A stretch of DNA of 64,000 nucleotides, from assembly GCF_002093625.1 (NCBI RefSeq), contig NZ_MRWD01000001.1, positions 1 through 64,000 on the forward strand. The letters run 5' to 3'. This DNA comes from Rouxiella silvae (GTDB lineage: Bacteria; Pseudomonadota; Gammaproteobacteria; Enterobacterales; Enterobacteriaceae). This document shows, piece after piece, positions 1 through 64,000 of this stretch. The translations under genes were made by a program, and so were the position numbers. Positions within the stretch are counted from its first letter, which is position 1, and the number at the start of each line of letters is the position of its first letter. The notes beneath the pieces were generated by a model. The model was not told the origin of the DNA and did not search any database. It was given only the letters and a program-made list of their open reading frames with translations.

Positions 1-1981
1 GCATAAATAAATGCATGTCCGCACGGCAAACTCTTTCAAGCTGTATCAGCAACACGTTTAGCTCCCCCAAAAGTGACTCGGGCGGTGCTAAATAAATATT
101 TTTTAGTCGCATTTTTATAAAATTATTAATTTCAAAAAGCAGCGCATCGGTATCAATACTGTTACTTTTCAGCAGCTCCTCGTGCCTGGAATAGAAATCA
201 AACACGCTAACTCCCAGCCAAATTTCGGTAATCAAGTTGCCGCCCAGCGCCACATTGGGGATCGGATCAATTTTAATTCGCGGTAAAATAACATTCACTT
301 TGTCGAGCATGCCAGAGACGTATTGCTGGCGGCCAAGCAGTGAAGACTTATTCATTTTAATCGTCTGCGTGAACTGCAATAGGTCTTTAATTCCCTTGCG
401 CAGCGCACGCTTAGCCGTCCACGAGGGGCGCTTATTGCGAATGATCGCAGTGACTAGCACAGCGATCACAATGCCGACCACCGTTGAGATCGCCGAGTTA
501 AGAATCGACAGCGGATCGGGCCTAAAGTCGTGGCTCATGCCCATAAAACTTGGGATTTGCGTCGCGATAATCAATCCAAAAATGTTGGTCGCTGGATTAG
601 CAATAATGATCCCCAACGCTATCAGTCCTGGTGCAAGACAAATGATCAGTGCCTCGAAGCTGGTCGCCAGTGGAATAAGGATCACGGTATAAATCAGGCT
701 GGCGGCAATGGCGATAATCACCGCCTTGAGAAACACCTGCAGTGACGCTATCGGGCTGTCGTGAGCGGCAAAAAATGAACAGGCGATGGCGGCCATTACC
801 GGGGCGGTGCCACCATGTTTCCACCCGCTGCCTATCCAGAACAGGCAGCACAGCATGGTGACAATAAAAATGGTCAGCGAAGAGAGGAAAATCAGTCCTT
901 TATCCGCATGTTTTTTAAACAGCGTAAACTTCGCCGGATTCCGTTCATCACCCAGCGCGTTAACCTTTTCTTTAACCGCCAGATAGGCCTGCGCGATACG
1001 AATGAAGTTTTGCAGTCGCTCTACCAGTCCAGTGAGTAGCAGCCCTTCTTCAGCACTCATTTCGCCCTCTACGTACAGCGCCTTAATTCTTTCCTGCGAC
1101 GCGATCATCTCCTCGATTAATACGCCGGTATCGCCAAACTGTGCGGGATTATTCAGCCACTGTAGGAAGTGGGTGAAGGTTTCGGCAATAAAATCTGGAA
1201 AGCTAATGCCATGTTCGCTGAGCAAAATCAGACGTTTTTCAATCGCGGTAAGCGTCGGAATTAAATAGGAAAGATGCTGATACTGGACCGAAACCATGCG
1301 AATTAGCGTGCGGGCAGAATCCCCTTCATAGACGCAGTGGGTGATCAGCGCTTCAACGTTGGAAGGATAGTTCGCCATCTGGATTAGAATATGTTCATGC
1401 TCCAGCGATTTTTCTTTAGAAACGCGACTTACCATGTCCCCGCAAAGTTTCTTAGCGCTTTCAAACCAGTTATTGACGCTGTTTTCCAACAATGTGCTCA
1501 TGCGTACGGGAAAAATAATCATGTGCACCAACGTGCTGCATACGATCGCCACCGCTATCTCTTCAATGCGAGAAATGACGGTATAGGTGATGTCCAGAGG
1601 GGAATCCACGTCAGCAAAGCCCATGATGGCAGCGCTGTAACCCGCCAGCATAAATACATAACTTTTCGGGGTACGATCATGCAGCGACAGATAGAGGCAA
1701 AATGCTATCCACAAAGAGACGCTTACACTAAAAAGTAGCGGATAAAGTACGGTAATTGGGTAGATAAAAAAGATGAAAGCGCCGCCGAGCAGCGTGCCGA
1801 GCAGTCGAAACACCGACTTTGACAGCGTTGAGGCGGAGTAGAGCTGGGAGATAATGAAAACGGACGTCAGCGACCAGGCGGGTTTATCCAAATTGAGTTT
1901 TAAAGCGATATATAAAGCCAAAAATGCGGCAATACAGGTCTTTACCGAGAACAAAAAAGCATTTTTTGTTAGCCACTTCAT
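1..1981 (-). CDS. FUSC-family inner-membrane protein (copy 1), 3' end outside the window
   Basis: 660 codons are visible and the frame is open at the left edge. By alignment to the adjacent 681-residue paralogue only about 20 C-terminal residues are missing. The start is the ATG at 1981, which gives an N-terminus almost identical to the paralogue (MKWLTKNA). The architecture is an N-terminal membrane bundle with the LDKPAW motif, a soluble middle, a second membrane bundle and a cytosolic tail. This is typical of FUSC/AaeB-like proteins, some of which export aromatic acids. The substrate here is unknown. No AaeA-type membrane-fusion partner is visible in the window. Confidence 0.85.
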   Translation of the reverse strand, partial: MKWLTKNAFLFSVKTCIAAFLALYIALKLNLDKPAWSLTSVFIISQLYSASTLSKSVFRLLGTLLGGAFIFFIYPITVLYPLLFSVSVSLWIAFCLYLSLHDRTPKSYVFMLAGYSAAIMGFADVDSPLDITYTVISRIEEIAVAIVCSTLVHMIIFPVRMSTLLENSVNNWFESAKKLCGDMVSRVSKEKSLEHEHILIQMANYPSNVEALITHCVYEGDSARTLIRMVSVQYQHLSYLIPTLTAIEKRLILLSEHGISFPDFIAETFTHFLQWLNNPAQFGDTGVLIEEMIASQERIKALYVEGEMSAEEGLLLTGLVERLQNFIRIAQAYLAVKEKVNALGDERNPAKFTLFKKHADKGLIFLSSLTIFIVTMLCCLFWIGSGWKHGGTAPVMAAIACSFFAAHDSPIASLQVFLKAVIIAIAASLIYTVILIPLATSFEALIICLAPGLIALGIIIANPATNIFGLIIATQIPSFMGMSHDFRPDPLSILNSAISTVVGIVIAVLVTAIIRNKRPSWTAKRALRKGIKDLLQFTQTIKMNKSSLLGRQQYVSGMLDKVNVILPRIKIDPIPNVALGGNLITEIWLGVSVFDFYSRHEELLKSNSIDTDALLFEINNFIKMRLKNIYLAPPESLLGELNVLLIQLERVCRADMHLFM

Positions 1982-2090
1982 TTTCTAATTAAACAAATCA
2001 CGTAGATTTTAAAGGATTATTTTATACCCCCACGAAACTTGTTATCTTGTTTTGTTTGTAACAAAGATGTTCGCAATTATGTACAAATAA
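1982..2090 (-). promoter_or_regulatory. Candidate promoter/operator of FUSC copy 1
   Basis: On the minus strand TATAAA (2021-2026) lies downstream of the near-palindrome TTTGTTACAAAC (2054-2065). The same pair occurs before FUSC copy 2, with the two elements 11 bp further apart. The bound regulator is unknown. Confidence 0.4.
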
Positions 2091-2118
2091 AACAAAAAAG
2101 TCACCGCGAGGTGACTTG
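2091..2118 (-). terminator. Rho-independent terminator after FUSC copy 2
   Basis: On the minus strand a GTCACCTCGCGGTGAC hairpin is followed by a T-rich run. It directly follows the stop codon of FUSC copy 2, so the two tandem genes are probably separate transcription units. Confidence 0.75.
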
Positions 2119-2141
2119 ATGTATTAGGAATGCTGCTAGCT

Positions 2142-4187
2142 TTAGACAACTGGCCAGCGCTGGCTCGGGAACAGCGCCATACGGATGTTAAACAGATAAA
2201 AAAGCGGGCTGAAGAGCTGCATATCGGTGCGACACAGCCCCTCCGTTTTTAATAACAGATTGTCCAGTTCGTTAAGCAATGACGCCGGGGGAGCGAGGTA
2301 GATATTTTTCAATCGCATTTTAAAATATCCAGTTATCTCAGCCATTAACGCGTCGCTGTCGAGCATATTTTCTTTAAGCAATTCCTGGTGGCGCGCATAA
2401 AAATCATAGCAGTTGACCCCTAACCAGACTTCAGTGATCAAATTGCCACCCAGTGCCACGCCCGGCCTAGGGTCCACTTTGTTACGCGGCAGAATGATAT
2501 TTATTTTATCAATCATGCTTGCCACATACTGCTGGCGCGACAGTAGCGACGAGGCATTCATTTTTATTTCAGAAGTAAACTGCAGCAGCTCTTTAATGCC
2601 ACGACGCAATACGCGCCTAGCCATCCAGGCAGGTCGCTTGTTGCGAATGATTGCCGTGAGCACTACGGCGATAACAATGCCCACTACCGTTGATATCGCT
2701 GCATTAATAATCGACAGCAGATCCGGCTTAAGGTCGTGAGTCATGCCAATAAACCCAGGGATCTGGGTGGCGATAATCAGTCCGATAAAGTTGGTTGAAG
2801 GATTGGCAATGACTAAGCCCAATGCTATCAGTCCTGGCGCGAGAACAATCACCAAAGACTCAAAGGTGATCGTTAAGGGAATAAAAATACCGACGTACAT
2901 GATGCTGATTACGATCGCCAACAGCACGCCTTTCAGAAACACCTTCATGGAGGCAATCGGGCTGTCTAACGAGGCAAAAAATGAGCATACCACCGCCGCC
3001 ATCATGGGTGCCGTTGAGCCATCTTTCCAGCCGGTGCCTATCCAGAACAGGCACCCTATCATGGTGGCGGTAAACGCGGTAAAACATGAAAGCAGGATTA
3101 ACCCTTTATCAGAGTGCTTGCGAATTAATTTAGTTTTGCCACGTTTTTTCTCGGGCGCAATCGATGTAACGCGCTCTTTGGCCCCCAAATAAGACTCGGA
3201 GAGGCGAATAAAATTTTGCAAACGCTCCATCAGGCCAATCAGCAGCAGCCCTTCTTCGGCACTCATTTCTCCACGGGCGTACAGCATTTTAATCCTTTCT
3301 TGCGATCCGCTGATGTCGTCCTGAATCGCCTGCGCATTGCCGCTCTGCTCAGGGCTGTTCAACCACTGCAGAAAATGGCTAAACGACTCGGCCACAAAGT
3401 CAGGAAAGGTAATGCCCTGCTCTGCCAATAAACTCAAACGCTTTTCAATTGCCGTCAGAGTGGGGATCAAATAAGAAAGGTGCTGATACTGAGCACTAAC
3501 CAAGCGGATCAGTTTTCGAGCGGAATCCCCTTCGTACACCAGGTGGGTTATCAAAGCTTCGACGCTGAGGGGATAATTCGCCATCTGCACCAAAATATGT
3601 TCTCTTTCCGGTGAACCTTCTTTTGTTTCGGCAGTAAGCAATTCATTGCAAAGCTTCTTGGCACTGTCGTACCAGTGACTTACGCTGCTTTCCAGCAAAT
3701 TGCGCATCCGCACTGGGAAAACCAACATGTGGATCAGACTGCTGCAAACGATGGCGACGGTTATCTCCTCAACGCGCGATATCACGGTATAAGTGATGTC
3801 GAGCGGAACGGTTACGTCGGCAAAGCCCATGATAGCTGCGCTGTATCCGGCCAGCATAAAGATGTAACTTTTCGGGGTTCGGTCATGTAGCGAAAGATAG
3901 AGGCAGCAGGCTACCCACAGTGAAACACTGAGGCTAAACAACAACGGAAAAGTGACAGTGATGGGATAGATAAGAAAAATAAATATCCCGCCCAACACGG
4001 TGCCAAGAAAACGGAACAGCGCCTTTGACAGAGTTGAAGCGGAATAAAGCTGCGAGATGACGTAAACCGAGACCATTGCCCAGGCCGGTTTATCGAGGTT
4101 AAGTTCAAGCGCAATGTATAGGGCTAAAAATGCCGCTACACAAGTCTTCACTGCGAACAAAATCGCATTTTTTGTTAACCATTTCAT
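2142..4187 (-). CDS. FUSC-family inner-membrane protein (copy 2)
   Basis: A 681-residue membrane protein. Its first membrane bundle (about residues 5-165) carries LDKPAWAMVSVY. A soluble segment follows, then a second bundle (about 365-515) with GSTAPMMAAVVCSFFASLDS, then a cytosolic C-terminus. The fold matches FUSC/AaeB-like efflux proteins. It is strongly similar along its whole length to the next gene downstream (1-1981), so the pair is a tandem duplication. It has its own promoter-like region and terminator. Export of an aromatic acid or similar compound is a family-based guess. The related core gene yccS lies at 42.6 kb. Confidence 0.88.
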   Translation of the reverse strand: MKWLTKNAILFAVKTCVAAFLALYIALELNLDKPAWAMVSVYVISQLYSASTLSKALFRFLGTVLGGIFIFLIYPITVTFPLLFSLSVSLWVACCLYLSLHDRTPKSYIFMLAGYSAAIMGFADVTVPLDITYTVISRVEEITVAIVCSSLIHMLVFPVRMRNLLESSVSHWYDSAKKLCNELLTAETKEGSPEREHILVQMANYPLSVEALITHLVYEGDSARKLIRLVSAQYQHLSYLIPTLTAIEKRLSLLAEQGITFPDFVAESFSHFLQWLNSPEQSGNAQAIQDDISGSQERIKMLYARGEMSAEEGLLLIGLMERLQNFIRLSESYLGAKERVTSIAPEKKRGKTKLIRKHSDKGLILLSCFTAFTATMIGCLFWIGTGWKDGSTAPMMAAVVCSFFASLDSPIASMKVFLKGVLLAIVISIMYVGIFIPLTITFESLVIVLAPGLIALGLVIANPSTNFIGLIIATQIPGFIGMTHDLKPDLLSIINAAISTVVGIVIAVVLTAIIRNKRPAWMARRVLRRGIKELLQFTSEIKMNASSLLSRQQYVASMIDKINIILPRNKVDPRPGVALGGNLITEVWLGVNCYDFYARHQELLKENMLDSDALMAEITGYFKMRLKNIYLAPPASLLNELDNLLLKTEGLCRTDMQLFSPLFYLFNIRMALFPSQRWPVV

Positions 4188-4224
4188 ATTTTAATCAACA
4201 GCTCACAATATTCTAAAACAGTAT

Positions 4225-4280
4225 TTTATACCGATTGAGATAAGAGTACTGCTTTTTAAATTTTTTAAGTTTGTAACAAA
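4225..4280 (-). promoter_or_regulatory. Candidate promoter/operator of FUSC copy 2
   Basis: On the minus strand TTTGTTACAAAC (4269-4280) lies 38 bp upstream of TATAAA (4225-4230). The same two elements precede FUSC copy 1 with a 27-bp gap. Confidence 0.4.
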
Positions 4281-4304
4281 ATAATCACAATTCATGCACT
4301 AAAA

Positions 4305-4347
4305 GGGCCTGACGTACGGCATAAATAACCGCACGACAGGCCCATCA
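4305..4347 (-). terminator. Terminator after the tailspike-like gene
   Basis: On the minus strand GGGCCTG...CGG and CCG...CAGGCCC form a long hairpin followed by TTTTAG. It closes the leftward island transcript. Confidence 0.65.
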
Positions 4348-4360
4348 TTACCGCTTCAGT

Positions 4361-7012
4361 TTAAATTCTCACAATGTTGATCACCACCTCCATCTGCGAC
4401 TGGGCCTGCTGGCGGAAGTTCATGTCTACCCCTGTCGTGTTATCAACAAAATCGACCGTAATGGCCGAGGTGCTATAACTCGAGATAACGTTGTGTGAAT
4501 AGGTGCCCCCACTTGAAAGAACAAATATGCGGTAGGAACCGCAGTTCCCCGCATAGTTGGTTTTCAGGGTAATATCATAAATACTGCCTTCATCCAGGTG
4601 CTTGTCCTGCGCCGAGTCTTTGAGAGTCGTAATCGTGGTAGACGTGGTGCTGGACGGCCCCAGCTTGATGGCCACCGGTGTTCCCTCATACAGGCGATCT
4701 TGCATATAGAGCTTTTTCTGGAAATTAACGTAGTCCGCCGTCACATACGAGTAGGCTGAGGACTCAACCGGCGTGTTGATAAACGCCAACGTGGTGCCGG
4801 AGTTGGTCACGCTCAGTCCGTGGAAGCAGTCGGTCGGATCCTCGTAGGAGTTTTGGTATTGCAAATTGGAAGTATGCAGCAGGCCGCCAATAATTCCTGA
4901 AAGATATCCCGCCGTCACTTGAACTCTGCCAAACGCCGTCCTTTCAAAGTCATGGAAGATATCGAAGAAGTTGGTCTTGCTAGCATTATCCCCGCAGAGC
5001 GTGACGGCAGTATAAGTCAGACTCACGCCGGTGACTGTGGTGCAACTAATGGTTTGCCCCACGGTCCACGGAAAGACGCCACTGCCGTCATAAACTGAAA
5101 TATTGCTGCTGGCAGCTACCACGGCGTAGGTGCTTCCTTGGTAGGTGTAGTAGAACAGAAACTCGAGCGGCGTAGTGCCATTGGTGAGCTTCAGTCCGGT
5201 CTGACCGGCAATCGACGACAGGCCGGTGGTAGAATCAAGTTCGACCACCCCGACGTAGCGACCGTTATAATCCCAATCGCCGCTCAACTGTGCGTACTGA
5301 CCGCAGTCGAAGAGCCAGATCCCGCCCCAGTAGTTCGCCGCAATAAACTTGACCGAAACTTTCCAGCCTTCGACGATTGGGTTGGTCCCAGTGGTCCCAT
5401 TTTTCAAGAATACGCCGACAAAGTTGCTCGACCAGTAATCACCTGTCAGTTGGTTCGAGGAATTTGGCCACTGATGCGCGCCGGTGCGAACCACCGCGAT
5501 ACAGTTGGTCGCTGAGCCGATATGAATATGCGACAACGCGAAACCATAGCCGGTTGGGACGACACCGTCGGCTTTGCTACCCCCGTCAAGTACGTTGATA
5601 AACAGATTCAATCCGGTGGCGTTACCGATCAGGTCGCCAATGGAAATCATCGGCGTTGCGTCCCAGAATGAGGTATTGCTCGGGAAGCTGCTGCTGACGC
5701 TCAGGGAGTGAATAGAAATATTCAAACCGTTGCCAAAAATATTACGAATTTTGACTGTGCCAGAAATCGAATAGCTGCCGGTGCCGCGCACCTCAAGAAT
5801 TCCACGACTCACTGCCGCGTCAATGGCCGCCTGAATAGCCGTCGTCCAGTCACCGGCCGCAGAGTTGGTATCGGCGAAGTCTTCGATATCTAGATAGCGT
5901 GCCAGCTTATTGGTCTGTGAGGCCAGAGTGGTGCCCGAATAGTTGAAGGCTGAACCCAAGGTGCCGTTGGCGTAATCAATCGTTTGGTCATACCCCACGG
6001 AACCGGCCCCCGACGAGGTGGCAAGTGCAGACAGTTGATTGTTAATAGAGGTCAGATTGGTTGCCGCCGAATTGAAAGCCGAGCCTACAGTGCCACCGGC
6101 ATAGCTCACCGTAGAGCTATAACCAACGGAACCGGCACCGGACGAGGTGCCGAGTGCCGCCAGTTGGTTGTTATTAGACGTTAAATTGGTTGCTGCTGAA
6201 TTGAAGGCCGAGCCGACGGTGCCGTTAGCATAGCTGACCGTCGAATCATAACCCACCGAGCCTGCACCAGAAGACGTGGCGAGTGCCGCCAGTTGGTTAT
6301 TGTTTGAGGTCAAATTGGTTGCCGCCGAATTGAAGGCTGCTCCGACCGTGCCGCTTGCATAGCTCACCGTTGAGTCATAGCCTACAGAGCCCGCGCCAGT
6401 AGAGGTCGCCAGTGCTGCCAGTTTATTGTTATTGGTCGTCAGATTAGTGGCCGCAGAATTGAAGGCTGCCCCAACCGTGCCGCTGGCATAGGTCACGGTT
6501 GAGTCGTAACCCACAGAACCCGAGCCGGTAGAGGTCGCCAGTGCCGCTAGCTTATTGTTATTGGTCGTCAGATTAGTGGCCGCCTGACTTAATGATGCCC
6601 CAATGGTGCCACTGGCATAGGTCAGAGTTTGGTCATAACCGACATAACCCGAACCGGTTGTGCCCGAGAGTGCTGACTGCATGGTCTCGAGCGCCCTTTG
6701 CGCTGCCGCAGTTTCAGCAGCAGAGGTAAAGATAACCGAAATGGTTTTTGAGGTTGCACCCGTTAACGCCGCAGTGACCACGTAAGAGGCCGCCGTAGTG
6801 CTGGTGACATAGCCAAACACGCTGCCGGCACTACCGGTAGTGACCGTGCTGGCAGTCAGAGTGGCGCCGGTGGTTACCGAAAGTGTTACCGTAACGTTCG
6901 CCACGCCAGCGCCGGTCACAGAATCGTTGACCAGTACCTGGAATGAGTTGTTCGAGCTGCCGTCTGCCTGTGCGCCGTTAGTGACGCGAGTTAACGTTAA
7001 TACATTAGCCAT
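4361..7012 (-). CDS. Tailspike-like beta-helix protein with N-terminal Ig-like domain and six 43-residue repeats
   Basis: 883 residues. Residues 1-100 form an Ig-like domain resembling those of the two Ig proteins upstream. Residues 123-375 are six units of 43 residues (consensus near SVGYDSTVSYASGTVGAAF) that resemble the short linker before phage tailspike beta-helices. From about residue 385 the pattern DWTTAIQAAIDAA marks the start of a right-handed parallel beta-helix, as in pectate-lyase-like tailspikes. A beta-rich C-terminus (about 790-883) follows. No signal peptide is visible. It is the last gene of the island transcript, after the lysis genes. It could be a polysaccharide-binding or -cleaving receptor protein, but no tail genes accompany it. 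Polysaccharide as the substrate is inference. Confidence 0.75.
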   Translation of the reverse strand: MANVLTLTRVTNGAQADGSSNNSFQVLVNDSVTGAGVANVTVTLSVTTGATLTASTVTTGSAGSVFGYVTSTTAASYVVTAALTGATSKTISVIFTSAAETAAAQRALETMQSALSGTTGSGYVGYDQTLTYASGTIGASLSQAATNLTTNNNKLAALATSTGSGSVGYDSTVTYASGTVGAAFNSAATNLTTNNNKLAALATSTGAGSVGYDSTVSYASGTVGAAFNSAATNLTSNNNQLAALATSSGAGSVGYDSTVSYANGTVGSAFNSAATNLTSNNNQLAALGTSSGAGSVGYSSTVSYAGGTVGSAFNSAATNLTSINNQLSALATSSGAGSVGYDQTIDYANGTLGSAFNYSGTTLASQTNKLARYLDIEDFADTNSAAGDWTTAIQAAIDAAVSRGILEVRGTGSYSISGTVKIRNIFGNGLNISIHSLSVSSSFPSNTSFWDATPMISIGDLIGNATGLNLFINVLDGGSKADGVVPTGYGFALSHIHIGSATNCIAVVRTGAHQWPNSSNQLTGDYWSSNFVGVFLKNGTTGTNPIVEGWKVSVKFIAANYWGGIWLFDCGQYAQLSGDWDYNGRYVGVVELDSTTGLSSIAGQTGLKLTNGTTPLEFLFYYTYQGSTYAVVAASSNISVYDGSGVFPWTVGQTISCTTVTGVSLTYTAVTLCGDNASKTNFFDIFHDFERTAFGRVQVTAGYLSGIIGGLLHTSNLQYQNSYEDPTDCFHGLSVTNSGTTLAFINTPVESSAYSYVTADYVNFQKKLYMQDRLYEGTPVAIKLGPSSTTSTTITTLKDSAQDKHLDEGSIYDITLKTNYAGNCGSYRIFVLSSGGTYSHNVISSYSTSAITVDFVDNTTGVDMNFRQQAQSQMEVVINIVRI
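5888..6646 (-). repeat. Six tandem 129-bp coding repeats in the tailspike-like gene
   Basis: Six in-frame units of 43 codons start at residues 123, 166, 209, 252, 295 and 338. Units 2-4 are nearly identical; units 1, 5 and 6 have diverged. Confidence 0.9.
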
Positions 7013-7059
7013 GATAATATCCTTAGAGATTGATTAAGTTAGGGTTTGTGTGTTGTGGA

Positions 7060-7383
7060 TCAGTGCTGTCTTGCGACTTCTATTTGGCGGATGCCGTCTA
7101 GCTGGGTGTTACAGTTTTCTAAATTGGTGAGTAAAAGCTCATTCCATAGCACCGATGCGCCATAAGTGAGGGGGTCACTGGGCGGTGGAGACGGCTGGCA
7201 CTGCGCGAGCAGACCTGAGGGTATCGGTGTTACGGGAACTTTGACGTACTGCGTTGTAGTGGTTGAGCAAGCTGTCATTAGCGGCAGCAGCAACAGGCAC
7301 CAAATTGCACGGCGCCGTTTGAAGAACTCGTTTAATGATAGTTTGTCTCCTCTGACTTGCGGTTTGGTTAGTCTGTTGGTCAT
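7060..7383 (-). CDS. Rz1-like outer-membrane spanin lipoprotein
   Basis: 107 residues. The hydrophobic segment WCLLLLPLMTAC ends in a lipobox-like Cys and is followed by a proline-rich stretch (PSPPPSDP), as in o-spanins. The start lies inside the Rz gene in another frame and the ORF runs about 115 bases past the Rz stop, a nested arrangement typical of Rz/Rz1. The product should be an outer-membrane lipoprotein that joins Rz across the periplasm and fuses the two membranes at lysis. It is longer than many Rz1 proteins. Met-Thr-Ala before the Cys is an imperfect lipobox. Confidence 0.85.
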   Translation of the reverse strand: MTNRLTKPQVRGDKLSLNEFFKRRRAIWCLLLLPLMTACSTTTTQYVKVPVTPIPSGLLAQCQPSPPPSDPLTYGASVLWNELLLTNLENCNTQLDGIRQIEVARQH

Positions 7384-7594
7384 TTAGCGTTGCCCCTGCA
7401 ATCTGATTAAAAATACCCACGCTCAGCCCCTGAGACTGGACGATAAACTCGGCCTCCTTTTTCTGTTGGGTCAGTGTGGACAATGACGCAGCCTGAGAAA
7501 CAGTTTGACCGTAGTAATGAAAAGCCAGAAACATCAGCAGGCCGATGCAGGCCATCACCAGCAGAGTGGTCATCAGCGCGATTTTATTGATCAT
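7175..7594 (-). CDS. Rz-like inner-membrane spanin
   Basis: 139 residues with one N-terminal membrane segment (about 5-27) and a periplasmic helical region, the form of an i-spanin. Its start overlaps the endolysin stop as ATGA, which suggests translational coupling. Rz1 is nested in its 3' half. With Rz1 it should disrupt the outer membrane in the last step of lysis. Assignment rests on topology and gene order, since spanin sequences vary widely. Confidence 0.85.
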   Translation of the reverse strand: MINKIALMTTLLVMACIGLLMFLAFHYYGQTVSQAASLSTLTQQKKEAEFIVQSQGLSVGIFNQIAGATLNDQQTNQTASQRRQTIIKRVLQTAPCNLVPVAAAANDSLLNHYNAVRQSSRNTDTLRSARAVPAVSTAQ

Positions 7595-8085
7595 GATTGC
7601 CCCATCAGGCAGACCTGCCGGTCAATCTCGCGCCGATTTATCAGGCCACGATTGCGTTTTTTATTGACGTAAACCCACCGCCGAAGGTCATCGCAGGCCT
7701 GCCTGGTATTACCGGCATTAATGTGCCTTAGTAAGGACGATCGTTTGAACGCGCTGACGCCTACGTTGTAGGCAAAGGAGTACAGTGCGGCACGGGTGTA
7801 GCGGTCCAAAGGGACGGTTACGGCGTTATCAACGGCCGTTTTAACCGGTGCCAAATGCTTGATAAGCAAAGCATCGCACGCTTTGTCGGAGTAATATTTT
7901 CCCGGTAATACGTCGGGACCGGTGATGCCGCTGCACACTGTCCATACCCCGCCAACGTCGCGATAGGGCGTGCTTCTCTGCCCTTCAACACCGTCAGGTC
8001 CGCCCAGCAGCGATATGGCGATGGTTAGCGCGGTTGCTCCGCCTAATTTAACCATTTTGCTTTTCAGTTCCGGTGACATAGCCAT
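7591..8085 (-). CDS. SAR-type endolysin, glycoside hydrolase family 24 lysozyme
   Basis: 164 residues. E34, D43 and T49 fit the GH24 triad spacing E-x8-D-x5-T (EGQRSTPYRDVGGVWT). Residues 11-30 are a weakly hydrophobic, Gly/Ala-rich segment like the signal-arrest-release anchors of P21-type endolysins. Such enzymes are exported by Sec, stay tethered and inactive, and are freed when the membrane depolarises. The enzyme cleaves the MurNAc-GlcNAc bonds of peptidoglycan. It overlaps the holin stop by one base (TAATG) and the Rz start by ATGA. Confidence 0.92.
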   Translation of the reverse strand: MAMSPELKSKMVKLGGATALTIAISLLGGPDGVEGQRSTPYRDVGGVWTVCSGITGPDVLPGKYYSDKACDALLIKHLAPVKTAVDNAVTVPLDRYTRAALYSFAYNVGVSAFKRSSLLRHINAGNTRQACDDLRRWVYVNKKRNRGLINRREIDRQVCLMGQS

Positions 8086-8390
8086 TATGTTTCTACCTTG
8101 TTGATGACTTCGTTGACCTCATTGGCAACGCCTGCTGGCTCGATATCGGCATTATTTTTTCTGCCGGCCAGATAGGACCGAAGTATCTCGGTTCTCTTTT
8201 CGTCCTCGCTTTGCCTCTCCTTTAAAGCAAGCTTGTTATTGCGATAAGAGTTAAACGACAGCAGTGCGCCAAAAATGGCGCAAAACACATAAATCCATTG
8301 CTCAGTGGTCAGACCCGCCGCACTAAATAGTGCGGTGATCGTGGCCCAGAAATGCGTCCAGAATCCGTCACTTTGTGGGTTCATTTTCAT
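8085..8390 (-). CDS. Holin (HP1/class II-like) with Met-Lys-Met start
   Basis: 101 residues from the ATG at 8390. That start is chosen because GGAGGTGGAG lies just upstream; an upstream ATG at 8462 would add 24 residues without such a site. The protein has a hydrophobic N-terminal stretch (FWTHFWATITALFSAAG), a clear membrane segment (EQWIYVFCAIFGALLSF) and a charged helical tail. It lies directly upstream of the SAR endolysin, the usual holin position. With a SAR endolysin it probably acts as a pinholin-like depolariser, which is inference. It begins Met-Lys-Met, like the dual-start holin S of phage lambda. Confidence 0.82.
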   Translation of the reverse strand: MKMNPQSDGFWTHFWATITALFSAAGLTTEQWIYVFCAIFGALLSFNSYRNNKLALKERQSEDEKRTEILRSYLAGRKNNADIEPAGVANEVNEVINKVET

Positions 8391-8494
8391 AGTCTCCACC
8401 TCCAACTGCCGTTGGCTGTGCACTGTTGCCATAGGGATTAGCGCCGGAATACGTTGCGACAAGAAGTCAGGGAAGGTTGAGTATTCGGCGCTAA

Positions 8495-8522
8495 GGATTT
8501 ATTGAGGACCGCATGAGTATTT
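8495..8522 (-). repeat. Degenerate third copy of the Q-gene tail
   Basis: On the minus strand AAAAAATACTCATGCGGTCC matches the end of the Q gene (AAAAAAGTGCTCACGCGGTCC) and copy B near 10.35 kb. In frame it reads ILMRSS, against VLTRSA in Q. Confidence 0.55.
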
Positions 8523-8543
8523 TTTAGAGGTATTTGCAAAGGC

Positions 8544-8873
8544 CTAAAGATACTTTTCTTTAAGCGCCACCAGTTCGGCTTCGGCGTCTTGCCCGAGCAC
8601 CTCAATCCCTTTTTCAACAAAGGCAACAAACGCCTCAACCCTGGTTTTGAAGTCTGCCAAAGGAGAAGGTGTCGCCTCGTTTGAGATTGCGACCGGCGTT
8701 GCAACGGGCAGAACTGCGGCTGCGCTGGCCAGCGAGGCAATGGACTCGCCAGGCTGGGGTATGAAACTTAGGGTTTCGTTATTCATAGAATTCTCCAGAT
8801 GCGTTGCGGTTTTACTCGCGGTGACGGGGATGTAATAGAGGCTTTTCAGCCAGTTGAACAAGTGTTGAATCAT
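8544..8873 (-). CDS. Small island protein sharing a C-terminal module with the Ig-like proteins
   Basis: 109 residues from the ATG at 8873, which follows AGAGGTGAGG. A second well-placed start exists at 8786 (TGGAGAAT before the ATG) and would give 80 residues, so both may be used. The first 29 residues are aromatic and basic, and the middle is Ala/Val/Pro-rich. The last 38 residues (LADFKTRVEAFVAFVEKG... to KEKYL) match the module that ends both Ig-like proteins. No function is recognised. It lies between Ig protein 2 and the holin. Confidence 0.6.
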   Translation of the reverse strand: MIQHLFNWLKSLYYIPVTASKTATHLENSMNNETLSFIPQPGESIASLASAAAVLPVATPVAISNEATPSPLADFKTRVEAFVAFVEKGIEVLGQDAEAELVALKEKYL

Positions 8874-8921
8874 TTCGCCTCACCTCTGTTATTAAGGTTT
8901 GAACTGCATGAAATAATTGAG

Positions 8922-8942
8922 CCTGCGGGTCGCAGGCTCTTG
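8922..8942 (-). terminator. Hairpin between Ig protein 2 and the small island gene
   Basis: GAGCCTGCG and CGCAGGCTC form a perfect 9-bp stem with a 3-base loop. It is followed by AATTATTT on the minus strand, a weak T-tract. It is probably a terminator or attenuator. Confidence 0.5.
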
Positions 8943-8948
8943 AATATC

Positions 8949-10187
8949 TTACTGATACTTCGTTTTAAGCTGTAAAAATGCGGCACTGAGGTTTTGATTC
9001 AGTGTTGAAACATTTTGCTCGACGTACCCGTTGAACGTTTCATCATTAGTTTCAAACGCAGACAGGGCATCGGTCACACTGCTTTGGGTCACTGAGGCGC
9101 CAAGCTGTGACAAGGCGGCCTCCACGTTTTGGCCAACAGAATCGAGCTGCTGCTGGACATAGGCAATAAACGTAGCCACGTCGGTCTTGAACGCGGTGAG
9201 AGAATCATCGCCCGTTCCAGGCAGTGCCGTTTTAGAGACAAAAGTAATGATCTCCGAGGCAAAGGTGCCGTCTGCCAGTGTCGCGGTCAGATTGGCATTA
9301 CCCACGGTATTACTGAATACATAGGCCACCGCCTGGCCGTTGGCGTCAGTGGTTGCCGGATTGACAGTGAGGTCAAGATTGGCGCCATTGTCCGCGCTCC
9401 AGGTCAGCGTCTGTCCCGCCGCCGCCGCGCCGGTAGAATCGAGCACCGTTGCCGCGACAGTATTGGCCGACCCGTTAGGCCCGGCCAGTTGATTACTGGT
9501 TCGGGATAACAGACTGATGCTAAACGGGCCGACCGGCGTAGTGACCGGCGGGGTCTCGGGCTTGGCGACAAAGTTGATCACCGTAGAAGCTGAAGTGCCG
9601 TCTGCCAGTGTTGCGGTCAGATTGGCATTACCCACGTTATTACTGAATACATAGGCCACCGCCTGGCCGTTGGCGTCAGTGGTTGCCGGATTGACAGTGA
9701 TGTCAAGATTGGCACCATTGTCCGCGCTCCAGGTCAGCGTCTGTCCCGCCGCCGCCGCGCCGGTAGAATCGAGCACCGTTGCCGCGACAGTATTGGCCGA
9801 CCCGTTAGGCCCGGCCAGTTGATTACTGGTTCGGGATAACAGACTGATGCTAAACGGGCCGACCGGCGTAGTGACCGGCGGGGTCTCGGGCTTGGCGACA
9901 AAGTTGATCACCGTAGAAGCTGAAGTGCCGTCTGCCAGTGTTGCGGTCAGATTGGCATTACCCACGGTATTACTGAATACATAGGCCACCGCCTGGCCGT
10001 TGGCGTCAGTGGTTGCCGGATTGACAGTGAGGTCAAGATTGGCGCCATTGTCCGCGCTCCAGGTCAGCTTTAATCCGGCTGTCGCAACGCCATTCGAGTC
10101 AACGACCTTGGCGGCAACCCTATTGGCAGTACCGTTTGGGCCCACGAGTTGATTACTGCTAAGTGCAGTGAAGCTAATTGAGTACAT
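8949..10187 (-). CDS. Bacterial Ig-like (Big_1) repeat protein 2
   Basis: 412 residues. Three Ig-like domains of 110 residues each resemble the Big_1 domains of invasin/intimin (for example TDANGQAVAYVFSN and NLTATLADGTSAS), joined by PETPPVTTPVG linkers. Two copies of an about 40-residue helical module follow, ending in LQLKTKYQ. There is no signal peptide or membrane segment. The start has TTTAGGA upstream. Domains 1-3 are nearly identical at DNA level. Family knowledge suggests an adhesion or virion-decoration role; no partner is evident. It lies between Q and the lysis genes, a position where phages often carry extra (moron) genes. Confidence 0.82.
   Translation of the reverse strand: MYSISFTALSSNQLVGPNGTANRVAAKVVDSNGVATAGLKLTWSADNGANLDLTVNPATTDANGQAVAYVFSNTVGNANLTATLADGTSASTVINFVAKPETPPVTTPVGPFSISLLSRTSNQLAGPNGSANTVAATVLDSTGAAAAGQTLTWSADNGANLDITVNPATTDANGQAVAYVFSNNVGNANLTATLADGTSASTVINFVAKPETPPVTTPVGPFSISLLSRTSNQLAGPNGSANTVAATVLDSTGAAAAGQTLTWSADNGANLDLTVNPATTDANGQAVAYVFSNTVGNANLTATLADGTFASEIITFVSKTALPGTGDDSLTAFKTDVATFIAYVQQQLDSVGQNVEAALSQLGASVTQSSVTDALSAFETNDETFNGYVEQNVSTLNQNLSAAFLQLKTKYQ
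9271..10187 (-). repeat. Near-identical 330-bp repeats in Ig protein 2
   Basis: The segment beginning TCTGCCAGTG recurs at 9271, 9601 and 9931, an exact 330-bp period equal to one 110-residue Ig domain plus linker. Long stretches match with only occasional substitutions. This implies recent duplication or gene conversion. Confidence 0.93.
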
Positions 10188-10203
10188 AACTTTTCCTAAA
10201 TTG

Positions 10204-10232
10204 ATTTAAGGTTTGGCAGAAATGCCAGGCAA
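10204..10232 (-). promoter_or_regulatory. Candidate promoter of Ig protein 2
   Basis: On the minus strand TTGCCT (10227-10232) and TTAAAT (10204-10209) are 17 bp apart. They lie just after the hairpin pair and just before the gene. A private promoter behind a terminator is typical of moron genes. Confidence 0.4.
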
Positions 10233-10369
10233 TAAAAAAGGGCCACCGAAGTGACCCTTAAACGAAAAAACCCCGCCGAGGCGAGGTTTTTACAGGAGTT
10301 GGCTACGTGACTAAGTAACCAGTATTGATAGAGTAAACGGCTTTTTGCGGACCGCGTGAGCGTTTTTTA
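10233..10369 (-). repeat. Copy B of the Q-tail and twin-hairpin cassette
   Basis: About 137 bp matching copy A (11647-11786). Both hold AAAAAAGGGCCACCGAAGTG, then a second GC hairpin, then TTGGCTACGTGACT, then GCGGACCGCGTGAGC. Read on the minus strand this copy encodes ALTRSAKSRLLYQY, a remnant of the Q C-terminus (VLTRSAKSPLLY) in which the stop TAA has become CAA. It lies after the stop of Ig protein 1 and is not part of an evident gene. Confidence 0.85.
10234..10292 (-). terminator. Twin hairpins between Ig protein 1 and Ig protein 2
   Basis: On the minus strand AACCTCGCCTCGGCGGGGTT precedes TTTTCG, and GGGTCACTTCGGTGGCCC precedes TTTTTTA. Each stem plus T-run looks like a rho-independent terminator. 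An antiterminator such as Q could read through them. Confidence 0.7.
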
Positions 10370-10409
10370 CTCCGCACGCCATTTATTTTTTCCCGTTAAT
10401 GACGACGCG

Positions 10410-11609
10410 TTACTGATACTTCTGTTTGAGCTGTAAAAAGGCTGCATCGACGTTTTGACCCAGCGCCACCATGCCTTGCTGGAAATAAGTTTCAAAACTC
10501 TTCGCGTTGGTTTCGAACTGGGTCCACGCCGAGGGTACATCTTCAGCCGTGACCGAGGTTGAAAGCTGTAATAATGCGGAACCCACATTTTGCTCTAATG
10601 ACGTAAAGGCTTGTTGCACATAAGTAATAAAGGTTGAGACATCGGCTTTGAAGGCGGCCAGTTCCGTTCCAGAGTCTCCTCCCGAGGCAACAAAACCTAT
10701 CACCAGCTTGGCTGCCGTTCCGTCTGTCAGAGTAGCATTAACCGTAGCATCACCTGCTGTATCACTGAATATCGCGATACTGGTCGTGCCGTTACTTTGA
10801 GTTTTCATCTTATTTGAATCAATGAAATAGGCGCCATTATCTACGCTAAAACTTACCACCTGTTCGGCGATAGCCGCGCCCGTTTCATCAATCACCTTCG
10901 CCTCAACGACGTCCGGCGTACTGCTTACAATCTGATGATTAACAGAGGCATCGAGCGTTAGCGTCATTTTTCCGGTCGGGTTGACGACGGGGGGAGTTCC
11001 GGTGTCAGCCACAAAGGAAATCACTGTGTTAGCCGACGTTCCGTCTGTCAGCGTGGCACTCACCGCAGAATCACCGACCGTATTGCTGTATATGAGAATA
11101 TTGGCCGTGCCGTTACTGCCGGTAATGACCTTGTTGCCGTCTAGGAAGTAGGCACCGTTATCTACACTGAAACTCACGGACTGTTTAGCGATGGCGACGC
11201 CGGTAGAATCGACAACCTTTGCCTCTACCACGTCGGCAATTTTGCCGACAATTTGATTATTGGTCGAGACGTTAAGAATCAACGTTAATGCCCCCACCGG
11301 TGTGGTGACCGGCGGCAGACCGGGATCGGCGATAAAGGTCACAACAACAGTGGCCGAGGTGCCATCGACAAGCTTTGCGGTTACCGTCGAGTTGCCCACG
11401 GTATGGCTGAATACTGAAATAGTGTTGGTGCCATTGCTTCCTGTCGTAACGGCATTTCCAAGAAAATAGGCGTTATTGTCGGCGCTAAATTTGACCACCT
11501 GCCCTGCTACGGCTGACCCGGCTTCATCGACAACTTTAGCCTCAACGACATCTGCAATTTTTCCGACAATTTGATTATTGGTTGATAGTGAAAGAGTCAA
11601 GGTATACAT
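10410..11609 (-). CDS. Bacterial Ig-like (Big_1) repeat protein 1
   Basis: 399 residues. Three Ig-like domains of about 105 residues share the motif NNQIVGKIADVVEAKVVD and are joined by LPPVTTPVG-type linkers. Two copies of the helical module follow, the second ending LQLKQKYQ. The domains are more diverged from one another than those of Ig protein 2. No signal peptide is visible. The start has AAGAAGGA upstream. It is the first gene after Q and is preceded by twin hairpins. A decoration, adhesion or baseplate-like role is possible from the domain type only. Confidence 0.82.
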   Translation of the reverse strand: MYTLTLSLSTNNQIVGKIADVVEAKVVDEAGSAVAGQVVKFSADNNAYFLGNAVTTGSNGTNTISVFSHTVGNSTVTAKLVDGTSATVVVTFIADPGLPPVTTPVGALTLILNVSTNNQIVGKIADVVEAKVVDSTGVAIAKQSVSFSVDNGAYFLDGNKVITGSNGTANILIYSNTVGDSAVSATLTDGTSANTVISFVADTGTPPVVNPTGKMTLTLDASVNHQIVSSTPDVVEAKVIDETGAAIAEQVVSFSVDNGAYFIDSNKMKTQSNGTTSIAIFSDTAGDATVNATLTDGTAAKLVIGFVASGGDSGTELAAFKADVSTFITYVQQAFTSLEQNVGSALLQLSTSVTAEDVPSAWTQFETNAKSFETYFQQGMVALGQNVDAAFLQLKQKYQ

Positions 11610-11646
11610 GGATGTGTCCTTCTTTATTTTGTAGGTACATGGGTCG

Positions 11647-11786
11647 AAAAAAAAGGGCCACCGAAGTGACCCTTTAAATGTAAAGACCCCGCCTGGGCGA
11701 GGTCTTTACTGACGTTGGCTACGTGACTCAGTAACCAGTATTAATACAGTAGCGGGCTTTTCGCGGACCGCGTGAGCACTTTTTTC
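11647..11786 (-). repeat. Copy A of the Q-tail and twin-hairpin cassette
   Basis: This is the presumed original of the cassette repeated at 10233-10369. Bases 11741-11776 encode the last 12 codons of Q plus its TAA stop. The rest is intergenic and holds two hairpins. Confidence 0.85.
11649..11712 (-). terminator. Twin hairpins directly after the Q gene
   Basis: On the minus strand AAAGACCTCGCCCAGGCGGG pairs into a hairpin ending GTCTTT. GGGTCACTTCGGTGGCCC followed by eight T forms a second. They separate Q from the Ig-like genes. Confidence 0.75.
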
Positions 11787-12172
11787 GGTTCACGATAAAT
11801 TTCTACAGTCGGGTCCATATCCAGCGGTACGTCGATCATCGCCAGGCACCCCTCAACAAAACCCTCAGCCATTTGCAGCATAATACGCACCAGCTTTTCA
11901 TCCCTTTTCATGACCCGGGCAATGGCGCGCTTCGGCTGATTCATAACGTAATGCAGAACCAGCAGCTGATACTCCTCAGGCCTTAGGGTTTTTAAACGCG
12001 TGATACATCCATCAATCAGTAAACCGTCTTCATCGCAGCATGAAAGACGCGACTTTGAGGTGTTAGGTAACAGACTTTTGAAGCCGTTCGCCGTTCTCTG
12101 CCAGTCCAGTTGACTGTTATCCGCCGCCGCCCAACCGCCCCAGCGCTCTAAAACTTGTGGTATATCTCTCAT
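11741..12172 (-). CDS. Phage antitermination protein Q-like
   Basis: 143 residues. The N-terminus MRDIPQVLERWGGWAAADNS is the signature of the Phage_antitermQ family. The middle (YQLLVLHYVMNQPKRAIARV) looks like a helix-turn-helix. Such proteins bind RNA polymerase paused at a late promoter and let it pass downstream terminators. Hairpins lie immediately after the gene and again between the Ig-like genes, which fits that role. The start overlaps the stop of a 10-codon ORF (TTATGA), with GAGGA upstream. Its last 12 codons are duplicated twice downstream. Confidence 0.88.
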   Translation of the reverse strand: MRDIPQVLERWGGWAAADNSQLDWQRTANGFKSLLPNTSKSRLSCCDEDGLLIDGCITRLKTLRPEEYQLLVLHYVMNQPKRAIARVMKRDEKLVRIMLQMAEGFVEGCLAMIDVPLDMDPTVEIYREPKKVLTRSAKSPLLY

Positions 12173-12201
12173 AAGATGTCCTCTACAGGTCGCGTAATCA
12201 T
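12169..12201 (-). CDS. Ten-codon ORF coupled to Q
   Basis: Encodes MITRPVEDIL. Its ATG overlaps the stop of the 26-codon ORF upstream (ATGA) and its TGA overlaps the ATG of Q. It may be a coupling peptide or the scar of a deleted phage gene. Expression is not shown. Confidence 0.35.
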   Translation of the reverse strand: MITRPVEDIL

Positions 12202-12278
12202 GCTTTGCCGCCTTGCAGCTGCGGGAACTTTTCCAGATTGAGGGCGCTAAACCCTGCGCTGGCTTCTCTAAGTTTCAT
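12198..12278 (-). CDS. 26-codon ORF, first in the leftward island transcript
   Basis: Encodes a 26-residue peptide starting MKLREASAGFSALNLEKFP and ending GGKA. It starts just inside the operator region opposite the repressor, where intact lambdoid phages carry cro. It is too short for Cro and has no strong ribosome site. The ATGA overlap with the next ORF suggests a coupled array of three reading frames ending in Q. It may be the fused remnant of genes lost by deletion. Confidence 0.35.
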   Translation of the reverse strand: MKLREASAGFSALNLEKFPQLQGGKA

Positions 12279-12298
12279 TTGCAAACGTGCTTCACAAG

Positions 12299-12361
12299 CT
12301 AAGTTAACTTAGATAATATATCCAAGGTTAAATTTGATCAAATAAAACTAAGATAACTTAG
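12299..12361. promoter_or_regulatory. Operator pair between repressor and Q operon
   Basis: CTAAGTTAACTTAG (12299-12312) is a perfect 14-bp palindrome. CTAAGATAACTTAG (12348-12361) shares both 5-base arms. Their centres are 49 bp apart, in the AT-rich gap between the divergent transcripts. The second site abuts the repressor start, which suggests autoregulation. A half site (TCTAAG) lies near 12267. Confidence 0.7.
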
Positions 12362-12383
12362 TTAATTTTATTGAGAGTGGATT

Positions 12384-13016
12384 ATGGAATCGGTTGGCGC
12401 GCGACTTAAAAGGCTTCGCAGAATAACCAAGACAACGCAGAAAGCACTGGGTGAGTACTGCGGCGTTTCGGATGTCACTGTGGGATATTGGGAAAAAGAT
12501 CTCAACGTTCCTAAAGCTGAATCGTTATTGAAGCTTGCAAAATATTTCAATACCACAGAAGCTTATGTACTTTATGGTACTGATTTTGCAGGACTACAAC
12601 CCCTAGTGACCAGCGTTAGAAAGATCCCTATTCTTTCGTGGGTTCAGGCAGGTGTATTCACGGAGTCAGAATCAAGTGAACTTTTTGAGAGAGCAGAATA
12701 CTGGATGGAAACCGGCCTACGCGTATCATCAGACTCATTTGCTCTAACGGTGCGTGGTGATTCAATGACCAATCCTTCGGGGCTACCGAGTATCCCGGAA
12801 GGCTCAACCGTCATTGTCGATCCTCACGTAGAGGCCACTCATGGAAAAATCGTTGTCGCCCGCATTGCTGGAACCAGCGAGGCAACAATGAAGAAGTTGG
12901 TTATTGACGGGCCGAATAAGTATCTCGTTCCACTCAACCCGCGCTATGCCAACATTCCTATCAATGGCAACTGCGAGATTATCGGCGTAGTACGCGGCGT
13001 ACAGTACGAAATATAA
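12384..13016 (+). CDS. LexA/CI-like phage repressor with S24 peptidase domain
   Basis: 210 residues. The N-terminal helix-turn-helix (about 1-65) includes TQKALGEYCGVSDVTVGYWE. The C-terminal S24 domain has an Ala-Gly cleavage site in WVQAGVF, a nucleophile Ser in RGDSM and a Lys in ATMKKLV. Repressors with these residues self-cleave when RecA is activated by DNA damage. It is divergent from the Q operon and faces two palindromic operators. A terminator follows at 13038-13077. No integrase, excisionase or antirepressor lies nearby, so the repressor seems to govern the leftward operon alone. Confidence 0.92.
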   Translation: MESVGARLKRLRRITKTTQKALGEYCGVSDVTVGYWEKDLNVPKAESLLKLAKYFNTTEAYVLYGTDFAGLQPLVTSVRKIPILSWVQAGVFTESESSELFERAEYWMETGLRVSSDSFALTVRGDSMTNPSGLPSIPEGSTVIVDPHVEATHGKIVVARIAGTSEATMKKLVIDGPNKYLVPLNPRYANIPINGNCEIIGVVRGVQYEI

Positions 13017-13037
13017 TTTAATTAGCGCATGACCTAT

Positions 13038-13077
13038 AAAAAGGAGCCAAGGCAGCGTTCACCTTTGCTCCTTTTTT
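13038..13077 (+). terminator. Terminator after the repressor gene
   Basis: AAAAAGGAGCCAAGG and CCTTTGCTCCTTTTTT form an imperfect stem with a T-run. It may work in both directions. Confidence 0.7.
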
Positions 13078-13119
13078 AATGGCAGGCCCCTTTGCTCGGG
13101 AACTGTCAATACGGGCCTA

Positions 13120-13725
13120 TTATGAATGGGTGCCGGGACATTGCTCTGACAAATTAGTCAGGTTCTCAGCCTCATGCTGGAAGCTGATTTTGTTGCTTGC
13201 GCTGCCCTGATTGATTTTTAGAACAAAAATACTGTCAAAATCACTGCCGGGCCAGGTAGGCACGGTGGTGGGGTCAGCCCCCTCAGCTTTCATAATATTT
13301 TTAACTAATTTATCGAGATTTTTGTGTTCCCAAGAAACAAATACCAGTGAATTGCTATACGTGTTGCTCAACAGTGCCTTTTGAACGCCAGCAATATCAT
13401 CCGCATGGAACTGAATATCAATCGGCATAGAAAGCTGGATAGCCGTTGGGGTGATGGTGGTCAATGGTCTGAGAGAACTTCCTGACTTATCTTCCTTCGG
13501 CCCCGCGGCGAAGATAGCAGCCGGTTTTCCATAACGGGACAGCAAAACGCCAGGCAGAGCCAGTGCCCGGTTAAGTCCCTTACAGGTTAACTGCCCGCTG
13601 CTGTTAACCGGTTTTTCACCATGGCGGACAAAAACGATGGTTTGTTCGGCCTGAGCTACGGATATATTCGCGATGCCCGTAGCCAGCAATAAAGCAAATC
13701 CACCCATTCTAATTAGCGATTTCAA
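13120..13725 (-). CDS. Periplasmic histidine phosphatase superfamily protein
   Basis: 201 residues. A signal peptide (about 1-26, ending VAQA) is followed by FVRHGEKP, the RHG motif whose His is phosphorylated in this superfamily. The later EHKNL may hold the second catalytic His. The substrate is unknown; relatives act on sugar or polyphosphate esters. It lies between the island and the 3' end of tRNA-Leu and could be part of the island or core. The long stretch upstream (13726-13970) holds no convincing gene. Confidence 0.78.
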   Translation of the reverse strand: MKSLIRMGGFALLLATGIANISVAQAEQTIVFVRHGEKPVNSSGQLTCKGLNRALALPGVLLSRYGKPAAIFAAGPKEDKSGSSLRPLTTITPTAIQLSMPIDIQFHADDIAGVQKALLSNTYSNSLVFVSWEHKNLDKLVKNIMKAEGADPTTVPTWPGSDFDSIFVLKINQGSASNKISFQHEAENLTNLSEQCPGTHS

Positions 13726-13976
13726 TCTGGCACCCCTGATTTAATAATGTAGTTCAACGTGTTACATAGAGTTAATTCTGAGAAATCCGGTGAATTACCC
13801 AGCATGTGACAATAAAATCGCCAAGAATCCACCCTAAAATATGCCGCATTAAAGACGCTCAGTAAACGCAGTAATCGTTTCAATTTGCTTTCACAGAGGA
13901 TGCTGCAAGATAGTGCAATTTCAATTGAGATGAAAATGATAGAGGGGTAAGGAGAAATATTATGAAACCCCAAAAA

Positions 13977-14000
13977 CAAAAAAACCACCCGAAGGTGGCA
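13977..14000 (-). terminator. Terminator of the tRNA operon
   Basis: On the minus strand GCCACCTTCGGGTGG is followed by a T-run. It ends the glyW-cysT-leuZ transcript. Confidence 0.8.
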
Positions 14001-14048
14001 TAACGACATTACTACTTTATTGCTTTTGATTATTCAGCTAATTTTCCA

Positions 14049-14135
14049 TGGTACCCGGGACGAGACTTGAACTCGTACAGCGCGAACGCCGAGGGATTTT
14101 AAATCCCTTGTGTCTACCGATTCCACCACCCGGGC
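14049..14135 (-). tRNA. leuZ: tRNA-Leu (UAA)
   Basis: 87 nt with encoded CCA, a long variable arm and the anticodon UAA in the loop of a GGGAT/ATCCC stem. It is the last tRNA of the trio. Its 3' end faces the phage-derived island, a common integration side. No direct repeat of its 3' end was seen at the far side of the island. Confidence 0.95.
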
Positions 14136-14146
14136 TCCGGGAAAAT

Positions 14147-14220
14147 TGGAGGCGCGTTCCGGAGTCGAACCGGACTAGGCGGATTTGCAATCCGCTACAT
14201 AACCGCTTTGTTAACGCGCC
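14147..14220 (-). tRNA. cysT: tRNA-Cys (GCA)
   Basis: 74 nt with encoded CCA; anticodon GCA in GCGGATTGCAAATCCGC; acceptor GGCGCGT paired to ACGCGCC. Confidence 0.95.
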
Positions 14221-14274
14221 TTAATTCTTTACTTTTCTTACTGTTAGCCAGAAATATGTTCTACCTAACGAATT

Positions 14275-14350
<76 letters not shown>

Positions 14351-14420
14351 TTTAATCAGAACTTACTGATTTTTTTAGCTTATCTTCTGGCTAACTGCTC
14401 ACTGCCTTCCGATGCGTTGC

Positions 14421-14448
14421 ATTCTACTTGGCTGACGCGATGAGTCAA
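14421..14448 (-). promoter_or_regulatory. Promoter of the glyW-cysT-leuZ operon
   Basis: On the minus strand TTGACT (14443-14448) and TAGAAT (14421-14426) are 16 bp apart and followed by a GC-rich stretch. They lie about 75 bp upstream of tRNA-Gly. Confidence 0.6.
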
Positions 14449-14498
14449 TAAAATTATCAGCTCATCGTGACTGATTGCCGTTTTTTAAATCAGTTCGA

Positions 14499-15047
14499 TC
14501 AAGGTTCCAGCAGATCATTACGTGCAGCAAACAGATATTGGAACATTGACCAGAAAGTCAGCACCGCAGCAATGTACAACGCGACAACGCCGACGCCGAC
14601 AGCGATATCGTTTGGACGCCATAATAGCGCCACCAACGACAGCATCTGCGCCATCGTTTTTACTTTACCTATCCAGGAAACCGCCACGCTGCTACGTTTT
14701 CCGATCTCCGCCATCCATTCTCTGAGCGCAGAAATAATAATTTCGCGCGCTATCATGGTCGCCGCCGGCAGCGTTATCCACCAGGCGTGGAAATATTCCG
14801 CCACCAGCACTAGCGCAATCGCGACCAGCACCTTGTCGGCCACGGGATCAAGGAACGCACCAAAGCGAGTAGTTTGCTTCCAGCGACGAGCAAGATAGCC
14901 ATCAAACCAGTCGGTAATCGCGGCGAGAACGAAAATCAAGGCGCAAGCTGTAGGAGCCCAAACGTACGGCAGATAAAAAGCCAGCACGAAGAACGGGATC
15001 ATGACAACGCGAAACAGGGTAAGGCACGTCGGTATATTAAATTGCAT
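14499..15047 (-). CDS. pgsA: CDP-diacylglycerol-glycerol-3-phosphate 3-phosphatidyltransferase
   Basis: 182 residues, the usual length. The CDP-alcohol phosphatidyltransferase motif D-G-x2-A-R-x8-G-x3-D-x3-D spans residues 49-71 ([20 protein letters not shown]...D). Several membrane segments flank it. It makes phosphatidylglycerophosphate, the committed step to phosphatidylglycerol and cardiolipin. It lies downstream of uvrC as in E. coli. Confidence 0.97.
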
Positions 15048-15104
15048 GTGCGTAGGTAACTATCTGTCCGATGTAGATATTATGAGTATGTTGCTACAAT
15101 GAAC

Positions 15105-16940
15105 CTAGTGTTTCAACGCATTATGAATTTTTTCTGCCAATGCGTGTGAAATACCCGGCACTTTTGCAATTTCCTCTGCACTGGCATTCAGTAAAGGTTG
15201 AATGCCTCCCATATATTTGAGCAAAACCTGACGCCTTTTCGGCCCCACGCCTTCTATCTCTTCAAGTGCACTGGTGTTTCTTACCTTGGCACGCTTCTGC
15301 CGATGTCCGGTAATCGCGTGATTGTGCGAATCGTCACGAATATGTTGTATCACATGCAGCGCTGGAGAATCAGAAGGCAAAGCAATTCCCTCACCTTCCG
15401 CTTTGAAGAATAACGTTTCCAATCCGGCTTTACGATCCGCGCCTTTGGCAATGCCAATCAACAGCGGTTTGGATTTATCCCATGATACATCCAATTCCTT
15501 GAACACGTCCAAGGCCATGCCCAACTGCCCTTTTCCGCCGTCGATAAAAATGACGTCAGGGATCTTGGCCTCCTCAATCGATTTACCGTAGCGCCGATTA
15601 AGCACCTGCGTCATCGCCGCGTAATCGTCACCGGGTGTGATCCCCGTTATATTATAGCGACGATACTCGGCACGCACCGGACCATTTGCGTCAAACACCA
15701 CACAGGAGGCCACGGTTTGCTCCCCCATGGTATGGCTGATGTCGAAACACTCCATGCGATTTATTTCCGCAAGATTTAACGTCTTGGCCAGTTCGGCCAG
15801 CCGTTGATGAATCGTTGAGCGCTCAGACAAACGCGTAGTCAACGCCGTAGTGGCGTTGGTACGAGCGAGTTTGAGGTAGCGTGCACGGTCGCCGCGCGGT
15901 TTACTTTGTATTTGAACTTTACGACCGGCCATCTCGCTGAGCGATTCGGCGAGCAGGTCTTTCTCAGGCAGGCTAAAGTCGAGCAAAATTTCACCCGGCA
16001 AAGTTCTCGCCTGACTTCCTTGCAAATAGAATTGACCGACGAAGGTTTGAACAACCTCTGACATTTCAGTGCCGCCCGGCACCTTAGGATAGTAACTGCG
16101 GCTTCCGAGCACTTTCCCCTGACGGATGAACAGCACATGCAGGCAGGCCATTCCTGACTCAAAGGCAACGCCAATGACGTCTAAATCTTCACTGTTGCCG
16201 GTCACAAACTGCCTTTCGGTCACGCGACCCACGGCCTGAATCTGGTCACGAAAGCGCCCTGCATCTTCAAAACGCAGATTTTTACTGGCGTCTTCCATTC
16301 GCTCAATCAGCTGAGTCACCACCTGCTGGTCTTTACCCGCCAGGAACAATCGAACATAGTCGACCTGCTGCTTATATTCCTCTTCACTGACCAATCCACT
16401 GACGCACGGGCCAAGGCAGCGGCCAATCTGATACTGCAAGCAAGGACGCGAGCGATTGCGGTAAACGCTGTTTTCACACTGGCGGATAGGAAACAGCTTT
16501 TGCAGCAGTGCCAGCGTTTCTCTTACCGCATAGGAATTGGGAAAAGGACCAAAATACTCACCTTTGGCATGCTTCGCGCCGCGGTGGATAGTGAGTCGGG
16601 GATGATTGTCGGCGCTGAGAAAAATCAGCGGATAAGATTTGTCATCACGCAGCAAAACGTTGTAGCGCGGCTGATAAAGCTTGATGTAGTTATGTTCAAG
16701 CAGCAGCGCTTCTGTTTCGGTATGCGTAACCGTGACGTCTATTTGTTGAATGTTTTTGACCAGCGTCTCCGTCTTGCGACTCGAAACCTGGACACGAAAA
16801 TAACTGGAAAGCCTTTTTTTAAGATCTTTGGCTTTCCCGACATAAATTACCGTCCCGGTTGCGTCGTACATTCTGTAGACGCCGGGTTGGCTGGTGACCG
16901 TTTTTAAAAAGGCCTGGGGGTCAAAATGCTCATTACTCAC
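15105..16940 (-). CDS. uvrC: UvrABC excinuclease subunit C
   Basis: 611 residues from the GTG at 16940, chosen because it gives the standard length and N-terminus ([20 protein letters not shown]). An ATG 33 bases upstream would only add residues coded inside uvrY. Domains: GIY-YIG nuclease near residues 16-95 ([20 protein letters not shown]), UVR domain near 200-235, RNase H-like nuclease in the second half, and a helix-hairpin-helix pair at the end. UvrC makes the 3' and 5' cuts in nucleotide excision repair. GTGAGTAA overlaps the uvrY stop, so the two genes are translationally coupled. Confidence 0.97.
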
Positions 16941-17589
16941 TGCCAGACAACGTCTCCGAGTTGAAAAGACCATGGCGTATTGCCAGATGAGTCAATTCTA
17001 CATCACCGTTGATATTTAGTTTACTAAACATTCTATAACGATAGCTGTTCACCGTTTTCGGACTGAGATTAAGTTGTTCTGAAATCTCGTTGACCTTTTG
17101 CCCTTTGGTGATCATCAGCATAATTTGCAGCTCGCGTTCTGAGAGGCTGTCAAAAGGCGTTTCTGACTGTGGCTCGAGTTGGCTCAGGGCCATTTGTTGA
17201 GCAATATCAGACGCTATATAGCGCTGACCAGAATCAACCAGGCGGATAGCGTTAACCACTTCCTGAGGAGCAGCGCCTTTACTGAGATAACCGGAAGCGC
17301 CAGCCTGCATCACTTTTGCTGGCAAAGGGTTTTCGGTATAAATGGTCAGCATGATAATTTTGACGTCTGGGCAAAAACGCACAATTTTCTTCGTGGCTTC
17401 CAACCCGCCGATCCCCGGCATACTCATATCCATCAAGACAATATCGACTGAGTTGCTGCGGCACCATTTAACGGCGTCTTCTCCGCACTGAACCTCATCA
17501 ACAACTTTAATGCCTTTGATATCCTCAAGAATGCGTCGAATCCCTGCGCGCACCAGTTCATGGTCATCTACAAGAAGAACGCTAATCAA
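16933..17589 (-). CDS. uvrY: Response regulator UvrY (BarA/UvrY system)
   Basis: 218 residues. The receiver domain has the phosphoacceptor D54 (LMDMSMPG) and a LuxR/FixJ helix-turn-helix lies near the C-terminus ([17 protein letters not shown]). Phosphorylated by BarA, it activates the CsrA-antagonising small RNAs csrB and csrC. It overlaps uvrC by eight bases. sdiA, a neighbour in E. coli, is absent here. Confidence 0.97.
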
Positions 17590-18230
17590 AGAGAATTCTC
17601 CAAAATTAAGGGCGTCACACGGTCGTATTTTTCATTAGCTTGCTAAGTGACTGCGGTTTAGTAGGTAAACAACGGCGCAAATTCGCAAAAGAGACAGAAC
17701 AATACATAAGCAAAAAAGAGTCTACCGCGTCAGGTCAAACACGTTACCGAGAAAACATGAAAACAACAAACTGACTGCGGACATATAAAATAAAGCGAAT
17801 TAAATTAGCTGACCTATTTTACTGCATCAGGTAGAAATTAACCAAGCTTTGATCGTGAAAAAAATGATTTTTAATAATGTAAAAATTAACTTCCATCAAA
17901 GGTTACAACCCAAAATGAATTATAAGATTAAATCCTATAAAAATCATTTGCAAACCCGCCAAGCGCTCAAAAAAAGAGCAATCATTAAGAAGCCATCTGA
18001 CTTTACTCATATAAGGTTTATTAATGCGCAAAATAACATCAGCGGAATCACTCGATATATTACTGATTTATCCTGAATTTATTTAACTCATGACGTAATA
18101 CCCTCAGTTTAAATATGAAAAAACTGAAAAATATCTGAAGTAGTCTTATCTGTGACCATTCGTCTAGCATACTTGACGGTTTAGGATTATTTTTCTGTGC
18201 TAATTTCGTAAAACTTTGACCTTATAGCAA
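17590..18230. other. AT-rich intergenic region upstream of uvrY
   Basis: About 640 bp without a convincing gene. A 75-codon reading frame (17849-18076) is lysine/asparagine-rich with no good ribosome site, and reflects base composition. The region should hold the uvrY promoter. No clear elements could be assigned. Confidence 0.5.
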
Positions 18231-18284
18231 GAGTTGCACAACTGCCGTCTCCCAGCGTCACAGAGGAATGTGCTAGTATAGCGC
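18225..18284 (+). promoter_or_regulatory. Candidate promoter of the yecF leader
   Basis: TTGCAC (18233-18238) lies upstream of TGTGCTAGTATAG, an extended -10 (TAGTAT near 18275). The spacing is longer than ideal, so the extended -10 is the main support. Confidence 0.4.
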
Positions 18285-18316
18285 CACATTTTCAGCAGCC
18301 TTCCTTTATAGAGGCT

Positions 18317-18370
18317 GTGAAGTTATTGAACGCGCTATCCGACCGCATACAGGCGGTTGGTTTTTTTTAA
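18317..18370 (+). CDS. Candidate 17-residue leader peptide of yecF
   Basis: GTG start after AGAGG, encoding VKLLNALSDRIQAVGFF. It reads through the hairpin and T-run, with the TAA stop just before the yecF ribosome site. It may be a regulatory leader peptide. Translation is not shown. Confidence 0.3.
   Translation: MKLLNALSDRIQAVGFF
18338..18368 (+). terminator. Attenuator-like hairpin before yecF
   Basis: CCGACCGC and GCGGTTGG form an 8-bp stem (one G-U pair) followed by eight T, directly upstream of AAGGAG and the yecF ATG. It would end most transcripts before yecF unless disrupted. Confidence 0.6.
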
Positions 18371-18380
18371 GGAGATTATA

Positions 18381-18605
18381 ATGAGCACATGCAATTTTAA
18401 CACCGAGGCCAGCGTTGAAACCCTGGCAACAGAGGTTGCCTGTCTTAAAGCGACTCTGACACTGATGCTTAAGGCAATTGGTCAAGCAGACGCAGGTAAA
18501 GTCGTTCTGAATCTTGAAAAATTTATTGCTCAGATTGAAGACCCTCAACAGGCAGAGATTTTCAATAACACCCTGCAACAAATCAAATTTGGATATCGTC
18601 AATAA
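18381..18605 (+). CDS. yecF: YecF family protein (DUF2594)
   Basis: 74 residues from the ATG at 18381, preceded by AAGGAGATTATA. An upstream in-frame start at 18357 lies in the terminator T-run and is rejected. The central motif CLKATLTLMLKAIGQADAGK matches E. coli YecF closely. It is helical and cytosolic; its function is unknown. A terminator follows at 18657-18686. Confidence 0.92.
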   Translation: MSTCNFNTEASVETLATEVACLKATLTLMLKAIGQADAGKVVLNLEKFIAQIEDPQQAEIFNNTLQQIKFGYRQ

Positions 18606-18656
18606 CGATAAGTATGACGCCATCTCGGGTCCATGTTTTGATGAAGCCGAAAGATC

Positions 18657-18686
18657 AAGAGAGCCCAAAATGGCTCTCTTTTTTTA
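18657..18686 (+). terminator. Terminator after yecF
   Basis: AGAGAGCC-caaaat-GGCTCTCT followed by seven T. Confidence 0.88.
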
Positions 18687-18752
18687 GCCCACGTGGGTTT
18701 AGATTAAATCTGCTAAAATAAAGAACCGTTAATCTGCTTCAAGGTGTATCCC

Positions 18753-18923
18753 ATGAGTGAAAAAAACAGCGAAAACAAAACAAAAGCTGATGATGTTCAC
18801 GTCAGTGATGGATTGGCAAAGTTGCACAAAGTGGCTGAACAGTTGACAGAAGAAGAGCTTAATCGACTTGCGGAAGAGGCGAGAATGGCCGCCGAGAAGG
18901 CAAAAAAGAATCCTCACGCCTAG
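18753..18923 (+). CDS. Small charged helical protein of unknown function
   Basis: 56 residues, starting MSEKNSENKTKADDVHVSDG and ending KKNPHA. AAGG lies upstream of the ATG. It is very rich in Glu, Lys and Ala, with a likely helix over residues 20-50. There is no membrane segment or signal peptide. It sits between the yecF terminator and the AraC gene. I do not recognise a family. Confidence 0.6.
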   Translation: MSEKNSENKTKADDVHVSDGLAKLHKVAEQLTEEELNRLAEEARMAAEKAKKNPHA

Positions 18924-18966
18924 ACGAATCATCTCTTAAAACCGTTTTTTGGATGTTATCTTCGCC

Positions 18967-19755
18967 ATGCATGACAATATATTAGCTGGAAATCAATCGC
19001 TTGCCGCTATTGCTGTTGACTATCAACACGGTGATTGTGAGCCCCCGCACAGTCACAGCTGCTCCCAGCTAATCCATGCTCTCTCGGGCGTGGTTCAGGT
19101 TTCAACCCAACACGGCGTGTGGATGGTGCCACCCGGTCGCGGCGTGTGGCTTCCTGCTAACGTGACCCACAGTCTACGCTTTATCGGCGGCGTTCAGGCA
19201 AGAACCCTGTTTGTTGACTCTTTGGCGCGCGCCGACCTGCCCGCCCAGTGTCAGGTGGTTCAGATTTCTCCGCTGCTGCGCGAACTGATCCTCGCCTCCT
19301 TTAGCGTACCGGCCAACTATGCCGTAGGCGGACGCGACGAGCGAATCATTGAGCTTATTCTGGATGAGCTACGCTTACTGCCTATTTTACCGCTACACCT
19401 TCCCGAACCCAGTGACCCACAGCTGCTTACGCTTTGCCAGCGGATCCGTGCGGATTTTTCTGCTGCCTGGGAACTGGAAGAAATAGCCGCCAATATGGCG
19501 ATCAGCGGCAGAACGCTGTCCCGTCGTTTTCAACGAGAGACCGGGCTACGTTTTAGTGATTGGGTAAGGCGGGCGAAAATTCTGGCAGCAATGAACGCAC
19601 TGGCGATGGGACAGTCGGTTATTGATGTTGCGCTGGAGCTGGGTTATGACAGTCCCAGCGCGTTTAGTGCCATGTTTCGCAGAACGCTGGGTGTTTCACC
19701 CAGCGAATATTTCAATCCTGCGGCCCGTTTGGCGGACGCCTCAGCCGTTCTCTAA
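18967..19755 (+). CDS. AraC-family regulator with N-terminal cupin domain (NimR-like)
   Basis: 262 residues from the ATG at 18967; an in-frame TTG at 18949 would add six. The N-terminal cupin has PPHSHSCSQLIHALSG, typical of NimR/YeaM-like regulators. The C-terminal pair of helix-turn-helices includes ISGRTLSRRFQRETGLRFSDW and a second motif near ALELGYDSPSAFSAMFRRTL. NimR-type proteins usually control an adjacent efflux gene. Here the convergent neighbour is a 2-isopropylmalate synthase, so the target is unclear. Confidence 0.85.
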   Translation: MHDNILAGNQSLAAIAVDYQHGDCEPPHSHSCSQLIHALSGVVQVSTQHGVWMVPPGRGVWLPANVTHSLRFIGGVQARTLFVDSLARADLPAQCQVVQISPLLRELILASFSVPANYAVGGRDERIIELILDELRLLPILPLHLPEPSDPQLLTLCQRIRADFSAAWELEEIAANMAISGRTLSRRFQRETGLRFSDWVRRAKILAAMNALAMGQSVIDVALELGYDSPSAFSAMFRRTLGVSPSEYFNPAARLADASAVL

Positions 19756-19773
19756 ATGTTATACCTGAGTCAT

Positions 19774-21441
19774 CTACACCAGCAATTGGGCACTGGCGTT
19801 GAATAGCGCCTGCAAAGATGCACTGGACACGTCACTGTCAATCCCGACGCCATAAACACGTTCCCCGTGTGGCCGCTGGCAGCTTACATAGGCTACAGCA
19901 CGACTGTGGCTCTGATGCCCCAACGTATGTTCGTCATAGTCACCAATTTCCAACATCAGATCAAAGCTACGATGCAGAGCGTCAACTGCGGAAGAAAGCA
20001 GCCCGTTGCCACTGCCGTTAAGTGCCAGTTCCTGCCCTTGATAATTCACCTTCGCGCTGAAGTGGCGCAGATTATTTTCGTCGCTGCGAATATCATAGCT
20101 CAGCAATTTCATGGCCGGTTGATCAACCAGACCATAGCGCTGGCGGAACAGACGCCACACGTCGCTGGTGCTCATTTCTTTACCGCTGCTGTCGGTCTCT
20201 TTCTGCACCGCTTTGCTGAACTCTATTTGCAGGCCACGCGGCATTTTCAAGCCGTGATTTTGCTCAAGCAGCCATGCGGCACCGCTTTTTCCTGACTGAC
20301 TGTTGACGCGGATAACCGCTTCGTAGCTGCAACCAACGTCGGCGGGGTCTAGCGGCAGGTAAGGAACCTGCCAATGTTGACCTTCGCGCTGCTTCTGTGC
20401 AGCAAAGCCCTTTTTGATAGCATCCTGATGCGAGCCGGAAAAGGCAGTGAATACCAGCTCACCGGCGTAAGGATGGCGAGGATGTACCGGCAACTGGTTA
20501 CACTGCTCCACGGTTTCAACCACGCCTTTCAAATCACTGAAGTCCAGTCCCGGTGAAATCCCCTGAGTATAGAAATTCAACGCCAGCGTCACTAAATCGA
20601 CGTTGCCAGTTCGCTCACCGTTACCAAACAGACAGCCTTCAACGCGGTCGGCACCGGCCATCATCGCCAATTCTGCGCAGGCCACGCCGGTTCCGCGGTC
20701 ATTGTGCGGATGCACGCTGATTGAAACCTGGTCACGACGGCTGAAATGGCGGCAGAACCATTCAATCTGATCGGCGTAAACGTTAGGCGTGCTGACTTCG
20801 ACCGTTGCGGGCAGGTTCAAAATCATAGGACGCTCGGCGCACGGCTCCCACACTGCCGCTACGGCTTCACACACCTCCAATGAAAACTCCAGCTCGGTAA
20901 AGCAAAAGGTTTCCGGCGAATACTCAAAGGTCCATTTAGTTTGCGGATATTTTTCACAAAGCTGACGGATCTGTTTCGCACCGCGCACGGCCAGTTCCAG
21001 CGTGGCCGCTTTGTCTTGGTTAAATACCACGTCGCGGAAAATCGGCGATGTGGCGTTATATAAATGCACGATGGCGCGTGGAACGTCGATCAGCGACTCA
21101 AAGGTGCGCTCGATCAAATCACTGCGTGACTGGGTCAAAACCTGGATATGCACGTCTTCAGGTATGGCTTTGTCGTTAATCAAGCCGCGAACAAAATCGA
21201 AATCGGTTTGCGACGCCGAAGGGAAAGCCACTTCAATCTGCTTGAAGCCACAGCGCAGCAACAGGTCGAAAAACAGACGTTTGCGCTGATTGTCCATTGG
21301 CTCGGCAAGCGATTGGTTACCGTCCCGTAGATCGCTTGAACACCATTGCGGCACCTTCGTGAGCGTTTTTCCCGGCCACTGACGATCGGGTAAATCCACG
21401 GTGGGGAATGCAACATACTTCTGCGACGGGTCGGCTAACAT
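19774..21441 (-). CDS. leuA: 2-isopropylmalate synthase, long stand-alone type
   Basis: 555 residues from the ATG at 21441, which has GGAGAAAAACT upstream; an ATG ten codons earlier lacks such a site. The catalytic TIM barrel has [11 protein letters not shown] and the metal ligands in [11 protein letters not shown]-terminal LeuA dimer domain for leucine feedback spans about 430-555. It condenses acetyl-CoA with 2-oxoisovalerate in leucine synthesis. It is the longer IPMS form of actinobacteria and fungi, not the roughly 520-residue enzyme of the leuABCD operon. No leuB/C/D lies nearby. It may be a second isozyme or the only one; the window cannot tell. Confidence 0.9.
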
Positions 21442-21791
21442 AGTTTTTCTCCATTCGTCGGCACGGACCAAATTCCGCTGCCTGACTTAATTATGGCGCA
21501 ATGTTCTCTGAGCTGCGCCTCACTAAACGACATACACCCGTGCATAACGGACAAAATGCTGCTAATTAGGGAGGATTAATGCAACCGTTGGACTCAAACT
21601 GTAAAAATAAAGGTACATTTGCTGTTAGATTATTTACCTACGACGTTATAATTCGCTGGAATTTAACATTATTATGAGGCCAGTCTGCCCGAATGCAGTT
21701 CATCCTCACGCGGCAGAGCGCCCATAATATTAAAATTGAGAAAAGAGCCAGATAGAGCCCTTATTCCATACATGACAGGAAGAAATAACCT
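21442..21791. other. Intergenic region between leuA and cycA
   Basis: 350 bp that must hold the divergent leuA and cycA promoters. A 32-codon ORF with a strong ribosome site is listed separately. No leucine-rich leader peptide was found on the leuA side. Confidence 0.5.
21579..21677 (+). CDS. Candidate 32-residue small protein upstream of cycA
   Basis: ATG after GGGAGGATTA, an excellent ribosome site. It encodes a peptide starting MQPLDSNCKNKGTFAVRLFT. It lies about 115 bp upstream of cycA. It may be a leader peptide or a small protein; no homologue is recognised. Confidence 0.35.
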   Translation: MQPLDSNCKNKGTFAVRLFTYDVIIRWNLTLL

Positions 21792-23198
21792 ATGCCACAC
21801 GATACTAAAACCATCGCACAATCTGGGAATGATTCCCCCGGTCACCTGCGCAGAAATCTCACAAACCGTCATATCCAGCTGATCGCCATCGGGGGTGCCA
21901 TCGGCACCGGCCTGTTTATGGGGTCAGGCAAAACCATCAGCCTCGCCGGACCGTCGATCATCTTCGTGTACATGATTATCGGTTTTATGCTGTTTTTCGT
22001 CATGCGTGCGATGGGCGAACTGCTGCTGTCAAACCTCGAATATAAATCTTTTAGTGATTTTGCCGCCGATCTTCTGGGCCCGTGGGCTGGCTATTTCACC
22101 GGCTGGACTTATTGGTTCTGCTGGATTGTGACCGGCATCGCTGACGTGGTCGCCGTCACCTCTTATTCTCAGTTCTGGTTCCCCGGACTTTCACAGTGGG
22201 TCGCGTCGCTGATTTTCGTGCTGATTCTTTTTGGCTTGAATTTGGCGACGGTAAAAATGTTCGGCGAAACCGAGTTTTGGTTCGCGATGATCAAAATTGT
22301 GGCCATCGTTGGCCTCATTATCACCGGCCTGGTGATGGTATTAATGCATTACCAAACACCCGCGGGCTCGGTGGCGGACTTCAGCAACCTGTGGGACAAC
22401 GGTGGATTCTTCCCTAAAGGCATCAGCGGCTTCTTCGCCGGTTTCCAGATAGCCATTTTTGCCTTCGTCGGCATTGAGCTGGTCGGCACCACGGCGGCGG
22501 AAACCAAAGATCCGAAGAAGTCCCTGCCGCGGGCGATTAACGCCATTCCTATCCGCATCATCATGTTCTACGTTTTTGCGTTGATTGCCATTATGTGCGT
22601 CACGCCGTGGAACACCGTGGCCGCCGACAGAAGTCCATTCGTTGAGCTGTTTGTGCTTGCGGGCCTCCCGGCTGCGGCCAGTATCATCAACTTTGTGGTA
22701 CTGACGTCTGCCGCCTCGTCCGCCAACAGCGGGATCTTCTCCACCAGCCGCATGCTGTTTGGTTTAGGCCAAGACGGCATGGCACCCAAAGCATTTGGCA
22801 AACTCTCTTCGCGCGCGGTACCGTCAAACGGGCTGATTTTCTCCTGTATTTGCCTACTGTCTGGCGTCGTTTTGATTTATCTGATCCCCAACGTGGTGAC
22901 GGTATTTACGTTAGTCACCACCGTGTCGGCGATTTTGTTCATGTTCGTGTGGACCATTATTCTCTGCTCGTACCTGGTCTATCGGCGTAAACGGCCCCAG
23001 CTGCACGCCACCTCTGAATACAAAATGCCATTGGGTATTGTGATGTGCTGGGTGTGCATGGCGTTCTTCGCCTTTGTTCTGGTGCTGTTAACCTTGCAGG
23101 ATGATACCCGTCAGGCGCTAATGGTCACACCGCTGTGGTTCGTGGTCTTGGGTATCGGCTACTGGATCCGTAACAGAACTCAGCAGAAGACAAAATAG
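21792..23198 (+). CDS. cycA: D-serine/D-alanine/glycine:H+ symporter
   Basis: 468 residues with 12 predicted membrane segments. It matches E. coli CycA closely along its length, for example RRNLTNRHIQLIAIGGAIGT and GIELVGTTAAETKDP. It imports glycine, D-alanine and D-serine (and D-cycloserine). An AGGAAGAAATAACCT ribosome site precedes the ATG. A bidirectional terminator separates it from rutR. Confidence 0.95.
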   Translation: MPHDTKTIAQSGNDSPGHLRRNLTNRHIQLIAIGGAIGTGLFMGSGKTISLAGPSIIFVYMIIGFMLFFVMRAMGELLLSNLEYKSFSDFAADLLGPWAGYFTGWTYWFCWIVTGIADVVAVTSYSQFWFPGLSQWVASLIFVLILFGLNLATVKMFGETEFWFAMIKIVAIVGLIITGLVMVLMHYQTPAGSVADFSNLWDNGGFFPKGISGFFAGFQIAIFAFVGIELVGTTAAETKDPKKSLPRAINAIPIRIIMFYVFALIAIMCVTPWNTVAADRSPFVELFVLAGLPAAASIINFVVLTSAASSANSGIFSTSRMLFGLGQDGMAPKAFGKLSSRAVPSNGLIFSCICLLSGVVLIYLIPNVVTVFTLVTTVSAILFMFVWTIILCSYLVYRRKRPQLHATSEYKMPLGIVMCWVCMAFFAFVLVLLTLQDDTRQALMVTPLWFVVLGIGYWIRNRTQQKTK

Positions 23199-23213
23199 CC
23201 CTATCTGCATAAT

Positions 23214-23252
23214 AAAAATGCCCATGCGGTTAACCTGCATGGGCATTTTTTT
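23214..23252. terminator. Bidirectional terminator between cycA and rutR
   Basis: AAAAATGCCCATGC and GCATGGGCATTTTTTT form a long stem with A- and T-runs on both sides. Confidence 0.9.
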
Positions 23253-23266
23253 GCGCTGTAATCAGC

Positions 23267-23929
23267 TCACCCCACAGGCCTGATACCTTGGGCGATAATG
23301 TGTTGAATGTTGGCAACCGCCTGTTCGAAGAATGCGTCATCATTCAACGTTTGGCCGCTGATGGCCTCAATCTGCACGCCAAAATCAGCATAGTGCTGCG
23401 TGGTCGCCCAAAGAATAAACAACAAATGCAGGGGTTCAATCGGCGCAATTTGGCCTGCCTGCACCCACTCGCGAATAATGTCAGACTTTTCGTCCACCAG
23501 TTGCTTAAGATGCGTGCTTAAGACCTGTTTTAACAATGGCGCCCCCTGCAACATCTCCAGGCAGAACAGTCGCGAAGCCTGCGGATGGTCGCGTGAAACA
23601 CAAAGCTTGAGATAGATGTACTGCTTAATGGCTTCCATCGGCTGCTGTTCAGCATTCAGCGCCTTGAGCGGCTCCAGCCAAATATCCAGTAAATCCTTCA
23701 GCACCGCCACGTAGAGTTCTTCTTTCGATGGAAAGTAGTAAAGCAGATTGGTTTTAGATACGTCTGCCCGCTCGGCTACCTGATCCAGACTGGTGCCGTG
23801 CATACCGTAGAGAGAAAAAAACTCCAGCGCGGCGCTCATAATGTTACTGCGCTTAGCCGCAACGGCTCGCGAACGCCTCGTCGGCGGCTTTTTACTGCCG
23901 GTAGCTCCATCAGCTGCCAATGGCTTCAC
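23267..23929 (-). CDS. rutR: TetR-family regulator RutR
   Basis: 220 residues from the GTG at 23929, chosen because AGGAAGAG precedes it; an ATG at 23962 lacks a ribosome site. The N-terminal helix-turn-helix includes VSKTNLLYYFPSKEELY. RutR represses the rut operon and releases DNA on binding uracil or thymine. Two RutR-type boxes lie in the gap before rutA. It is divergent from the operon, as usual. Confidence 0.94.
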   Translation of the reverse strand: MKPLAADGATGSKKPPTRRSRAVAAKRSNIMSAALEFFSLYGMHGTSLDQVAERADVSKTNLLYYFPSKEELYVAVLKDLLDIWLEPLKALNAEQQPMEAIKQYIYLKLCVSRDHPQASRLFCLEMLQGAPLLKQVLSTHLKQLVDEKSDIIREWVQAGQIAPIEPLHLLFILWATTQHYADFGVQIEAISGQTLNDDAFFEQAVANIQHIIAQGIRPVG

Positions 23930-24090
23930 CCTCTTCCTGTAAGCATTGCTTTCGTGAAGCATAACAAATGTGTCCCATCCCGACTACGACCAGCCACTGC
24001 TCCTGTGACTATTGCCCCTATGCTTTGAGCAAGAATTAACATTTGCGCACCATTTTCGCTCAATCATGTTCGTTTTGTGTGCAGTTATTT

Positions 24091-24125
24091 TTTACCAAAT
24101 GGTCCACTTTTGACCATTTGCTCTA
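24091..24125. promoter_or_regulatory. Tandem RutR operator sites
   Basis: TTTACCAAATGGTCCA (24091-24106) matches the consensus TTGACCA-nn-TGGTCAA at nearly all positions. TTGACCATTTGCTCTA (24110-24125) is a second, weaker copy. Their centres are 19 bp apart. Confidence 0.8.
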
Positions 24126-24178
24126 CAAAACTTTCAACTTATTACTCAATACATTGATAAATAAGAAAATTAAAAAAC

Positions 24179-24194
24179 TGGCATCGAGTTTGCA
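24179..24194 (+). promoter_or_regulatory. Sigma-54 promoter of the rut operon
   Basis: TGGCATCGAGTTTGCA has GG and GC separated by 10 bases, the -24/-12 pattern of sigma-54 promoters. The E. coli rut operon is also NtrC/sigma-54 controlled. The leader to rutA is about 130 nt. Confidence 0.78.
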
Positions 24195-24338
24195 AACAAT
24201 TCTGTAACGCGTCAAACAGCGTAGCGCAATTTGGAACCCGCAGGATGCACTCAAGCGGCGCTGCTTTGACCCAGGACATTGCGTGTTTTACGCGAGTGTC
24301 AAAGTCGGTAAAGGTCTTATTCAATTATGAGGTGTGCT

Positions 24339-25439
24339 ATGAAAATCGGTGTCTTCATTCCTATCGGTAACAATGGTTGGTTGATTTCTGAAAACGCACC
24401 ACAGTATCAGCCGACCTTTGAGCTGAACAAAACCATTGTGCAGAAGGCCGAGCACTACAATTTTGATTTTGCGCTTTCAATGATTAAGTTACGCGGATTT
24501 GGCGGTAAAACGGAATTCTGGGAGCACAACATGGAGTCGTTCACGCTGATGGCCGGACTGGCTGCCGTGACCTCCAAGATTCAGCTCTACGCCACCGCCG
24601 CAACGCTCGTCATGCCACCGGCGATAGTGGCGCGTATGGCTGCGACCATTGATTCAATTTCCAACGGCCGATTTGGCGTAAACGTGGTGACCGGCTGGCA
24701 AAAGCCCGAATACGAGCAAATGGGCATGTGGCCGGGCGATGACTATTTTAGCCGCCGCTATGACTACCTGACCGAATACGTCACCGTACTGCGCGACCTG
24801 TGGGGCACCGGTCACTGCGATATGCAGGGCGAATTCTTCAAGATGGACGACTGCCGCGTCAGCCCGCGTCCTAAAGCCGAAATGAAAGTGATCTGCGCTG
24901 GCCAAAGTGATGCAGGCATGAGCTTCTCTGCCAAATACGCCGATTACAACTTCTGCTTTGGCAAGGGCGTAAATACTCCCACAGCCTTTGCCCCAACCTC
25001 TGCGCGAATGAAAACGGCTGCCGAAGCTGAAAAACGCGACGTCGCCTCCTACGTGCTGTTTATGGTCATTGCCGACGAAACTGACGCCGCCGCCCGCGCC
25101 AAATGGGATTATTACAAGGCCGGAGCAGACAGTGAAGCCCTCGCCTGGCTTACCGATCAAAGCAGCAAGGACACTAAATCCGGGTCAGACACCAACGTGC
25201 GCCAGATGGCAGACCCAACGTCGGCGGTCAATATCAACATGGGTACTTTGGTCGGTTCCTACGCCAGTGTGGCAAAAATGCTCGACGAAATTGACACCGT
25301 TCCCGGCACCGAGGGCGTATTGCTGACCTTCGACGATTTCGTTCAGGGCATTGAAAACTTTGGTCAGTTTATTCAGCCACTCATGAAAACCCGTCAATAT
25401 CTGTTCAATGAAACATCCGCTGAAAAAGAGGTCGCGTAA
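24339..25439 (+). CDS. rutA: Pyrimidine monooxygenase RutA
   Basis: 366 residues from the ATG at 24339 ([17 protein letters not shown]); an ATG 12 bases upstream is in frame but less well placed. It is a luciferase-like flavin monooxygenase with a TIM barrel. Motifs include [13 protein letters not shown] and [14 protein letters not shown]. With reduced FMN from RutF it opens the uracil ring using O2. Its stop overlaps the rutB start (TAATG). Confidence 0.97.
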
Positions 25440-26191
25440 TGAAAATTGTTGAAAACTCCGTCGTGCGTCGTGATCCAGGCTCCGTTGACAGTGAAGTGAT
25501 TTTACCGGCTCGCCCCGAATCACTGGCATTTTCTCCGCAGCAGACCGCGCTGATTGTGATTGATATGCAGAACGCCTACGCCTCTCCGGGCGGCTACCTG
25601 GATCTCGCGGGCTTTGACGTGTCACACACTGGGCCGGTCATCACCAACATCAAACGCGCCATTGCTGCCGCGCGTTCGGCGGGTATAAAAGTCATTTTCT
25701 TCCAGAATGGTTGGGACAATCAGTACGTTGAGGCCGGCGGTGAAGGCTCACCTAATTTCCATAAATCCAATGCGTTGAAGACGATGCGCAAACGCCCTGA
25801 GCTGATGGGAAAACTGTTGGCAAAAGGCGATTGGGACTATGACCTGGTCGACGAACTGCAGCCACAGCCTGGTGACATCGTGCTGCCAAAACCGCGCTAC
25901 AGCGGCTTCTTTAATACCCAACTTGATAGCCTGTTGCGCAGCTATGGCATTCATCACCTGGTGTTTACCGGCATCGCCACTAATGTCTGCGTGGAGTCAA
26001 CCCTGCGCGATGGCTTCTTCCTCGAGTACTTCAGCGTAGTACTTGAAGACGCAACCCATCAGGCCGGTCCTGAATTTGTGCAGAAAGCGGCAATTTACAA
26101 TATTGAAACTTTCTTTGGCTGGGTATCTAACGTCGATAACTTCTGCAATACCGTAGCGAAAAGCAGCGAAAAACTGAGTCAGACAACCTAG
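25439..26191 (+). CDS. rutB: Ureidoacrylate amidohydrolase RutB
   Basis: 250 residues, isochorismatase-like cysteine hydrolase. IVIDMQNAY holds the catalytic Asp and [17 protein letters not shown] holds the Cys. It removes the carbamoyl group of the RutA product, giving 3-aminoacrylate, CO2 and ammonia. Its start overlaps the rutA stop by one base. Confidence 0.96.
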
Positions 26192-26241
26192 TAACGTCGC
26201 CTTTATCGAACTGATTGTTTTATTTACCAAGGATAAGCACC

Positions 26242-26628
26242 ATGCCAAAAAGCATTATCATCCCCGAAGGCACCGGCGTCCCTATCGCGCCTTTCGTTCC
26301 CGGCACAATGGCCGACGGCATCGTTTACGTTTCTGGCACGCTACCGTTTGATAAAGAGAACAACGTGGTGTTTCCAGGAGACGCCGCCGCGCAAACCCGC
26401 CACGTTTTAGAAACCATTAAAAAGGTGATTGAAACTGCGGGCGGCACAATGGATGACGTCACCTTTAACTCGATTTTCATTACTGACTGGAGCAACTACG
26501 CTGCGATTAACCAAGTTTATGCTGAATATTTTCCGGGTGAAAAACCGGCGCGTTTCTGTATTCAGTGTGGCCTGGTGAAACCAGAGGCTTTAGTCGAAAT
26601 CGCCTCTATCGCGCACGTGGGAAAATAG
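26242..26628 (+). CDS. rutC: 3-aminoacrylate deaminase RutC (Rid family)
   Basis: 128 residues from the ATG at 26242 ([12 protein letters not shown]), preceded by AAGGATAAGCACC; an upstream ATG at 26215 would add nine unlikely residues. It has a YjgF/YER057c/UK114 fold with the conserved ARFCIQCGL, whose Arg binds the substrate carboxylate. It speeds conversion of the toxic enamine 3-aminoacrylate to malonic semialdehyde and ammonia. Confidence 0.96.
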
Positions 26629-26659
26629 CCACGCGTACAACGAATCGAGTGGAATAAGC

Positions 26660-27484
26660 ATGAGTAAAAGCACCTTGTACTGCAAAATATCGGGTAATAC
26701 GTCGCCGACGGCGCAAACCGTCGTGCTCTCGTCAGGCCTTGGTGGCGTGCACAGTTTTTGGCAACCGCAGATGGCGATGCTGGAAAAGTATTTCCGCGTA
26801 GTGGTCTACGATCAATACGGGACCGGCGGCAGTCAGGGCGTGATTACCTCAGGCTATCGCATGGAGGACATGGCCGATGAGTTGGCAGGCCTACTCAACT
26901 CGCTGGAGATTGACCGCTGCCATCTGATTGGCCATGCGCTCGGCGGTATTATTGGCCTGCATCTGGCCAAGCGTTATCCAGCGCTGCTTGAAAGCCTGGT
27001 GGTCATCAACGGCTGGACAGTGCTCGACAGTCAGACTCGCCGCTGCTTTAACGTGCGTCAAAATCTCCTGCTTAACAGCGGCGTTGAGGCCTACGTGCAG
27101 GCGCAGCCGCTGTTTTTATACCCCGCAGACTGGCTGTCGGCACATTCTGATTTATTGCAGCAGGAGCAGCAGCATCAGGTTGCCCACTTCCAGGGCATGG
27201 AAAACTTGATCAATCGACTTCAGGCCCTGATGGCTTCGGATCTCAGCGACATTCTGAGCAGCATTTATACGCCTACGCTGGCTTTTGGTTGCAAAGATGA
27301 CCTGCTGGTGCCGTGGCACTGCTCGACCGCGCTGGCAGAAAATCTTCCACACGGCGAACACGTACAAATGGCTTACGGCGGGCATGCCATGAGTGTGACG
27401 GACAGCACAACCTTTAACCCTATTCTTGAACAATGGCTGCTGCGCTTTGCCCCACAGGCGCCGGCAGCCAACGACACTCATTAA
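26660..27484 (+). CDS. rutD: Alpha/beta hydrolase RutD
   Basis: 274 residues, alpha/beta-hydrolase fold. The nucleophile region reads HLIGHALGGIIGLHLA. The usual Ser elbow is Ala in that motif (G-H-A-L-G-G), as in E. coli RutD. The C-terminal His lies in YGGHAMSV. It is thought to help remove aminoacrylate or its carbamate; its exact role is unsettled. Confidence 0.95.
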   Translation: MSKSTLYCKISGNTSPTAQTVVLSSGLGGVHSFWQPQMAMLEKYFRVVVYDQYGTGGSQGVITSGYRMEDMADELAGLLNSLEIDRCHLIGHALGGIIGLHLAKRYPALLESLVVINGWTVLDSQTRRCFNVRQNLLLNSGVEAYVQAQPLFLYPADWLSAHSDLLQQEQQHQVAHFQGMENLINRLQALMASDLSDILSSIYTPTLAFGCKDDLLVPWHCSTALAENLPHGEHVQMAYGGHAMSVTDSTTFNPILEQWLLRFAPQAPAANDTH

Positions 27485-27502
27485 TCAACGGAGATATTAT
27501 GT

Positions 27503-28093
27503 ATGGCCGAAGCATTAATCGATAGCGCACTCGCCACCCTCTTTACCGAGGCGCGCACTCACAACGGCTGGCAGGACACACCGGTCAGCGACGAACTGCT
27601 AAAGCAGGCCTACGATTTGGCGCGCATGGGGCCAACCTCGGCTAACTGTTGCCCGCTGCGCGTGGTGTTTATCCGCAGTAAAGAGGCGAAAGAAAAACTG
27701 GCGCCAGCGCTATCGAGCGGCAATCTGCAAAAAACCATGAGCGCGCCTGTCACCGCTATTTTGGCCTACGATCCGGCATTTTATGACCTTCTTCCCGAGC
27801 TGTATCTGCACGGCGATGCGCGTTCATGGTTCACCTCAAGCCCAGAGTTGGCGCACGAAACAGCATTTCGTAATGCCAGTTTACAGGCAGCTTATCTGAT
27901 CCTCGCCCTGCGTTCGCTGGGACTTGATACCGGCCCGATGTCAGGCTTTGACCAAGGTAAAGTCAACGCATCCTTCTTGGCGGCAAGCGGTTGGAAAGCC
28001 AATTTCTTGCTAAATATCGGCTATGGCGACAGCAGCAAGGTTTATCCGCGCTCGCCGCGTCTCGACTTTGAGCGGGTGTGTCAGATTATCTGA
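27503..28093 (+). CDS. rutE: Malonic semialdehyde reductase RutE
   Basis: 196 residues, nitroreductase-like flavoprotein with MGPTSANC near the N-terminus and DTGPMSGFD later, both typical of RutE. It reduces malonic semialdehyde to 3-hydroxypropionate, which is excreted. An ATG four bases upstream (27499) is out of frame. Confidence 0.95.
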
Positions 28094-28128
28094 CCCATCG
28101 TGTCTGAACAGCGGAGTTAACCTGACCT

Positions 28129-28695
28129 ATGCAAAATCAAAATCCTACGCCCATAAAAGAGTCAAAACAGATGAAAGACTTGCCGTTGGCCGAGCTGGCC
28201 GGCGTTGAAAAACAGGCGTTTCGCGACGCCATGGCACACCTTGGCTCGGCGGTGAACATTATTACTACCGACGGTGTCGCAGGTCGGGCCGGTTTTACCG
28301 CCTCGGCAGTGTGCAGCGTGACAGACTCGCCGCCAACGCTGCTGGTTTGCCTGAACCGTTCTGCTTCGGTTTATCCGGTTTTTCAGCAAAATCAGGTGCT
28401 GTGTGTTAACACGCTTTCGGACTGTCACGAGTCACTCTCCAACCTCTTTGGCGGCAAAACGCCAATGGAAACGCGCTTTGCGGCGGCAGAATGGGTCGCG
28501 ATGGCTACCGGCTCTCCCGCGTTACAAGGCGCACTGACCTCGTTCGACTGCCGCATTAGTCAGGTAACCCGCATCGGCACGCACGATGTTTTATTTTGTG
28601 AAGTTATTGATATTTTACGCAGCGATGACAGCCATGGATTGGTCTATTTTGACCGACGCTATCACCCTCTGATACGTCAACAAGCACCGGTCTGA
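28129..28695 (+). CDS. rutF: FMN reductase RutF
   Basis: 188 residues, flavin reductase domain with [19 protein letters not shown]. It supplies reduced FMN to RutA. The N-terminus is about 24 residues longer than in E. coli. A second start at 28171 ([11 protein letters not shown]) is possible and neither has a strong ribosome site. Confidence 0.93.
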
Positions 28696-28750
28696 TATTC
28701 AGGCCATTCCCCTGTTTTTATCTTATAGATAGCAACAAGACGTGGAGAAG

Positions 28751-30082
28751 ATGATGGCGAATACTTGGTTTCCTCAGTGGCGTAAACGAACGGGCAGTCT
28801 GGAAGGTGCAGTGATAGCACCAGACGAGCGCTTACCTTTAGGATCAACGCTTATCATGGGATTACAGCACGTGGTGGCGATGTTTGGCGCTACAGTGTTA
28901 ATGCCCTTGCTGATGGGTTTTGATGCCAATATGTCGATTTTGATGTCCGGCATTGGCACCCTGTTGTTCTTTATTATCGTCGGCGGTCGTGTACCGAGTT
29001 ATTTGGGGTCGAGCGCCTCATTTGTGGGTTTGGTGATTGCGGTTACTGGCTACAGCGGTCACGGCCCCAATCCGAATATAGCCCTCGCATTGGGCGGCAT
29101 TATCGCCTGCGGTGCGCTGTATACGCTGGTTGGCTTTGTGGTCATGGCTATCGGTACCCGCTGGATAGAAAAACTTATGCCTCCGGTAGTCACAGGTGCG
29201 GTGGTGATGGCGATTGGCCTCAATTTGGCACCGATTGCGGTAGGCAGCGTGTCATCTTCGATGTTTAACAGCTGGATGGCGGTGGTCACCGTGCTGTGTA
29301 TCGGCGGCGTAGCGGTCTTTACCCGTGGACTGATGCAGAGGTTGATGCTGCTGTTGGGACTTATTGCGGCCTACGTTATCTATTTTATCATTACTAACGT
29401 GCTGGGATTAGGCAAACCAGTCGACTTCAGCGGCATCGCTACTGCGGCCTGGCTGGGTATGCCAAGCTTCACCGCGCCGGTGTTTGACAGCCACGCGATG
29501 ATATTGATTGCGCCGGTCGCGGTGATTTTAATCGCTGAAAACCTGGGCCATATTAAAGCTGTAGCGGGAATGACCGGTAAAAATCTCGACCCTTTTCTTG
29601 GTCGCGCATTTGTGGGTGACGGTTTAGCAACCATGCTTTCGGCCTCGGCGGGCGGCACGGGGGTGACGACTTACGCTGAAAATATCGGCGTAATGGCGGT
29701 AACAAAAATCTATTCGACGCTGATTTTCGTGGCAGCAGCAGTGTTTGCTATTCTGTTGGGCTTCTCTCCCAAATTTGGTGCATTGATCCACACTATTCCA
29801 GGTCCGGTATTAGGCGGTGCATCCATCGTAGTGTTCGGTCTGATTGCAGTGGCAGGCGCGCGTATTTGGCTACAGAACAATGTGGATTTGAACCAGAACG
29901 GCAACCTGATTATGGTCGCGGTGACCCTTGTACTGGGGGCTGGCAACTTTTCGCTGACTTTTGGCGGTTTCACTATGGGCGGTATCGGCACGGCAACCTT
30001 CGGCGCAATTTTGCTCAACGCACTGCTCAAAAATAGAAAAATTGGCGTTATTGGCACAGATACTGCATTAAAAGATAACTGA
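28751..30082 (+). CDS. rutG: Uracil permease RutG (nucleobase:cation symporter 2)
   Basis: 443 residues from the ATG at 28751, after GTGGAGAAG; an in-frame GTG at 28742 and ATG at 28754 are alternatives. Twelve or more membrane segments; NCS2 motifs include AENLGHIKAVAGMTG and GDGLATMLSASAGGTGVTTY. It imports uracil for the Rut pathway. A terminator follows. Confidence 0.95.
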   Translation: MMANTWFPQWRKRTGSLEGAVIAPDERLPLGSTLIMGLQHVVAMFGATVLMPLLMGFDANMSILMSGIGTLLFFIIVGGRVPSYLGSSASFVGLVIAVTGYSGHGPNPNIALALGGIIACGALYTLVGFVVMAIGTRWIEKLMPPVVTGAVVMAIGLNLAPIAVGSVSSSMFNSWMAVVTVLCIGGVAVFTRGLMQRLMLLLGLIAAYVIYFIITNVLGLGKPVDFSGIATAAWLGMPSFTAPVFDSHAMILIAPVAVILIAENLGHIKAVAGMTGKNLDPFLGRAFVGDGLATMLSASAGGTGVTTYAENIGVMAVTKIYSTLIFVAAAVFAILLGFSPKFGALIHTIPGPVLGGASIVVFGLIAVAGARIWLQNNVDLNQNGNLIMVAVTLVLGAGNFSLTFGGFTMGGIGTATFGAILLNALLKNRKIGVIGTDTALKDN

Positions 30083-30121
30083 CGACCTCAGTTTCTCCTT
30101 AGCTCATCAACTTTGATGATC

Positions 30122-30172
30122 GCCAGCGGTTATTCGGTCCACCCGTCCGATTTAACCGCTGGTTTTTTTCTT
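30122..30172 (+). terminator. Terminator of the rut operon
   Basis: CCAGCGGTTA and TAACCGCTGG flank a 25-base loop and are followed by seven T. Confidence 0.85.
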
Positions 30173-30243
30173 TTAATCCCCCACTATTATCCTCAGTTTC
30201 AATGGCATACACACACCAAGATTCGTGCAAAACAACACAAGGG

Positions 30244-30438
30244 TTAGCCCTTCGCATCTTGCGGAAACTCAGAATCGGTGCCTACTTCAGGCAGGTCGTC
30301 CAACGGCGGACTGATGCCCTCGGAAATATAATCCTTGGCCGCTTTAACTTGTTCGTTACCCTGCTCGTCGCGTACTAAAACGTGTTTTATGGTGCCATCC
30401 TGCAAAATTTCGCGATGTATGCCAGTAAACTGTGCCAT
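30244..30438 (-). CDS. Conserved small protein of unknown function
   Basis: 64 residues, starting MAQFTGIHREILQDGTIKHV, with an acidic Pro-rich C-terminus. The ATG follows AAGGATACCGGC, a good ribosome site. The N-terminal half looks like a small beta-sheet; there is no membrane segment. I do not recognise the family. Confidence 0.65.
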   Translation of the reverse strand: MAQFTGIHREILQDGTIKHVLVRDEQGNEQVKAAKDYISEGISPPLDDLPEVGTDSEFPQDAKG

Positions 30439-30679
30439 GCCGGTATCCTTTTTCAGTTTAGGAAACTATAAGCATAGCTTTTGTACAGCATTCGTGGCTC
30501 AACACGCTGGGGTCAATGAGTAAAAATTGATATCACTTCGTGGGTTATAAGACTCACTAATCGCCCAATAAAAATCCAAATTTTAGTCAGCGCCCGACAC
30601 TAATTCCTGTTAAATTAATCATCTAGTAATTGGCACAGTTACTGCATTATCGCCGCAATATTCACAGGAGAACGACAAA

Positions 30680-32407
30680 TTGGATGCGAGTACTATCAAC
30701 ACACTTTTTTTTATTGGCGCACTGTTGGTAGCAGCGAGTATTCTGCTTAGCTCGCTTTCTTCCCGCCTCGGGATCCCCATTCTGGTCATCTTTTTGGCTA
30801 TTGGCATGCTGGCCGGCGTTGACGGCATCGGCGGTATCGCCTTTGATAACTATCCCGCGGCTTATCTGGTGAGCAACCTGGCGCTGGCGGTGATTTTACT
30901 TGATGGCGGAATGCGCACCCGCGCCTCTTCATTTCGCGTAGCATTATGGCCCGCCCTTTCTCTGGCCACCGTCGGCGTGCTGATTACCGCGGGCCTCACC
31001 GGGCTGGCAGCGGCCTGGCTTTTTCACATTAATCTCATGCAGGGCCTGCTTATTGGCGCCATTATCGGCTCGACGGATGCCGCCGCCGTATTTTCGCTCA
31101 TCGGAGGCAAGGGTCTCAACGAGCGTGTGAGCGCGACGCTTGAAATTGAATCAGGCAGCAATGACCCGATGGCGGTATTCCTGACCATTACCTTAATCGA
31201 CATGATAGCCAAGGGTGAACACGGACTGAGCTGGATGTTCCTGGTTGACGTTGTACGCCAGTTTGGCCTCGGCATAGCCTTCGGACTGGGCGGCGGCTGG
31301 TTGTTACAGCAGCTAATAAACCGTGTCACCTTGCCTACGGGACTCTATCCGCTGCTGGCTTTCAGCGGCGGACTGCTGGTGTATGCCGCCACCGTTGCGC
31401 TCGACGGCAGTGGAATTTTAGCGGTGTATCTTTGCGGCTTAATGCTGGGCAACCTTCCTGTACGTAACAAACACGGCATAATGCAAACCTTTGACGGACT
31501 GGCCTGGCTGAGTCAGATAGCCATGTTCTTGGTGCTGGGGCTTTTACTGACGCCAAGCGACCTGCTGCCGATTGCGATTTCCGCGCTGGCGCTCTCGCTG
31601 TGGATGATTCTTTTTGCCCGCCCGCTCTCCGTGTTTGTTGGCCTGTTACCGTTCAAAAATTTCACCCTGCGGGAAAGATTTTTTATCTCGTGGGTCGGCC
31701 TACGTGGCGCGGTGCCGATCATTCTGGCGGTGTTTCCGATGATGGCCGGCCTCCCACAAGCGCATCTTTATTTCAACGTTGCATTCTTTATCGTGCTGGT
31801 TTCACTGCTACTTCAGGGAACCTCGCTCGGCTTCGCGGCTAAAAAAGCCAAGGTCATTATTCCGCCAGCACCCGCGCCTATTTCTCGCGTCGGACTCGAC
31901 ATCGACATTTACACCCAGTGGGAGCACTTTATTTATCAGCTGGGCTCGGAAAAATGGTGTGTGGGAGCCGCGTTGCGTGACCTTAAAATGCCGAAAGAAA
32001 CGCGTATTACCGCCCTGTTCCGCGGTACCGTGATGCTGCATCCGACCGGCAGCACACGCCTTAAAGAGGGTGATATTCTTTGCGTAATCGGCCAAGAGAA
32101 AGATTTACCGGAGCTAGGCAAACTGTTCAGCGATACCAATGCAGTGGTCATAGATGACCGATTCTTCGGCGATTTTATTTTGGAAGCCGATGCGCCATTG
32201 GAGGCAATTTCTCAGCTTTATGGCTTAAATCTGGATGAGGCAATCGATAAAACGCTTTCGCTTGGCCACTTTGTCATTCAGCTTTTGGGCGGAGAGCCGG
32301 TAATCGGTGACCACATCGAGTGGGACGGTCTGACATGGACCATTGCAGAAATGGAAGGTAAGCGGGTAAGCAAAGTTGGGGTACGCATTGTCACCCAACA
32401 GGCTTAA
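30680..32407 (+). CDS. cvrA: K+/H+ antiporter NhaP2 (CvrA)
   Basis: 575 residues from a TTG start, with GGAGAACGACAAA upstream; E. coli cvrA has the same N-terminus (MDAxTI). A CPA1 exchanger domain with about 12 membrane segments contains [14 protein letters not shown] and [14 protein letters not shown] cytosolic TrkA_C-type domain and tail follow from about residue 395. It exports K+ in exchange for protons and aids volume control at low osmolarity. Confidence 0.95.
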
Positions 32408-32435
32408 AGACTGATTATCACACTGAATAAAAAAC

Positions 32436-32466
32436 ATAAAAAAACCTGCCTTGTGGCAGGTTTTTC
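32436..32466. terminator. Terminator between cvrA and osmE
   Basis: AAAAAACCTGCC-ttgt-GGCAGGTTTTT; works for both convergent genes. Confidence 0.88.
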
Positions 32467-32493
32467 TTTGCAAGACAGGCGATAATTTAGCGA

Positions 32494-32826
32494 TTAGCTA
32501 CCTGACTGTGGGTCTTTATCGTAGTCAGAACAGGTCTGATAACCTTTATTCATTACATGACCGGTGTCGTTATAGCTCACGAAGTAGGTCTGTACTTTGC
32601 CATCACGTGGAGCAACGGCATAAGTCTGACAAGTACCCTTCGCGTGGATTAGGGTCGCTTCGGTTGATGGTGGACCAGCAATCGCACGTACCTGCGCTCT
32701 TGTCATCCCGACCTTAACGTCGCTCACGACAGGCTCTTTAACATAGCTTGCCGCGCGGTCATAAGTCTGACAACCCGCAAGCACTGAAACCGCTGTAGCA
32801 ACCATAATCAACATTTTCTTATTCAT
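32494..32826 (-). CDS. osmE: Osmotically inducible lipoprotein OsmE
   Basis: 110 residues. The lipoprotein signal ends in VLAGC at Cys19. The mature part has VKVGMTRAQVRAIAGPPS and GTCQTY, closely matching E. coli OsmE (SmpA/OmlA-like fold). It is probably an outer-membrane lipoprotein; family members are stress- and osmolarity-induced. Confidence 0.93.
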   Translation of the reverse strand: MNKKMLIMVATAVSVLAGCQTYDRAASYVKEPVVSDVKVGMTRAQVRAIAGPPSTEATLIHAKGTCQTYAVAPRDGKVQTYFVSYNDTGHVMNKGYQTCSDYDKDPQSGS

Positions 32827-33120
32827 GACTTCTCCTCCAGAAGTACTTTATGTCCTTTAAAGGTAGAAGAAAATGGTCCTTAATCAAATTTGTAATACTT
32901 TTATTTGTTGATTTTGGCCATATTTCGGTTTTTTCTGATAAATCTATGCCTTCTAACGCTAAAAAAACCTCAATGTGCCTGCTAATTTTTCGTGATATTC
33001 GCCGGATTTTGTTCTATACCTGATGAAGGTAAGCTATTGAGATTCATGCTGACTGATGAAATTTCACTCATCAGAAATGGCAGTTTTTTTAATTATCCTC
33101 GCAGACAGGGAGCCGTGCCA

Positions 33121-33738
33121 ATGCAGCTGGATCGACGTCGCTTTTGTACTCTTCTCAGTTTAGTCCCTTTAATGGCGCTGTCGCGTTGGAGTATTGCAGA
33201 GCCAAGAGAGGTGGCTATGGAGACTCTGTACATAACTAAACCGGACGGCGGCGTGCCCAATAGTCCTTTACCGGTACTGATTTATCATCACGTTATTGCC
33301 CCCGAAGCCGTAGACAATGCCGATTATCTCGAGCATCTCTTTACCACCAACGGCTGGCCACCCCAATGGCGCTACGGCGTTTACCCCTTCACGCATTTTC
33401 ACAGTAATACCCCTGAGGCGCTGGGCGTATTCGCAGGCTCGGCCAAGCTGCAGTTGGGCGGCGAGAAAGGCAATATTATTCAGGTCAATGTGGGAGATGT
33501 ATTACTGCTGCCTGCTGGAGTGGGCCACAAGCAGGTTTCGGCTGACGAGAATTTTATGATGGTCGGGGCTTATCCGCCAAACGTGACTGCCGATTTGTGT
33601 CACGACGACGTCGCCAAACTGGCAATCCGCACCAAAGCCGTAGCAAAAGTTCCACTGCCGGAGACGGACCCCGTTACCGGTCACTCCGAAGGCAGCATGC
33701 TGTTATGGCGTCAGGCATCTGATAACAGCAAGAAGTAG
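33121..33738 (+). CDS. Exported cupin-domain protein, probable Tat substrate
   Basis: 205 residues from the ATG at 33121, preceded by CAGGGAG; further upstream in-frame starts are rejected. The N-terminus MQLDRRRFCTLLSLVPLMAL is a twin-arginine-type signal peptide. The mature part is a cupin resembling YjlB, with THFHSNTPEALGVFAG and a later GVGHKQ that supply the likely metal ligands. The substrate is unknown. Confidence 0.78.
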   Translation: MQLDRRRFCTLLSLVPLMALSRWSIAEPREVAMETLYITKPDGGVPNSPLPVLIYHHVIAPEAVDNADYLEHLFTTNGWPPQWRYGVYPFTHFHSNTPEALGVFAGSAKLQLGGEKGNIIQVNVGDVLLLPAGVGHKQVSADENFMMVGAYPPNVTADLCHDDVAKLAIRTKAVAKVPLPETDPVTGHSEGSMLLWRQASDNSKK

Positions 33739-33846
33739 TCGACAAACTGGCAGCAGCATTCAGCTCGTTTATAAATTCAATCCGCTTATAAAGCGAAACG
33801 CTACCCGCTGACACGTTCAGAAATGCATCGAGATAAAATGCAGACG

Positions 33847-33878
33847 AAAAAAAAGCCGCTAATTGCTTAGCAGCTTTT
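33847..33878 (-). terminator. Terminator of tRNA-Ser copy 1
   Basis: On the minus strand AAAGCTGCTAAGCAATTAGC pairs into a hairpin ending GGC and is followed by at least seven T. Confidence 0.8.
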
Positions 33879-33891
33879 CTTCTGTTGTTTA

Positions 33892-33979
33892 TGGCGGAGG
33901 AGGAGAGATTCGAACTCTCGAATGGTTTCCCATCGCCGGTTTTCAAGACCGGTGCCTTCAGCCGCTCGGCCACCCCTCC
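33892..33979 (-). tRNA. serT: tRNA-Ser (UGA), copy 1
   Basis: 88 nt with encoded CCA and the long variable arm of class II tRNAs. Anticodon UGA in ACCGGTCTTGAAAACCGG. Acceptor GGAGGGG pairs with CTCCTCC. It has its own promoter and terminator. Confidence 0.95.
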
Positions 33980-33991
33980 GCAACGGAACGC

Positions 33992-34020
33992 ACTATAAAC
34001 ATTGGGAATGAGGATGTAAA
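33992..34020 (-). promoter_or_regulatory. Promoter of tRNA-Ser copy 1
   Basis: On the minus strand TTTACA and TATAGT are 17 bp apart, 12 bp upstream of the tRNA. Copy 2 has the same boxes and spacing but a different spacer sequence. Confidence 0.7.
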
Positions 34021-34192
34021 GCCTAGCATTGTTCATTTGCTTGAAAAACCGGCATATATTCGATTTTTTTTAGTAATAACCCCCCCCTTGCTGATATTGC
34101 CGGTTTTACAGGCAAAAGATGCTGAAAAAATAGCAAGAAATGGGCCGCTAATTTATCCGCGCTGATGAACCTATCAATAGGGGTAAAAGGAA

Positions 34193-34276
34193 ATGTTGGT
34201 CACGCTTGAGGTTTCGACGGCAGAATGGAAGATGCCGCTCAATGATGAGCGTTCATTCCCACCGATTGGGTGTTAG
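34193..34276 (+). CDS. Candidate 27-residue small protein between the tRNA-Ser copies
   Basis: Encodes a peptide starting MLVTLEVSTAEWKMPLNDER. GGGG and AAAGG lie just upstream. A plus-strand terminator follows 33 bases later. The unit could also be a small RNA. No homologue is recognised and expression is not shown. Confidence 0.3.
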   Translation: MLVTLEVSTAEWKMPLNDERSFPPIGC

Positions 34277-34310
34277 GCGTGAATTGAGGTGCTTCAGTAT
34301 CTATTGAAAG

Positions 34311-34332
34311 CCAGCCAACCGGCTGGTTTTTC
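34311..34332 (+). terminator. Plus-strand terminator between the tRNA-Ser copies
   Basis: CCAGCC-aacc-GGCTGG followed by TTTTTC. It implies a rightward transcript opposite to both tRNAs. Confidence 0.6.
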
Positions 34333-34364
34333 ATTACGGGCTCAGGACCTCAAATTTTGGATAC

Positions 34365-34395
34365 AAAAAAAGCCGCTAATTGCTTAGCAGCTTTC
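34365..34395 (-). terminator. Terminator of tRNA-Ser copy 2
   Basis: Same hairpin as at copy 1 with small differences in the flanks. Confidence 0.8.
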
Positions 34396-34407
34396 TTGTG
34401 TTGTTTA

Positions 34408-34495
34408 TGGCGGAGGAGGAGAGATTCGAACTCTCGAATGGTTTCCCATCGCCGGTTTTCAAGACCGGTGCCTTCAGCCGCTCGGCCACCCCTCC
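34408..34495 (-). tRNA. serT: tRNA-Ser (UGA), copy 2
   Basis: 88 nt, identical by eye to copy 1. It is the copy next to yccA, the position of serT in E. coli, so it is likely the ancestral one. Confidence 0.95.
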
Positions 34496-34507
34496 GCAAC
34501 GGAACGC

Positions 34508-34536
34508 ACTATAAACATAGCCCTGCGAGTTGTAAA
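34508..34536 (-). promoter_or_regulatory. Promoter of tRNA-Ser copy 2
   Basis: On the minus strand TTTACA (34531-34536) and TATAGT (34508-34513), spacer 17 bp. Confidence 0.7.
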
Positions 34537-34796
34537 GCCTGATTTTATTCATTTGCGGCAAAAATAGCCGCTCGTTGCTTAAGTGGTGTTTTAATCGACG
34601 TTTTTTGCCAATCCTCTAAGGTCTTAGTCTAAAAATTCATCTTATCTCTGTTCTTCTCATTCATTTTGGGTAAAGAAGCGGTTGAGGTGGTAAAGAAGGG
34701 TAAACCCCCTTTAATCACCCTCAGCAACTATCTATTATCCTAGACTGAATGCTTTTTCACCGACTTCACTTTTTGTCGATAAGCGAGATTATAAAA

Positions 34797-35462
34797 ATGG
34801 ATCGTATCGTTGCCTCTTCTTCTTCACGCGCGGGCTCGCTGCTAAGCACGCATCGAGTGCTGCGTAACACTTATTTAATGCTGGCGCTGACGCTGGCTGT
34901 TTCTGCTGTAACCGCCACGGCAAGCACCGTTCTTAGATTACCGTCACCCGGAATGCTGATAACCCTGGTTGGTTTTTATGGGTTAATGTTCCTGACCTAC
35001 CGCATGGCCGACCGCCCTGCCGGTATCCTTTGCACCTTCGCATTGACCGGATTTATGGGGTACACCCTTGGGCCGTTGCTGAGTTCACTGCTGGCCGCGG
35101 GCGCGGGCGACATCATCATGCTGGCATTGGGCGGTACGGCGCTGGTGTTCTTCTGCTGTTCTGCCTACGTGCTCACCACGCGTAAGGATATGTCGTTCCT
35201 TTCAGGCATGATGATGGCAGGTTTTGTGGTGCTGCTTGTCGCGGTCATTGCCAACCTGTTCCTGCAGATCCCGGCGCTGTCGCTGGCCATTAGCTGCCTG
35301 TTTATCCTGTTCTCCGCAGGCGCCATTTTGTGGGAAACCAGCAACATTATTCACGGCGGCGAAACCAACTATATTCGCGCCACCGTTAGCCTTTACGTTT
35401 CACTGTATAACGTATTCGTCAGCCTGCTGAGCATTTTGGGTCTGTCATCACGCAGTAACTGA
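34797..35462 (+). CDS. yccA: Bax inhibitor-1 family inner-membrane protein YccA
   Basis: 221 residues from the ATG at 34797 ([10 protein letters not shown]), matching E. coli YccA; an ATG 48 bases upstream is rejected. Seven membrane segments; [20 protein letters not shown] is highly conserved. YccA is a substrate and modulator of the membrane protease FtsH. A terminator follows. Confidence 0.95.
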
Positions 35463-35482
35463 TGCAATAAGTTGAATGCCAT

Positions 35483-35512
35483 TTGAGCCCTGCTTTTAGC
35501 GGGGCTTTTTGT
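35483..35512 (+). terminator. Terminator after yccA
   Basis: AGCCCTGCTTTTAGCGGGGC followed by TTTTTGT. Confidence 0.75.
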
Positions 35513-35571
35513 TTGGCAGCAGGCCCTTTTTTGCTAAACTTGCGCCCTGCTTTTAAGATTTTTGAGGTTAT

Positions 35572-35901
35572 ATGTTGGAGTTTAACGGCCAGGTTATTGA
35601 AACCGATGCCAAAGGTTACCTAAAAAACAGTGCGCAGTGGCACGAGGCGCTGGCTCCGATACTGGCTGCGCAAGAGGGTATCACCCTGACTGACGCGCAT
35701 TGGGAAGTGGTAAAATTTGTGCGTGACTTTTATCTGGAATTTAATACCTCTCCGGCGATCCGCATGCTGGTTAAGGCGATGGCAAAAAAATATGGTGAAG
35801 AAAAAGGCAACAGCCGTTATCTCTATCGCCTTTTTCCAGAAGGCCCCGCCAAGCAGGCCACAAAAATAGCTGGACTGCCTAAACCGGTTAAATGTATTTA
35901 A
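35572..35901 (+). CDS. tusE: Sulfur-relay protein TusE (DsrC family)
   Basis: 109 residues. The C-terminal KPVKCI holds the penultimate catalytic Cys108 that takes sulfur from TusBCD and passes it to MnmA for 2-thiouridine in tRNA. The middle has [20 protein letters not shown], typical of DsrC-like proteins. Confidence 0.96.
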
Positions 35902-35939
35902 ACAGCTTACAAGCCGCCGTTGGCGGTGTTTTAGCTTGC

Positions 35940-36218
35940 TCAGTGACGGATGCTAAAGTCATCGTAGTCCGTCAAGGTTTTTGGCTCGGTCAGCACGCGG
36001 TCAACTCGGGCGTATTTCGGTCCGCCCTGTCTGAGCCAGTCGAGCAGTAGATCGATGTTATGCTGTTCGCCACAGGCGATAATCTCTACGCCGCCGTCGT
36101 CGAGGTTCTTCGCGTAGCCTGTTAATCCCAGTCCGTTGGCCTGTTGCTGAGTGGCAAACCGAAAGCCCACGCCTTGCACTCGGCCATAGACGTAAGCGGC
36201 TATACTGGTTTTTGACAT
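35940..36218 (-). CDS. yccX: Acylphosphatase
   Basis: 92 residues with the acylphosphatase signature GRVQGVGFR (Arg20) and the catalytic Asn38 in [13 protein letters not shown]. It hydrolyses carboxyl-phosphate bonds. It converges on tusE and is divergent from rlmI. Confidence 0.95.
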
Positions 36219-36315
36219 AATTATCTCCTCATAGCGATTTGATTCATTGCAATCTCATTCTCTTGCTCGGACAATGTCGCTCTTTTTTGTCTCCAGACTG
36301 ACAGAACCTAATTAT

Positions 36316-37509
36316 ATGACTGCACGTTTGTATCTGGCCAAAGGCCGTGAAAAATCACTTCTTCGTCGCCACCCGTGGGTATTTTCCGGAGCTGTATTAC
36401 GCGTCGAAGGTAAGCCGCTTTCCGGCGATACTATTGATATTGTAGACAACCAGGGAAAATGGCTGGCTACCGCGGCCTATTCTCCTGACTCGCAAATCCG
36501 GGCGCGCGTCTGGAGCTTTAAGCAAGACGAAGCTATCGATATCGATTTCTTTATCCACCGTCTACAGCAGGCACAAATCTGGCGCGACTGGCTGGCAAAG
36601 CGCGACGGCTTGGATGGTTATCGTCTGATTGCCGGAGAATCCGACGGTTTGCCGGGTATCACGATTGATCGCTTCCAAAACTTTTTAGTGTTGCAGCTGC
36701 TTTCTGCCGGTGCTGAATACCAGCGTGCGGCTTTACTGAGTGCACTACAACACTGCTATCCGGAATGCGCAATTTACGATCGCTCTGACGTCGCAGTCCG
36801 TAAAAAAGAGGGGCTTGAACTGACTCAGGGGCTAGTTTTAGGTGAAACTCCACCTGACCTGCTGCCGATTCAGGAACACGGCATGAGCCTGCTGGTCGAT
36901 ATCAAAGGCGGCCACAAAACCGGTTTCTATCTCGATCAGCGCGACAGTCGCTTGGCAGCACGCAACTATGCCGCTGGCCGGAAAGTGCTGAATTGCTTCT
37001 CCTACACCGGTGCGTTTGCTGTATCTGCACTGATGGGCGGCTGTGAAAAAGTGACCAACGTAGATACCTCGCAGGACGCGTTGGATATCGCTAAAAAGAA
37101 CGTTGAGCTTAACAAACTCGATCTGTCGAAAGTGGACTTCGTGCGTGATGACGTGTTCCAATTGCTGCGTAAATACCGCACGCAGGGTGAGCAATTCGAC
37201 CTGATTGTTATGGATCCGCCGAAATTCGTTGAAAATAAGAGCCAGTTAGCCAGCGCCTGCCGTGGCTATAAAGATATCAACATGTTGGCCCTCCAACTGA
37301 TGCGTCCTGGCGGTATTCTGCTGAGTTTCTCGTGTTCAGGCCTGCTTTCTACCGACCTGTTCCAGAAAATTTTGGCAGACGCCGCACTGGATGCGGGTCG
37401 CGAGATCCAGTTCGTAGAACAGTTCCGCCAAGCTGCCGACCATCCGGTGACTGGGGCTTATCCTGAAGGCTTGTATTTGAAAGGTTTTGCCTGCCTGGTC
37501 ACTGCTTAA
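36316..37509 (+). CDS. rlmI: 23S rRNA m5C1962 methyltransferase RlmI
   Basis: 397 residues from the ATG at 36316 ([20 protein letters not shown]), the family's standard start; an ATG 69 bases upstream is rejected. An N-terminal PUA domain is followed by a SAM-dependent methyltransferase with [28 protein letters not shown] and the catalytic Cys in LSFSCSG. Confidence 0.96.
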
Positions 37510-37570
37510 CCTTGAAAAGAGCGAGTTTGCCCCCATATCTCTTAAAAGATACTATTTTGAGGAGACTGCT

Positions 37571-37906
37571 ATGATAGCCAGCAAATATGGGACCGCAAGC
37601 AAGTACGGCATTGGCCAACAGGTACGCCATCGGATGTTAGGTTATCTTGGCGTCGTTATCGATGTGGATGCAGAGTATTCACTCGATAAGCCTGAAGCAG
37701 ACCAAATTGAAGCCGATGACCAAATGCGCGCCGCACCTTGGTATCACGTGGTGATGGAAGACGATGAAGGTCAGCCGATACACACCTACTTGGCAGAAAT
37801 TCAAATCGATCATGAAGCGCGCATTGCCCACCCGGAACAAAGCTCGCTGGACGACTTGGCCGAGTCGGTTCGAAGTCAGTTACTGGCCCCGCGCCTTAGA
37901 AATTAA
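37571..37906 (+). CDS. hspQ: Heat-shock protein HspQ
   Basis: 111 residues from the ATG at 37571, preceded by GAGGAGACTGCT; upstream in-frame starts overlap rlmI and are rejected. The conserved part is [20 protein letters not shown] and [20 protein letters not shown]. HspQ binds hemimethylated oriC and is a specificity factor for Lon. The N-terminus has a short duplication ([14 protein letters not shown]) absent in E. coli. Confidence 0.95.
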
Positions 37907-37921
37907 GCCTGCGTAATCAGC

Positions 37922-37951
37922 AAAAACCGGTCCTAAGTGACCGGTTTTTTT
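37922..37951 (+). terminator. Terminator after hspQ
   Basis: AAAAACCGGTC-ctaagt-GACCGGTTTTTTT. Confidence 0.9.
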
Positions 37952-37991
37952 ATGCCTTATGCGAGCAAGTTCTCACGCTTAATCATGTGTA

Positions 37992-38405
37992 TTAATGCGA
38001 CAATCCCAGACGCGGGATCTCAATTTTTGGGCAGCGATCCATAACAACGTGCATTCCCGCGTCTTTCGCCAACACGGCAGCATGCTCATTGATAACCCCC
38101 AATTGCAGCCACAGCGTTTTAGCGCCAATAGCAATGGCCTCCTGTGCCACACCGTAAGCAGCCTCTGGATTACGAAACACGTCGACCATATCCACCGGAT
38201 GTTTGATATCAGCCAACGTCGCGACAACGGTTTGCCCTAATAAGGTTTGTCCCGCCAGCTTCGGACTCACCGGAGTGACCTCATACCCTTGGTCGAGTAA
38301 ATATTTCATTACGCCATAGCTCGGACGCAACGGATTATCACTGGCGCCCACTAAGGCTATTGTTTTGATTTTTTTTAGTATTTGAGTGATTTCGCTATCT
38401 TGCAC
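37992..38405 (-). CDS. yccU: CoA-binding protein YccU
   Basis: 137 residues, Rossmann-like CoA-binding domain with [18 protein letters not shown] and a C-terminal VMDRCPKIE. Function unknown. Syntenic with E. coli between hspQ and yccT. Confidence 0.93.
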
Positions 38406-38597
38406 GGCTTTCTCTCCTTTGCGTAATGGTGACTTAAGTGTAATTCAGTCTGACTTTTTTAGCGGGATTTTCATCACGTATTCCGAGATGAAAGTTGTTT
38501 CTATTATCGGCAATAAAAATACATTTTGTAAAACTTTGACACATTATAAGCAATATTGAATAATGAGGCTGTGAGTCATAGAAGTTTGGAGAGAGTG

Positions 38598-39257
38598 ATG
38601 AATCTTGGTTCAATGGTTGCCGGTATTATTTTGGCAAACCTGATAGCGCCTGCTTATGCGTTAAGCCTTAAGCTATCGCCAGAAGTCGATCTCCTGGTTG
38701 TGGACGGCAGGCAAGTCTCGGGGCCTATTTTAAAGGGTGCCGACAGCTTGGAATTAGATGCCGGGCAGCATCAAATACTTTTTCAAATAACCAAAAATTT
38801 ACCGGCGAGTGTGGAAACATCCAACGTCTATCATTCCCCGCCTATCATCGTGGCCTTCAATGCAAAAAGTTTACACTCGGTGAGCATTAGTCTTCCAGCC
38901 TTGACCAGCGCACAGGAAGGCCGAGATTTCAGTAAGAATATGAATATCGCGCTGATAGATGAAAAAGGGAATAAGGTGGATTATCGTCAGGACCGACTTT
39001 CAGGAATAAACATCAAAAGCGTTCAAAATTTTGAAGCGGCAATGACACAGTATAATCTGTCGGGTCAGACGGCCTCTGTTCCGGCATTTGCTTTGACCGA
39101 AAAAAGCTCGATGACGCTTAATGCCAAAAATGTCGATCCCACCACGCTCTCACAGATGGAAAGATCAACGGGCCAACAGGCTTTTTCGCTGTGGTCGCTG
39201 CTGCAACATAACCCACGTTCATCGAGCGATGCCGGTCATTGGTTTTCTGCACAATAA
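38598..39257 (+). CDS. yccT: Periplasmic DUF2057 protein YccT
   Basis: 219 residues from the ATG at 38598, preceded by TTGGAGAGAGTG. A signal peptide ends near APAYA, before LSLKLSPEVDLLVVDG. YccT in E. coli is a small periplasmic protein that affects curli; the role here is by homology. Confidence 0.9.
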   Translation: MNLGSMVAGIILANLIAPAYALSLKLSPEVDLLVVDGRQVSGPILKGADSLELDAGQHQILFQITKNLPASVETSNVYHSPPIIVAFNAKSLHSVSISLPALTSAQEGRDFSKNMNIALIDEKGNKVDYRQDRLSGINIKSVQNFEAAMTQYNLSGQTASVPAFALTEKSSMTLNAKNVDPTTLSQMERSTGQQAFSLWSLLQHNPRSSSDAGHWFSAQ

Positions 39258-39370
39258 CCTGATTATTTTATTGAATAACGCGCATCTCGCCATAATTCCC
39301 CGCGAAGTACTTCCCTGAAAATCCGAGTTTAAGTAATCTATCAGCCAAACTTCCTCTTAAGGTCAGGCTG

Positions 39371-39829
39371 ATGGAATACACGACTCGTATCATTACAAAA
39401 CAAAAACATATCGCGTTAGTTGCCCACGACCACTGTAAAAGCAGTCTTTTGAGCTGGGTCGATGCCAATAAGGCGCAGCTTGCCGAACATATCCTTTACG
39501 CAACCGGCACCACCGGAAATCTGGTGCAAAAAAATACCGGTTTGCCGGTGAAAAGCATGCTTAGTGGACCCATGGGGGGCGATCAACAGGTGGGCGCATT
39601 AATCTCTGAAGGGAAAATAGACGTACTGATTTTCTTCTGGGATCCCCTGAACGCGGTGCCGCACGACCCAGATGTTAAGGCGCTGCTGCGACTGGCAACG
39701 GTTTGGAATATTCCCGTCGCCAACAACCGCTCAACCGCCGACTTTTTAATTCAGTCGCCGCTGTTTAAAGAAGACGTCGAGATAAGCATTCCTGACTATC
39801 AGCGTTATCTGCAAGATCGCCTGAAATAG
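39371..39829 (+). CDS. mgsA: Methylglyoxal synthase
   Basis: 152 residues, the standard length. Phosphate-binding and catalytic motifs include LVAHDHCK near the N-terminus and [14 protein letters not shown] with the catalytic Asp. It converts dihydroxyacetone phosphate to methylglyoxal and phosphate, a bypass of lower glycolysis. Confidence 0.97.
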
Positions 39830-39878
39830 ACCCCATCGGTTATGCGTCGCCGATAATACTCGACGACGCATCGTGAGA

Positions 39879-41933
39879 TTACGGCTTACGCTGCGTTGGA
39901 ACGCCTAACGCCTCCAACTGCTCCACGAATACCGACGGACGGTTTTTGTCCTGCATTAGCCAAACCTGATGTTTTGCACGAGTCATCGCCACATACAGCA
40001 GGCGACGCTCTTCCGCATCGGCAAAATCCTCCGGCGCGGGCAGTAAAACCTCTTCCATCACTGACTCGCGCGCCGCTGCTGGGAAACCGTCGTTCCCCTC
40101 ATGCAGGCCCACAATGATCACAAACTCCGCCTGCTGTCCCTTACTGGCGTGAATAGTCATAAATTCGAGGTTCAATTTCGGCCAGCGCGTTGCTGCCTTT
40201 TGAAGCACCTCGGGTCGCAAATGATGATAGCGGGCCAAAATCAGTATTTGGTCATCGTCTTCGGCAAAACCACTTAATTTATCGAGTAACTTCTCAAGCT
40301 GATCGTCAGGTAAAATCACTACACTTTTTTTATTGCCCTTAGTCAGGCTATTAAGCGGCTTTTTCAACTGATGGGGGTTTTGCAAGACAAACCGGTTGGC
40401 TATTTCGCCGATTCTGTCGTTAAAACGATAAGTAGTGTCTAACGCACACTGCGCGCCTTCGCCAAAATTCGCGGCAAAAGCGGTAGTTAATCCAAGCTCG
40501 GCGCCGCTAAATCGGTAAATTGCCTGCCAGTCATCCCCTACGGCAAACAGATTGGTTTGGCTGTTCTGCTTACGCAAAGCAGCAAGTAACATGGCACGCT
40601 GGGGAGAAATATCCTGAAATTCGTCAACCAGAATGTGCTTCCACGGGCTGATAAAGCGTCCCTTGTCTAAAATATTGATGGCCTGGTGAATAAGCCCTGA
40701 GAAATCAACTGCGTCTTCTTCTTTAAGCTTAGCTTTCCACGCTTTCAATAAGGGCGCCATCAGACGCACGCGTTTGGAAAACAGATCGCGCACCTCTTCA
40801 GAGGCTTGTTCAATCATATCGGCCTGACTGCCGCCATGAGTGCGCATCAGCCCAATCCAGCGCTCGAGACGACTGCCCAATCTTTCGGCTAACGCCTTGT
40901 TTTTCCAATAGTCACCTTCCGGTACGTCCCATTCAAGCTCATCGTTAAGCCACTGACGCCAGCCGCTCGCCTGCGCCTTTTTCTCACTGCACTGCTGTTG
41001 CCAGGTTTTGACTAATAGAGCGCGGCGCGTCTTACTGTCTGTCTCAAGCTTGCTGATTTTTGGTACTTTCTTGCTGCCTTCCTGAATTATCTGCAGGGCC
41101 AATGCGTGGAAGGTCTTGGCTTTTATACCGTCAGCGTGCAGTCGCTCTTTGATTCGGGTGTTCATTTCGTCGGCAGCTTGACGCCCAAAAGCCAGCAGCA
41201 GGATTTGTTCAGGTAACGCTTCCTGGCGAAGCAACAGCCAACCGGCGCGTGCCACCAGCACCGACGTTTTTCCGCTGCCGGCTCCCGCCAGCACCAGAAC
41301 AGAATCTTCACCGTTAACTACCGCGCGACACTGGCTGTTATTGAGCGGCGTCGCCTCTACGCTGTCAAAGAAGTCACGATGCTGGTCGATAACCTGTTCC
41401 GTCCAGTCAAGGTTGCGTCGATCAACGCTCTGCGCGCCCTGTTTCAGCCAACGCAGGCAGATTTCATAATTATCACGACAGTTTTCAAACTCGCCAAGTC
41501 GCTCAACCGGCACCGGGATTGCCTCAAAAGCCCTGTTTATCTGCTTCTGCACATCAGCTAAACGAGAGCGTTTAAACCAGGCATCCTGCTGCTCGATGCG
41601 GGTGAGGCTCTCAATCTGCTGCTGCAAAACGCCAGCGCTGACTTCACTCATTTCTAAGCTCCAGGCCTGCCACTCCTTCATTAAATAGTGGTAGAACTGC
41701 TGTGTTTCCTGCCATTCGGTACCGTGCAGGCGCACAACTTTTTGCTCCGGCAGCTCAAACTCAAGCTCACCCCAAACGATGCCTCGCTTGCAGCGAATGT
41801 GAATAAGTTGATTAAAAGGAATAAGATAGTGGTGTTTATCACCGCTGACTTCGACCCCCGCGTTCAGAAGCCGCACCCGGTTATAAGGGTGCTGTGCCAG
41901 ATGCTTGCCAAATGATGTCGATTTCAGTTCCAT
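39879..41933 (-). CDS. helD: DNA helicase IV
   Basis: 684 residues, as in E. coli. UvrD-type superfamily 1 helicase with Walker A GAGSGKTS, DEFQD (motif II) and MTRAK near the end, after a distinctive N-terminal domain (residues 1-180). It unwinds DNA 3' to 5'. Confidence 0.96.
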   Translation of the reverse strand: MELKSTSFGKHLAQHPYNRVRLLNAGVEVSGDKHHYLIPFNQLIHIRCKRGIVWGELEFELPEQKVVRLHGTEWQETQQFYHYLMKEWQAWSLEMSEVSAGVLQQQIESLTRIEQQDAWFKRSRLADVQKQINRAFEAIPVPVERLGEFENCRDNYEICLRWLKQGAQSVDRRNLDWTEQVIDQHRDFFDSVEATPLNNSQCRAVVNGEDSVLVLAGAGSGKTSVLVARAGWLLLRQEALPEQILLLAFGRQAADEMNTRIKERLHADGIKAKTFHALALQIIQEGSKKVPKISKLETDSKTRRALLVKTWQQQCSEKKAQASGWRQWLNDELEWDVPEGDYWKNKALAERLGSRLERWIGLMRTHGGSQADMIEQASEEVRDLFSKRVRLMAPLLKAWKAKLKEEDAVDFSGLIHQAINILDKGRFISPWKHILVDEFQDISPQRAMLLAALRKQNSQTNLFAVGDDWQAIYRFSGAELGLTTAFAANFGEGAQCALDTTYRFNDRIGEIANRFVLQNPHQLKKPLNSLTKGNKKSVVILPDDQLEKLLDKLSGFAEDDDQILILARYHHLRPEVLQKAATRWPKLNLEFMTIHASKGQQAEFVIIVGLHEGNDGFPAAARESVMEEVLLPAPEDFADAEERRLLYVAMTRAKHQVWLMQDKNRPSVFVEQLEALGVPTQRKP

Positions 41934-42096
41934 GTTAATGCGCCATGATTTTTTAATTTTATGAGCGATACCCGAAAGTAGTTTACCTGTGATTGGCAGT
42001 GGCGCTCCAGTCCCAAAAACGGAGTAGAATACATATGAGTAGAATTAAACGTAACGCAATGGCGTTGGAAAGCTTAAATTAAAGACGGGACTTTTT

Positions 42097-42558
42097 ATGC
42101 GTACTGTATTGAACATTCTTAATTTCGTGTTGGGTGGTTTCTTCACTACCCTAGCTTGGCTGTTTGCCACACTGGTCAGCATTGTGCTGATTTTTACCCT
42201 TCCTCTGACCCGTTCGTGCTGGGAAATCACTCGCCTTTCCTTTTTACCCTTTGGGAATGAAGCGATACACGTAGATGAATTATATCCTGAAAAAAAGAAT
42301 GCGTTGCTCTCGAGCGGCGGCACCTTGCTGAATATTTTCTGGCTGATTTTCTTTGGCTGGTGGCTGTGTCTTTCACACATTACCATCGGCATTGCACAAT
42401 GTATCAGCATCATTGGTATTCCTGTGGGCATCGCCAATTTTAAAATAGCCGCCATTGCACTGTGGCCGGTAGGAAGACGTGTCGTTTCCGTTGAGCTTGC
42501 CAAACAGGCCAGAGAAGCAGGCGCTGCGCGTTTAAGAAATAACGGACGTTTCCGCTGA
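42097..42558 (+). CDS. yccF: Inner-membrane protein YccF
   Basis: 153 residues with two YccF (DUF307) membrane repeats, for example LFATLVSIVLIFTLPLTRSC and IGIPVGIANFKIAAIALWP. The gene lies just upstream of yccS and is probably in the same operon. Function unknown. Confidence 0.93.
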   Translation: MRTVLNILNFVLGGFFTTLAWLFATLVSIVLIFTLPLTRSCWEITRLSFLPFGNEAIHVDELYPEKKNALLSSGGTLLNIFWLIFFGWWLCLSHITIGIAQCISIIGIPVGIANFKIAAIALWPVGRRVVSVELAKQAREAGAARLRNNGRFR

Positions 42559-42590
42559 ACCTATAATTTACTTTCTTGCTGGAGTTTTCC

Positions 42591-44741
42591 GTGCTTTCTA
42601 TTGCAGCCGGTTTGAGACGCTATGCGTACAGCAGTAATTTGCTGTACAGCATTCGAATATTTATCGCCCTCGCGGGAACCGTTGCCGCACCCTGGCTGCT
42701 CTCCCAACCTAAACTGACCATCCCGCTTACCTTGGGGGTGGTCGCTGCGGGCTTGAGCGATTTGGACGACAGACTTGCCGGTCGCTTACGTAACCTGGTC
42801 ATTACGCTGGTTTCATTTTTTGTTGCGTCGGTTTCAGTGGTACTGCTTTTCCCTTATCCCTGGCTTTTCGCCGTTGGGCTGACGCTCTCAACCTGTGGAT
42901 TTATTTTGCTCGGTGCGTTAGGTCAGCGCTACGCCACCATTGCCTTTGGCGCACTGCTGATAGCCATCTATACCATGCTGGGCATTAATAATGTTTATCC
43001 GGTGTGGTATGAACAGTCTGTGCTGCTGCTGGTAGGCACCGTTTGGTATTACTTCCTGACGCTCATTGGCCACGTAGTTTTACCTATTCGCCCGCTGCAG
43101 GATCATATCTCCCGCTGTTATCAGCGTTTGGCCGTGTATTTAGATGCAAAATCCACCATGTTTGACCCCGATCAGGAAGGCAGCAACAGCCAGCAACTGG
43201 TCGCACTGGCCATGGCTAACGGCCAGTTGGTCAGCACGCTGAACGAAACCAAGACAGCTCTGCAAAGCAGGTTGAAAGGCGACCGAGGTCAAAAAGGAAC
43301 GCGCCGCACACTACAGTATTACTTCGTAGCGCAGGACATTCACGAACGCGCCAGTTCGATACACGTGCAGTATGAAAAACTCAGTGCCGTGTTTCATCAC
43401 ACCGATATTTTATTCCGCCTGCAAAGGCTGATGAGTATGCAGTCCAGTGCCTGCCACCAGCTTTCTCAATGCATACTGTATAGGCAAAAATACCAACATA
43501 ACCCCTTGTTCGAACGTGCCTTTGTCCGTCTCGGCGAGGCGCTTGATCGCCAGTCCAGCCTCGACCCGAGCAGTGGATTAATAAAGGCTCTCAGGCATTT
43601 AATCAAAAACCTGCGGGCTATTGACGGGCAGCTTTCTAATATCGAGTCAGAACAGGCATTTTCGGACAGTGAACCGGCAAGTCAGAAAACCTTTGCCGAT
43701 GATAAAATTAGCGGCTTTCAAGATATGTGGCTGCGAATTTCAAGGCATCTTACGCCAAAATCGGCACTGTTTCGCCATGCGGTTCGCATGTCGATTGTGC
43801 TGTTAATTGGCTACATGTTCATTCAATTTAGTGGCCTCAGCCACGGTTACTGGATTTTGCTGACCAGCCTGTTTGTCTGCCAACCTAACTATAGCGCCAC
43901 GCGGCGACGACTGGCCTTACGCGTAGTGGGTACACTCGCCGGCGTTGCGCTGGGTATCCCCATTCTCTTTTTCATCCCCTCGCTTGAAGGGCAGATGATC
44001 CTGATTGTTATCTGTGGAATGCTTTTTTTCAGCTTCCGCAGCGTGCAGTACGCGCAGGCCACTATGTTCATCACCCTACTGGCGCTGCTGCTGTTTAATT
44101 TGATGGGACAAGGCTTTGAGGTGGCTATTCCACGCATTATCGATACTCTGCTGGGCTGCTTTATTGCCTGGTTTGCAGTAAGTTTTATCTGGCCCGACTG
44201 GCGTTTTCGTCAGTTGCCAACGGTGGTCAGTAAAACCTTCAACGCAAACTGCCGTTATCTCGATGCCATTTTGGTTCAATACCATCAAGGAAAGGACAAC
44301 GGTCTTGAATACCGGTTGGCCAGAAGAGACGCGCATAACTGTGACGCAGAACTGGCGTCAGTGGTATCAAATATGACGTCGGAAAAAGACAACGACAGTG
44401 AAACGTTAGATGCGGCGTTTCGTCTGCTGTGCCTTAACCACACGATGCTTAGCTATATTTCGGCGCTGGGTGCCCATCGTGAAAAACTGCAAGACAGTGA
44501 AACGTTAAGCCTGCTTGACGACGCTACCTGCTATGTTGACGCCGCGCTGCACCATGAGCGAGATGATGCGGGACATGTACAGCAACTTCTCAAACAATTG
44601 TCAGATAAAATGTCAGCTAAAACCACTGCCTCTGACAGTAAAGAGCAGTTGGTGCTCCAGCAAATCAGACTATTAATGGAGCATCTGCCTGAGCTGACGA
44701 ATCTGAACACTAAAATTGCCTCGGTAGAAAAACCGGCATAG
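42591..44741 (+). CDS. yccS: FUSC-like inner-membrane protein YccS
   Basis: 716 residues from the GTG at 42591, preceded by GGAG at the right distance; a TTG 15 bases upstream would place GGAG inside the gene. Two membrane bundles (about 20-165 and 395-530) flank soluble parts. It is of the same superfamily as the two genes at the left end but a different subfamily (YccS/YhfK type). Transport substrate unknown. Confidence 0.94.
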   Translation: MLSIAAGLRRYAYSSNLLYSIRIFIALAGTVAAPWLLSQPKLTIPLTLGVVAAGLSDLDDRLAGRLRNLVITLVSFFVASVSVVLLFPYPWLFAVGLTLSTCGFILLGALGQRYATIAFGALLIAIYTMLGINNVYPVWYEQSVLLLVGTVWYYFLTLIGHVVLPIRPLQDHISRCYQRLAVYLDAKSTMFDPDQEGSNSQQLVALAMANGQLVSTLNETKTALQSRLKGDRGQKGTRRTLQYYFVAQDIHERASSIHVQYEKLSAVFHHTDILFRLQRLMSMQSSACHQLSQCILYRQKYQHNPLFERAFVRLGEALDRQSSLDPSSGLIKALRHLIKNLRAIDGQLSNIESEQAFSDSEPASQKTFADDKISGFQDMWLRISRHLTPKSALFRHAVRMSIVLLIGYMFIQFSGLSHGYWILLTSLFVCQPNYSATRRRLALRVVGTLAGVALGIPILFFIPSLEGQMILIVICGMLFFSFRSVQYAQATMFITLLALLLFNLMGQGFEVAIPRIIDTLLGCFIAWFAVSFIWPDWRFRQLPTVVSKTFNANCRYLDAILVQYHQGKDNGLEYRLARRDAHNCDAELASVVSNMTSEKDNDSETLDAAFRLLCLNHTMLSYISALGAHREKLQDSETLSLLDDATCYVDAALHHERDDAGHVQQLLKQLSDKMSAKTTASDSKEQLVLQQIRLLMEHLPELTNLNTKIASVEKPA

Positions 44742-44776
44742 TCCTTTTTTTGTAAATCTACACCTCAGTAAACATA

Positions 44777-44802
44777 GCCGGCACGAAAATAATCGTGTCG
44801 GC
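44777..44802. terminator. Hairpin between yccS and sxy
   Basis: GCCGGCACGA-aaataa-TCGTGTCGGC, a 10-bp stem between convergent genes, without a clear T-run. Confidence 0.45.
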
Positions 44803-44813
44803 CCCTCTCATTG

Positions 44814-45434
44814 CTAAATAACCCTTCCCTCCTGCTCAAAAATGCTAAACCAATGGGCGAGTTTATGACGCGATTGATCAGGCAATACCGACTTGTGGTA
44901 TCCCAAAATTGCCCCCTCCAGCGCAAACAGCATGTTCAATCCGGTCCCCTTTTTGGCCGAACTGAGTTTTACATACGTCCTGATTGCTCCCTGTACACGC
45001 AGTTCTGCTGAATTTTTCACGCCGACTTGCCAGAGCAGTCGCTCCATCGATAAGTTGATGTTGGGCAAATCCTTTAACCTTTTAGGATTGCTACTGTGGG
45101 CTTTTTTCTCACTCTGCATGCCACGGATTGATTCGTCCGCCAGTGCAATAAGCCGTTCGGGTTGAAGCCAAAGTGCTTCGTTAACCTGAAAATATCGCAG
45201 CAATATTTCCACGCCACGCTTGCGATAGATAAATTGCGGCATCTCAAGCTGTTTCATCATGCCTTCGTTCTCCAACGTAGCACGCAGAAAAAGTTCACCT
45301 TCCGAAACCAGGGCAAACATCGCATTGCCTGACGAGAGACTGAAGCCGCCAAACTGCGTACGGGAGTGGATAAAACCCAGCGGCATAAAAAGCGCTATGG
45401 CTTGAACTATCCTTTTTTTAGTTTCATTTAACAT
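44814..45434 (-). CDS. sxy: Competence/CRP-S regulator Sxy (TfoX)
   Basis: 206 residues: TfoX N-terminal domain (GFIHSRTQFGGFSLSSGNAM) and C-terminal domain (LSMERLLWQVGVKNSAELR). Sxy acts with CRP at CRP-S promoters of DNA-uptake genes. Convergent with yccS as in E. coli. Confidence 0.95.
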   Translation of the reverse strand: MLNETKKRIVQAIALFMPLGFIHSRTQFGGFSLSSGNAMFALVSEGELFLRATLENEGMMKQLEMPQFIYRKRGVEILLRYFQVNEALWLQPERLIALADESIRGMQSEKKAHSSNPKRLKDLPNINLSMERLLWQVGVKNSAELRVQGAIRTYVKLSSAKKGTGLNMLFALEGAILGYHKSVLPDQSRHKLAHWFSIFEQEGRVI

Positions 45435-45614
45435 ACTGATTTCCTTATCTCTTAGGCCAGATTAAGTAATTCACACATTTACGTGAACCGCTTAGGGCAA
45501 AATACGCAAAGCCGGACATGCCGCCAAATCTAAACGCTCTTTATTGGCGATTAACTTTGAGAATTGCGAGACATCTTGGAAAATTTAGGTTGATCTCTCA
45601 CCACAGTAGCAGTA

Positions 45615-45630
45615 CTGTACATCCATACAG
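45615..45630 (+). promoter_or_regulatory. LexA box of sulA
   Basis: CTGTACATCCATACAG fits the SOS consensus CTG-N10-CAG, with flanking TA on both sides, 22 bp upstream of the sulA start. Confidence 0.9.
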
Positions 45631-45652
45631 TAACTCACTGGTGGAACACACT

Positions 45653-46159
45653 ATGCGAACTCATCATCGTCATCATGCTCAATTTAGTCAGCCTCACATT
45701 ACATCCCGCCCAACTCCGGCTTGCCAGAATTCATCGGCGAACAGTGGCTTACTCAGTGAGTTCGTCTATAGTGAAAATCAACCTGCGCTGACTCAGCTAC
45801 TTTTACCCTTGTTGCATCATCTCGGTGCGCAGTCGCGCTGGTTGCTTTGGCTAACGCCTACGCAGAAATTGAGCCGACGCTGGTTAGCCCAGTCTGGTTT
45901 GCCGGTGGATAAAATCGTTCAGGTTAATCAGTTGCAGGGTATCGCCTCTGTCGATGCTATGGAACGCGCTTTATTGACGGGAAATTACAGCGTTGTGTTG
46001 GGCTGGTTACCAGAATTAAGTGACTCGGATCGCAAAAGATTACAGGTCGCAGCAGAAATTGGTGGCTCATACGGTTTCATTATGAAGCCTCTTGAGGAGC
46101 GATTTTCCACAGGCGGACAACCCCCAGCAGTAAAAATTCACTCTTCTGTATACCATTAA
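45653..46159 (+). CDS. sulA: SOS cell-division inhibitor SulA
   Basis: 168 residues from the ATG at 45653, just after the LexA box; in-frame starts upstream of the box are rejected. The core reads SRWLLWLTPTQKLSRRWLAQ, matching the FtsZ-binding fold. The N-terminus is His-rich (HHRHHAQ). It blocks FtsZ polymerisation after DNA damage and is degraded by Lon. Confidence 0.95.
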   Translation: MRTHHRHHAQFSQPHITSRPTPACQNSSANSGLLSEFVYSENQPALTQLLLPLLHHLGAQSRWLLWLTPTQKLSRRWLAQSGLPVDKIVQVNQLQGIASVDAMERALLTGNYSVVLGWLPELSDSDRKRLQVAAEIGGSYGFIMKPLEERFSTGGQPPAVKIHSSVYH

Positions 46160-46515
46160 TTCAAATTAGGAGTAATCTTACAAAAATATCGTCTTTTTTA
46201 GTTTTTTGTGCTGAAAAGGCCATCGAGACCAGTAAAATAGGGTGTTTCCGCGGTTAAAAAACACATAGTTTCGTCAACATTTTGTCTATGATGTTAAGAA
46301 ATGTGTACATTTTTCCGTTTTTTTCCTGAGCGTTATCACTTCAAGCTTGTAAGTTTCTCGCCACGTTGTAGACTTTAGTTCGCCAAGGTTGCTCTTATAA
46401 TGCCAACGAAAAGTGGCAAGTACCTAAGTGAAGCAATAACTTGGACGAAGGAATTTAACCAAGGGCTCAAGGCTTAAAGCTAAATTGCCTATTTGGATGA
46501 TAACGAGGCGCAAAA
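46160..46515 (+). promoter_or_regulatory. ompA promoter and long 5' leader
   Basis: TATAAT (46396-46401) with a weak -35 16-17 bp upstream gives an mRNA leader of about 110 nt. The end of the leader, TTGGATGATAACGAGGCGCA, is the same as in E. coli, where the MicA small RNA pairs over the ribosome site. Confidence 0.75.
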
Positions 46516-47589
46516 ATGAAAAAGACAGCTATCGCATTAGCAGTGGCACTGGCAGGTTTCGCTACAGTAGCGCAAGCCGCACCGAAAGATAACACCTGGT
46601 ACACCGGTGGCAAATTGGGCTGGTCCCAGTATCATGATACTGGTTTCGCTAACGCCTACAACGGCATTGGCAACGGCCCAACTCACGACAGCCAACTGGG
46701 TGCTGGTGCGTTCTTGGGTTACCAAGCGAACCCATACCTGGGCTTCGAACTGGGATATGACTGGCTTGGCCGTATGGCTTACAAAGGCAGCGTAAACAAC
46801 GGCGCATTTAAAGCACAAGGCGTTCAGCTGGCTGCTAAACTGAGCTACCCACTGACTGACGATCTGGACATCTACACTCGTCTGGGTGGTATGGTTTGGC
46901 GTGCAGACGCTAAAGGTAACTTTGGCAACGGCAACCGCGTAAGCGACAACGACACCGGTGTTTCTCCACTGGCAGCCGTTGGTTTCGAATACGCTGTAAC
47001 CAAAAACTGGGCAACCCGTCTGGACTACCAGTGGGTTAACAACATTGGTGATGCTGCTACCGTTGGTGCACGTCCTGATAACGCAACTCTGTCCGTGGGT
47101 GTTTCTTACCGCTTCGGTCAAGATGATGCAGTGGCTCCAGTTGTTGCTCCAGCACCAGCTCCAGCTCCAGTTGTACAGACTCACAAGTTCACTCTGAAAT
47201 CTGACGTTCTGTTCACCTTCGGTAAATCTACTCTGAAACCAGAAGGCCGTCAGGCTCTGGATCAGCTGTATACCCAACTGAGCTCACTGGATCCGAAAGA
47301 CGGTTCAGTCGTTGTTCTGGGTTATACCGACCCAGTAGGTTCAGAAGCATCTAACCAGAAACTGTCTGAGCAACGCGCTCAATCAGTAGTGGATTACCTG
47401 GTATCTAAAGGTATCCCTTCTAACAAGATCTCTGCACAAGGTAAAGGCGAAGCTGACCAAATTACCGGCAACCTCGGTTACAAATCAGGTCGTGCTACTA
47501 AAGCGCAGATCGCTGGTTTTGCTCCAAACCGTCGTGTAGAAATCGAAGTTAAAGGCATCAAAGACGTTGTTACTCAGCCACAGGCATAA
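46516..47589 (+). CDS. ompA: Outer-membrane porin OmpA
   Basis: 357 residues. A 21-residue signal peptide ends VAQA. An eight-strand beta-barrel (to about residue 195) is followed by a Pro/Ala hinge ([14 protein letters not shown]) and an OmpA-like peptidoglycan-binding domain with [20 protein letters not shown]. It tethers the outer membrane to the cell wall. Codon use is strongly biased, as expected of a highly expressed gene. Confidence 0.98.
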
Positions 47590-47622
47590 GTAATAGCGCT
47601 ATCTTTTGATAGACCTCGCTTC

Positions 47623-47652
47623 AAAAAACCCCGCATTGCGGGGTTTTTTTTA
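47623..47652 (+). terminator. Terminator of ompA
   Basis: AAAAAACCCCGCA-t-TGCGGGGTTTTTTTT. Confidence 0.93.
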
Positions 47653-47708
47653 TGGGCTAAAAACAGAAACGCGCAGTAAAAACGGAAAGGATCAGGCCGA
47701 AGCCTGAC

Positions 47709-48167
47709 TTAGCTTTGTTTATTGTCGAGGATCTGCTGCAGATCCTGTTTTAGCGAGGACATTTGTGTCGCGTACTTCTCTTTACGCTCGGCATCTTCCA
47801 GCAGTTGGACGATAGTATCAGACAGAGTTACCCCTCGGCGCTGAGCTAACGCAGCCAGTCGCTGCCAAACCAAAAACTCAAGGTCAATAGACTTTTTACG
47901 GGTGTGCTGATGCTCAGAGTTAAAGTGGCGTTTACGTCGTGCGCGAATAGTCTGCTTCAAACGATTGTCTAAAGCCTTGCTCATGTGGGCATCTATCCAC
48001 TCAAGAACTTTAACCGGCTCGTTTTCAAGCTTAAGTAGCTGCTGCACAGCATCCTCGGCCGCACTGTTCTCAACGTGGCGAGTGATCCTTTCGCCTTCCC
48101 GGTGTTTTTTTACCAGATACTTCCATTTCCAACCGCTCTCAAGGTTTTCCAGTTGCTGATATTTCAT
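47709..48167 (-). CDS. matP: Macrodomain Ter protein MatP
   Basis: 152 residues from the ATG at 48167 ([20 protein letters not shown]), the standard N-terminus; a start seven codons upstream is rejected. An N-terminal helical domain is followed by a ribbon-helix-helix ([20 protein letters not shown]) and a C-terminal coiled coil that forms tetramers. MatP binds matS sites and condenses the replication-terminus region. No exact matS site was noticed in the window. Confidence 0.96.
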
Positions 48168-48388
48168 CGCAAGCTCTTCTGTGACCATGTAACGAAGGTA
48201 AGCATAGCAGCTTTATGTCACTTTTAACCCGAAATATGTCACTACATCGCGGGAATCAAAGTGGTTATTTTTCACCCATAAACTGCATAATGTCACATCT
48301 GAACGCGCTTAGCGCGACTCTGGTTCTATGCAGCAGGGCTTATTCTTGTATAATCGCGCTTTCCCTTTAAAAGACTACAGCTAACACA

Positions 48389-50152
48389 TTGACCAATAAC
48401 CGACTTGATTGGCAGCTCTTACTGCCGGATTCTACGCCATACCAGACAATCTTTGCTACTGCGGTTCAGTTGGCCCCGGTCGATTTTTCTGTGACCCAGC
48501 CGCGTCTGGAGAATGGGCTATCTCTATTTTGCCACCCCAATTCGCGTATGCGCTTTATGACGGTTAAGGCTCAAGAAAGCCGTGACTATCTCTCGCGCAT
48601 TGCCGACGTGGTCACTGAGCTATTACCGGAAGCCGAAGAACTGCTGGGCAGTGAATACCAGATTGATGGAAGAAAAATTCAGGTACAACCTGCCGAGGAC
48701 CCCAATGCGCCGTTCAGTGCTTCGGCAAGGTGTGTGTATCAGGAGTGGATTGAGCCCGAGCAGCTCTTTGGCTGTGTTCGTCTCTATAAGGACCAGATTG
48801 AGCTGCAACCCGGCTTGATTCATCAGGTTAATGGTGGTGTGCTGATTTTGTCAGTGCGTTCGTTGTTGGCTCAACCGCTGCTGTGGCTGCGTCTTAAGCA
48901 GATGCTCACGCAGGAAAGCTACCATTGGGTTTCCCCCGATGAGTCGCGTCCGCTGCCAGTAAGCATTCCTGCAATGCCGCTCGACGTTAAGCTGATTCTT
49001 GTCGGCGATCGCGTTTCACTCGGTGAACTTAACGAGATGGAGCCAGAGCTGCTTGAATCTGCTTTTTACGGCGAGTTTGAAGCTGATTTACCCCTGTCCG
49101 AAGCGGAGGACATGGAAAAATGGTGTGCTTATGTCAATACGCTGGCCGATGAGCTTGAAATACCCCGCTTGTCTGTCGACGCCTGGCCTGAATTTCTGAA
49201 AGCTGCGGTTCGGTTTAGCACCGATCAAGGATGCCTGCCCCTTTGCCCGTCGTGGATCTCAGCGCAGTTAACCGAGGCTGAACTTTACAACGATGAGCCT
49301 GAGTTGACGGCAAAAGCCTTTGATGCGGCGATTTCGACCCGCGCCTGGCGAGAAAGCTACCTGCAAGAACGTATGCAGGATGAAATTGAGTTGGGACAAA
49401 TATTTATCGAGACCGATGGCGAAGTCATTGGCCAGATAAACGGTTTGTCTGTGCTGGAGTATCCTGGACATCCGCGTGCATTTGGCGAACCGTCGCGCAT
49501 TAGCTGCGTAGTTCACACTGGCGATGGCGAATTCACCGATGTTGAGCGCAAAGCAGAGTTGGGCGGTAATCTACACGCTAAAGGCATGATGATTATGCAG
49601 GCGTTCTTGATTGCGGAATTAGAACTGGATCAGCCTCTACCTTTCTCTGCTTCGATTGTTTTTGAGCAATCTTACGGTGAAGTCGACGGCGACAGTGCGT
49701 CACTGGCCGAACTGTGTGCGCTAATCAGTGCCCTCGCGATGCAGCCTATTAATCAGCAAATTGCGGTGACCGGATCGGTCGATCAGTTCGGCAACGTCCA
49801 GCCGATTGGCGGCGCAAATGAAAAAATCGAAGGATTTTTCGAAGTTTGCCAACGCCGTGGCTTAACCGGTAAACAAGGTGTGATTATTCCTACTGCCAAC
49901 GTGCGCAATCTTTGTCTGCATCAGCAGGTGATTGACGCCGTGCGTGAAGGCCAATTCCACCTGTGGGCCGTTGACAGCGCTGCCGATGCGTTGCCGATAC
50001 TTACCGGCCTCCTTTATACCACTGTCGAAGAAAACGATGAAAGCCCTAACCTACTGAGTCTCATTCAAGAGAGAATCGCCCTGGTTATTGCACCGGAGCG
50101 TCCTCGCTTCCCGTGGCCACTTCGATGGTTAAATTTGCTATCCCGTAGCTGA
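48389..50152 (+). CDS. lonH: Lon-like protease LonH (YcbZ)
   Basis: 587 residues from a TTG start (MTNNRLDWQLLLPD). An N-terminal AAA-like region is followed by a Lon protease domain with the catalytic Ser in VDGDSASLAELCALISALA and the Lys in GGANEKIEGFFE. E. coli YcbZ is a putative Lon-family protease linked to ribosome assembly. It lies 68 bp upstream of fabA in the same direction. Confidence 0.93.
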   Translation: MTNNRLDWQLLLPDSTPYQTIFATAVQLAPVDFSVTQPRLENGLSLFCHPNSRMRFMTVKAQESRDYLSRIADVVTELLPEAEELLGSEYQIDGRKIQVQPAEDPNAPFSASARCVYQEWIEPEQLFGCVRLYKDQIELQPGLIHQVNGGVLILSVRSLLAQPLLWLRLKQMLTQESYHWVSPDESRPLPVSIPAMPLDVKLILVGDRVSLGELNEMEPELLESAFYGEFEADLPLSEAEDMEKWCAYVNTLADELEIPRLSVDAWPEFLKAAVRFSTDQGCLPLCPSWISAQLTEAELYNDEPELTAKAFDAAISTRAWRESYLQERMQDEIELGQIFIETDGEVIGQINGLSVLEYPGHPRAFGEPSRISCVVHTGDGEFTDVERKAELGGNLHAKGMMIMQAFLIAELELDQPLPFSASIVFEQSYGEVDGDSASLAELCALISALAMQPINQQIAVTGSVDQFGNVQPIGGANEKIEGFFEVCQRRGLTGKQGVIIPTANVRNLCLHQQVIDAVREGQFHLWAVDSAADALPILTGLLYTTVEENDESPNLLSLIQERIALVIAPERPRFPWPLRWLNLLSRS

Positions 50153-50220
50153 TCGGACTTGTTCAGCTTACAGGTGTTCGCTAAGATGCGTGCTTCAATA
50201 AAATAAGGCTTACAGAGAAC

Positions 50221-50739
50221 ATGGTAGAAAAACGCGATTCCTATACGAAAGAAGACCTCGAAGCCTCTGGCCGGAGTGAACTTTTCGGAGCAGGTGGACC
50301 CCCATTGCCGTCCGGCAATATGCTGATGATGGATCGCATCGTCAAAATGTCCGAAGATGGCGGGAGCCACAATAAAGGCTACGTCGAAGCCGAATTAGAT
50401 ATCAATCCAGATTTGTGGTTCTTCGGCTGTCATTTCATCGGCGACCCGGTGATGCCAGGCTGTTTGGGCCTTGACGCAATGTGGCAATTGGTTGGGTTCT
50501 ATCTCGGCTGGTTGGGCGGTGAAGGTAAAGGCCGCGCGTTGGGCGTGGGTGAAGTCAAATTCACCGGACAGGTTCTGCCAACCTCAAAAGTAGTGACCTA
50601 TCGCCTGAACTTCAAACGCGTGATCAATCGTAAACTGATCATGGGCGTGGCAGACGGTGAAGTATTAGTTGACGGTCAAGTGATCTATACCGCTACCGAC
50701 CTAAAAGTAGGCCTTTTTAAAGACACCGCCGCTTTCTAA
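50221..50739 (+). CDS. fabA: 3-hydroxydecanoyl-[ACP] dehydratase/isomerase FabA
   Basis: 172 residues, standard length. Catalytic His71 ([14 protein letters not shown]) and Asp85 ([10 protein letters not shown]). It dehydrates 3-hydroxydecanoyl-ACP and isomerises the double bond, the branch point to unsaturated fatty acids. Confidence 0.98.
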
Positions 50740-50778
50740 AGTATATTGTTATCCAACAGATTTTTGAGTCTTTCGGGT

Positions 50779-50814
50779 AAAAAAAACCTCCGCAATGAGT
50801 AATGTGCGGAGGTT
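50779..50814 (-). terminator. Terminator of rmf
   Basis: On the minus strand AACCTCCGCA and TGCGGAGGTT form a 10-bp stem followed by a T-run. It may also end fabA. Confidence 0.85.
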
Positions 50815-50837
50815 ATCCCTTTTCTATCAGAGTCAGC

Positions 50838-51005
50838 CTATGCGTTGACTGCCCTGACCTCCATGGCTTCTCGCCAGCCTCCAAGCCAGTGTGACCGTTG
50901 GTCTAATGATTGGTAAGGACAAATTTCTTTCGAACGTCCTCCAATGCCAGCTTGGTATCCACGTGATTGTGCCCGTTCCAGGCGATCTCGTTTTTGTCTC
51001 TTCAT
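50838..51005 (-). CDS. rmf: Ribosome modulation factor
   Basis: 55 residues starting MKRQKRDRLERAQSRGYQAG and ending VRAVNA, the full length and pattern of Rmf. It dimerises 70S ribosomes into inactive 100S particles in stationary phase. Order fabA-rmf-pqiC is as in E. coli. Confidence 0.97.
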   Translation of the reverse strand: MKRQKRDRLERAQSRGYQAGIGGRSKEICPYQSLDQRSHWLGGWREAMEVRAVNA

Positions 51006-51202
51006 GCCTCGTGTCCCTCATTATTCAGGTCAAGTAGAAAGAAAACAGTGGCTCGCTGTTTGCGACCACCCCTAACAAATAGCCCTGATTCCGCCGCAGG
51101 TCAATGCGCAAATTTCACGCCATTGTCACAATATTGCGCTATCTTTATTGATTGCGTGCAAGCTAATCGCGCGGGCAAATCCTCAGGCGACTGATCGCCA
51201 TA

Positions 51203-51246
51203 AAAAAAATCCCGTCACCTGCATCAACAGGAAACGGGATTTTTTA
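51203..51246 (-). terminator. Terminator of the pqi operon
   Basis: On the minus strand AAAAAATCCCGT and ACGGGATTTTTTTT flank an about 20-base loop region. Confidence 0.8.
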
Positions 51247-51265
51247 TCAAACTAATAAAAAGAAT

Positions 51266-51847
51266 TTATCTTATTTGTGACGCAATGCTGTTAGCTTCCT
51301 GCGCCCACCCCTGAGAAAGCGTTCTGACCAGCGCATCATAACCATCCGCGTTTTGCTTCAACTCGAGATCAAAGTTGTGCTGGCTCACTTGACCATTGCG
51401 CGTGAGAGTCCATGTGCCGCTCACTATGGCTCTTCCGTCGTAACGGCCGTGGAAGCCTGTTACGTTAACCGAAAGTTGCTCCTGATTGCCGTCATTGGCC
51501 TGCTGGCCCGATATCACCCATCCTGGCAAATTACGGCCCAGGTAGGTTTGCAGGGTTTGCTGCAACTGTTGGTCGAGTGGGCTCGCCCACAGATTGTTTG
51601 CCGCCATCACATACTGCACGTCGCTGGTTTGGTAAACCAGGCCCGACGTGCCGAGGAAATCGGCAACGTTAACCTGCGAAATCCACAGTTTCGGCTGCGA
51701 GGCGGCCGGTGTTAATCCACCGCCAGCACTCGCGGACGCAACTGACGCCGTAGAACTCACCGTAGGCAACTGGTAATAGGTCTTTTTACCGTCGCTGCTA
51801 CAGGCAACCAGAAATAACGCTAAGACGACAGGTATCCATTTCATCAT
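51266..51847 (-). CDS. pqiC: Outer-membrane lipoprotein PqiC
   Basis: 193 residues. The lipoprotein signal ends in LFLVAC at Cys16. The mature part is an ABC-type auxiliary (DUF330) domain. PqiC forms a ring in the outer membrane that docks with the PqiB needle. Its ATG overlaps the pqiB stop. Confidence 0.94.
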   Translation of the reverse strand: MMKWIPVVLALFLVACSSDGKKTYYQLPTVSSTASVASASAGGGLTPAASQPKLWISQVNVADFLGTSGLVYQTSDVQYVMAANNLWASPLDQQLQQTLQTYLGRNLPGWVISGQQANDGNQEQLSVNVTGFHGRYDGRAIVSGTWTLTRNGQVSQHNFDLELKQNADGYDALVRTLSQGWAQEANSIASQIR

Positions 51848-53508
51848 TATTTGGCCTTCTTCGGCTGAGGATCATCTTGCCCAGGGGCGGCGAATACCAG
51901 CGCGTTACTCTTATGGTTCAGAGTTTTGAGCACCGGCTGCAGTTCACGCAGAGTTTCATCCAGACGCTGCATATCATCGACCATTTTGTTGTAAGCCGGT
52001 GAACCAGGTTGGAAGCCCTGCATACTGCGGTTAAGCTGCAACAGCGTTTTTTGCATGTCCTGTGGCAGTCCTTTCATCTCTTTACTGGAGACCAACGCAT
52101 TGAGCGAGTCAATGGTACGCTGCGTCGACTTCATGGTTTTCTGACTCTCGGCCAGCGTTTTGGTCGCTTCATTGATCATCGGATTCAACGGCAATGCGTT
52201 GATTTTGTCCAACGTTGCCATCAATTTCTGCTGGATTTGTGCCAGTCCGCCGCTCACCGTAGGCAGCAGGGCCTGACCGCCAAGGGTCTTAGGCCCAGTC
52301 CACGGCTTCGCGTTCGGATAGAAGTCCAAATCAACGTAAAGCGAACCGGTCAATAGGTTGGCAGACTTCAGCGACGCACGTAAGCCGTTTTTCAGCCCAG
52401 ACTCCAGACGCTCATCAAAATTAAAATCTTTACCCAGCAGTTTGTTGAAGCGCTCAGGTTCAATACGGATCAGCACTGGGATACGGTAATCATTGTCGAT
52501 TTGTCCGCCCATCCCCATCTTCTGATACGGAACTTGCGCGACGGTACCCAGACGAATGCCGCGGAACTCAACCGACGCACCAGGCTGTAGGCCACGCACC
52601 GAATCACTGAAGAACAGCACGTAATCGGTATGATTGGTGTATAGCGAATCCTGAATGCTGCGCTGGTCGTTAAAGAGCGCATAGGTGGCACTATTGATAG
52701 CCTTGGTGCCTTGATCCCAACCGTCCGGAACATCAAAGCTCACGCCGCCGCTAAACAAGGTGGTCAACGAGCCCATTTCAACGCGGATCCCCGCCGAGGA
52801 CATGTCGAAATTCACACCGCTCTCTTTCCAGAAACGTACGTTGCTGGTCACCAGACCGTCGTAAGGTGCGCGTACAAACAGTTGATAGCGAATTTGGCGC
52901 GATTGGGGATCAAAGTGACTGGTTTCAACGCTCCCTACCTGGAAACCACGGAATAACACGGGGTCACCTGGGTTCAACTGGCCTGCACGATCGCTGGTGA
53001 GTACCACGCGGATCCCTTGGGCGTCCGGCGAGGCCAGCGGCGGTGAGTCAAGTAATTGGTACTGCTCCTTTTCCTCACCTTTCCCTCCCGGTTGCAGCTG
53101 AATATAGGCACCAGACAGCAGCGTGCCCAGCCCGGAAATTCCTTCACGCCCAATCTGTGGCTTGACCACCCAAAACACCGAATCGTCTTTCAGCATTTTT
53201 TCCATGCCGGAATCGAGGCGCGCCTTAATGATAACGTGCTGCAGGTCATCACTGAGGCTCACCGTTTCTACCTGACCCACGTTAACGTTGCGACTCTTGA
53301 TAGCCGTTTTTCCGGCATCAATACCCTCGGCTGAAGAGGTTATCAGCGTCACTTCCGGCCCCTGATGGCTGAAGTGATAAAACAGGATCCAAGCCCCGAT
53401 CAACGCCGTCAGAACCGGAATGATCCACACCGGTGACCAGCGTTTGATCGTGCCTACCTCCGCTTCCCCCGAGGTGTTTTCATCTCGGTTATGTTTATTG
53501 TCCGTCAT
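51847..53508 (-). CDS. pqiB: MCE-domain needle protein PqiB
   Basis: 553 residues from the ATG at 53508 (MTDNKHNRDENTSG), preceded by AAGGAAAAATTCG. One N-terminal membrane helix (VWIIPVLTALIGAWILFY), three MCE domains (about 45-410) and a long C-terminal helical needle. It forms a periplasm-spanning channel for lipid traffic. It overlaps the pqiA end by 14 bases. Confidence 0.96.
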   Translation of the reverse strand: MTDNKHNRDENTSGEAEVGTIKRWSPVWIIPVLTALIGAWILFYHFSHQGPEVTLITSSAEGIDAGKTAIKSRNVNVGQVETVSLSDDLQHVIIKARLDSGMEKMLKDDSVFWVVKPQIGREGISGLGTLLSGAYIQLQPGGKGEEKEQYQLLDSPPLASPDAQGIRVVLTSDRAGQLNPGDPVLFRGFQVGSVETSHFDPQSRQIRYQLFVRAPYDGLVTSNVRFWKESGVNFDMSSAGIRVEMGSLTTLFSGGVSFDVPDGWDQGTKAINSATYALFNDQRSIQDSLYTNHTDYVLFFSDSVRGLQPGASVEFRGIRLGTVAQVPYQKMGMGGQIDNDYRIPVLIRIEPERFNKLLGKDFNFDERLESGLKNGLRASLKSANLLTGSLYVDLDFYPNAKPWTGPKTLGGQALLPTVSGGLAQIQQKLMATLDKINALPLNPMINEATKTLAESQKTMKSTQRTIDSLNALVSSKEMKGLPQDMQKTLLQLNRSMQGFQPGSPAYNKMVDDMQRLDETLRELQPVLKTLNHKSNALVFAAPGQDDPQPKKAK

Positions 53509-54766
53509 CGAATTTTTCCTTATTTTCAAAGGTTCCTGAGCGATCCCAAATCAAGCGCGGATCAAACGTATTAGCAGCAAACATGGTGAGGATAACCACC
53601 AGCGCAAACAGCAGTGCGCCGATGTCCGGATAAATACTCATTAACTGCCCCATTCTGACCAGTGCCGAGAGCACTGCTATCACAAAAACGTCGATCATCG
53701 ACCAGCGCCCGACAAACTCCACCATTTCATACACCACGTGCAGTCGTTCACGATCGACCTTTTTAGAACTCTTGGCATCCCAACAAAGCCAGGCAATCGC
53801 CAGCATTTTCAACGATGGCACCATAATACTGGCAATAAAAATCACCATCGCTATTGGATAAGAGCCTTCCCCCCAAAGCAGGACCACACCGGCCATAATC
53901 GTCGAGGTAAACTTGGTCCCCAGCGCCTGGGTAATCATGATAGGCAATAAGTTAGCCGGTATATAAAGCATCACCGACGTCACCAGCAGCGCCATGGTCC
54001 ACTGCAAACTGTGCTTTTTGCGTGCGTGCCCTTTACTGCCACAGCGCGAACAGACCTGCTGTTTTACCGGCAGTATCGCCATGCAGCATTCACACGACCG
54101 CAGTCCCTGAGAGAGCCCACTTTGCCCCACCTTCAGCGGCTGATGAATAGCCGGTGCCGGTGAAACCTGCTGCCACAGCCACAGCCGATCGGTGCATTGA
54201 AATGCACGCACCTGTAATAAACAGAATAAAACGTAAGGGATAAAACTGGTGCCGATACCAACCTCCCCATAGGCAATCAGTTTGACAAAACTGACCAGCA
54301 CACCGGCGAGAAATATCTCGACCATACACCAGGCTTTTAGATGAAACAGGATCCAGGCAATGCGAATGTTCCATCTTCCGGGCAAACGCACCGGCAGACA
54401 AAGCATAATAATCGCCAGCATACAGAACGCCGGAATAAGCTGTACCACCACCATAAACAGAGAAGCCATGCTGGCATAGTTGTCCGCCACCAGCACTTTG
54501 GGGATCTGAATCAGGGTGATTTCGCTGGTCAGGCCTTTAACGTTCATGTTCACAAACGAGAACATGTTAGCCAGAATCAGCATAAAGAGTGCGCTAAGTG
54601 CATAGCCAACCGGGCGTCTTCGCGGTTCTTGCCATCGCATCGTCAGCGTAGATTTACAACGAGGACAGTTAGCCTTTTGGCCGTATTTTAGCGTAGGCAG
54701 TGTCACCAACAGATCGCAATGGGGACACAATATGTGCGGGTCATGAGAGTGTGAACTCACATTCAA
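53495..54766 (-). CDS. pqiA: Inner-membrane protein PqiA
   Basis: 423 residues. Two PqiA units each start with a zinc-ribbon-like Cys pair set (CPHCDLL...CPRC and CECCMAIL...CSRC) and continue with four membrane segments. PqiA probably loads lipid into the PqiB channel. It is first in the pqiABC operon. Confidence 0.96.
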   Translation of the reverse strand: MNVSSHSHDPHILCPHCDLLVTLPTLKYGQKANCPRCKSTLTMRWQEPRRRPVGYALSALFMLILANMFSFVNMNVKGLTSEITLIQIPKVLVADNYASMASLFMVVVQLIPAFCMLAIIMLCLPVRLPGRWNIRIAWILFHLKAWCMVEIFLAGVLVSFVKLIAYGEVGIGTSFIPYVLFCLLQVRAFQCTDRLWLWQQVSPAPAIHQPLKVGQSGLSQGLRSCECCMAILPVKQQVCSRCGSKGHARKKHSLQWTMALLVTSVMLYIPANLLPIMITQALGTKFTSTIMAGVVLLWGEGSYPIAMVIFIASIMVPSLKMLAIAWLCWDAKSSKKVDRERLHVVYEMVEFVGRWSMIDVFVIAVLSALVRMGQLMSIYPDIGALLFALVVILTMFAANTFDPRLIWDRSGTFENKEKFDDGQ

Positions 54767-54850
54767 CTCCTCAATGGCGAAACACGGGAAAAACAGAAAC
54801 TCTTTACCGCCTTCCCATCATTGGGAAAGCGGTAAGAGCAAGACGCAGCT

Positions 54851-56755
54851 TTAGCCGTTCTTCTGAGCTTCAAGCGCTTCCCAACGCTCAAACGCCTGCT
54901 CAAGTTCGAGCTCGGCGCTGGCAAGGGCGTTCAATACCTGCTGGGTTTCATCATGCGGACGAGTAAAGAAGCTCGCGTCGCTCATCTGCTTGCCAAGATC
55001 TTCAATCAGCACTTCCAACTCGCTGATTTTCAGAGGCAACTGCTCAAGCTCACGCTGTTGATTGTAGCTCATTTTGCCGGCAGTACGTTTGGCAGGTTCA
55101 GCTTTGGCCGGTGCGGCCGCTTTAGTCTCTGCCGGGGCAGAATTTCGCAGCAGACGCTGAGATTTACGCTGATGATGCGCATCGTGATAACCGCCAACAT
55201 AGCTGTTAATCACGCCATTGCCTTCATAAATCCAGCATTCGGTCGCCGAGTTATCGACAAATTCACGGTCGTGACTGACCAGCATGACGGTGCCCTGATA
55301 GCTGTCGATCAGCTCTTCCAACAGTTCCAGTGTTTCAACATCCAGGTCGTTGGTCGGTTCATCGAGAATCAACAGGTTACTTGGACGAAGGAACAGTTTT
55401 GCCAGCAGCAGTCGGTTACGCTCACCGCCTGACAACGCCTTCACCGGCGTCATGGCACGTTTAGGATGGAACAAGAAGTCCTGCAGATAGCCGAGCACGT
55501 GACGTGAACGACCGTTGACCATCACTTCTTGTTTGCCTTCGGCCAGGTTGTCCATCACGGTACGTTCCGGGTCGAGCTCGGCGCGGTGCTGGTCAAAGTA
55601 GGCGACTTCCAGCTTGGTGCCACAGTGGACGCGACCGCTGTCGGCTTCTAACTGGCTCAGCATAAGCTTGAGCAGCGTGGTTTTACCACAGCCGTTCGGG
55701 CCAACCAAAGCAATTTTGTCACCGCGCATCACCTGGGCAGAGAAATTGCTCACGAGTTGCTTGCCGGCCACGCTGTAGTTGACGTCTTCCATTTCAAACA
55801 CAATCTTGCCGGAGCTAACGGCTTCAACCACCTGCATTTTGGCGGTGCCCATCACTTCACGGCGATCGGAACGCTCTTTACGCAAGGCTTTCAATGCACG
55901 TACGCGGCCTTCGTTACGTGTACGACGAGCCTTGATACCTTGGCGGATCCACACTTCTTCCTGCGCCAGTTTTTTATCAAACTCGGCGTTCTGCAAGTCT
56001 TCTACGCGCAGCGCTTCTTCTTTGCTGGTCAGGTACAACTCGTAGTTGCCCGGATAGGAGACCAACTTGCCGCGATCGAGGTCAACAATGCGGGTCGCCA
56101 TATTGCGGATAAACGAACGGTCGTGCGAGATGAAGATAATGCTGCCCTGGAATTCCTTCAGGAACTCTTCCAGCCAGGCAATACTCTCGATGTCGAGGTG
56201 GTTCGTCGGTTCATCAAGCAGCAGCACCTTCGGCGCGCTGACCAGCGCACGGCCAAGTGCCGCTTTGCGCAGCCAGCCACCGGAAAGTGCAGACAGCTCG
56301 GTGTCCCCATCCAGCCCCAGTTGCAACAGCACTTCACTGATGCGGCTGTCGAGCTGCCACAGACCCTGATGGTCGAGGACCTCCATAATCTGTGCCAATT
56401 TATTCAGGTTCTTCTCACTCGGATCGCTTTCGACCAGATGTGAAATGGCGTGATAGGCTTTCAGATGCTCAGCCTGCTCAAACACCCCTTCTGAAACGAA
56501 ATCGAATACCGTACCGCCGACGTTACGTGGAGGATCCTGCTGCAAACGCGCCACAATCAGGTCTTGCTCATAAACGATACGTCCATCATCCAGCGGCACT
56601 TCGCGGTTGAGGATTTTCATCAGGGTCGACTTGCCCGCCCCGTTACGCCCAACCAGACAGACGCGCTCGTTAGGTTCGATATGTAATTCGGTGTTGTCTA
56701 AAATTGGTGCATCGCTGAAAGACAGCCAAGCACCCGACATGCTGATTAACGACAT
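54851..56755 (-). CDS. uup: ABC-F ATPase Uup
   Basis: 634 residues. Two ABC domains with Walker A GRNGAGKST and GPNGCGKTT and signatures LSGGWLRKA and LSGGERNR, plus a C-terminal coiled coil (about 555-634) that binds DNA. ABC-F proteins act on stalled ribosomes; loss of Uup raises transposon excision in E. coli. Confidence 0.96.
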   Translation of the reverse strand: MSLISMSGAWLSFSDAPILDNTELHIEPNERVCLVGRNGAGKSTLMKILNREVPLDDGRIVYEQDLIVARLQQDPPRNVGGTVFDFVSEGVFEQAEHLKAYHAISHLVESDPSEKNLNKLAQIMEVLDHQGLWQLDSRISEVLLQLGLDGDTELSALSGGWLRKAALGRALVSAPKVLLLDEPTNHLDIESIAWLEEFLKEFQGSIIFISHDRSFIRNMATRIVDLDRGKLVSYPGNYELYLTSKEEALRVEDLQNAEFDKKLAQEEVWIRQGIKARRTRNEGRVRALKALRKERSDRREVMGTAKMQVVEAVSSGKIVFEMEDVNYSVAGKQLVSNFSAQVMRGDKIALVGPNGCGKTTLLKLMLSQLEADSGRVHCGTKLEVAYFDQHRAELDPERTVMDNLAEGKQEVMVNGRSRHVLGYLQDFLFHPKRAMTPVKALSGGERNRLLLAKLFLRPSNLLILDEPTNDLDVETLELLEELIDSYQGTVMLVSHDREFVDNSATECWIYEGNGVINSYVGGYHDAHHQRKSQRLLRNSAPAETKAAAPAKAEPAKRTAGKMSYNQQRELEQLPLKISELEVLIEDLGKQMSDASFFTRPHDETQQVLNALASAELELEQAFERWEALEAQKNG

Positions 56756-56760
56756 AGACT

Positions 56761-58881
56761 TTATTTTTCCTCGCCGGCGTGAGTGATCAGCCAGCAGTTG
56801 TGAATTTGGCGGTTACGGGCAAAATCCTGAGACAGGGTTTGGCTGGTTATCTCTTTTGCGCTTAGACCGAGCTTGCTCAGACCTTCAGCGTCCATTTGGA
56901 ATCCGCGTTTATTGTTTGAGAACATAATGGTGCCGTTGCGACGTAAAATACGTTTCAAATCTTTCATCAGCGCCAGATGATCGCGTTGTACGTCAAAACT
57001 TTCGGCCATACGTTTCGAGTTTGAGAAAGTTGGCGGATCGATAAAGATCACATCAAACTGCTCATCGGCATTGCTCAGCCACGACAGGCAATCAGCCTGA
57101 ATCAGGCGATGCTGACGCCCTGTCAAGCCGTTTACACGCAGGTTTTTCTCTGCCCACTCAAGATAAGTACGCGACATATCTACCGTTGTGGTGCTTCGTG
57201 CGCCGCCCAGACCGGCGTGTACGCTCGCAGTTCCGGTGTAGGCGAACAGGTTCAGGAAGTCTTTCCCACTGCTCATTTCGCCCAGCATTTTACGGGCAAT
57301 ACGGTGGTCAAGGAACAGACCGGTGTCGAGATAATCAGTCAGGTTAACCCAAAACTTGGCGTTAAACTCCTCAACCATCAGGAACTCACCTTTCTGCGCC
57401 AGCTTTTCGTACTGGCTGGTGCCTTTCTGACGTTCACGCGTTTTCAACACCAGTTGGCTTGAGGAGATATCCAAAACCGACAGCGTCGCGTTGATGACGT
57501 CAAACAGGCGCTGACGCGCTTTTTGTGCATCAATCGTTTTAGGCGGCGCATATTCCTGCACCACAATTTTGCTGCCGTAGCGGTCAACCGCCACGTTGTA
57601 GTCCGGCAAGTCAGCGTCGTACAGACGGTAGCACTCAATGCCCTGCTGCTTCGCCCACTTTTCCAATTTCTTAACATTTTTACGCAGGCGGTTGGCGAAA
57701 TCTTCGGCAAGCTGCGCACCGGCGGTTCCCAGAGGATTTTCCGCCAGCTGATAGTTTTTCTGCACACATTCAAGCGGGCCATTTTTAGCCTTGAACTGAC
57801 GATCGGCGCGCAGTTGCAGGCAGCTTAACAGCTCTGGCGAAGCGCTAAACAACGAGAGCTGCCAGCCGCCAAACTGGGTTTTGGCGATGCGCCCCAGGAG
57901 GTTATGCAGCGCAATCAGCGCCGGTTCACTTTCAAGACGCTCTCCGTAAGGCGGGTTACTGATAAGGGTCCCTACCGGACCTTCCGGCAGCGGGTTTTTC
58001 AGTTTGCCGACTTCGGAGGCTTCAAAGCTAATCAGCTCAGACACACCGGCGCGACGGGCGTTGGATTTCGCCATCTCAATCACTCGGCGATCAATGTCAG
58101 AACCAAAGAAGCGCGAAGTGGTTTCCTGCACTGCGCGACGGGTGCGCACCTGTGCTTCGGTGGTCAGCTCGCGCCACAGCTCTTCATCAAACTTAGACCA
58201 GGCGGTGAAGCCCCAATGTGGTCGATGCAGGCCAGGTGCGCGATCGGCGGCGATCATCGCCGCTTCGATAAGCAAAGTGCCTGAACCACACATCGGATCG
58301 ACCATTGGCGTACCAGCCTGCCAGCCGGAGCGCATCACGATGGCCGCCGCCAGACTCTCTTTCAACGGTGCCTGGCCGGCCAGGTCGCGGTAGCCGCGCT
58401 GGTGCAAGCCTTCACCGCTCAGGTCGAGGGCGACGCTTGCGGTATCACGCTGTAAAAATACGTTAACGCGAATATCAGGCTGCTGTTTTGCCACATTTGG
58501 ACGCTCGTCCATTTTGCGAGTAAAGCTGTCGACGATCGCATCCTTAACTTTTAATGCACCGTACTGACTGTTGCGGATCTCGTCATTCAGGCCGCTAAAG
58601 TGCACGGCAAAGGTTTTTTCGACGCTAAAAATGGACGGCCAGTCGATCGCCATCACGCCCAGATAAAGGTCGAGATCGCTATGAACTTTAAATTCATTTA
58701 ATGGAAGAAGGATACGCGATGCGAGTCGGCTCCAGAGCAGACTTTTATAAAGCAGGCGATCGTCGCCTTCGAAATGCACCCCGCCCTGCACCACTTTGCA
58801 GCCCTGTGCACCCAGCGTTTCAAGTTCGCTTTTTAATAGTTCTTCCAATCCACGCGCCGTGCTGGCAAACAAAGAGTTCAT
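56761..58881 (-). CDS. rlmL: Bifunctional 23S rRNA methyltransferase RlmKL
   Basis: 706 residues. A THUMP domain (about 45-155), then an m2G2445 methyltransferase (RlmL, motif ISNPPYGER), then an m7G2069 methyltransferase (Rlm[14 protein letters not shown]). It lies five bases upstream of uup, so the two are probably co-transcribed. Confidence 0.97.
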
Positions 58882-59095
58882 ATTGACTTAATCACCTAGA
58901 AGTTATTTCCTACAGAACAAAACAGTATATTACCCGAGACCGTTTTAACGTCCGGGTAATGAGAAAACAGGGGCGCATTATAGCTAATCCTGACGACTTG
59001 TCATAAAGTCTCTTGTTACAACACAAAAAGAGCCCATACCCAAGCATCTGGCATCCCTTTGCGGAGCCTACCGCTGGTGAAGCCCGGAGGCATTA

Positions 59096-60202
59096 GTGGT
59101 CACCCTGTCGAGATTATACGTACACCCAGTCAAGTCCATGCGCGGTTTGCAACTTTCGCACGCCCAGGTTACCCCCAGCGGTTTAGCCTTCGATCGCCTT
59201 TTTATGCTGACCGACCCGCAGGGAACTTTTATTACCGCTCGCCAGTATCCGCAGCTGGTTCAGTTTACGCCGGCTTTATTACCGGATGGATTAATTTTAA
59301 CCAGCCCCGACGGCAGCGACAGCGTGGTGCTAAAATTCAGCGACTTTGACAGCCAACCGCAGCCAACAGAAGTTTGGGGTAACCATTTTACCTCGCTTAT
59401 TGCGCCGGAAAACATCAATACCTGGCTCAGCGTTTACCTCAAACGCGACGTTCAACTGCGCTGGGTGGGTCCAAGTCTTACACGTCGTGTTAAAAAACAG
59501 CCGGAGATCCCGCTCTCTTTTGCCGATGGTTATCCCTATTTATTATTAAATGAAGCCTCGCTGTTTGACCTTAAAAAACGCTGCCCGGCCAGCGTAAAAC
59601 TGGAGCAGTTCCGTCCGAATCTGGTAATAACCGGCGCAGAGCCTTACGCCGAGGATACTTGGCAAACGATCCGCGTGGGGGAGGTCATTTTTGACTTGGT
59701 CAAACCCTGCAGCCGCTGCGTGTTAACCACTGTCAGCACTGAACGTGGCCGAAAACATCCCACCGGTGAGCCGTTAAAAACGCTGCAGAGCTATCGCACC
59801 GCCGAAGATGGTGATGTCGATTTCGGTCAAAACATGATTGCGCGCAACAGCGGCATTATTCGCGCAGGTGACAGCGTAGAGGTTCTTGCCACCAAGCCCG
59901 CACGCCCCTACTCGGCCGGCACGGTAGTTGAAAACGTCGAAATGCCCGCCACTGCCGCGCAGGAAGTCGCTATTACCTATAAGGGCACTTCTTTTAAGGG
60001 CAACAATCAGCAGATTTTGTTGGAGCAGCTTGAACAGCAAGGCCTGCGCATTCCCTATTCCTGTCGTGCAGGGATCTGTGGAAGTTGCAAACTGACTCTG
60101 GTCGAAGGCGAAATTAACGCACTGAAAGCGACGGCGATAGGGAAACAGGGTAAAATTCTTTCATGCAGCTGTGTGCCAGCGTCAGACTTGATACTGGAAT
60201 AG
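59096..60202 (+). CDS. ycbX: MOSC/2Fe-2S protein YcbX
   Basis: 368 residues from a GTG start with CCCGGAGG upstream. MOSC N-terminal beta-barrel ([11 protein letters not shown]), MOSC core with [12 protein letters not shown], and a C-terminal ferredoxin with [17 protein letters not shown]. It is a molybdenum-cofactor enzyme that reduces N-hydroxylated bases such as 6-hydroxylaminopurine. Confidence 0.95.
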
Positions 60203-60246
60203 TGGTTAACGTTAATAACGTTATGGCGTAATAAAAAAGACCAGAG

Positions 60247-60266
60247 AAAAAGCCTTCGGCTTCAGG
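60247..60266 (-). terminator. Short terminator of zapC
   Basis: On the minus strand GAAGCC-gaa-GGCTTTTTC. Confidence 0.6.
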
Positions 60267-60275
60267 GCGGAAATA

Positions 60276-60818
60276 TCAAACCGCCCTGTCATATACGGCA
60301 TCTAATTTAATCTGCGTGGGTATTAATCTGTCGTGCATGATTTTAATCGCGTCGCCTAATACCATGCCGCGACCGGCAATCGTCAGGCGCTCCTGCGCCA
60401 ACAGGCACAGGCTGGCGTTGTCGCCAGATTCAACCACCAGCAGCGTTGCCTGCTCCCCGGACTCCATCACATTAACGCTGGCCAACTGGCCATTATCAGG
60501 CTGGAACGGATGATGTTGCTGAGTAAAATGCCAGCTTTTAGGCATAAGAGGTTTTAAAAATCGGAACGCCACTAACGCATTAAGCACTAATTCGGCACGC
60601 TGTTCGGCGGCCAATTTAATTTTCTTGCACTGCTCTTCAAAATCGAAATATAACGCCGCATCGTCAACACAAAAAGTGGATTCAGCGAATGCATCAGGGG
60701 TTAACATTTTGGCGGGAAAACGTGAACGGAAAATCATGCCATTGGCTAAGTCCAACATCAGTCGGTCATGTTCAGCATCAAAATACCAACGCCAATTGTC
60801 ATCTGGTTTGATTTTCAT
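60276..60818 (-). CDS. zapC: Cell-division protein ZapC
   Basis: 180 residues, standard length, with [20 protein letters not shown] near the N-terminus. ZapC binds FtsZ and promotes filament bundling at the Z ring. Convergent with ycbX. Confidence 0.95.
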
Positions 60819-61074
60819 TTCGTTATCCTATTTATCCTCGCCTGCTTTAACGGCAATCGCTCAATCTTGTTAAGCAAACTGCCACAAAACCCATCACTCA
60901 ACGGTAACACTTTTAGCGGTAACCTCTATATAGGACAAATCGCAGGTTAGCCTCGTGTTAAGGGAATTAATGAATTTTAAGTACGTTTAATACTCAGTGA
61001 ACAAAATATAAACGAGCCGGAGGGATAAATAAACCCCCGGCTGCCCTTGTTTACAAATTTATTGTGAGCGACAA

Positions 61075-62085
61075 CTATATATTCATTAGAATATTTTTAA
61101 TCAATTGCGGTCCATGGTAGATAAAGCCGGAATAGATTTGAATTAATGAAGCGCCCGCATCCATTTTTTCACGCGCAGCCGTTAATGAATCTATGCCGCC
61201 GACGCCAATAATTGGCAGCTTGCCGTTAAGCTCCTGTGAGAGCATGCGAACGATCTGCGTACTCTGCATCTGTACCGGACGACCGCTCAGCCCACCCGCC
61301 TCATTGCCGTGAATAAGACCGTCGACTAATTTACGCTCAAGCGTAGTATTGGTGGCGATAACGCCGTCCATATTATGTCGAACCAAACAGTCGGCTATTT
61401 GGATCAACTCTTCAGGAGAAAGATCCGGCGCGATCTTCACCGCGACAGGCACATATTTTTGATGACGCTGCTGAAGTTCAAGCTGCTTATTTTTGATTGA
61501 GCCGAGCAGATCGTCGAGCGCTTCACCATATTGTAAAGAGCGCAGACCTGGGGTGTTCGGTGAGGAGATATTAATGGCGATATAGCCCGCATAAGCATAA
61601 ACCTTCTCCATGCAGATTAAATAATCGTCTTTACCGTTCTCAACCGGGGTGTCTTTATTCTTACCTATATTAATGCCTAGCACGCCGCTGAAGTGTGATT
61701 TCTTGACGTTATTGACTAAATTATCGACACCATGATTATTAAAGCCCATGCGGTTAATTAGGCCTTCTGCTTCCACCACGCGGAATATTCTTGGCTTGGG
61801 ATTGCCGTCCTGCGCGCGAGGCGTCACTGTACCTACTTCAACAAATCCGAATCCCATTGCGCCAAATGCGTCGATACATTCGCCGTTCTTATCCAGCCCT
61901 GCGGCCAGGCCTAGCGGGTTTTTGAAGGTTAACCCCATGCAGGTTACCGGCTTGCTTGGCACAGATTGGCGGATTAAAAACTCAAAAGGGGAACCAGAAA
62001 GACGTCTAAGTTGGCTAAAGGTTAATTCATGCGCACGCTCTGGATCGAGCTGAAACAGTGCTTTCTTAACGAAGGGATAATACAT
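61075..62085 (-). CDS. pyrD: Dihydroorotate dehydrogenase (quinone), class 2
   Basis: 336 residues, standard length. An N-terminal helical membrane-contact region (1-40) precedes a TIM barrel. Catalytic Ser is in [14 protein letters not shown] and FMN-binding residues lie in IGVGGIDSL. It oxidises dihydroorotate to orotate with quinone in UMP synthesis. Confidence 0.97.
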
Positions 62086-62210
62086 GGATTCTCCTGAGGT
62101 CCCGGTGGCTAATGGCTGGTGGCCAGTCGGGGCGATATTATCGGCTAAGCCACCGCCAATTGGAATTGATTCCCGTCAAAAAAGGGCATTCTACGCAAAC
62201 GATATCCTTT
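62086..62210 (-). promoter_or_regulatory. pyrD leader with stem near the ribosome site and PurR-like box
   Basis: On the minus strand CGGTGGCT (62148-62155) can pair with AGCCACCG (62103-62110), just upstream of CAGGAG. A PurR-like half (ACGCAAACG, 62193-62201) lies further upstream. In E. coli pyrD is controlled by a CTP-sensitive leader hairpin and PurR; the same is plausible here. Confidence 0.45.
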
Positions 62211-62399
62211 TTATTTTCTTCTGTAGAACATGCTGGTCACAGTAAACGCCCACGCAGTGACAGATTTCCCCTTCTTATCCATTTTTGAACTATTAAATCC
62301 TAAAATTTAGATTTCCAGTCATAAGCTATCGCCTGCTAATTTAAATCGAAATCTATAAAAATTTGTTAGTTATATAACTACTGGTTATAAGGGGTCGTA

Positions 62400-62975
62400 A
62401 TGAAAGTCATATCACTGGCAGGTAGCCCACGTCAGCCGTCACGTTCTTCAGCCTTGCTCGCACTCAGCCACCAGTGGCTCACCGCACGCGGCGTTGAGGT
62501 TGTCTCCTACAGCCTTCAGGATTTTTCTGCCGACGATCTGCTGTTTGCCAATTTTAACAGTCCACAGCTAAAAGAGCTTATTGCTCAATTGGATACCGCA
62601 GATGGATTGCTGATCGCGACGCCAGTCTATAAAGCCTCCCTTTCGGGTGCGCTAAAGACGTTACTTGACCTGCTTCCCGAGCGCGCGCTCGAACATAAAG
62701 TGGTGCTGCCACTCGCCACCGCGGGTTCAACCGGTCACATGTTGGCGATTGACTACGCGTTGAAACCGGTTCTGAACGCCTTGAAGGCGCAAGAAGTGTT
62801 ACAGGGCGTGTTTGCCGACGACAAATTGATTGGCCAATATCAACACTTCCCGGCGGAGCTGGAAGAAGGTTTGCAAGCACGTCTGGATGACTCGCTTGAA
62901 ACCTTTATTACCGCGTTGGGACATCGTCACACCCTGGCTATCGCACGGGCAAAACGTCAACACGCTCACGCATAA
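62400..62975 (+). CDS. ssuE: NADPH-dependent FMN reductase SsuE
   Basis: 191 residues. Flavodoxin-like fold with the phosphate-binding [15 protein letters not shown] and [20 protein letters not shown]. It supplies reduced FMN to the alkanesulfonate monooxygenase SsuD. First gene of the ssu operon, expressed when sulfate is scarce. Confidence 0.95.
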
Positions 62976-62988
62976 ACGGGAAGACGTT

Positions 62989-63954
62989 ATGAAAATTTTT
63001 GGCTTACGTATTATTGCCGCATTGGCGCTGACCTTTGGGCTTGGTAGCATCTTGCCAGCTCAAGCGCAGGAAAAAGATCCGCCTCAGTTTCGCGTTGCCA
63101 TTCAAAAAGGCTCGGTCGGACTCATATTGGCCAAAAATCATCACCTGTTAGAAAATCGTTTTCCTCATACCAAAATCACTTGGGTAGAATTTCCGGCAGG
63201 GCCACAGATCCTTGAGGCCTTGAACGTGGGCAGCATTGATTTCGGTGGTACTGGCGATCTGCCGCCGCTGTTTGCCCAGGCAGCCGGTGCAGACCTGCTT
63301 TATGTTGGCTATCAACCTCCTCAGCCTAAGGCCGAAGTGATTCTGGTGCCTGAAAACAGCCCGATAAAAACGGTTGCCGACCTCAAAGGTCACACTGTTG
63401 CTTTTCAGAAAGGCTCCAGCTCGAATAATTTCGTCCTGCGCGCTCTGCAACAGGCCAATCTGAAATTTACCGATATCAAACCCATTAATCTCGCGCCCTC
63501 CGATGCGCTGGCGGCTTTCCAACAGCACGACGTCGACGCTTGGGCGATTTGGGACCCTTACTATTCTGCCGCCTTTAATCAGGGAGGCGTGCGCGTGCTC
63601 ATCGACGGCACCACGCTCAATCAGACTGGCTCTTTCTATTTAGCACCCAAGAAATTTACCGAGACCAACCCGCAGTTTATTTCTGACGTGCTGAAAGTGT
63701 TAACTCAAGCCAATGCGCTGGTGAAAACCGAGCCTCAGCAAAGTATTCAACTGCTGGCGAAATCTACCGGCCTGCCGGAAAAAGTTATCGCCACCTATTT
63801 CTCGCATTTACCCGATGAGCCGATTACGCCAGTCAATGCGTACACCGAAAAACTCCAGCAGGCGACGGCAGATTTGTTCTATCAAAACCACCTGCTACCC
63901 AAGCCGGTGGTTATCAAGGACCGCATCTGGCATGCCCCTGCACTGGCGCAATGA
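62989..63954 (+). CDS. ssuA: Aliphatic sulfonate-binding protein SsuA
   Basis: 321 residues from the ATG at 62989, 13 bases after ssuE; a frame open from 62830 lies inside ssuE and is rejected. The signal peptide ends near PAQAQ. The mature protein is a periplasmic binding protein with NVGSIDFGGTGDLPPLFAQA. It delivers alkanesulfonates to the SsuBC transporter. The rest of the operon (ssuD, C, B) is expected past the right edge. Confidence 0.95.
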   Translation: MKIFGLRIIAALALTFGLGSILPAQAQEKDPPQFRVAIQKGSVGLILAKNHHLLENRFPHTKITWVEFPAGPQILEALNVGSIDFGGTGDLPPLFAQAAGADLLYVGYQPPQPKAEVILVPENSPIKTVADLKGHTVAFQKGSSSNNFVLRALQQANLKFTDIKPINLAPSDALAAFQQHDVDAWAIWDPYYSAAFNQGGVRVLIDGTTLNQTGSFYLAPKKFTETNPQFISDVLKVLTQANALVKTEPQQSIQLLAKSTGLPEKVIATYFSHLPDEPITPVNAYTEKLQQATADLFYQNHLLPKPVVIKDRIWHAPALAQ

Positions 63955-64000
63955 TCGGCTTTGACACACGTTAATTAACCCGAATTGCTAGCTCACCGTC

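Follow-up and report, generated by a model that had tools for sequence, protein, structure and literature searches.

An 8.7-kb lysis island at positions 4361 to 13016 of the window (the whole 64,000-nucleotide stretch of Rouxiella silvae contig NZ_MRWD01000001.1 that was analyzed) is probably a domesticated, vertically inherited programmed-lysis locus derived from lambdoid control and lysis modules. It encodes a divergent lambda-CI-like S24 repressor, a Q antiterminator, two triple-Ig proteins, a small protein, a holin, a SAR-type endolysin, Rz/Rz1, and a tailspike-like protein. All of these genes are complete, as a sequence-only reading had claimed, each forming a full-length frame at the coordinates below, and every sizeable frame of the island is explained by a family match. 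That several Rouxiella species have kept a damage-sensing switch and bursting genes intact, with no phage-building genes at the site, suggests own-cell lysis on cue. The features are as follows.

4305..4343, minus strand: terminator-like hairpin (RNA fold), closing the island ahead of the neighbouring FUSC-type transporter gene
4361..7012, minus strand: tailspike-like protein, 883 aa, with an N-terminal Big_1 domain (2.8e-12), repeats, and a tailspike C-terminal body; phrog_20911, 4.4e-108
7060..7383, minus strand: Rz1 outer-membrane spanin, overlapping Rz; PF23793 (LysC), 1.2e-16
7175..7594, minus strand: Rz inner-membrane spanin; phrog_214, 4.8e-26
7591..8085, minus strand: SAR-type endolysin, 164 aa; PF00959 (Phage_lysozyme), 1.9e-38; PDB 4zpu, 4.5e-44
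8085..8432, minus strand: holin; phrog_1350, 8e-18; alignment with five relatives
8544..8873, minus strand: small protein, 109 aa; phrog_22600, 2.6e-26
8949..10187, minus strand: Ig protein 2, 412 aa, a paralogue of Ig protein 1 (47%)
10238..10259, minus strand: terminator-like hairpin after the second late-promoter-like element, with another hairpin just upstream
10302..10359, minus strand: late-promoter-like element, second copy
10410..11609, minus strand: Ig protein 1, 399 aa, three Big_1 domains and a helical C-terminal part; no signal peptide by eye
11652..11709, minus strand: two tandem intrinsic-terminator hairpins after the first late-promoter-like element
11718..11775, minus strand: late-promoter-like (Q-recognition) element 1, overlapping the end of Q; aligned copies in relatives
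11741..12172, minus strand: Q antiterminator, 143 aa, first gene under the repressor; PF06530, 7.6e-48
12299..12312, no strand: putative operator 1, perfect 14-bp palindrome CTAAGTTAACTTAG, from motif search
12348..12361, no strand: putative operator 2, CTAAGATAACTTAG, 49 bp from operator 1
12384..13016, plus strand: S24 (lambda-CI/LexA-like) repressor, 210 aa; PF00717 (Peptidase_S24), 1.4e-27, plus an HTH match

That the locus is a lysis island under repressor control and lacks virion genes is supported by its gene content and by a virion-protein search. Frame annotation (Pfam and PHROG matches) showed no gene for an integrase, for replication or packaging, or for a capsid or tail tube. With 49 reference virion proteins (terminase, portal, protease, capsid, tape-measure, sheath, and others), tblastn at E values up to 1e-5 gave no matches in positions 1 to 20000 of the window, and the same proteins gave none in four sister-genome stretches; this set is non-exhaustive, and the DUF3383-type sheaths of four loci escaped it too. 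Of the components of a complete lambdoid prophage, the island has the CI-type repressor with predicted operators and Q with a predicted late promoter and terminators; integrase, replication, packaging, capsid, and tail genes are absent. An attachment-site repeat search found no copy of the tRNA-Leu 3' end longer than 11 bp within the islands of the window genome (G000) and two relatives (G003 and G004), and the only structured RNA families between positions 4000 and 14500 were three tRNAs.

The repressor matches PDB 3bdn (1.9e-24) and aligns with lambda CI at Ala89-Gly90, which we take to be the cleavage site, and at Ser127 and Lys170/171, presumably the catalytic residues. Anatomy and alignment agree on a repressor with predicted self-cleavage above an antiterminator gene, the arrangement of the alp system discussed below, and the lambda-CI-like sequence points to induction of the island by DNA damage. 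At no more than one mismatch, the operator motif was confined to the island in five of six Rouxiella genomes and absent from the sixth (G002); a reversed control pattern had two sites per strand in G000 and none in the other five. An operator-like pair at 49-bp spacing was found at all nine related loci with 63 to 72% identical repressors and in none of 100 shuffles of each. There is no CTGT-N8-ACAG site (at most one mismatch) for direct LexA control between Q and the repressor, and window-wide matches to this pattern are at chance level (24 versus a mean of 19.4).

The five island Q proteins form one clade (support, 100/98), and every island (5/5) has a late-promoter-like element and a terminator after Q, plus a second copy of the element. 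Aligned copies occur in these five islands and in three Rouxiella prophages; the element was searched for and not found in the prophage of the window genome on contig C67, in locus L133, or in five tailocin-like loci. Since a control pattern had as many matches as the element itself at two mismatches, only matches with zero or one mismatch were used. With the operator pair and the element with terminators after Q, the switch circuit looks intact.

Of the lysis genes, the holin has an unsure start (ATG at 8432, TTG at 8462, or a later Met), and a holin search of named genomes confirmed three loci, two of which were Rouxiella islands. Assignment of the endolysin to the SAR type is supported by its best solved matches, 4zpu (RrrD) and 3hde, whose alignments begin at residue 4 and run through the N-terminal segment. 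The two Ig proteins each have three stretches matching Big_1 (6.3e-40 and 2.9e-35), and the C-terminal segment of the small protein is similar to those of both. The model of Ig protein 1 (mean pLDDT, 78.8; Ig blocks mostly 83 to 94, C-terminal blocks 58 to 77) is good for the Ig part only, with a whole-chain TM of about 0.2, and its predicted fold resembles generic Ig adhesins (invasin 1cwv; E value, 3.8e-14) and phage Big_1 proteins. A phage collection gave no match to either Ig protein 1 or the small protein. Among 36 viral-contig loci scanned for the small/Ig family, 27 have Rz and/or Rz1 directly upstream; because the family is common in prophages beside Rz/Rz1, these proteins may have a part in lysis instead of being cargo. 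The tailspike-like protein, which is itself of tail origin and so refines the statement that virion genes are lacking, matched 11 records in the phage collection, all at less than 60% identity; its 45% identical prophage relative has no Pfam match, and its model (mean pLDDT, 41; three sequences) was unusable.

In keeping with the proposal that the same gene set would recur without structural genes, the core was found in five of six species with no reference virion protein. In these five species-level genomes the same FUSC gene is adjoined by Q, holin, endolysin, Rz, and Rz1, and the repressor is present in four, the fifth being interrupted by a contig end; the tRNA side is visible in G000, G003, and G004. 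The evidence base is six genomes of a single genus. The tailspike-like protein occurs in three species, and G004 and G005 have the core without the Ig pair or spike, so that the large cargo is no constant part of the island. The selection test that had been proposed for the repressor, Q, and lysis genes showed low dN/dS and a significant synonymous excess, indicating purifying selection, in nine of ten island genes. Between G000 and G003, dN/dS was 0 for the repressor and holin, 0.03 for the spike, 0.08 for the endolysin, 0.08 to 0.11 for the Ig proteins, and 0.11 for Q, while the adjacent host gene FUSC gave 0.04; the exception was Rz1, whose value of 0.405 (P = 0.08) is not significantly below neutrality. 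The repressor, overall the most conserved island protein, is 100% identical to that of the window genome in G003 and 96% in G004 and G005, in G004 despite saturated synonymous sites. Several small island genes have a lower dS (0.09 to 0.19) than FUSC (0.48), albeit one close to the value for host pgsA (0.22), and some exchange between species is therefore possible.

Simple neutral decay of a prophage whose middle has been lost, the alternative named in the sequence-only reading, fails on these data. Prophage relatives do exist, with 63 to 72% identity for the repressor and, in the C67 prophage of the same genome, 73% for the holin, 85% for the endolysin, and 45% for the tailspike, and a spike at the far end and an adjoining tRNA cluster would suit a lost middle. 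However, all 40 collected island frames are open across five species, dN/dS is low, synonymous sites are saturated, and operators and late-promoter elements are conserved; in 500 neutral simulations at 0.5 substitutions per site, the share of runs that left the four core genes open was 0 to 1.8%. Because of the open frames and the purifying selection on nine of ten genes, neutral decay is very unlikely. Full prophages carrying the set, or disrupted frames in sister strains, had been named as grounds for abandoning the release reading: several components do have relatives in full prophages, but no disrupted frame and no full prophage with the set at this site was found. The high conservation of the repressor and the operator pair common to related loci would also fit a repressor useful by itself, for immunity against related lambdoid phages, with the lysis genes as passengers. 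This is quite improbable, as Q, holin, endolysin, and spike are each under purifying selection of their own and the late-promoter element, unneeded for immunity, is retained in two copies. Anti-phage suicide, in which infection or a phage antirepressor lifts repression and lysis precedes maturation of phage progeny, could draw on a repressor-operator system common to lambdoid prophages; it is improbable given that lysis genes are timed late by design and that a defence-model scan of eight island proteins (all but Rz and Rz1) matched the repressor only, through generic HTH models. Low-level maintenance of cell wall or vesicles without programmed bursting has been proposed for the DLP12 lysis module (PMC7918800), and RrrD is the best match of the endolysin, but the conserved repressor, Q, and terminators point to an all-or-none trigger and leave maintenance with a low probability.

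It is also unlikely that the module serves in trans a tailocin, injection system, or prophage elsewhere in the genome. Seven of 20 fetched Q relatives are tailocin-like loci with the same repressor-Q-lysis front, and G004 has a locus at 2.15 to 2.17 Mb that encodes a T4-gp19-type tube, a lysozyme, and two or more sheath frames. None of the frames read at this locus matched a reference terminase, and it resembles an extracellular contractile injection system, which could make use of lysis. Against this, the operator is confined to the island, the G004 locus has its own lysozyme, and seven other sheath loci read (C37, C74, and C67 in G000, C36 in G001, C18 in G002, 1.81 Mb in G003, and 3.27 Mb in G004) carry terminase, five of them with lysis genes of their own matched. 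No partner is constant: G005 has the island but no PF04984 sheath match, and in G002 there are sheaths but no island. The sheath search was repeated with PF11863 because PF04984 alone misses DUF3383-type sheaths; the survey covered contractile types and part of the sheath matches. Trans-acting lysis for a tailocin was rejected after the operator search and both sheath-family searches gave no constant partner, although the injection-system-like locus of G004 makes such a role slightly more likely than it was before. All 20 Q relatives are from outside the genus (two stretches being incomplete), and none was seen as lysis-only.

Among known systems, the circuit logic of the island is best compared with alpRABCDE and its lysis genes with type 10 secretion. 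In Pseudomonas aeruginosa alpRABCDE, as described in PMC7969949, cleavage of a repressor upon damage leads to an antiterminator, which recognizes a promoter element and carries transcription past intrinsic terminators into lysis genes; the authors think it prophage derived and describe alpB and alpC as putative holin and antiholin. On that description, the likeness drawn here is one of repressor-antiterminator-lysis logic; the island's own are a lambdoid PF06530 Q, a holin with SAR endolysin and Rz/Rz1, and Ig and tailspike-like proteins in the late unit. The type 10 systems Serratia chiWXYZ and Yersinia entomophaga YenLC are described as holin/endolysin/spanin clusters outside phages, with the regulators ChiR and RoeA and with YenLC as SOS insensitive (PMC10847048). 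In the island, too, a holin, a peptidoglycan hydrolase, and spanins are encoded outside a prophage and lie next to genes whose products lack obvious export signals, but it retains a phage S24 repressor and Q as regulators, and its putative cargo consists of late proteins of the same unit. The tailocin-like loci (L215, L216, L217, L219, L223, L224, and L231) share an S24-type repressor (a weak match in L217, L223, and L231) next to Q, followed by endolysin and lysis genes, with no terminase, portal, or capsid in the fetched stretches; the island, unlike these loci or an R-type tailocin, has the lysis module without sheath, tube, or baseplate genes. In the DLP12 module of Escherichia coli K-12, prophage lysis genes were retained after loss of phage function (PMC7918800); its endolysin RrrD is related, and the island additionally keeps the repressor-Q switch, across species. 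The lambdoid prophage-type loci L120 to L128 have the 63 to 72% identical repressor and 49-bp-spaced operator pair but, by eye, early and replication-type genes between repressor and late region, and terminase lies within six of the nine fetched stretches.

For the programmed-lysis locus that we favor, the resting state would be a CI-like repressor bound to two operators and blocking the Q promoter. DNA damage would then, through RecA, trigger self-cleavage of the repressor, and Q, once made, would act at the late promoter(s) immediately downstream, loading RNA polymerase and letting it run through the terminators, as its family and the conserved element suggest. The lysis proteins (holin, SAR endolysin, and spanins) would be made from the late transcripts together with the Ig and small proteins and, in three species, the tailspike-like protein, and the cell would burst, releasing its contents and these late proteins. 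Selection most likely acts through population-level release of proteins, DNA, or vesicles by a few lysed cells, and the key product may differ between species. Release of three large proteins (883, 412, and 399 residues) in which no signal peptide was seen by eye, as first proposed, is conjectural as the purpose: two of five species, G004 and G005, lack the Ig pair and spike, and the small/Ig family is an ordinary gene next to Rz/Rz1 in many prophages. A more specific version is plausible, although we hold it tentatively: in an SOS-triggered, Q-antiterminated release, a subpopulation would burst and discharge stored Ig-repeat proteins and a freed tailspike with an Ig-domain N terminus, late-promoter cassettes having been added before individual late genes.

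If true, such an SOS-triggered release system would amount to type 10 secretion coupled to damage, or to a tailless tailocin. It would unite alp programmed death, type 10 secretion, and tailocin lysis modules as one series of reduced lambdoid elements. The island offers a natural case in which selection kept the phage trigger and bursting machinery at a particle-free site, and this makes testable the long-standing question whether self-lysis by a few cells can persist for the benefit of others, and what is released.

The island has the following flanks and forward-strand gene in the window:

2142-4187: FUSC-type transporter gene, flank on one side
12384-13016, + strand: repressor, the sole island gene in this direction
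14049 onward: tRNA-Leu/Cys/Gly-pgsA-uvrC cluster, flank on the other side

Opposite to the repressor are encoded Q, two Ig-repeat proteins, a small protein, holin, endolysin, Rz, Rz1, and a tailspike-like protein (spike). The repressor-controlled lysis gene set claimed by the sequence-only reading is present in full, with strong family matches for every named gene; the repressor aligned with lambda CI over the cleavage site and catalytic region, and the endolysin aligned with lysozymes, RrrD among them. The claimed absence of virion genes was borne out as well. None of 49 reference virion proteins, a set that is not exhaustive in that DUF3383-type sheaths, found later, escaped it, had a match in window positions 1-20000 or in four sister stretches, and family matches account for all sizeable island frames. 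Between the repressor and tRNA-Leu, a small protein gene (13120-13725) present in G000 (the genome of the window) and G003 encodes a product that by eye is histidine-phosphatase-like and secreted-looking; it had no match in a Pfam search at 0.01.

The comparison covered six species-level genomes of a single genus, one representative each: G000 and five other Rouxiella genomes (G001 to G005). Q, holin, endolysin, Rz, and Rz1 were found at the same FUSC site in five of the six with no reference virion match, the repressor in four, and the spike in three. The whole island is present in G003 (repressor, 100%; Q, 98%; holin, 100%; endolysin, 96%; spike, 97%). The islands of G004 and G005 contain the repressor (96%), Q, the small protein, holin, endolysin, Rz, and Rz1 and lack the Ig-pair and the spike. 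G001 contains Q, a one-Ig protein of 231 amino acids, holin, endolysin, a shorter Rz (117 amino acids), Rz1, and a spike that is 60% identical across 571 C-terminal residues; its repressor is not visible because the contig begins at the operator. The FUSC flank is identical in arrangement in all five island genomes, and the tRNA flank is visible in G000, G003, and G004. On the tRNA side in G005, a separate prophage has inserted (L078, the stretch G005 C9:1-16000), which has its own S24 repressor and Q and adjoins the same tRNA cluster. On the G005 island contig, 67 bp of the tRNA-Leu end are repeated exactly (L077 3737-3803), and this copy and the neighboring prophage mark the site as an integration hotspot. 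In G002, the site is occupied by other genes and there is no island. At the neighboring FUSC gene, G002 stands furthest from the rest (75 to 79%, versus 85 to 99% among the other five), so the distribution is compatible with a single gain after G002 branched off and also with a loss in G002.

The five genomes yielded 40 island frames, every one of them open; the one-Ig protein of G001 is additional. The frames were drawn from open-frame lists, in which a broken gene would appear as a missing gene, and the genes missing from each island are those given above. dN/dS was estimated by a simple counting method for the pair G000-G003, chosen for its unsaturated synonymous sites. The values were 0 for the repressor and holin, 0.031 for the spike, 0.081 for endolysin, 0.105 for Q, 0.110 and 0.082 for the Ig proteins, 0.227 for the small protein, 0.258 for Rz, and 0.405 for Rz1, with 0.041 for the host FUSC gene. 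The synonymous excess was significant for every island gene except Rz1 (p 0.08), and the repressor, Q, and the other lysis genes, for which the sequence-only reading had proposed this check, are under purifying selection. The G000 and G004 repressors are 95.7% identical despite saturated synonymous sites, and in a neutral simulation at 0.5 substitutions per site, 0 to 1.8% of the runs (500 per gene) left the four core genes open. The G000-G003 dS of the repressor, Q, holin, Rz, and Rz1 (0.09 to 0.19) falls short of the FUSC value (0.48) but comes close to the pgsA value (0.22); some exchange between these two species is therefore possible.

The intergenic region from which the repressor and Q diverge contains two 14-bp palindromes with a spacing of 49 bp. 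At one mismatch or fewer, the palindrome is confined to the island within the Rouxiella genomes searched, with two sites each in G000 and G003, three each in G004 and G005, one in G001, and none in G002; the reversed pattern, used as a control, matched at two sites in G000 but nowhere else in the six genomes. Nine repressors of other genera are 63 to 72% identical to that of the island, the next best being at most 51%, and all nine loci have an operator-like pair by the repressor start with the same 49-bp spacing (at most three mismatches per site). No such pair was found in 100 shuffled controls per related locus. Terminase is present in six of the nine stretches and absent within 20 kb in two, and one stretch ends at the contig edge. 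In these relatives, early and replication-type genes, identified by eye, separate the repressor from the late region; in the island, the promoter partnering the repressor leads directly into Q. One relative, L121 (genome G235), is a reduced prophage: an integrase-like frame, early genes, Q, and lysis-type genes are present, the tail is represented by baseplate-wedge and tail-fiber pieces only, and umuD/umuC-like frames come next. Within 20 kb, L121 gave no match to a reference terminase or capsid. Outside the island, an exact match to the LexA-box-like CTGT-N8-ACAG is found at window positions 45615-45630.

Matches to Q at E ≤ 1e-30 occur in 81 of 392 genomes of the family, island genomes counted. 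Among 20 matched loci fetched from outside Rouxiella, 11 contain packaging or head genes (one only as fragments), seven are tailocin-like, having sheath or baseplate genes and no visible terminase, portal, or capsid gene, and the other two stretches are truncated; none of the 20 was seen to be a lysis-only locus. The tailocin-like loci of other genera (L215, L216, L217, L219, L223, L224, and L231) have a repressor/Q/lysis front end in common with the island: all seven have an S24-type repressor match immediately adjacent to Q (a weak match in the case of L217, L223, and L231) and, after these, an endolysin, which in L217 belongs to another family. L231 is broken, with a sheath fragment and a transposase-like piece. 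In the Q tree, the island sequences (n = 5) group together in a single clade (support, 100/98), and the well-supported branches require at least two state changes for the tailocin Qs. The island could have originated from either a prophage or a tailocin.

A conserved element ending GTTACT[G/T]AGTCACGTAGC lies directly 3' of Q in all five islands (with one mismatch in G004), followed downstream by a hairpin-T terminator, or by two in tandem in G000, G003, and G001. The same element is found 3' of Q in a G003 prophage and upstream of the lysis genes in prophages on G000 contig C70 and G005 contig C54. Because islands and Rouxiella prophages have it in common, we infer that it is a late promoter recognized by Q. 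The pattern was not found in a prophage on G000 contig C67, in the stretch L133, or in the five tailocin-like loci examined. Each island has a second copy: upstream of Ig protein 2 in G000 and G003, in diverged form upstream of holin in G001, and in the repressor-Q gap in G004 and G005. This gap of about 816 bp (L076 8302-9119 and L077 7486-8303), which also contains a third operator-like site, may mark where a gene was lost. Extra predicted late promoters in an element without virion genes suggest remodeling rather than decay.

The small protein is a member of phrog_22600, a widespread family (loci L240 to L274 and L134). A search found 37 viral-contig loci, of which 36, on partly redundant contigs, were scanned after exclusion of the R. 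badensis island. Rz and/or Rz1 are directly upstream in 27 of the 36, whereas five have an endolysin match only and four have neither; a Big_1 domain was found in both of two longer members tested. A candidate lysis-linked role of this family seems worth testing. The island Ig proteins are enlarged relatives of this family in which three Ig domains precede a helical C terminus. The spike of the C67 prophage shares 45% identity with the body of the island spike. The island spikes of G000 and G001 have a Big_1 domain at the N terminus; the C67 spike had no match in a Pfam search, and we take its first 90 residues to be, probably, a virion anchor. Judged from sequence, this fits an island spike that is no longer particle-bound. 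Contig C67 (48857 bp; L132, L130, and L252), equal in length to IMGVR_UViG_2832085192_000001, bears this prophage with terminase, portal, a holin and an endolysin 73% and 85% identical to those of the island, and a one-Ig phrog_22600-like protein downstream of Rz.

Elsewhere in the genomes, PF04984 sheaths were found in five of six (none in G005) and PF11863 sheaths in four of six (none in G001 and G003). Terminase is present in seven of eight sheath-bearing loci read. The eighth, L295 (G004 C1:2150000-2169999; 2.15-2.17 Mb), contains sheath frames, a T4-gp19-type tube, and a lysozyme, and no reference terminase was found in it. By its gene content it looks like an extracellular contractile injection system, and it may be a partner of the G004 island, though not a constant partner across species. 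Rz/Rz1-like frames are nearby, and further sheath matches lie at 2.178-2.180 Mb.

The literature covered comprised type 10 secretion, lysis cassettes and modules, self-lysis antiterminators, tailocins, DLP12, carotovoricin, alpBCDE homologues, and Rouxiella prophages; among the matches listed, the Rouxiella island is not described in titles and abstract openings. Within this literature, alpR-alpA-alpBCDE of Pseudomonas aeruginosa (PMC7969949) comes closest as a circuit, and in its lysis genes the island most resembles the type 10 secretion system, described in Yersinia entomophaga as lytic and SOS-insensitive (PMC10847048). Other retained phage lysis sets are the holin/endolysin cassette of Yersinia enterocolitica (PMC9718411) and the DLP12 lysis module (PMC7918800).

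Gene content and order, conservation, selection, the operator pair, the late element, and the terminators were observed. In the working that we propose, repressor cleavage would be triggered by RecA, Q would act by antitermination, and a minority of cells would burst and release their contents. The earlier reading stood in part: the lysis core is kept in five of six genomes, but release of the large proteins would be at most one possible purpose, as two species lack the Ig-pair and the spike. Since the core is kept without large cargo in these two species, its retention argues that lysis itself, rather than any one particular protein, is the constant function of the island.
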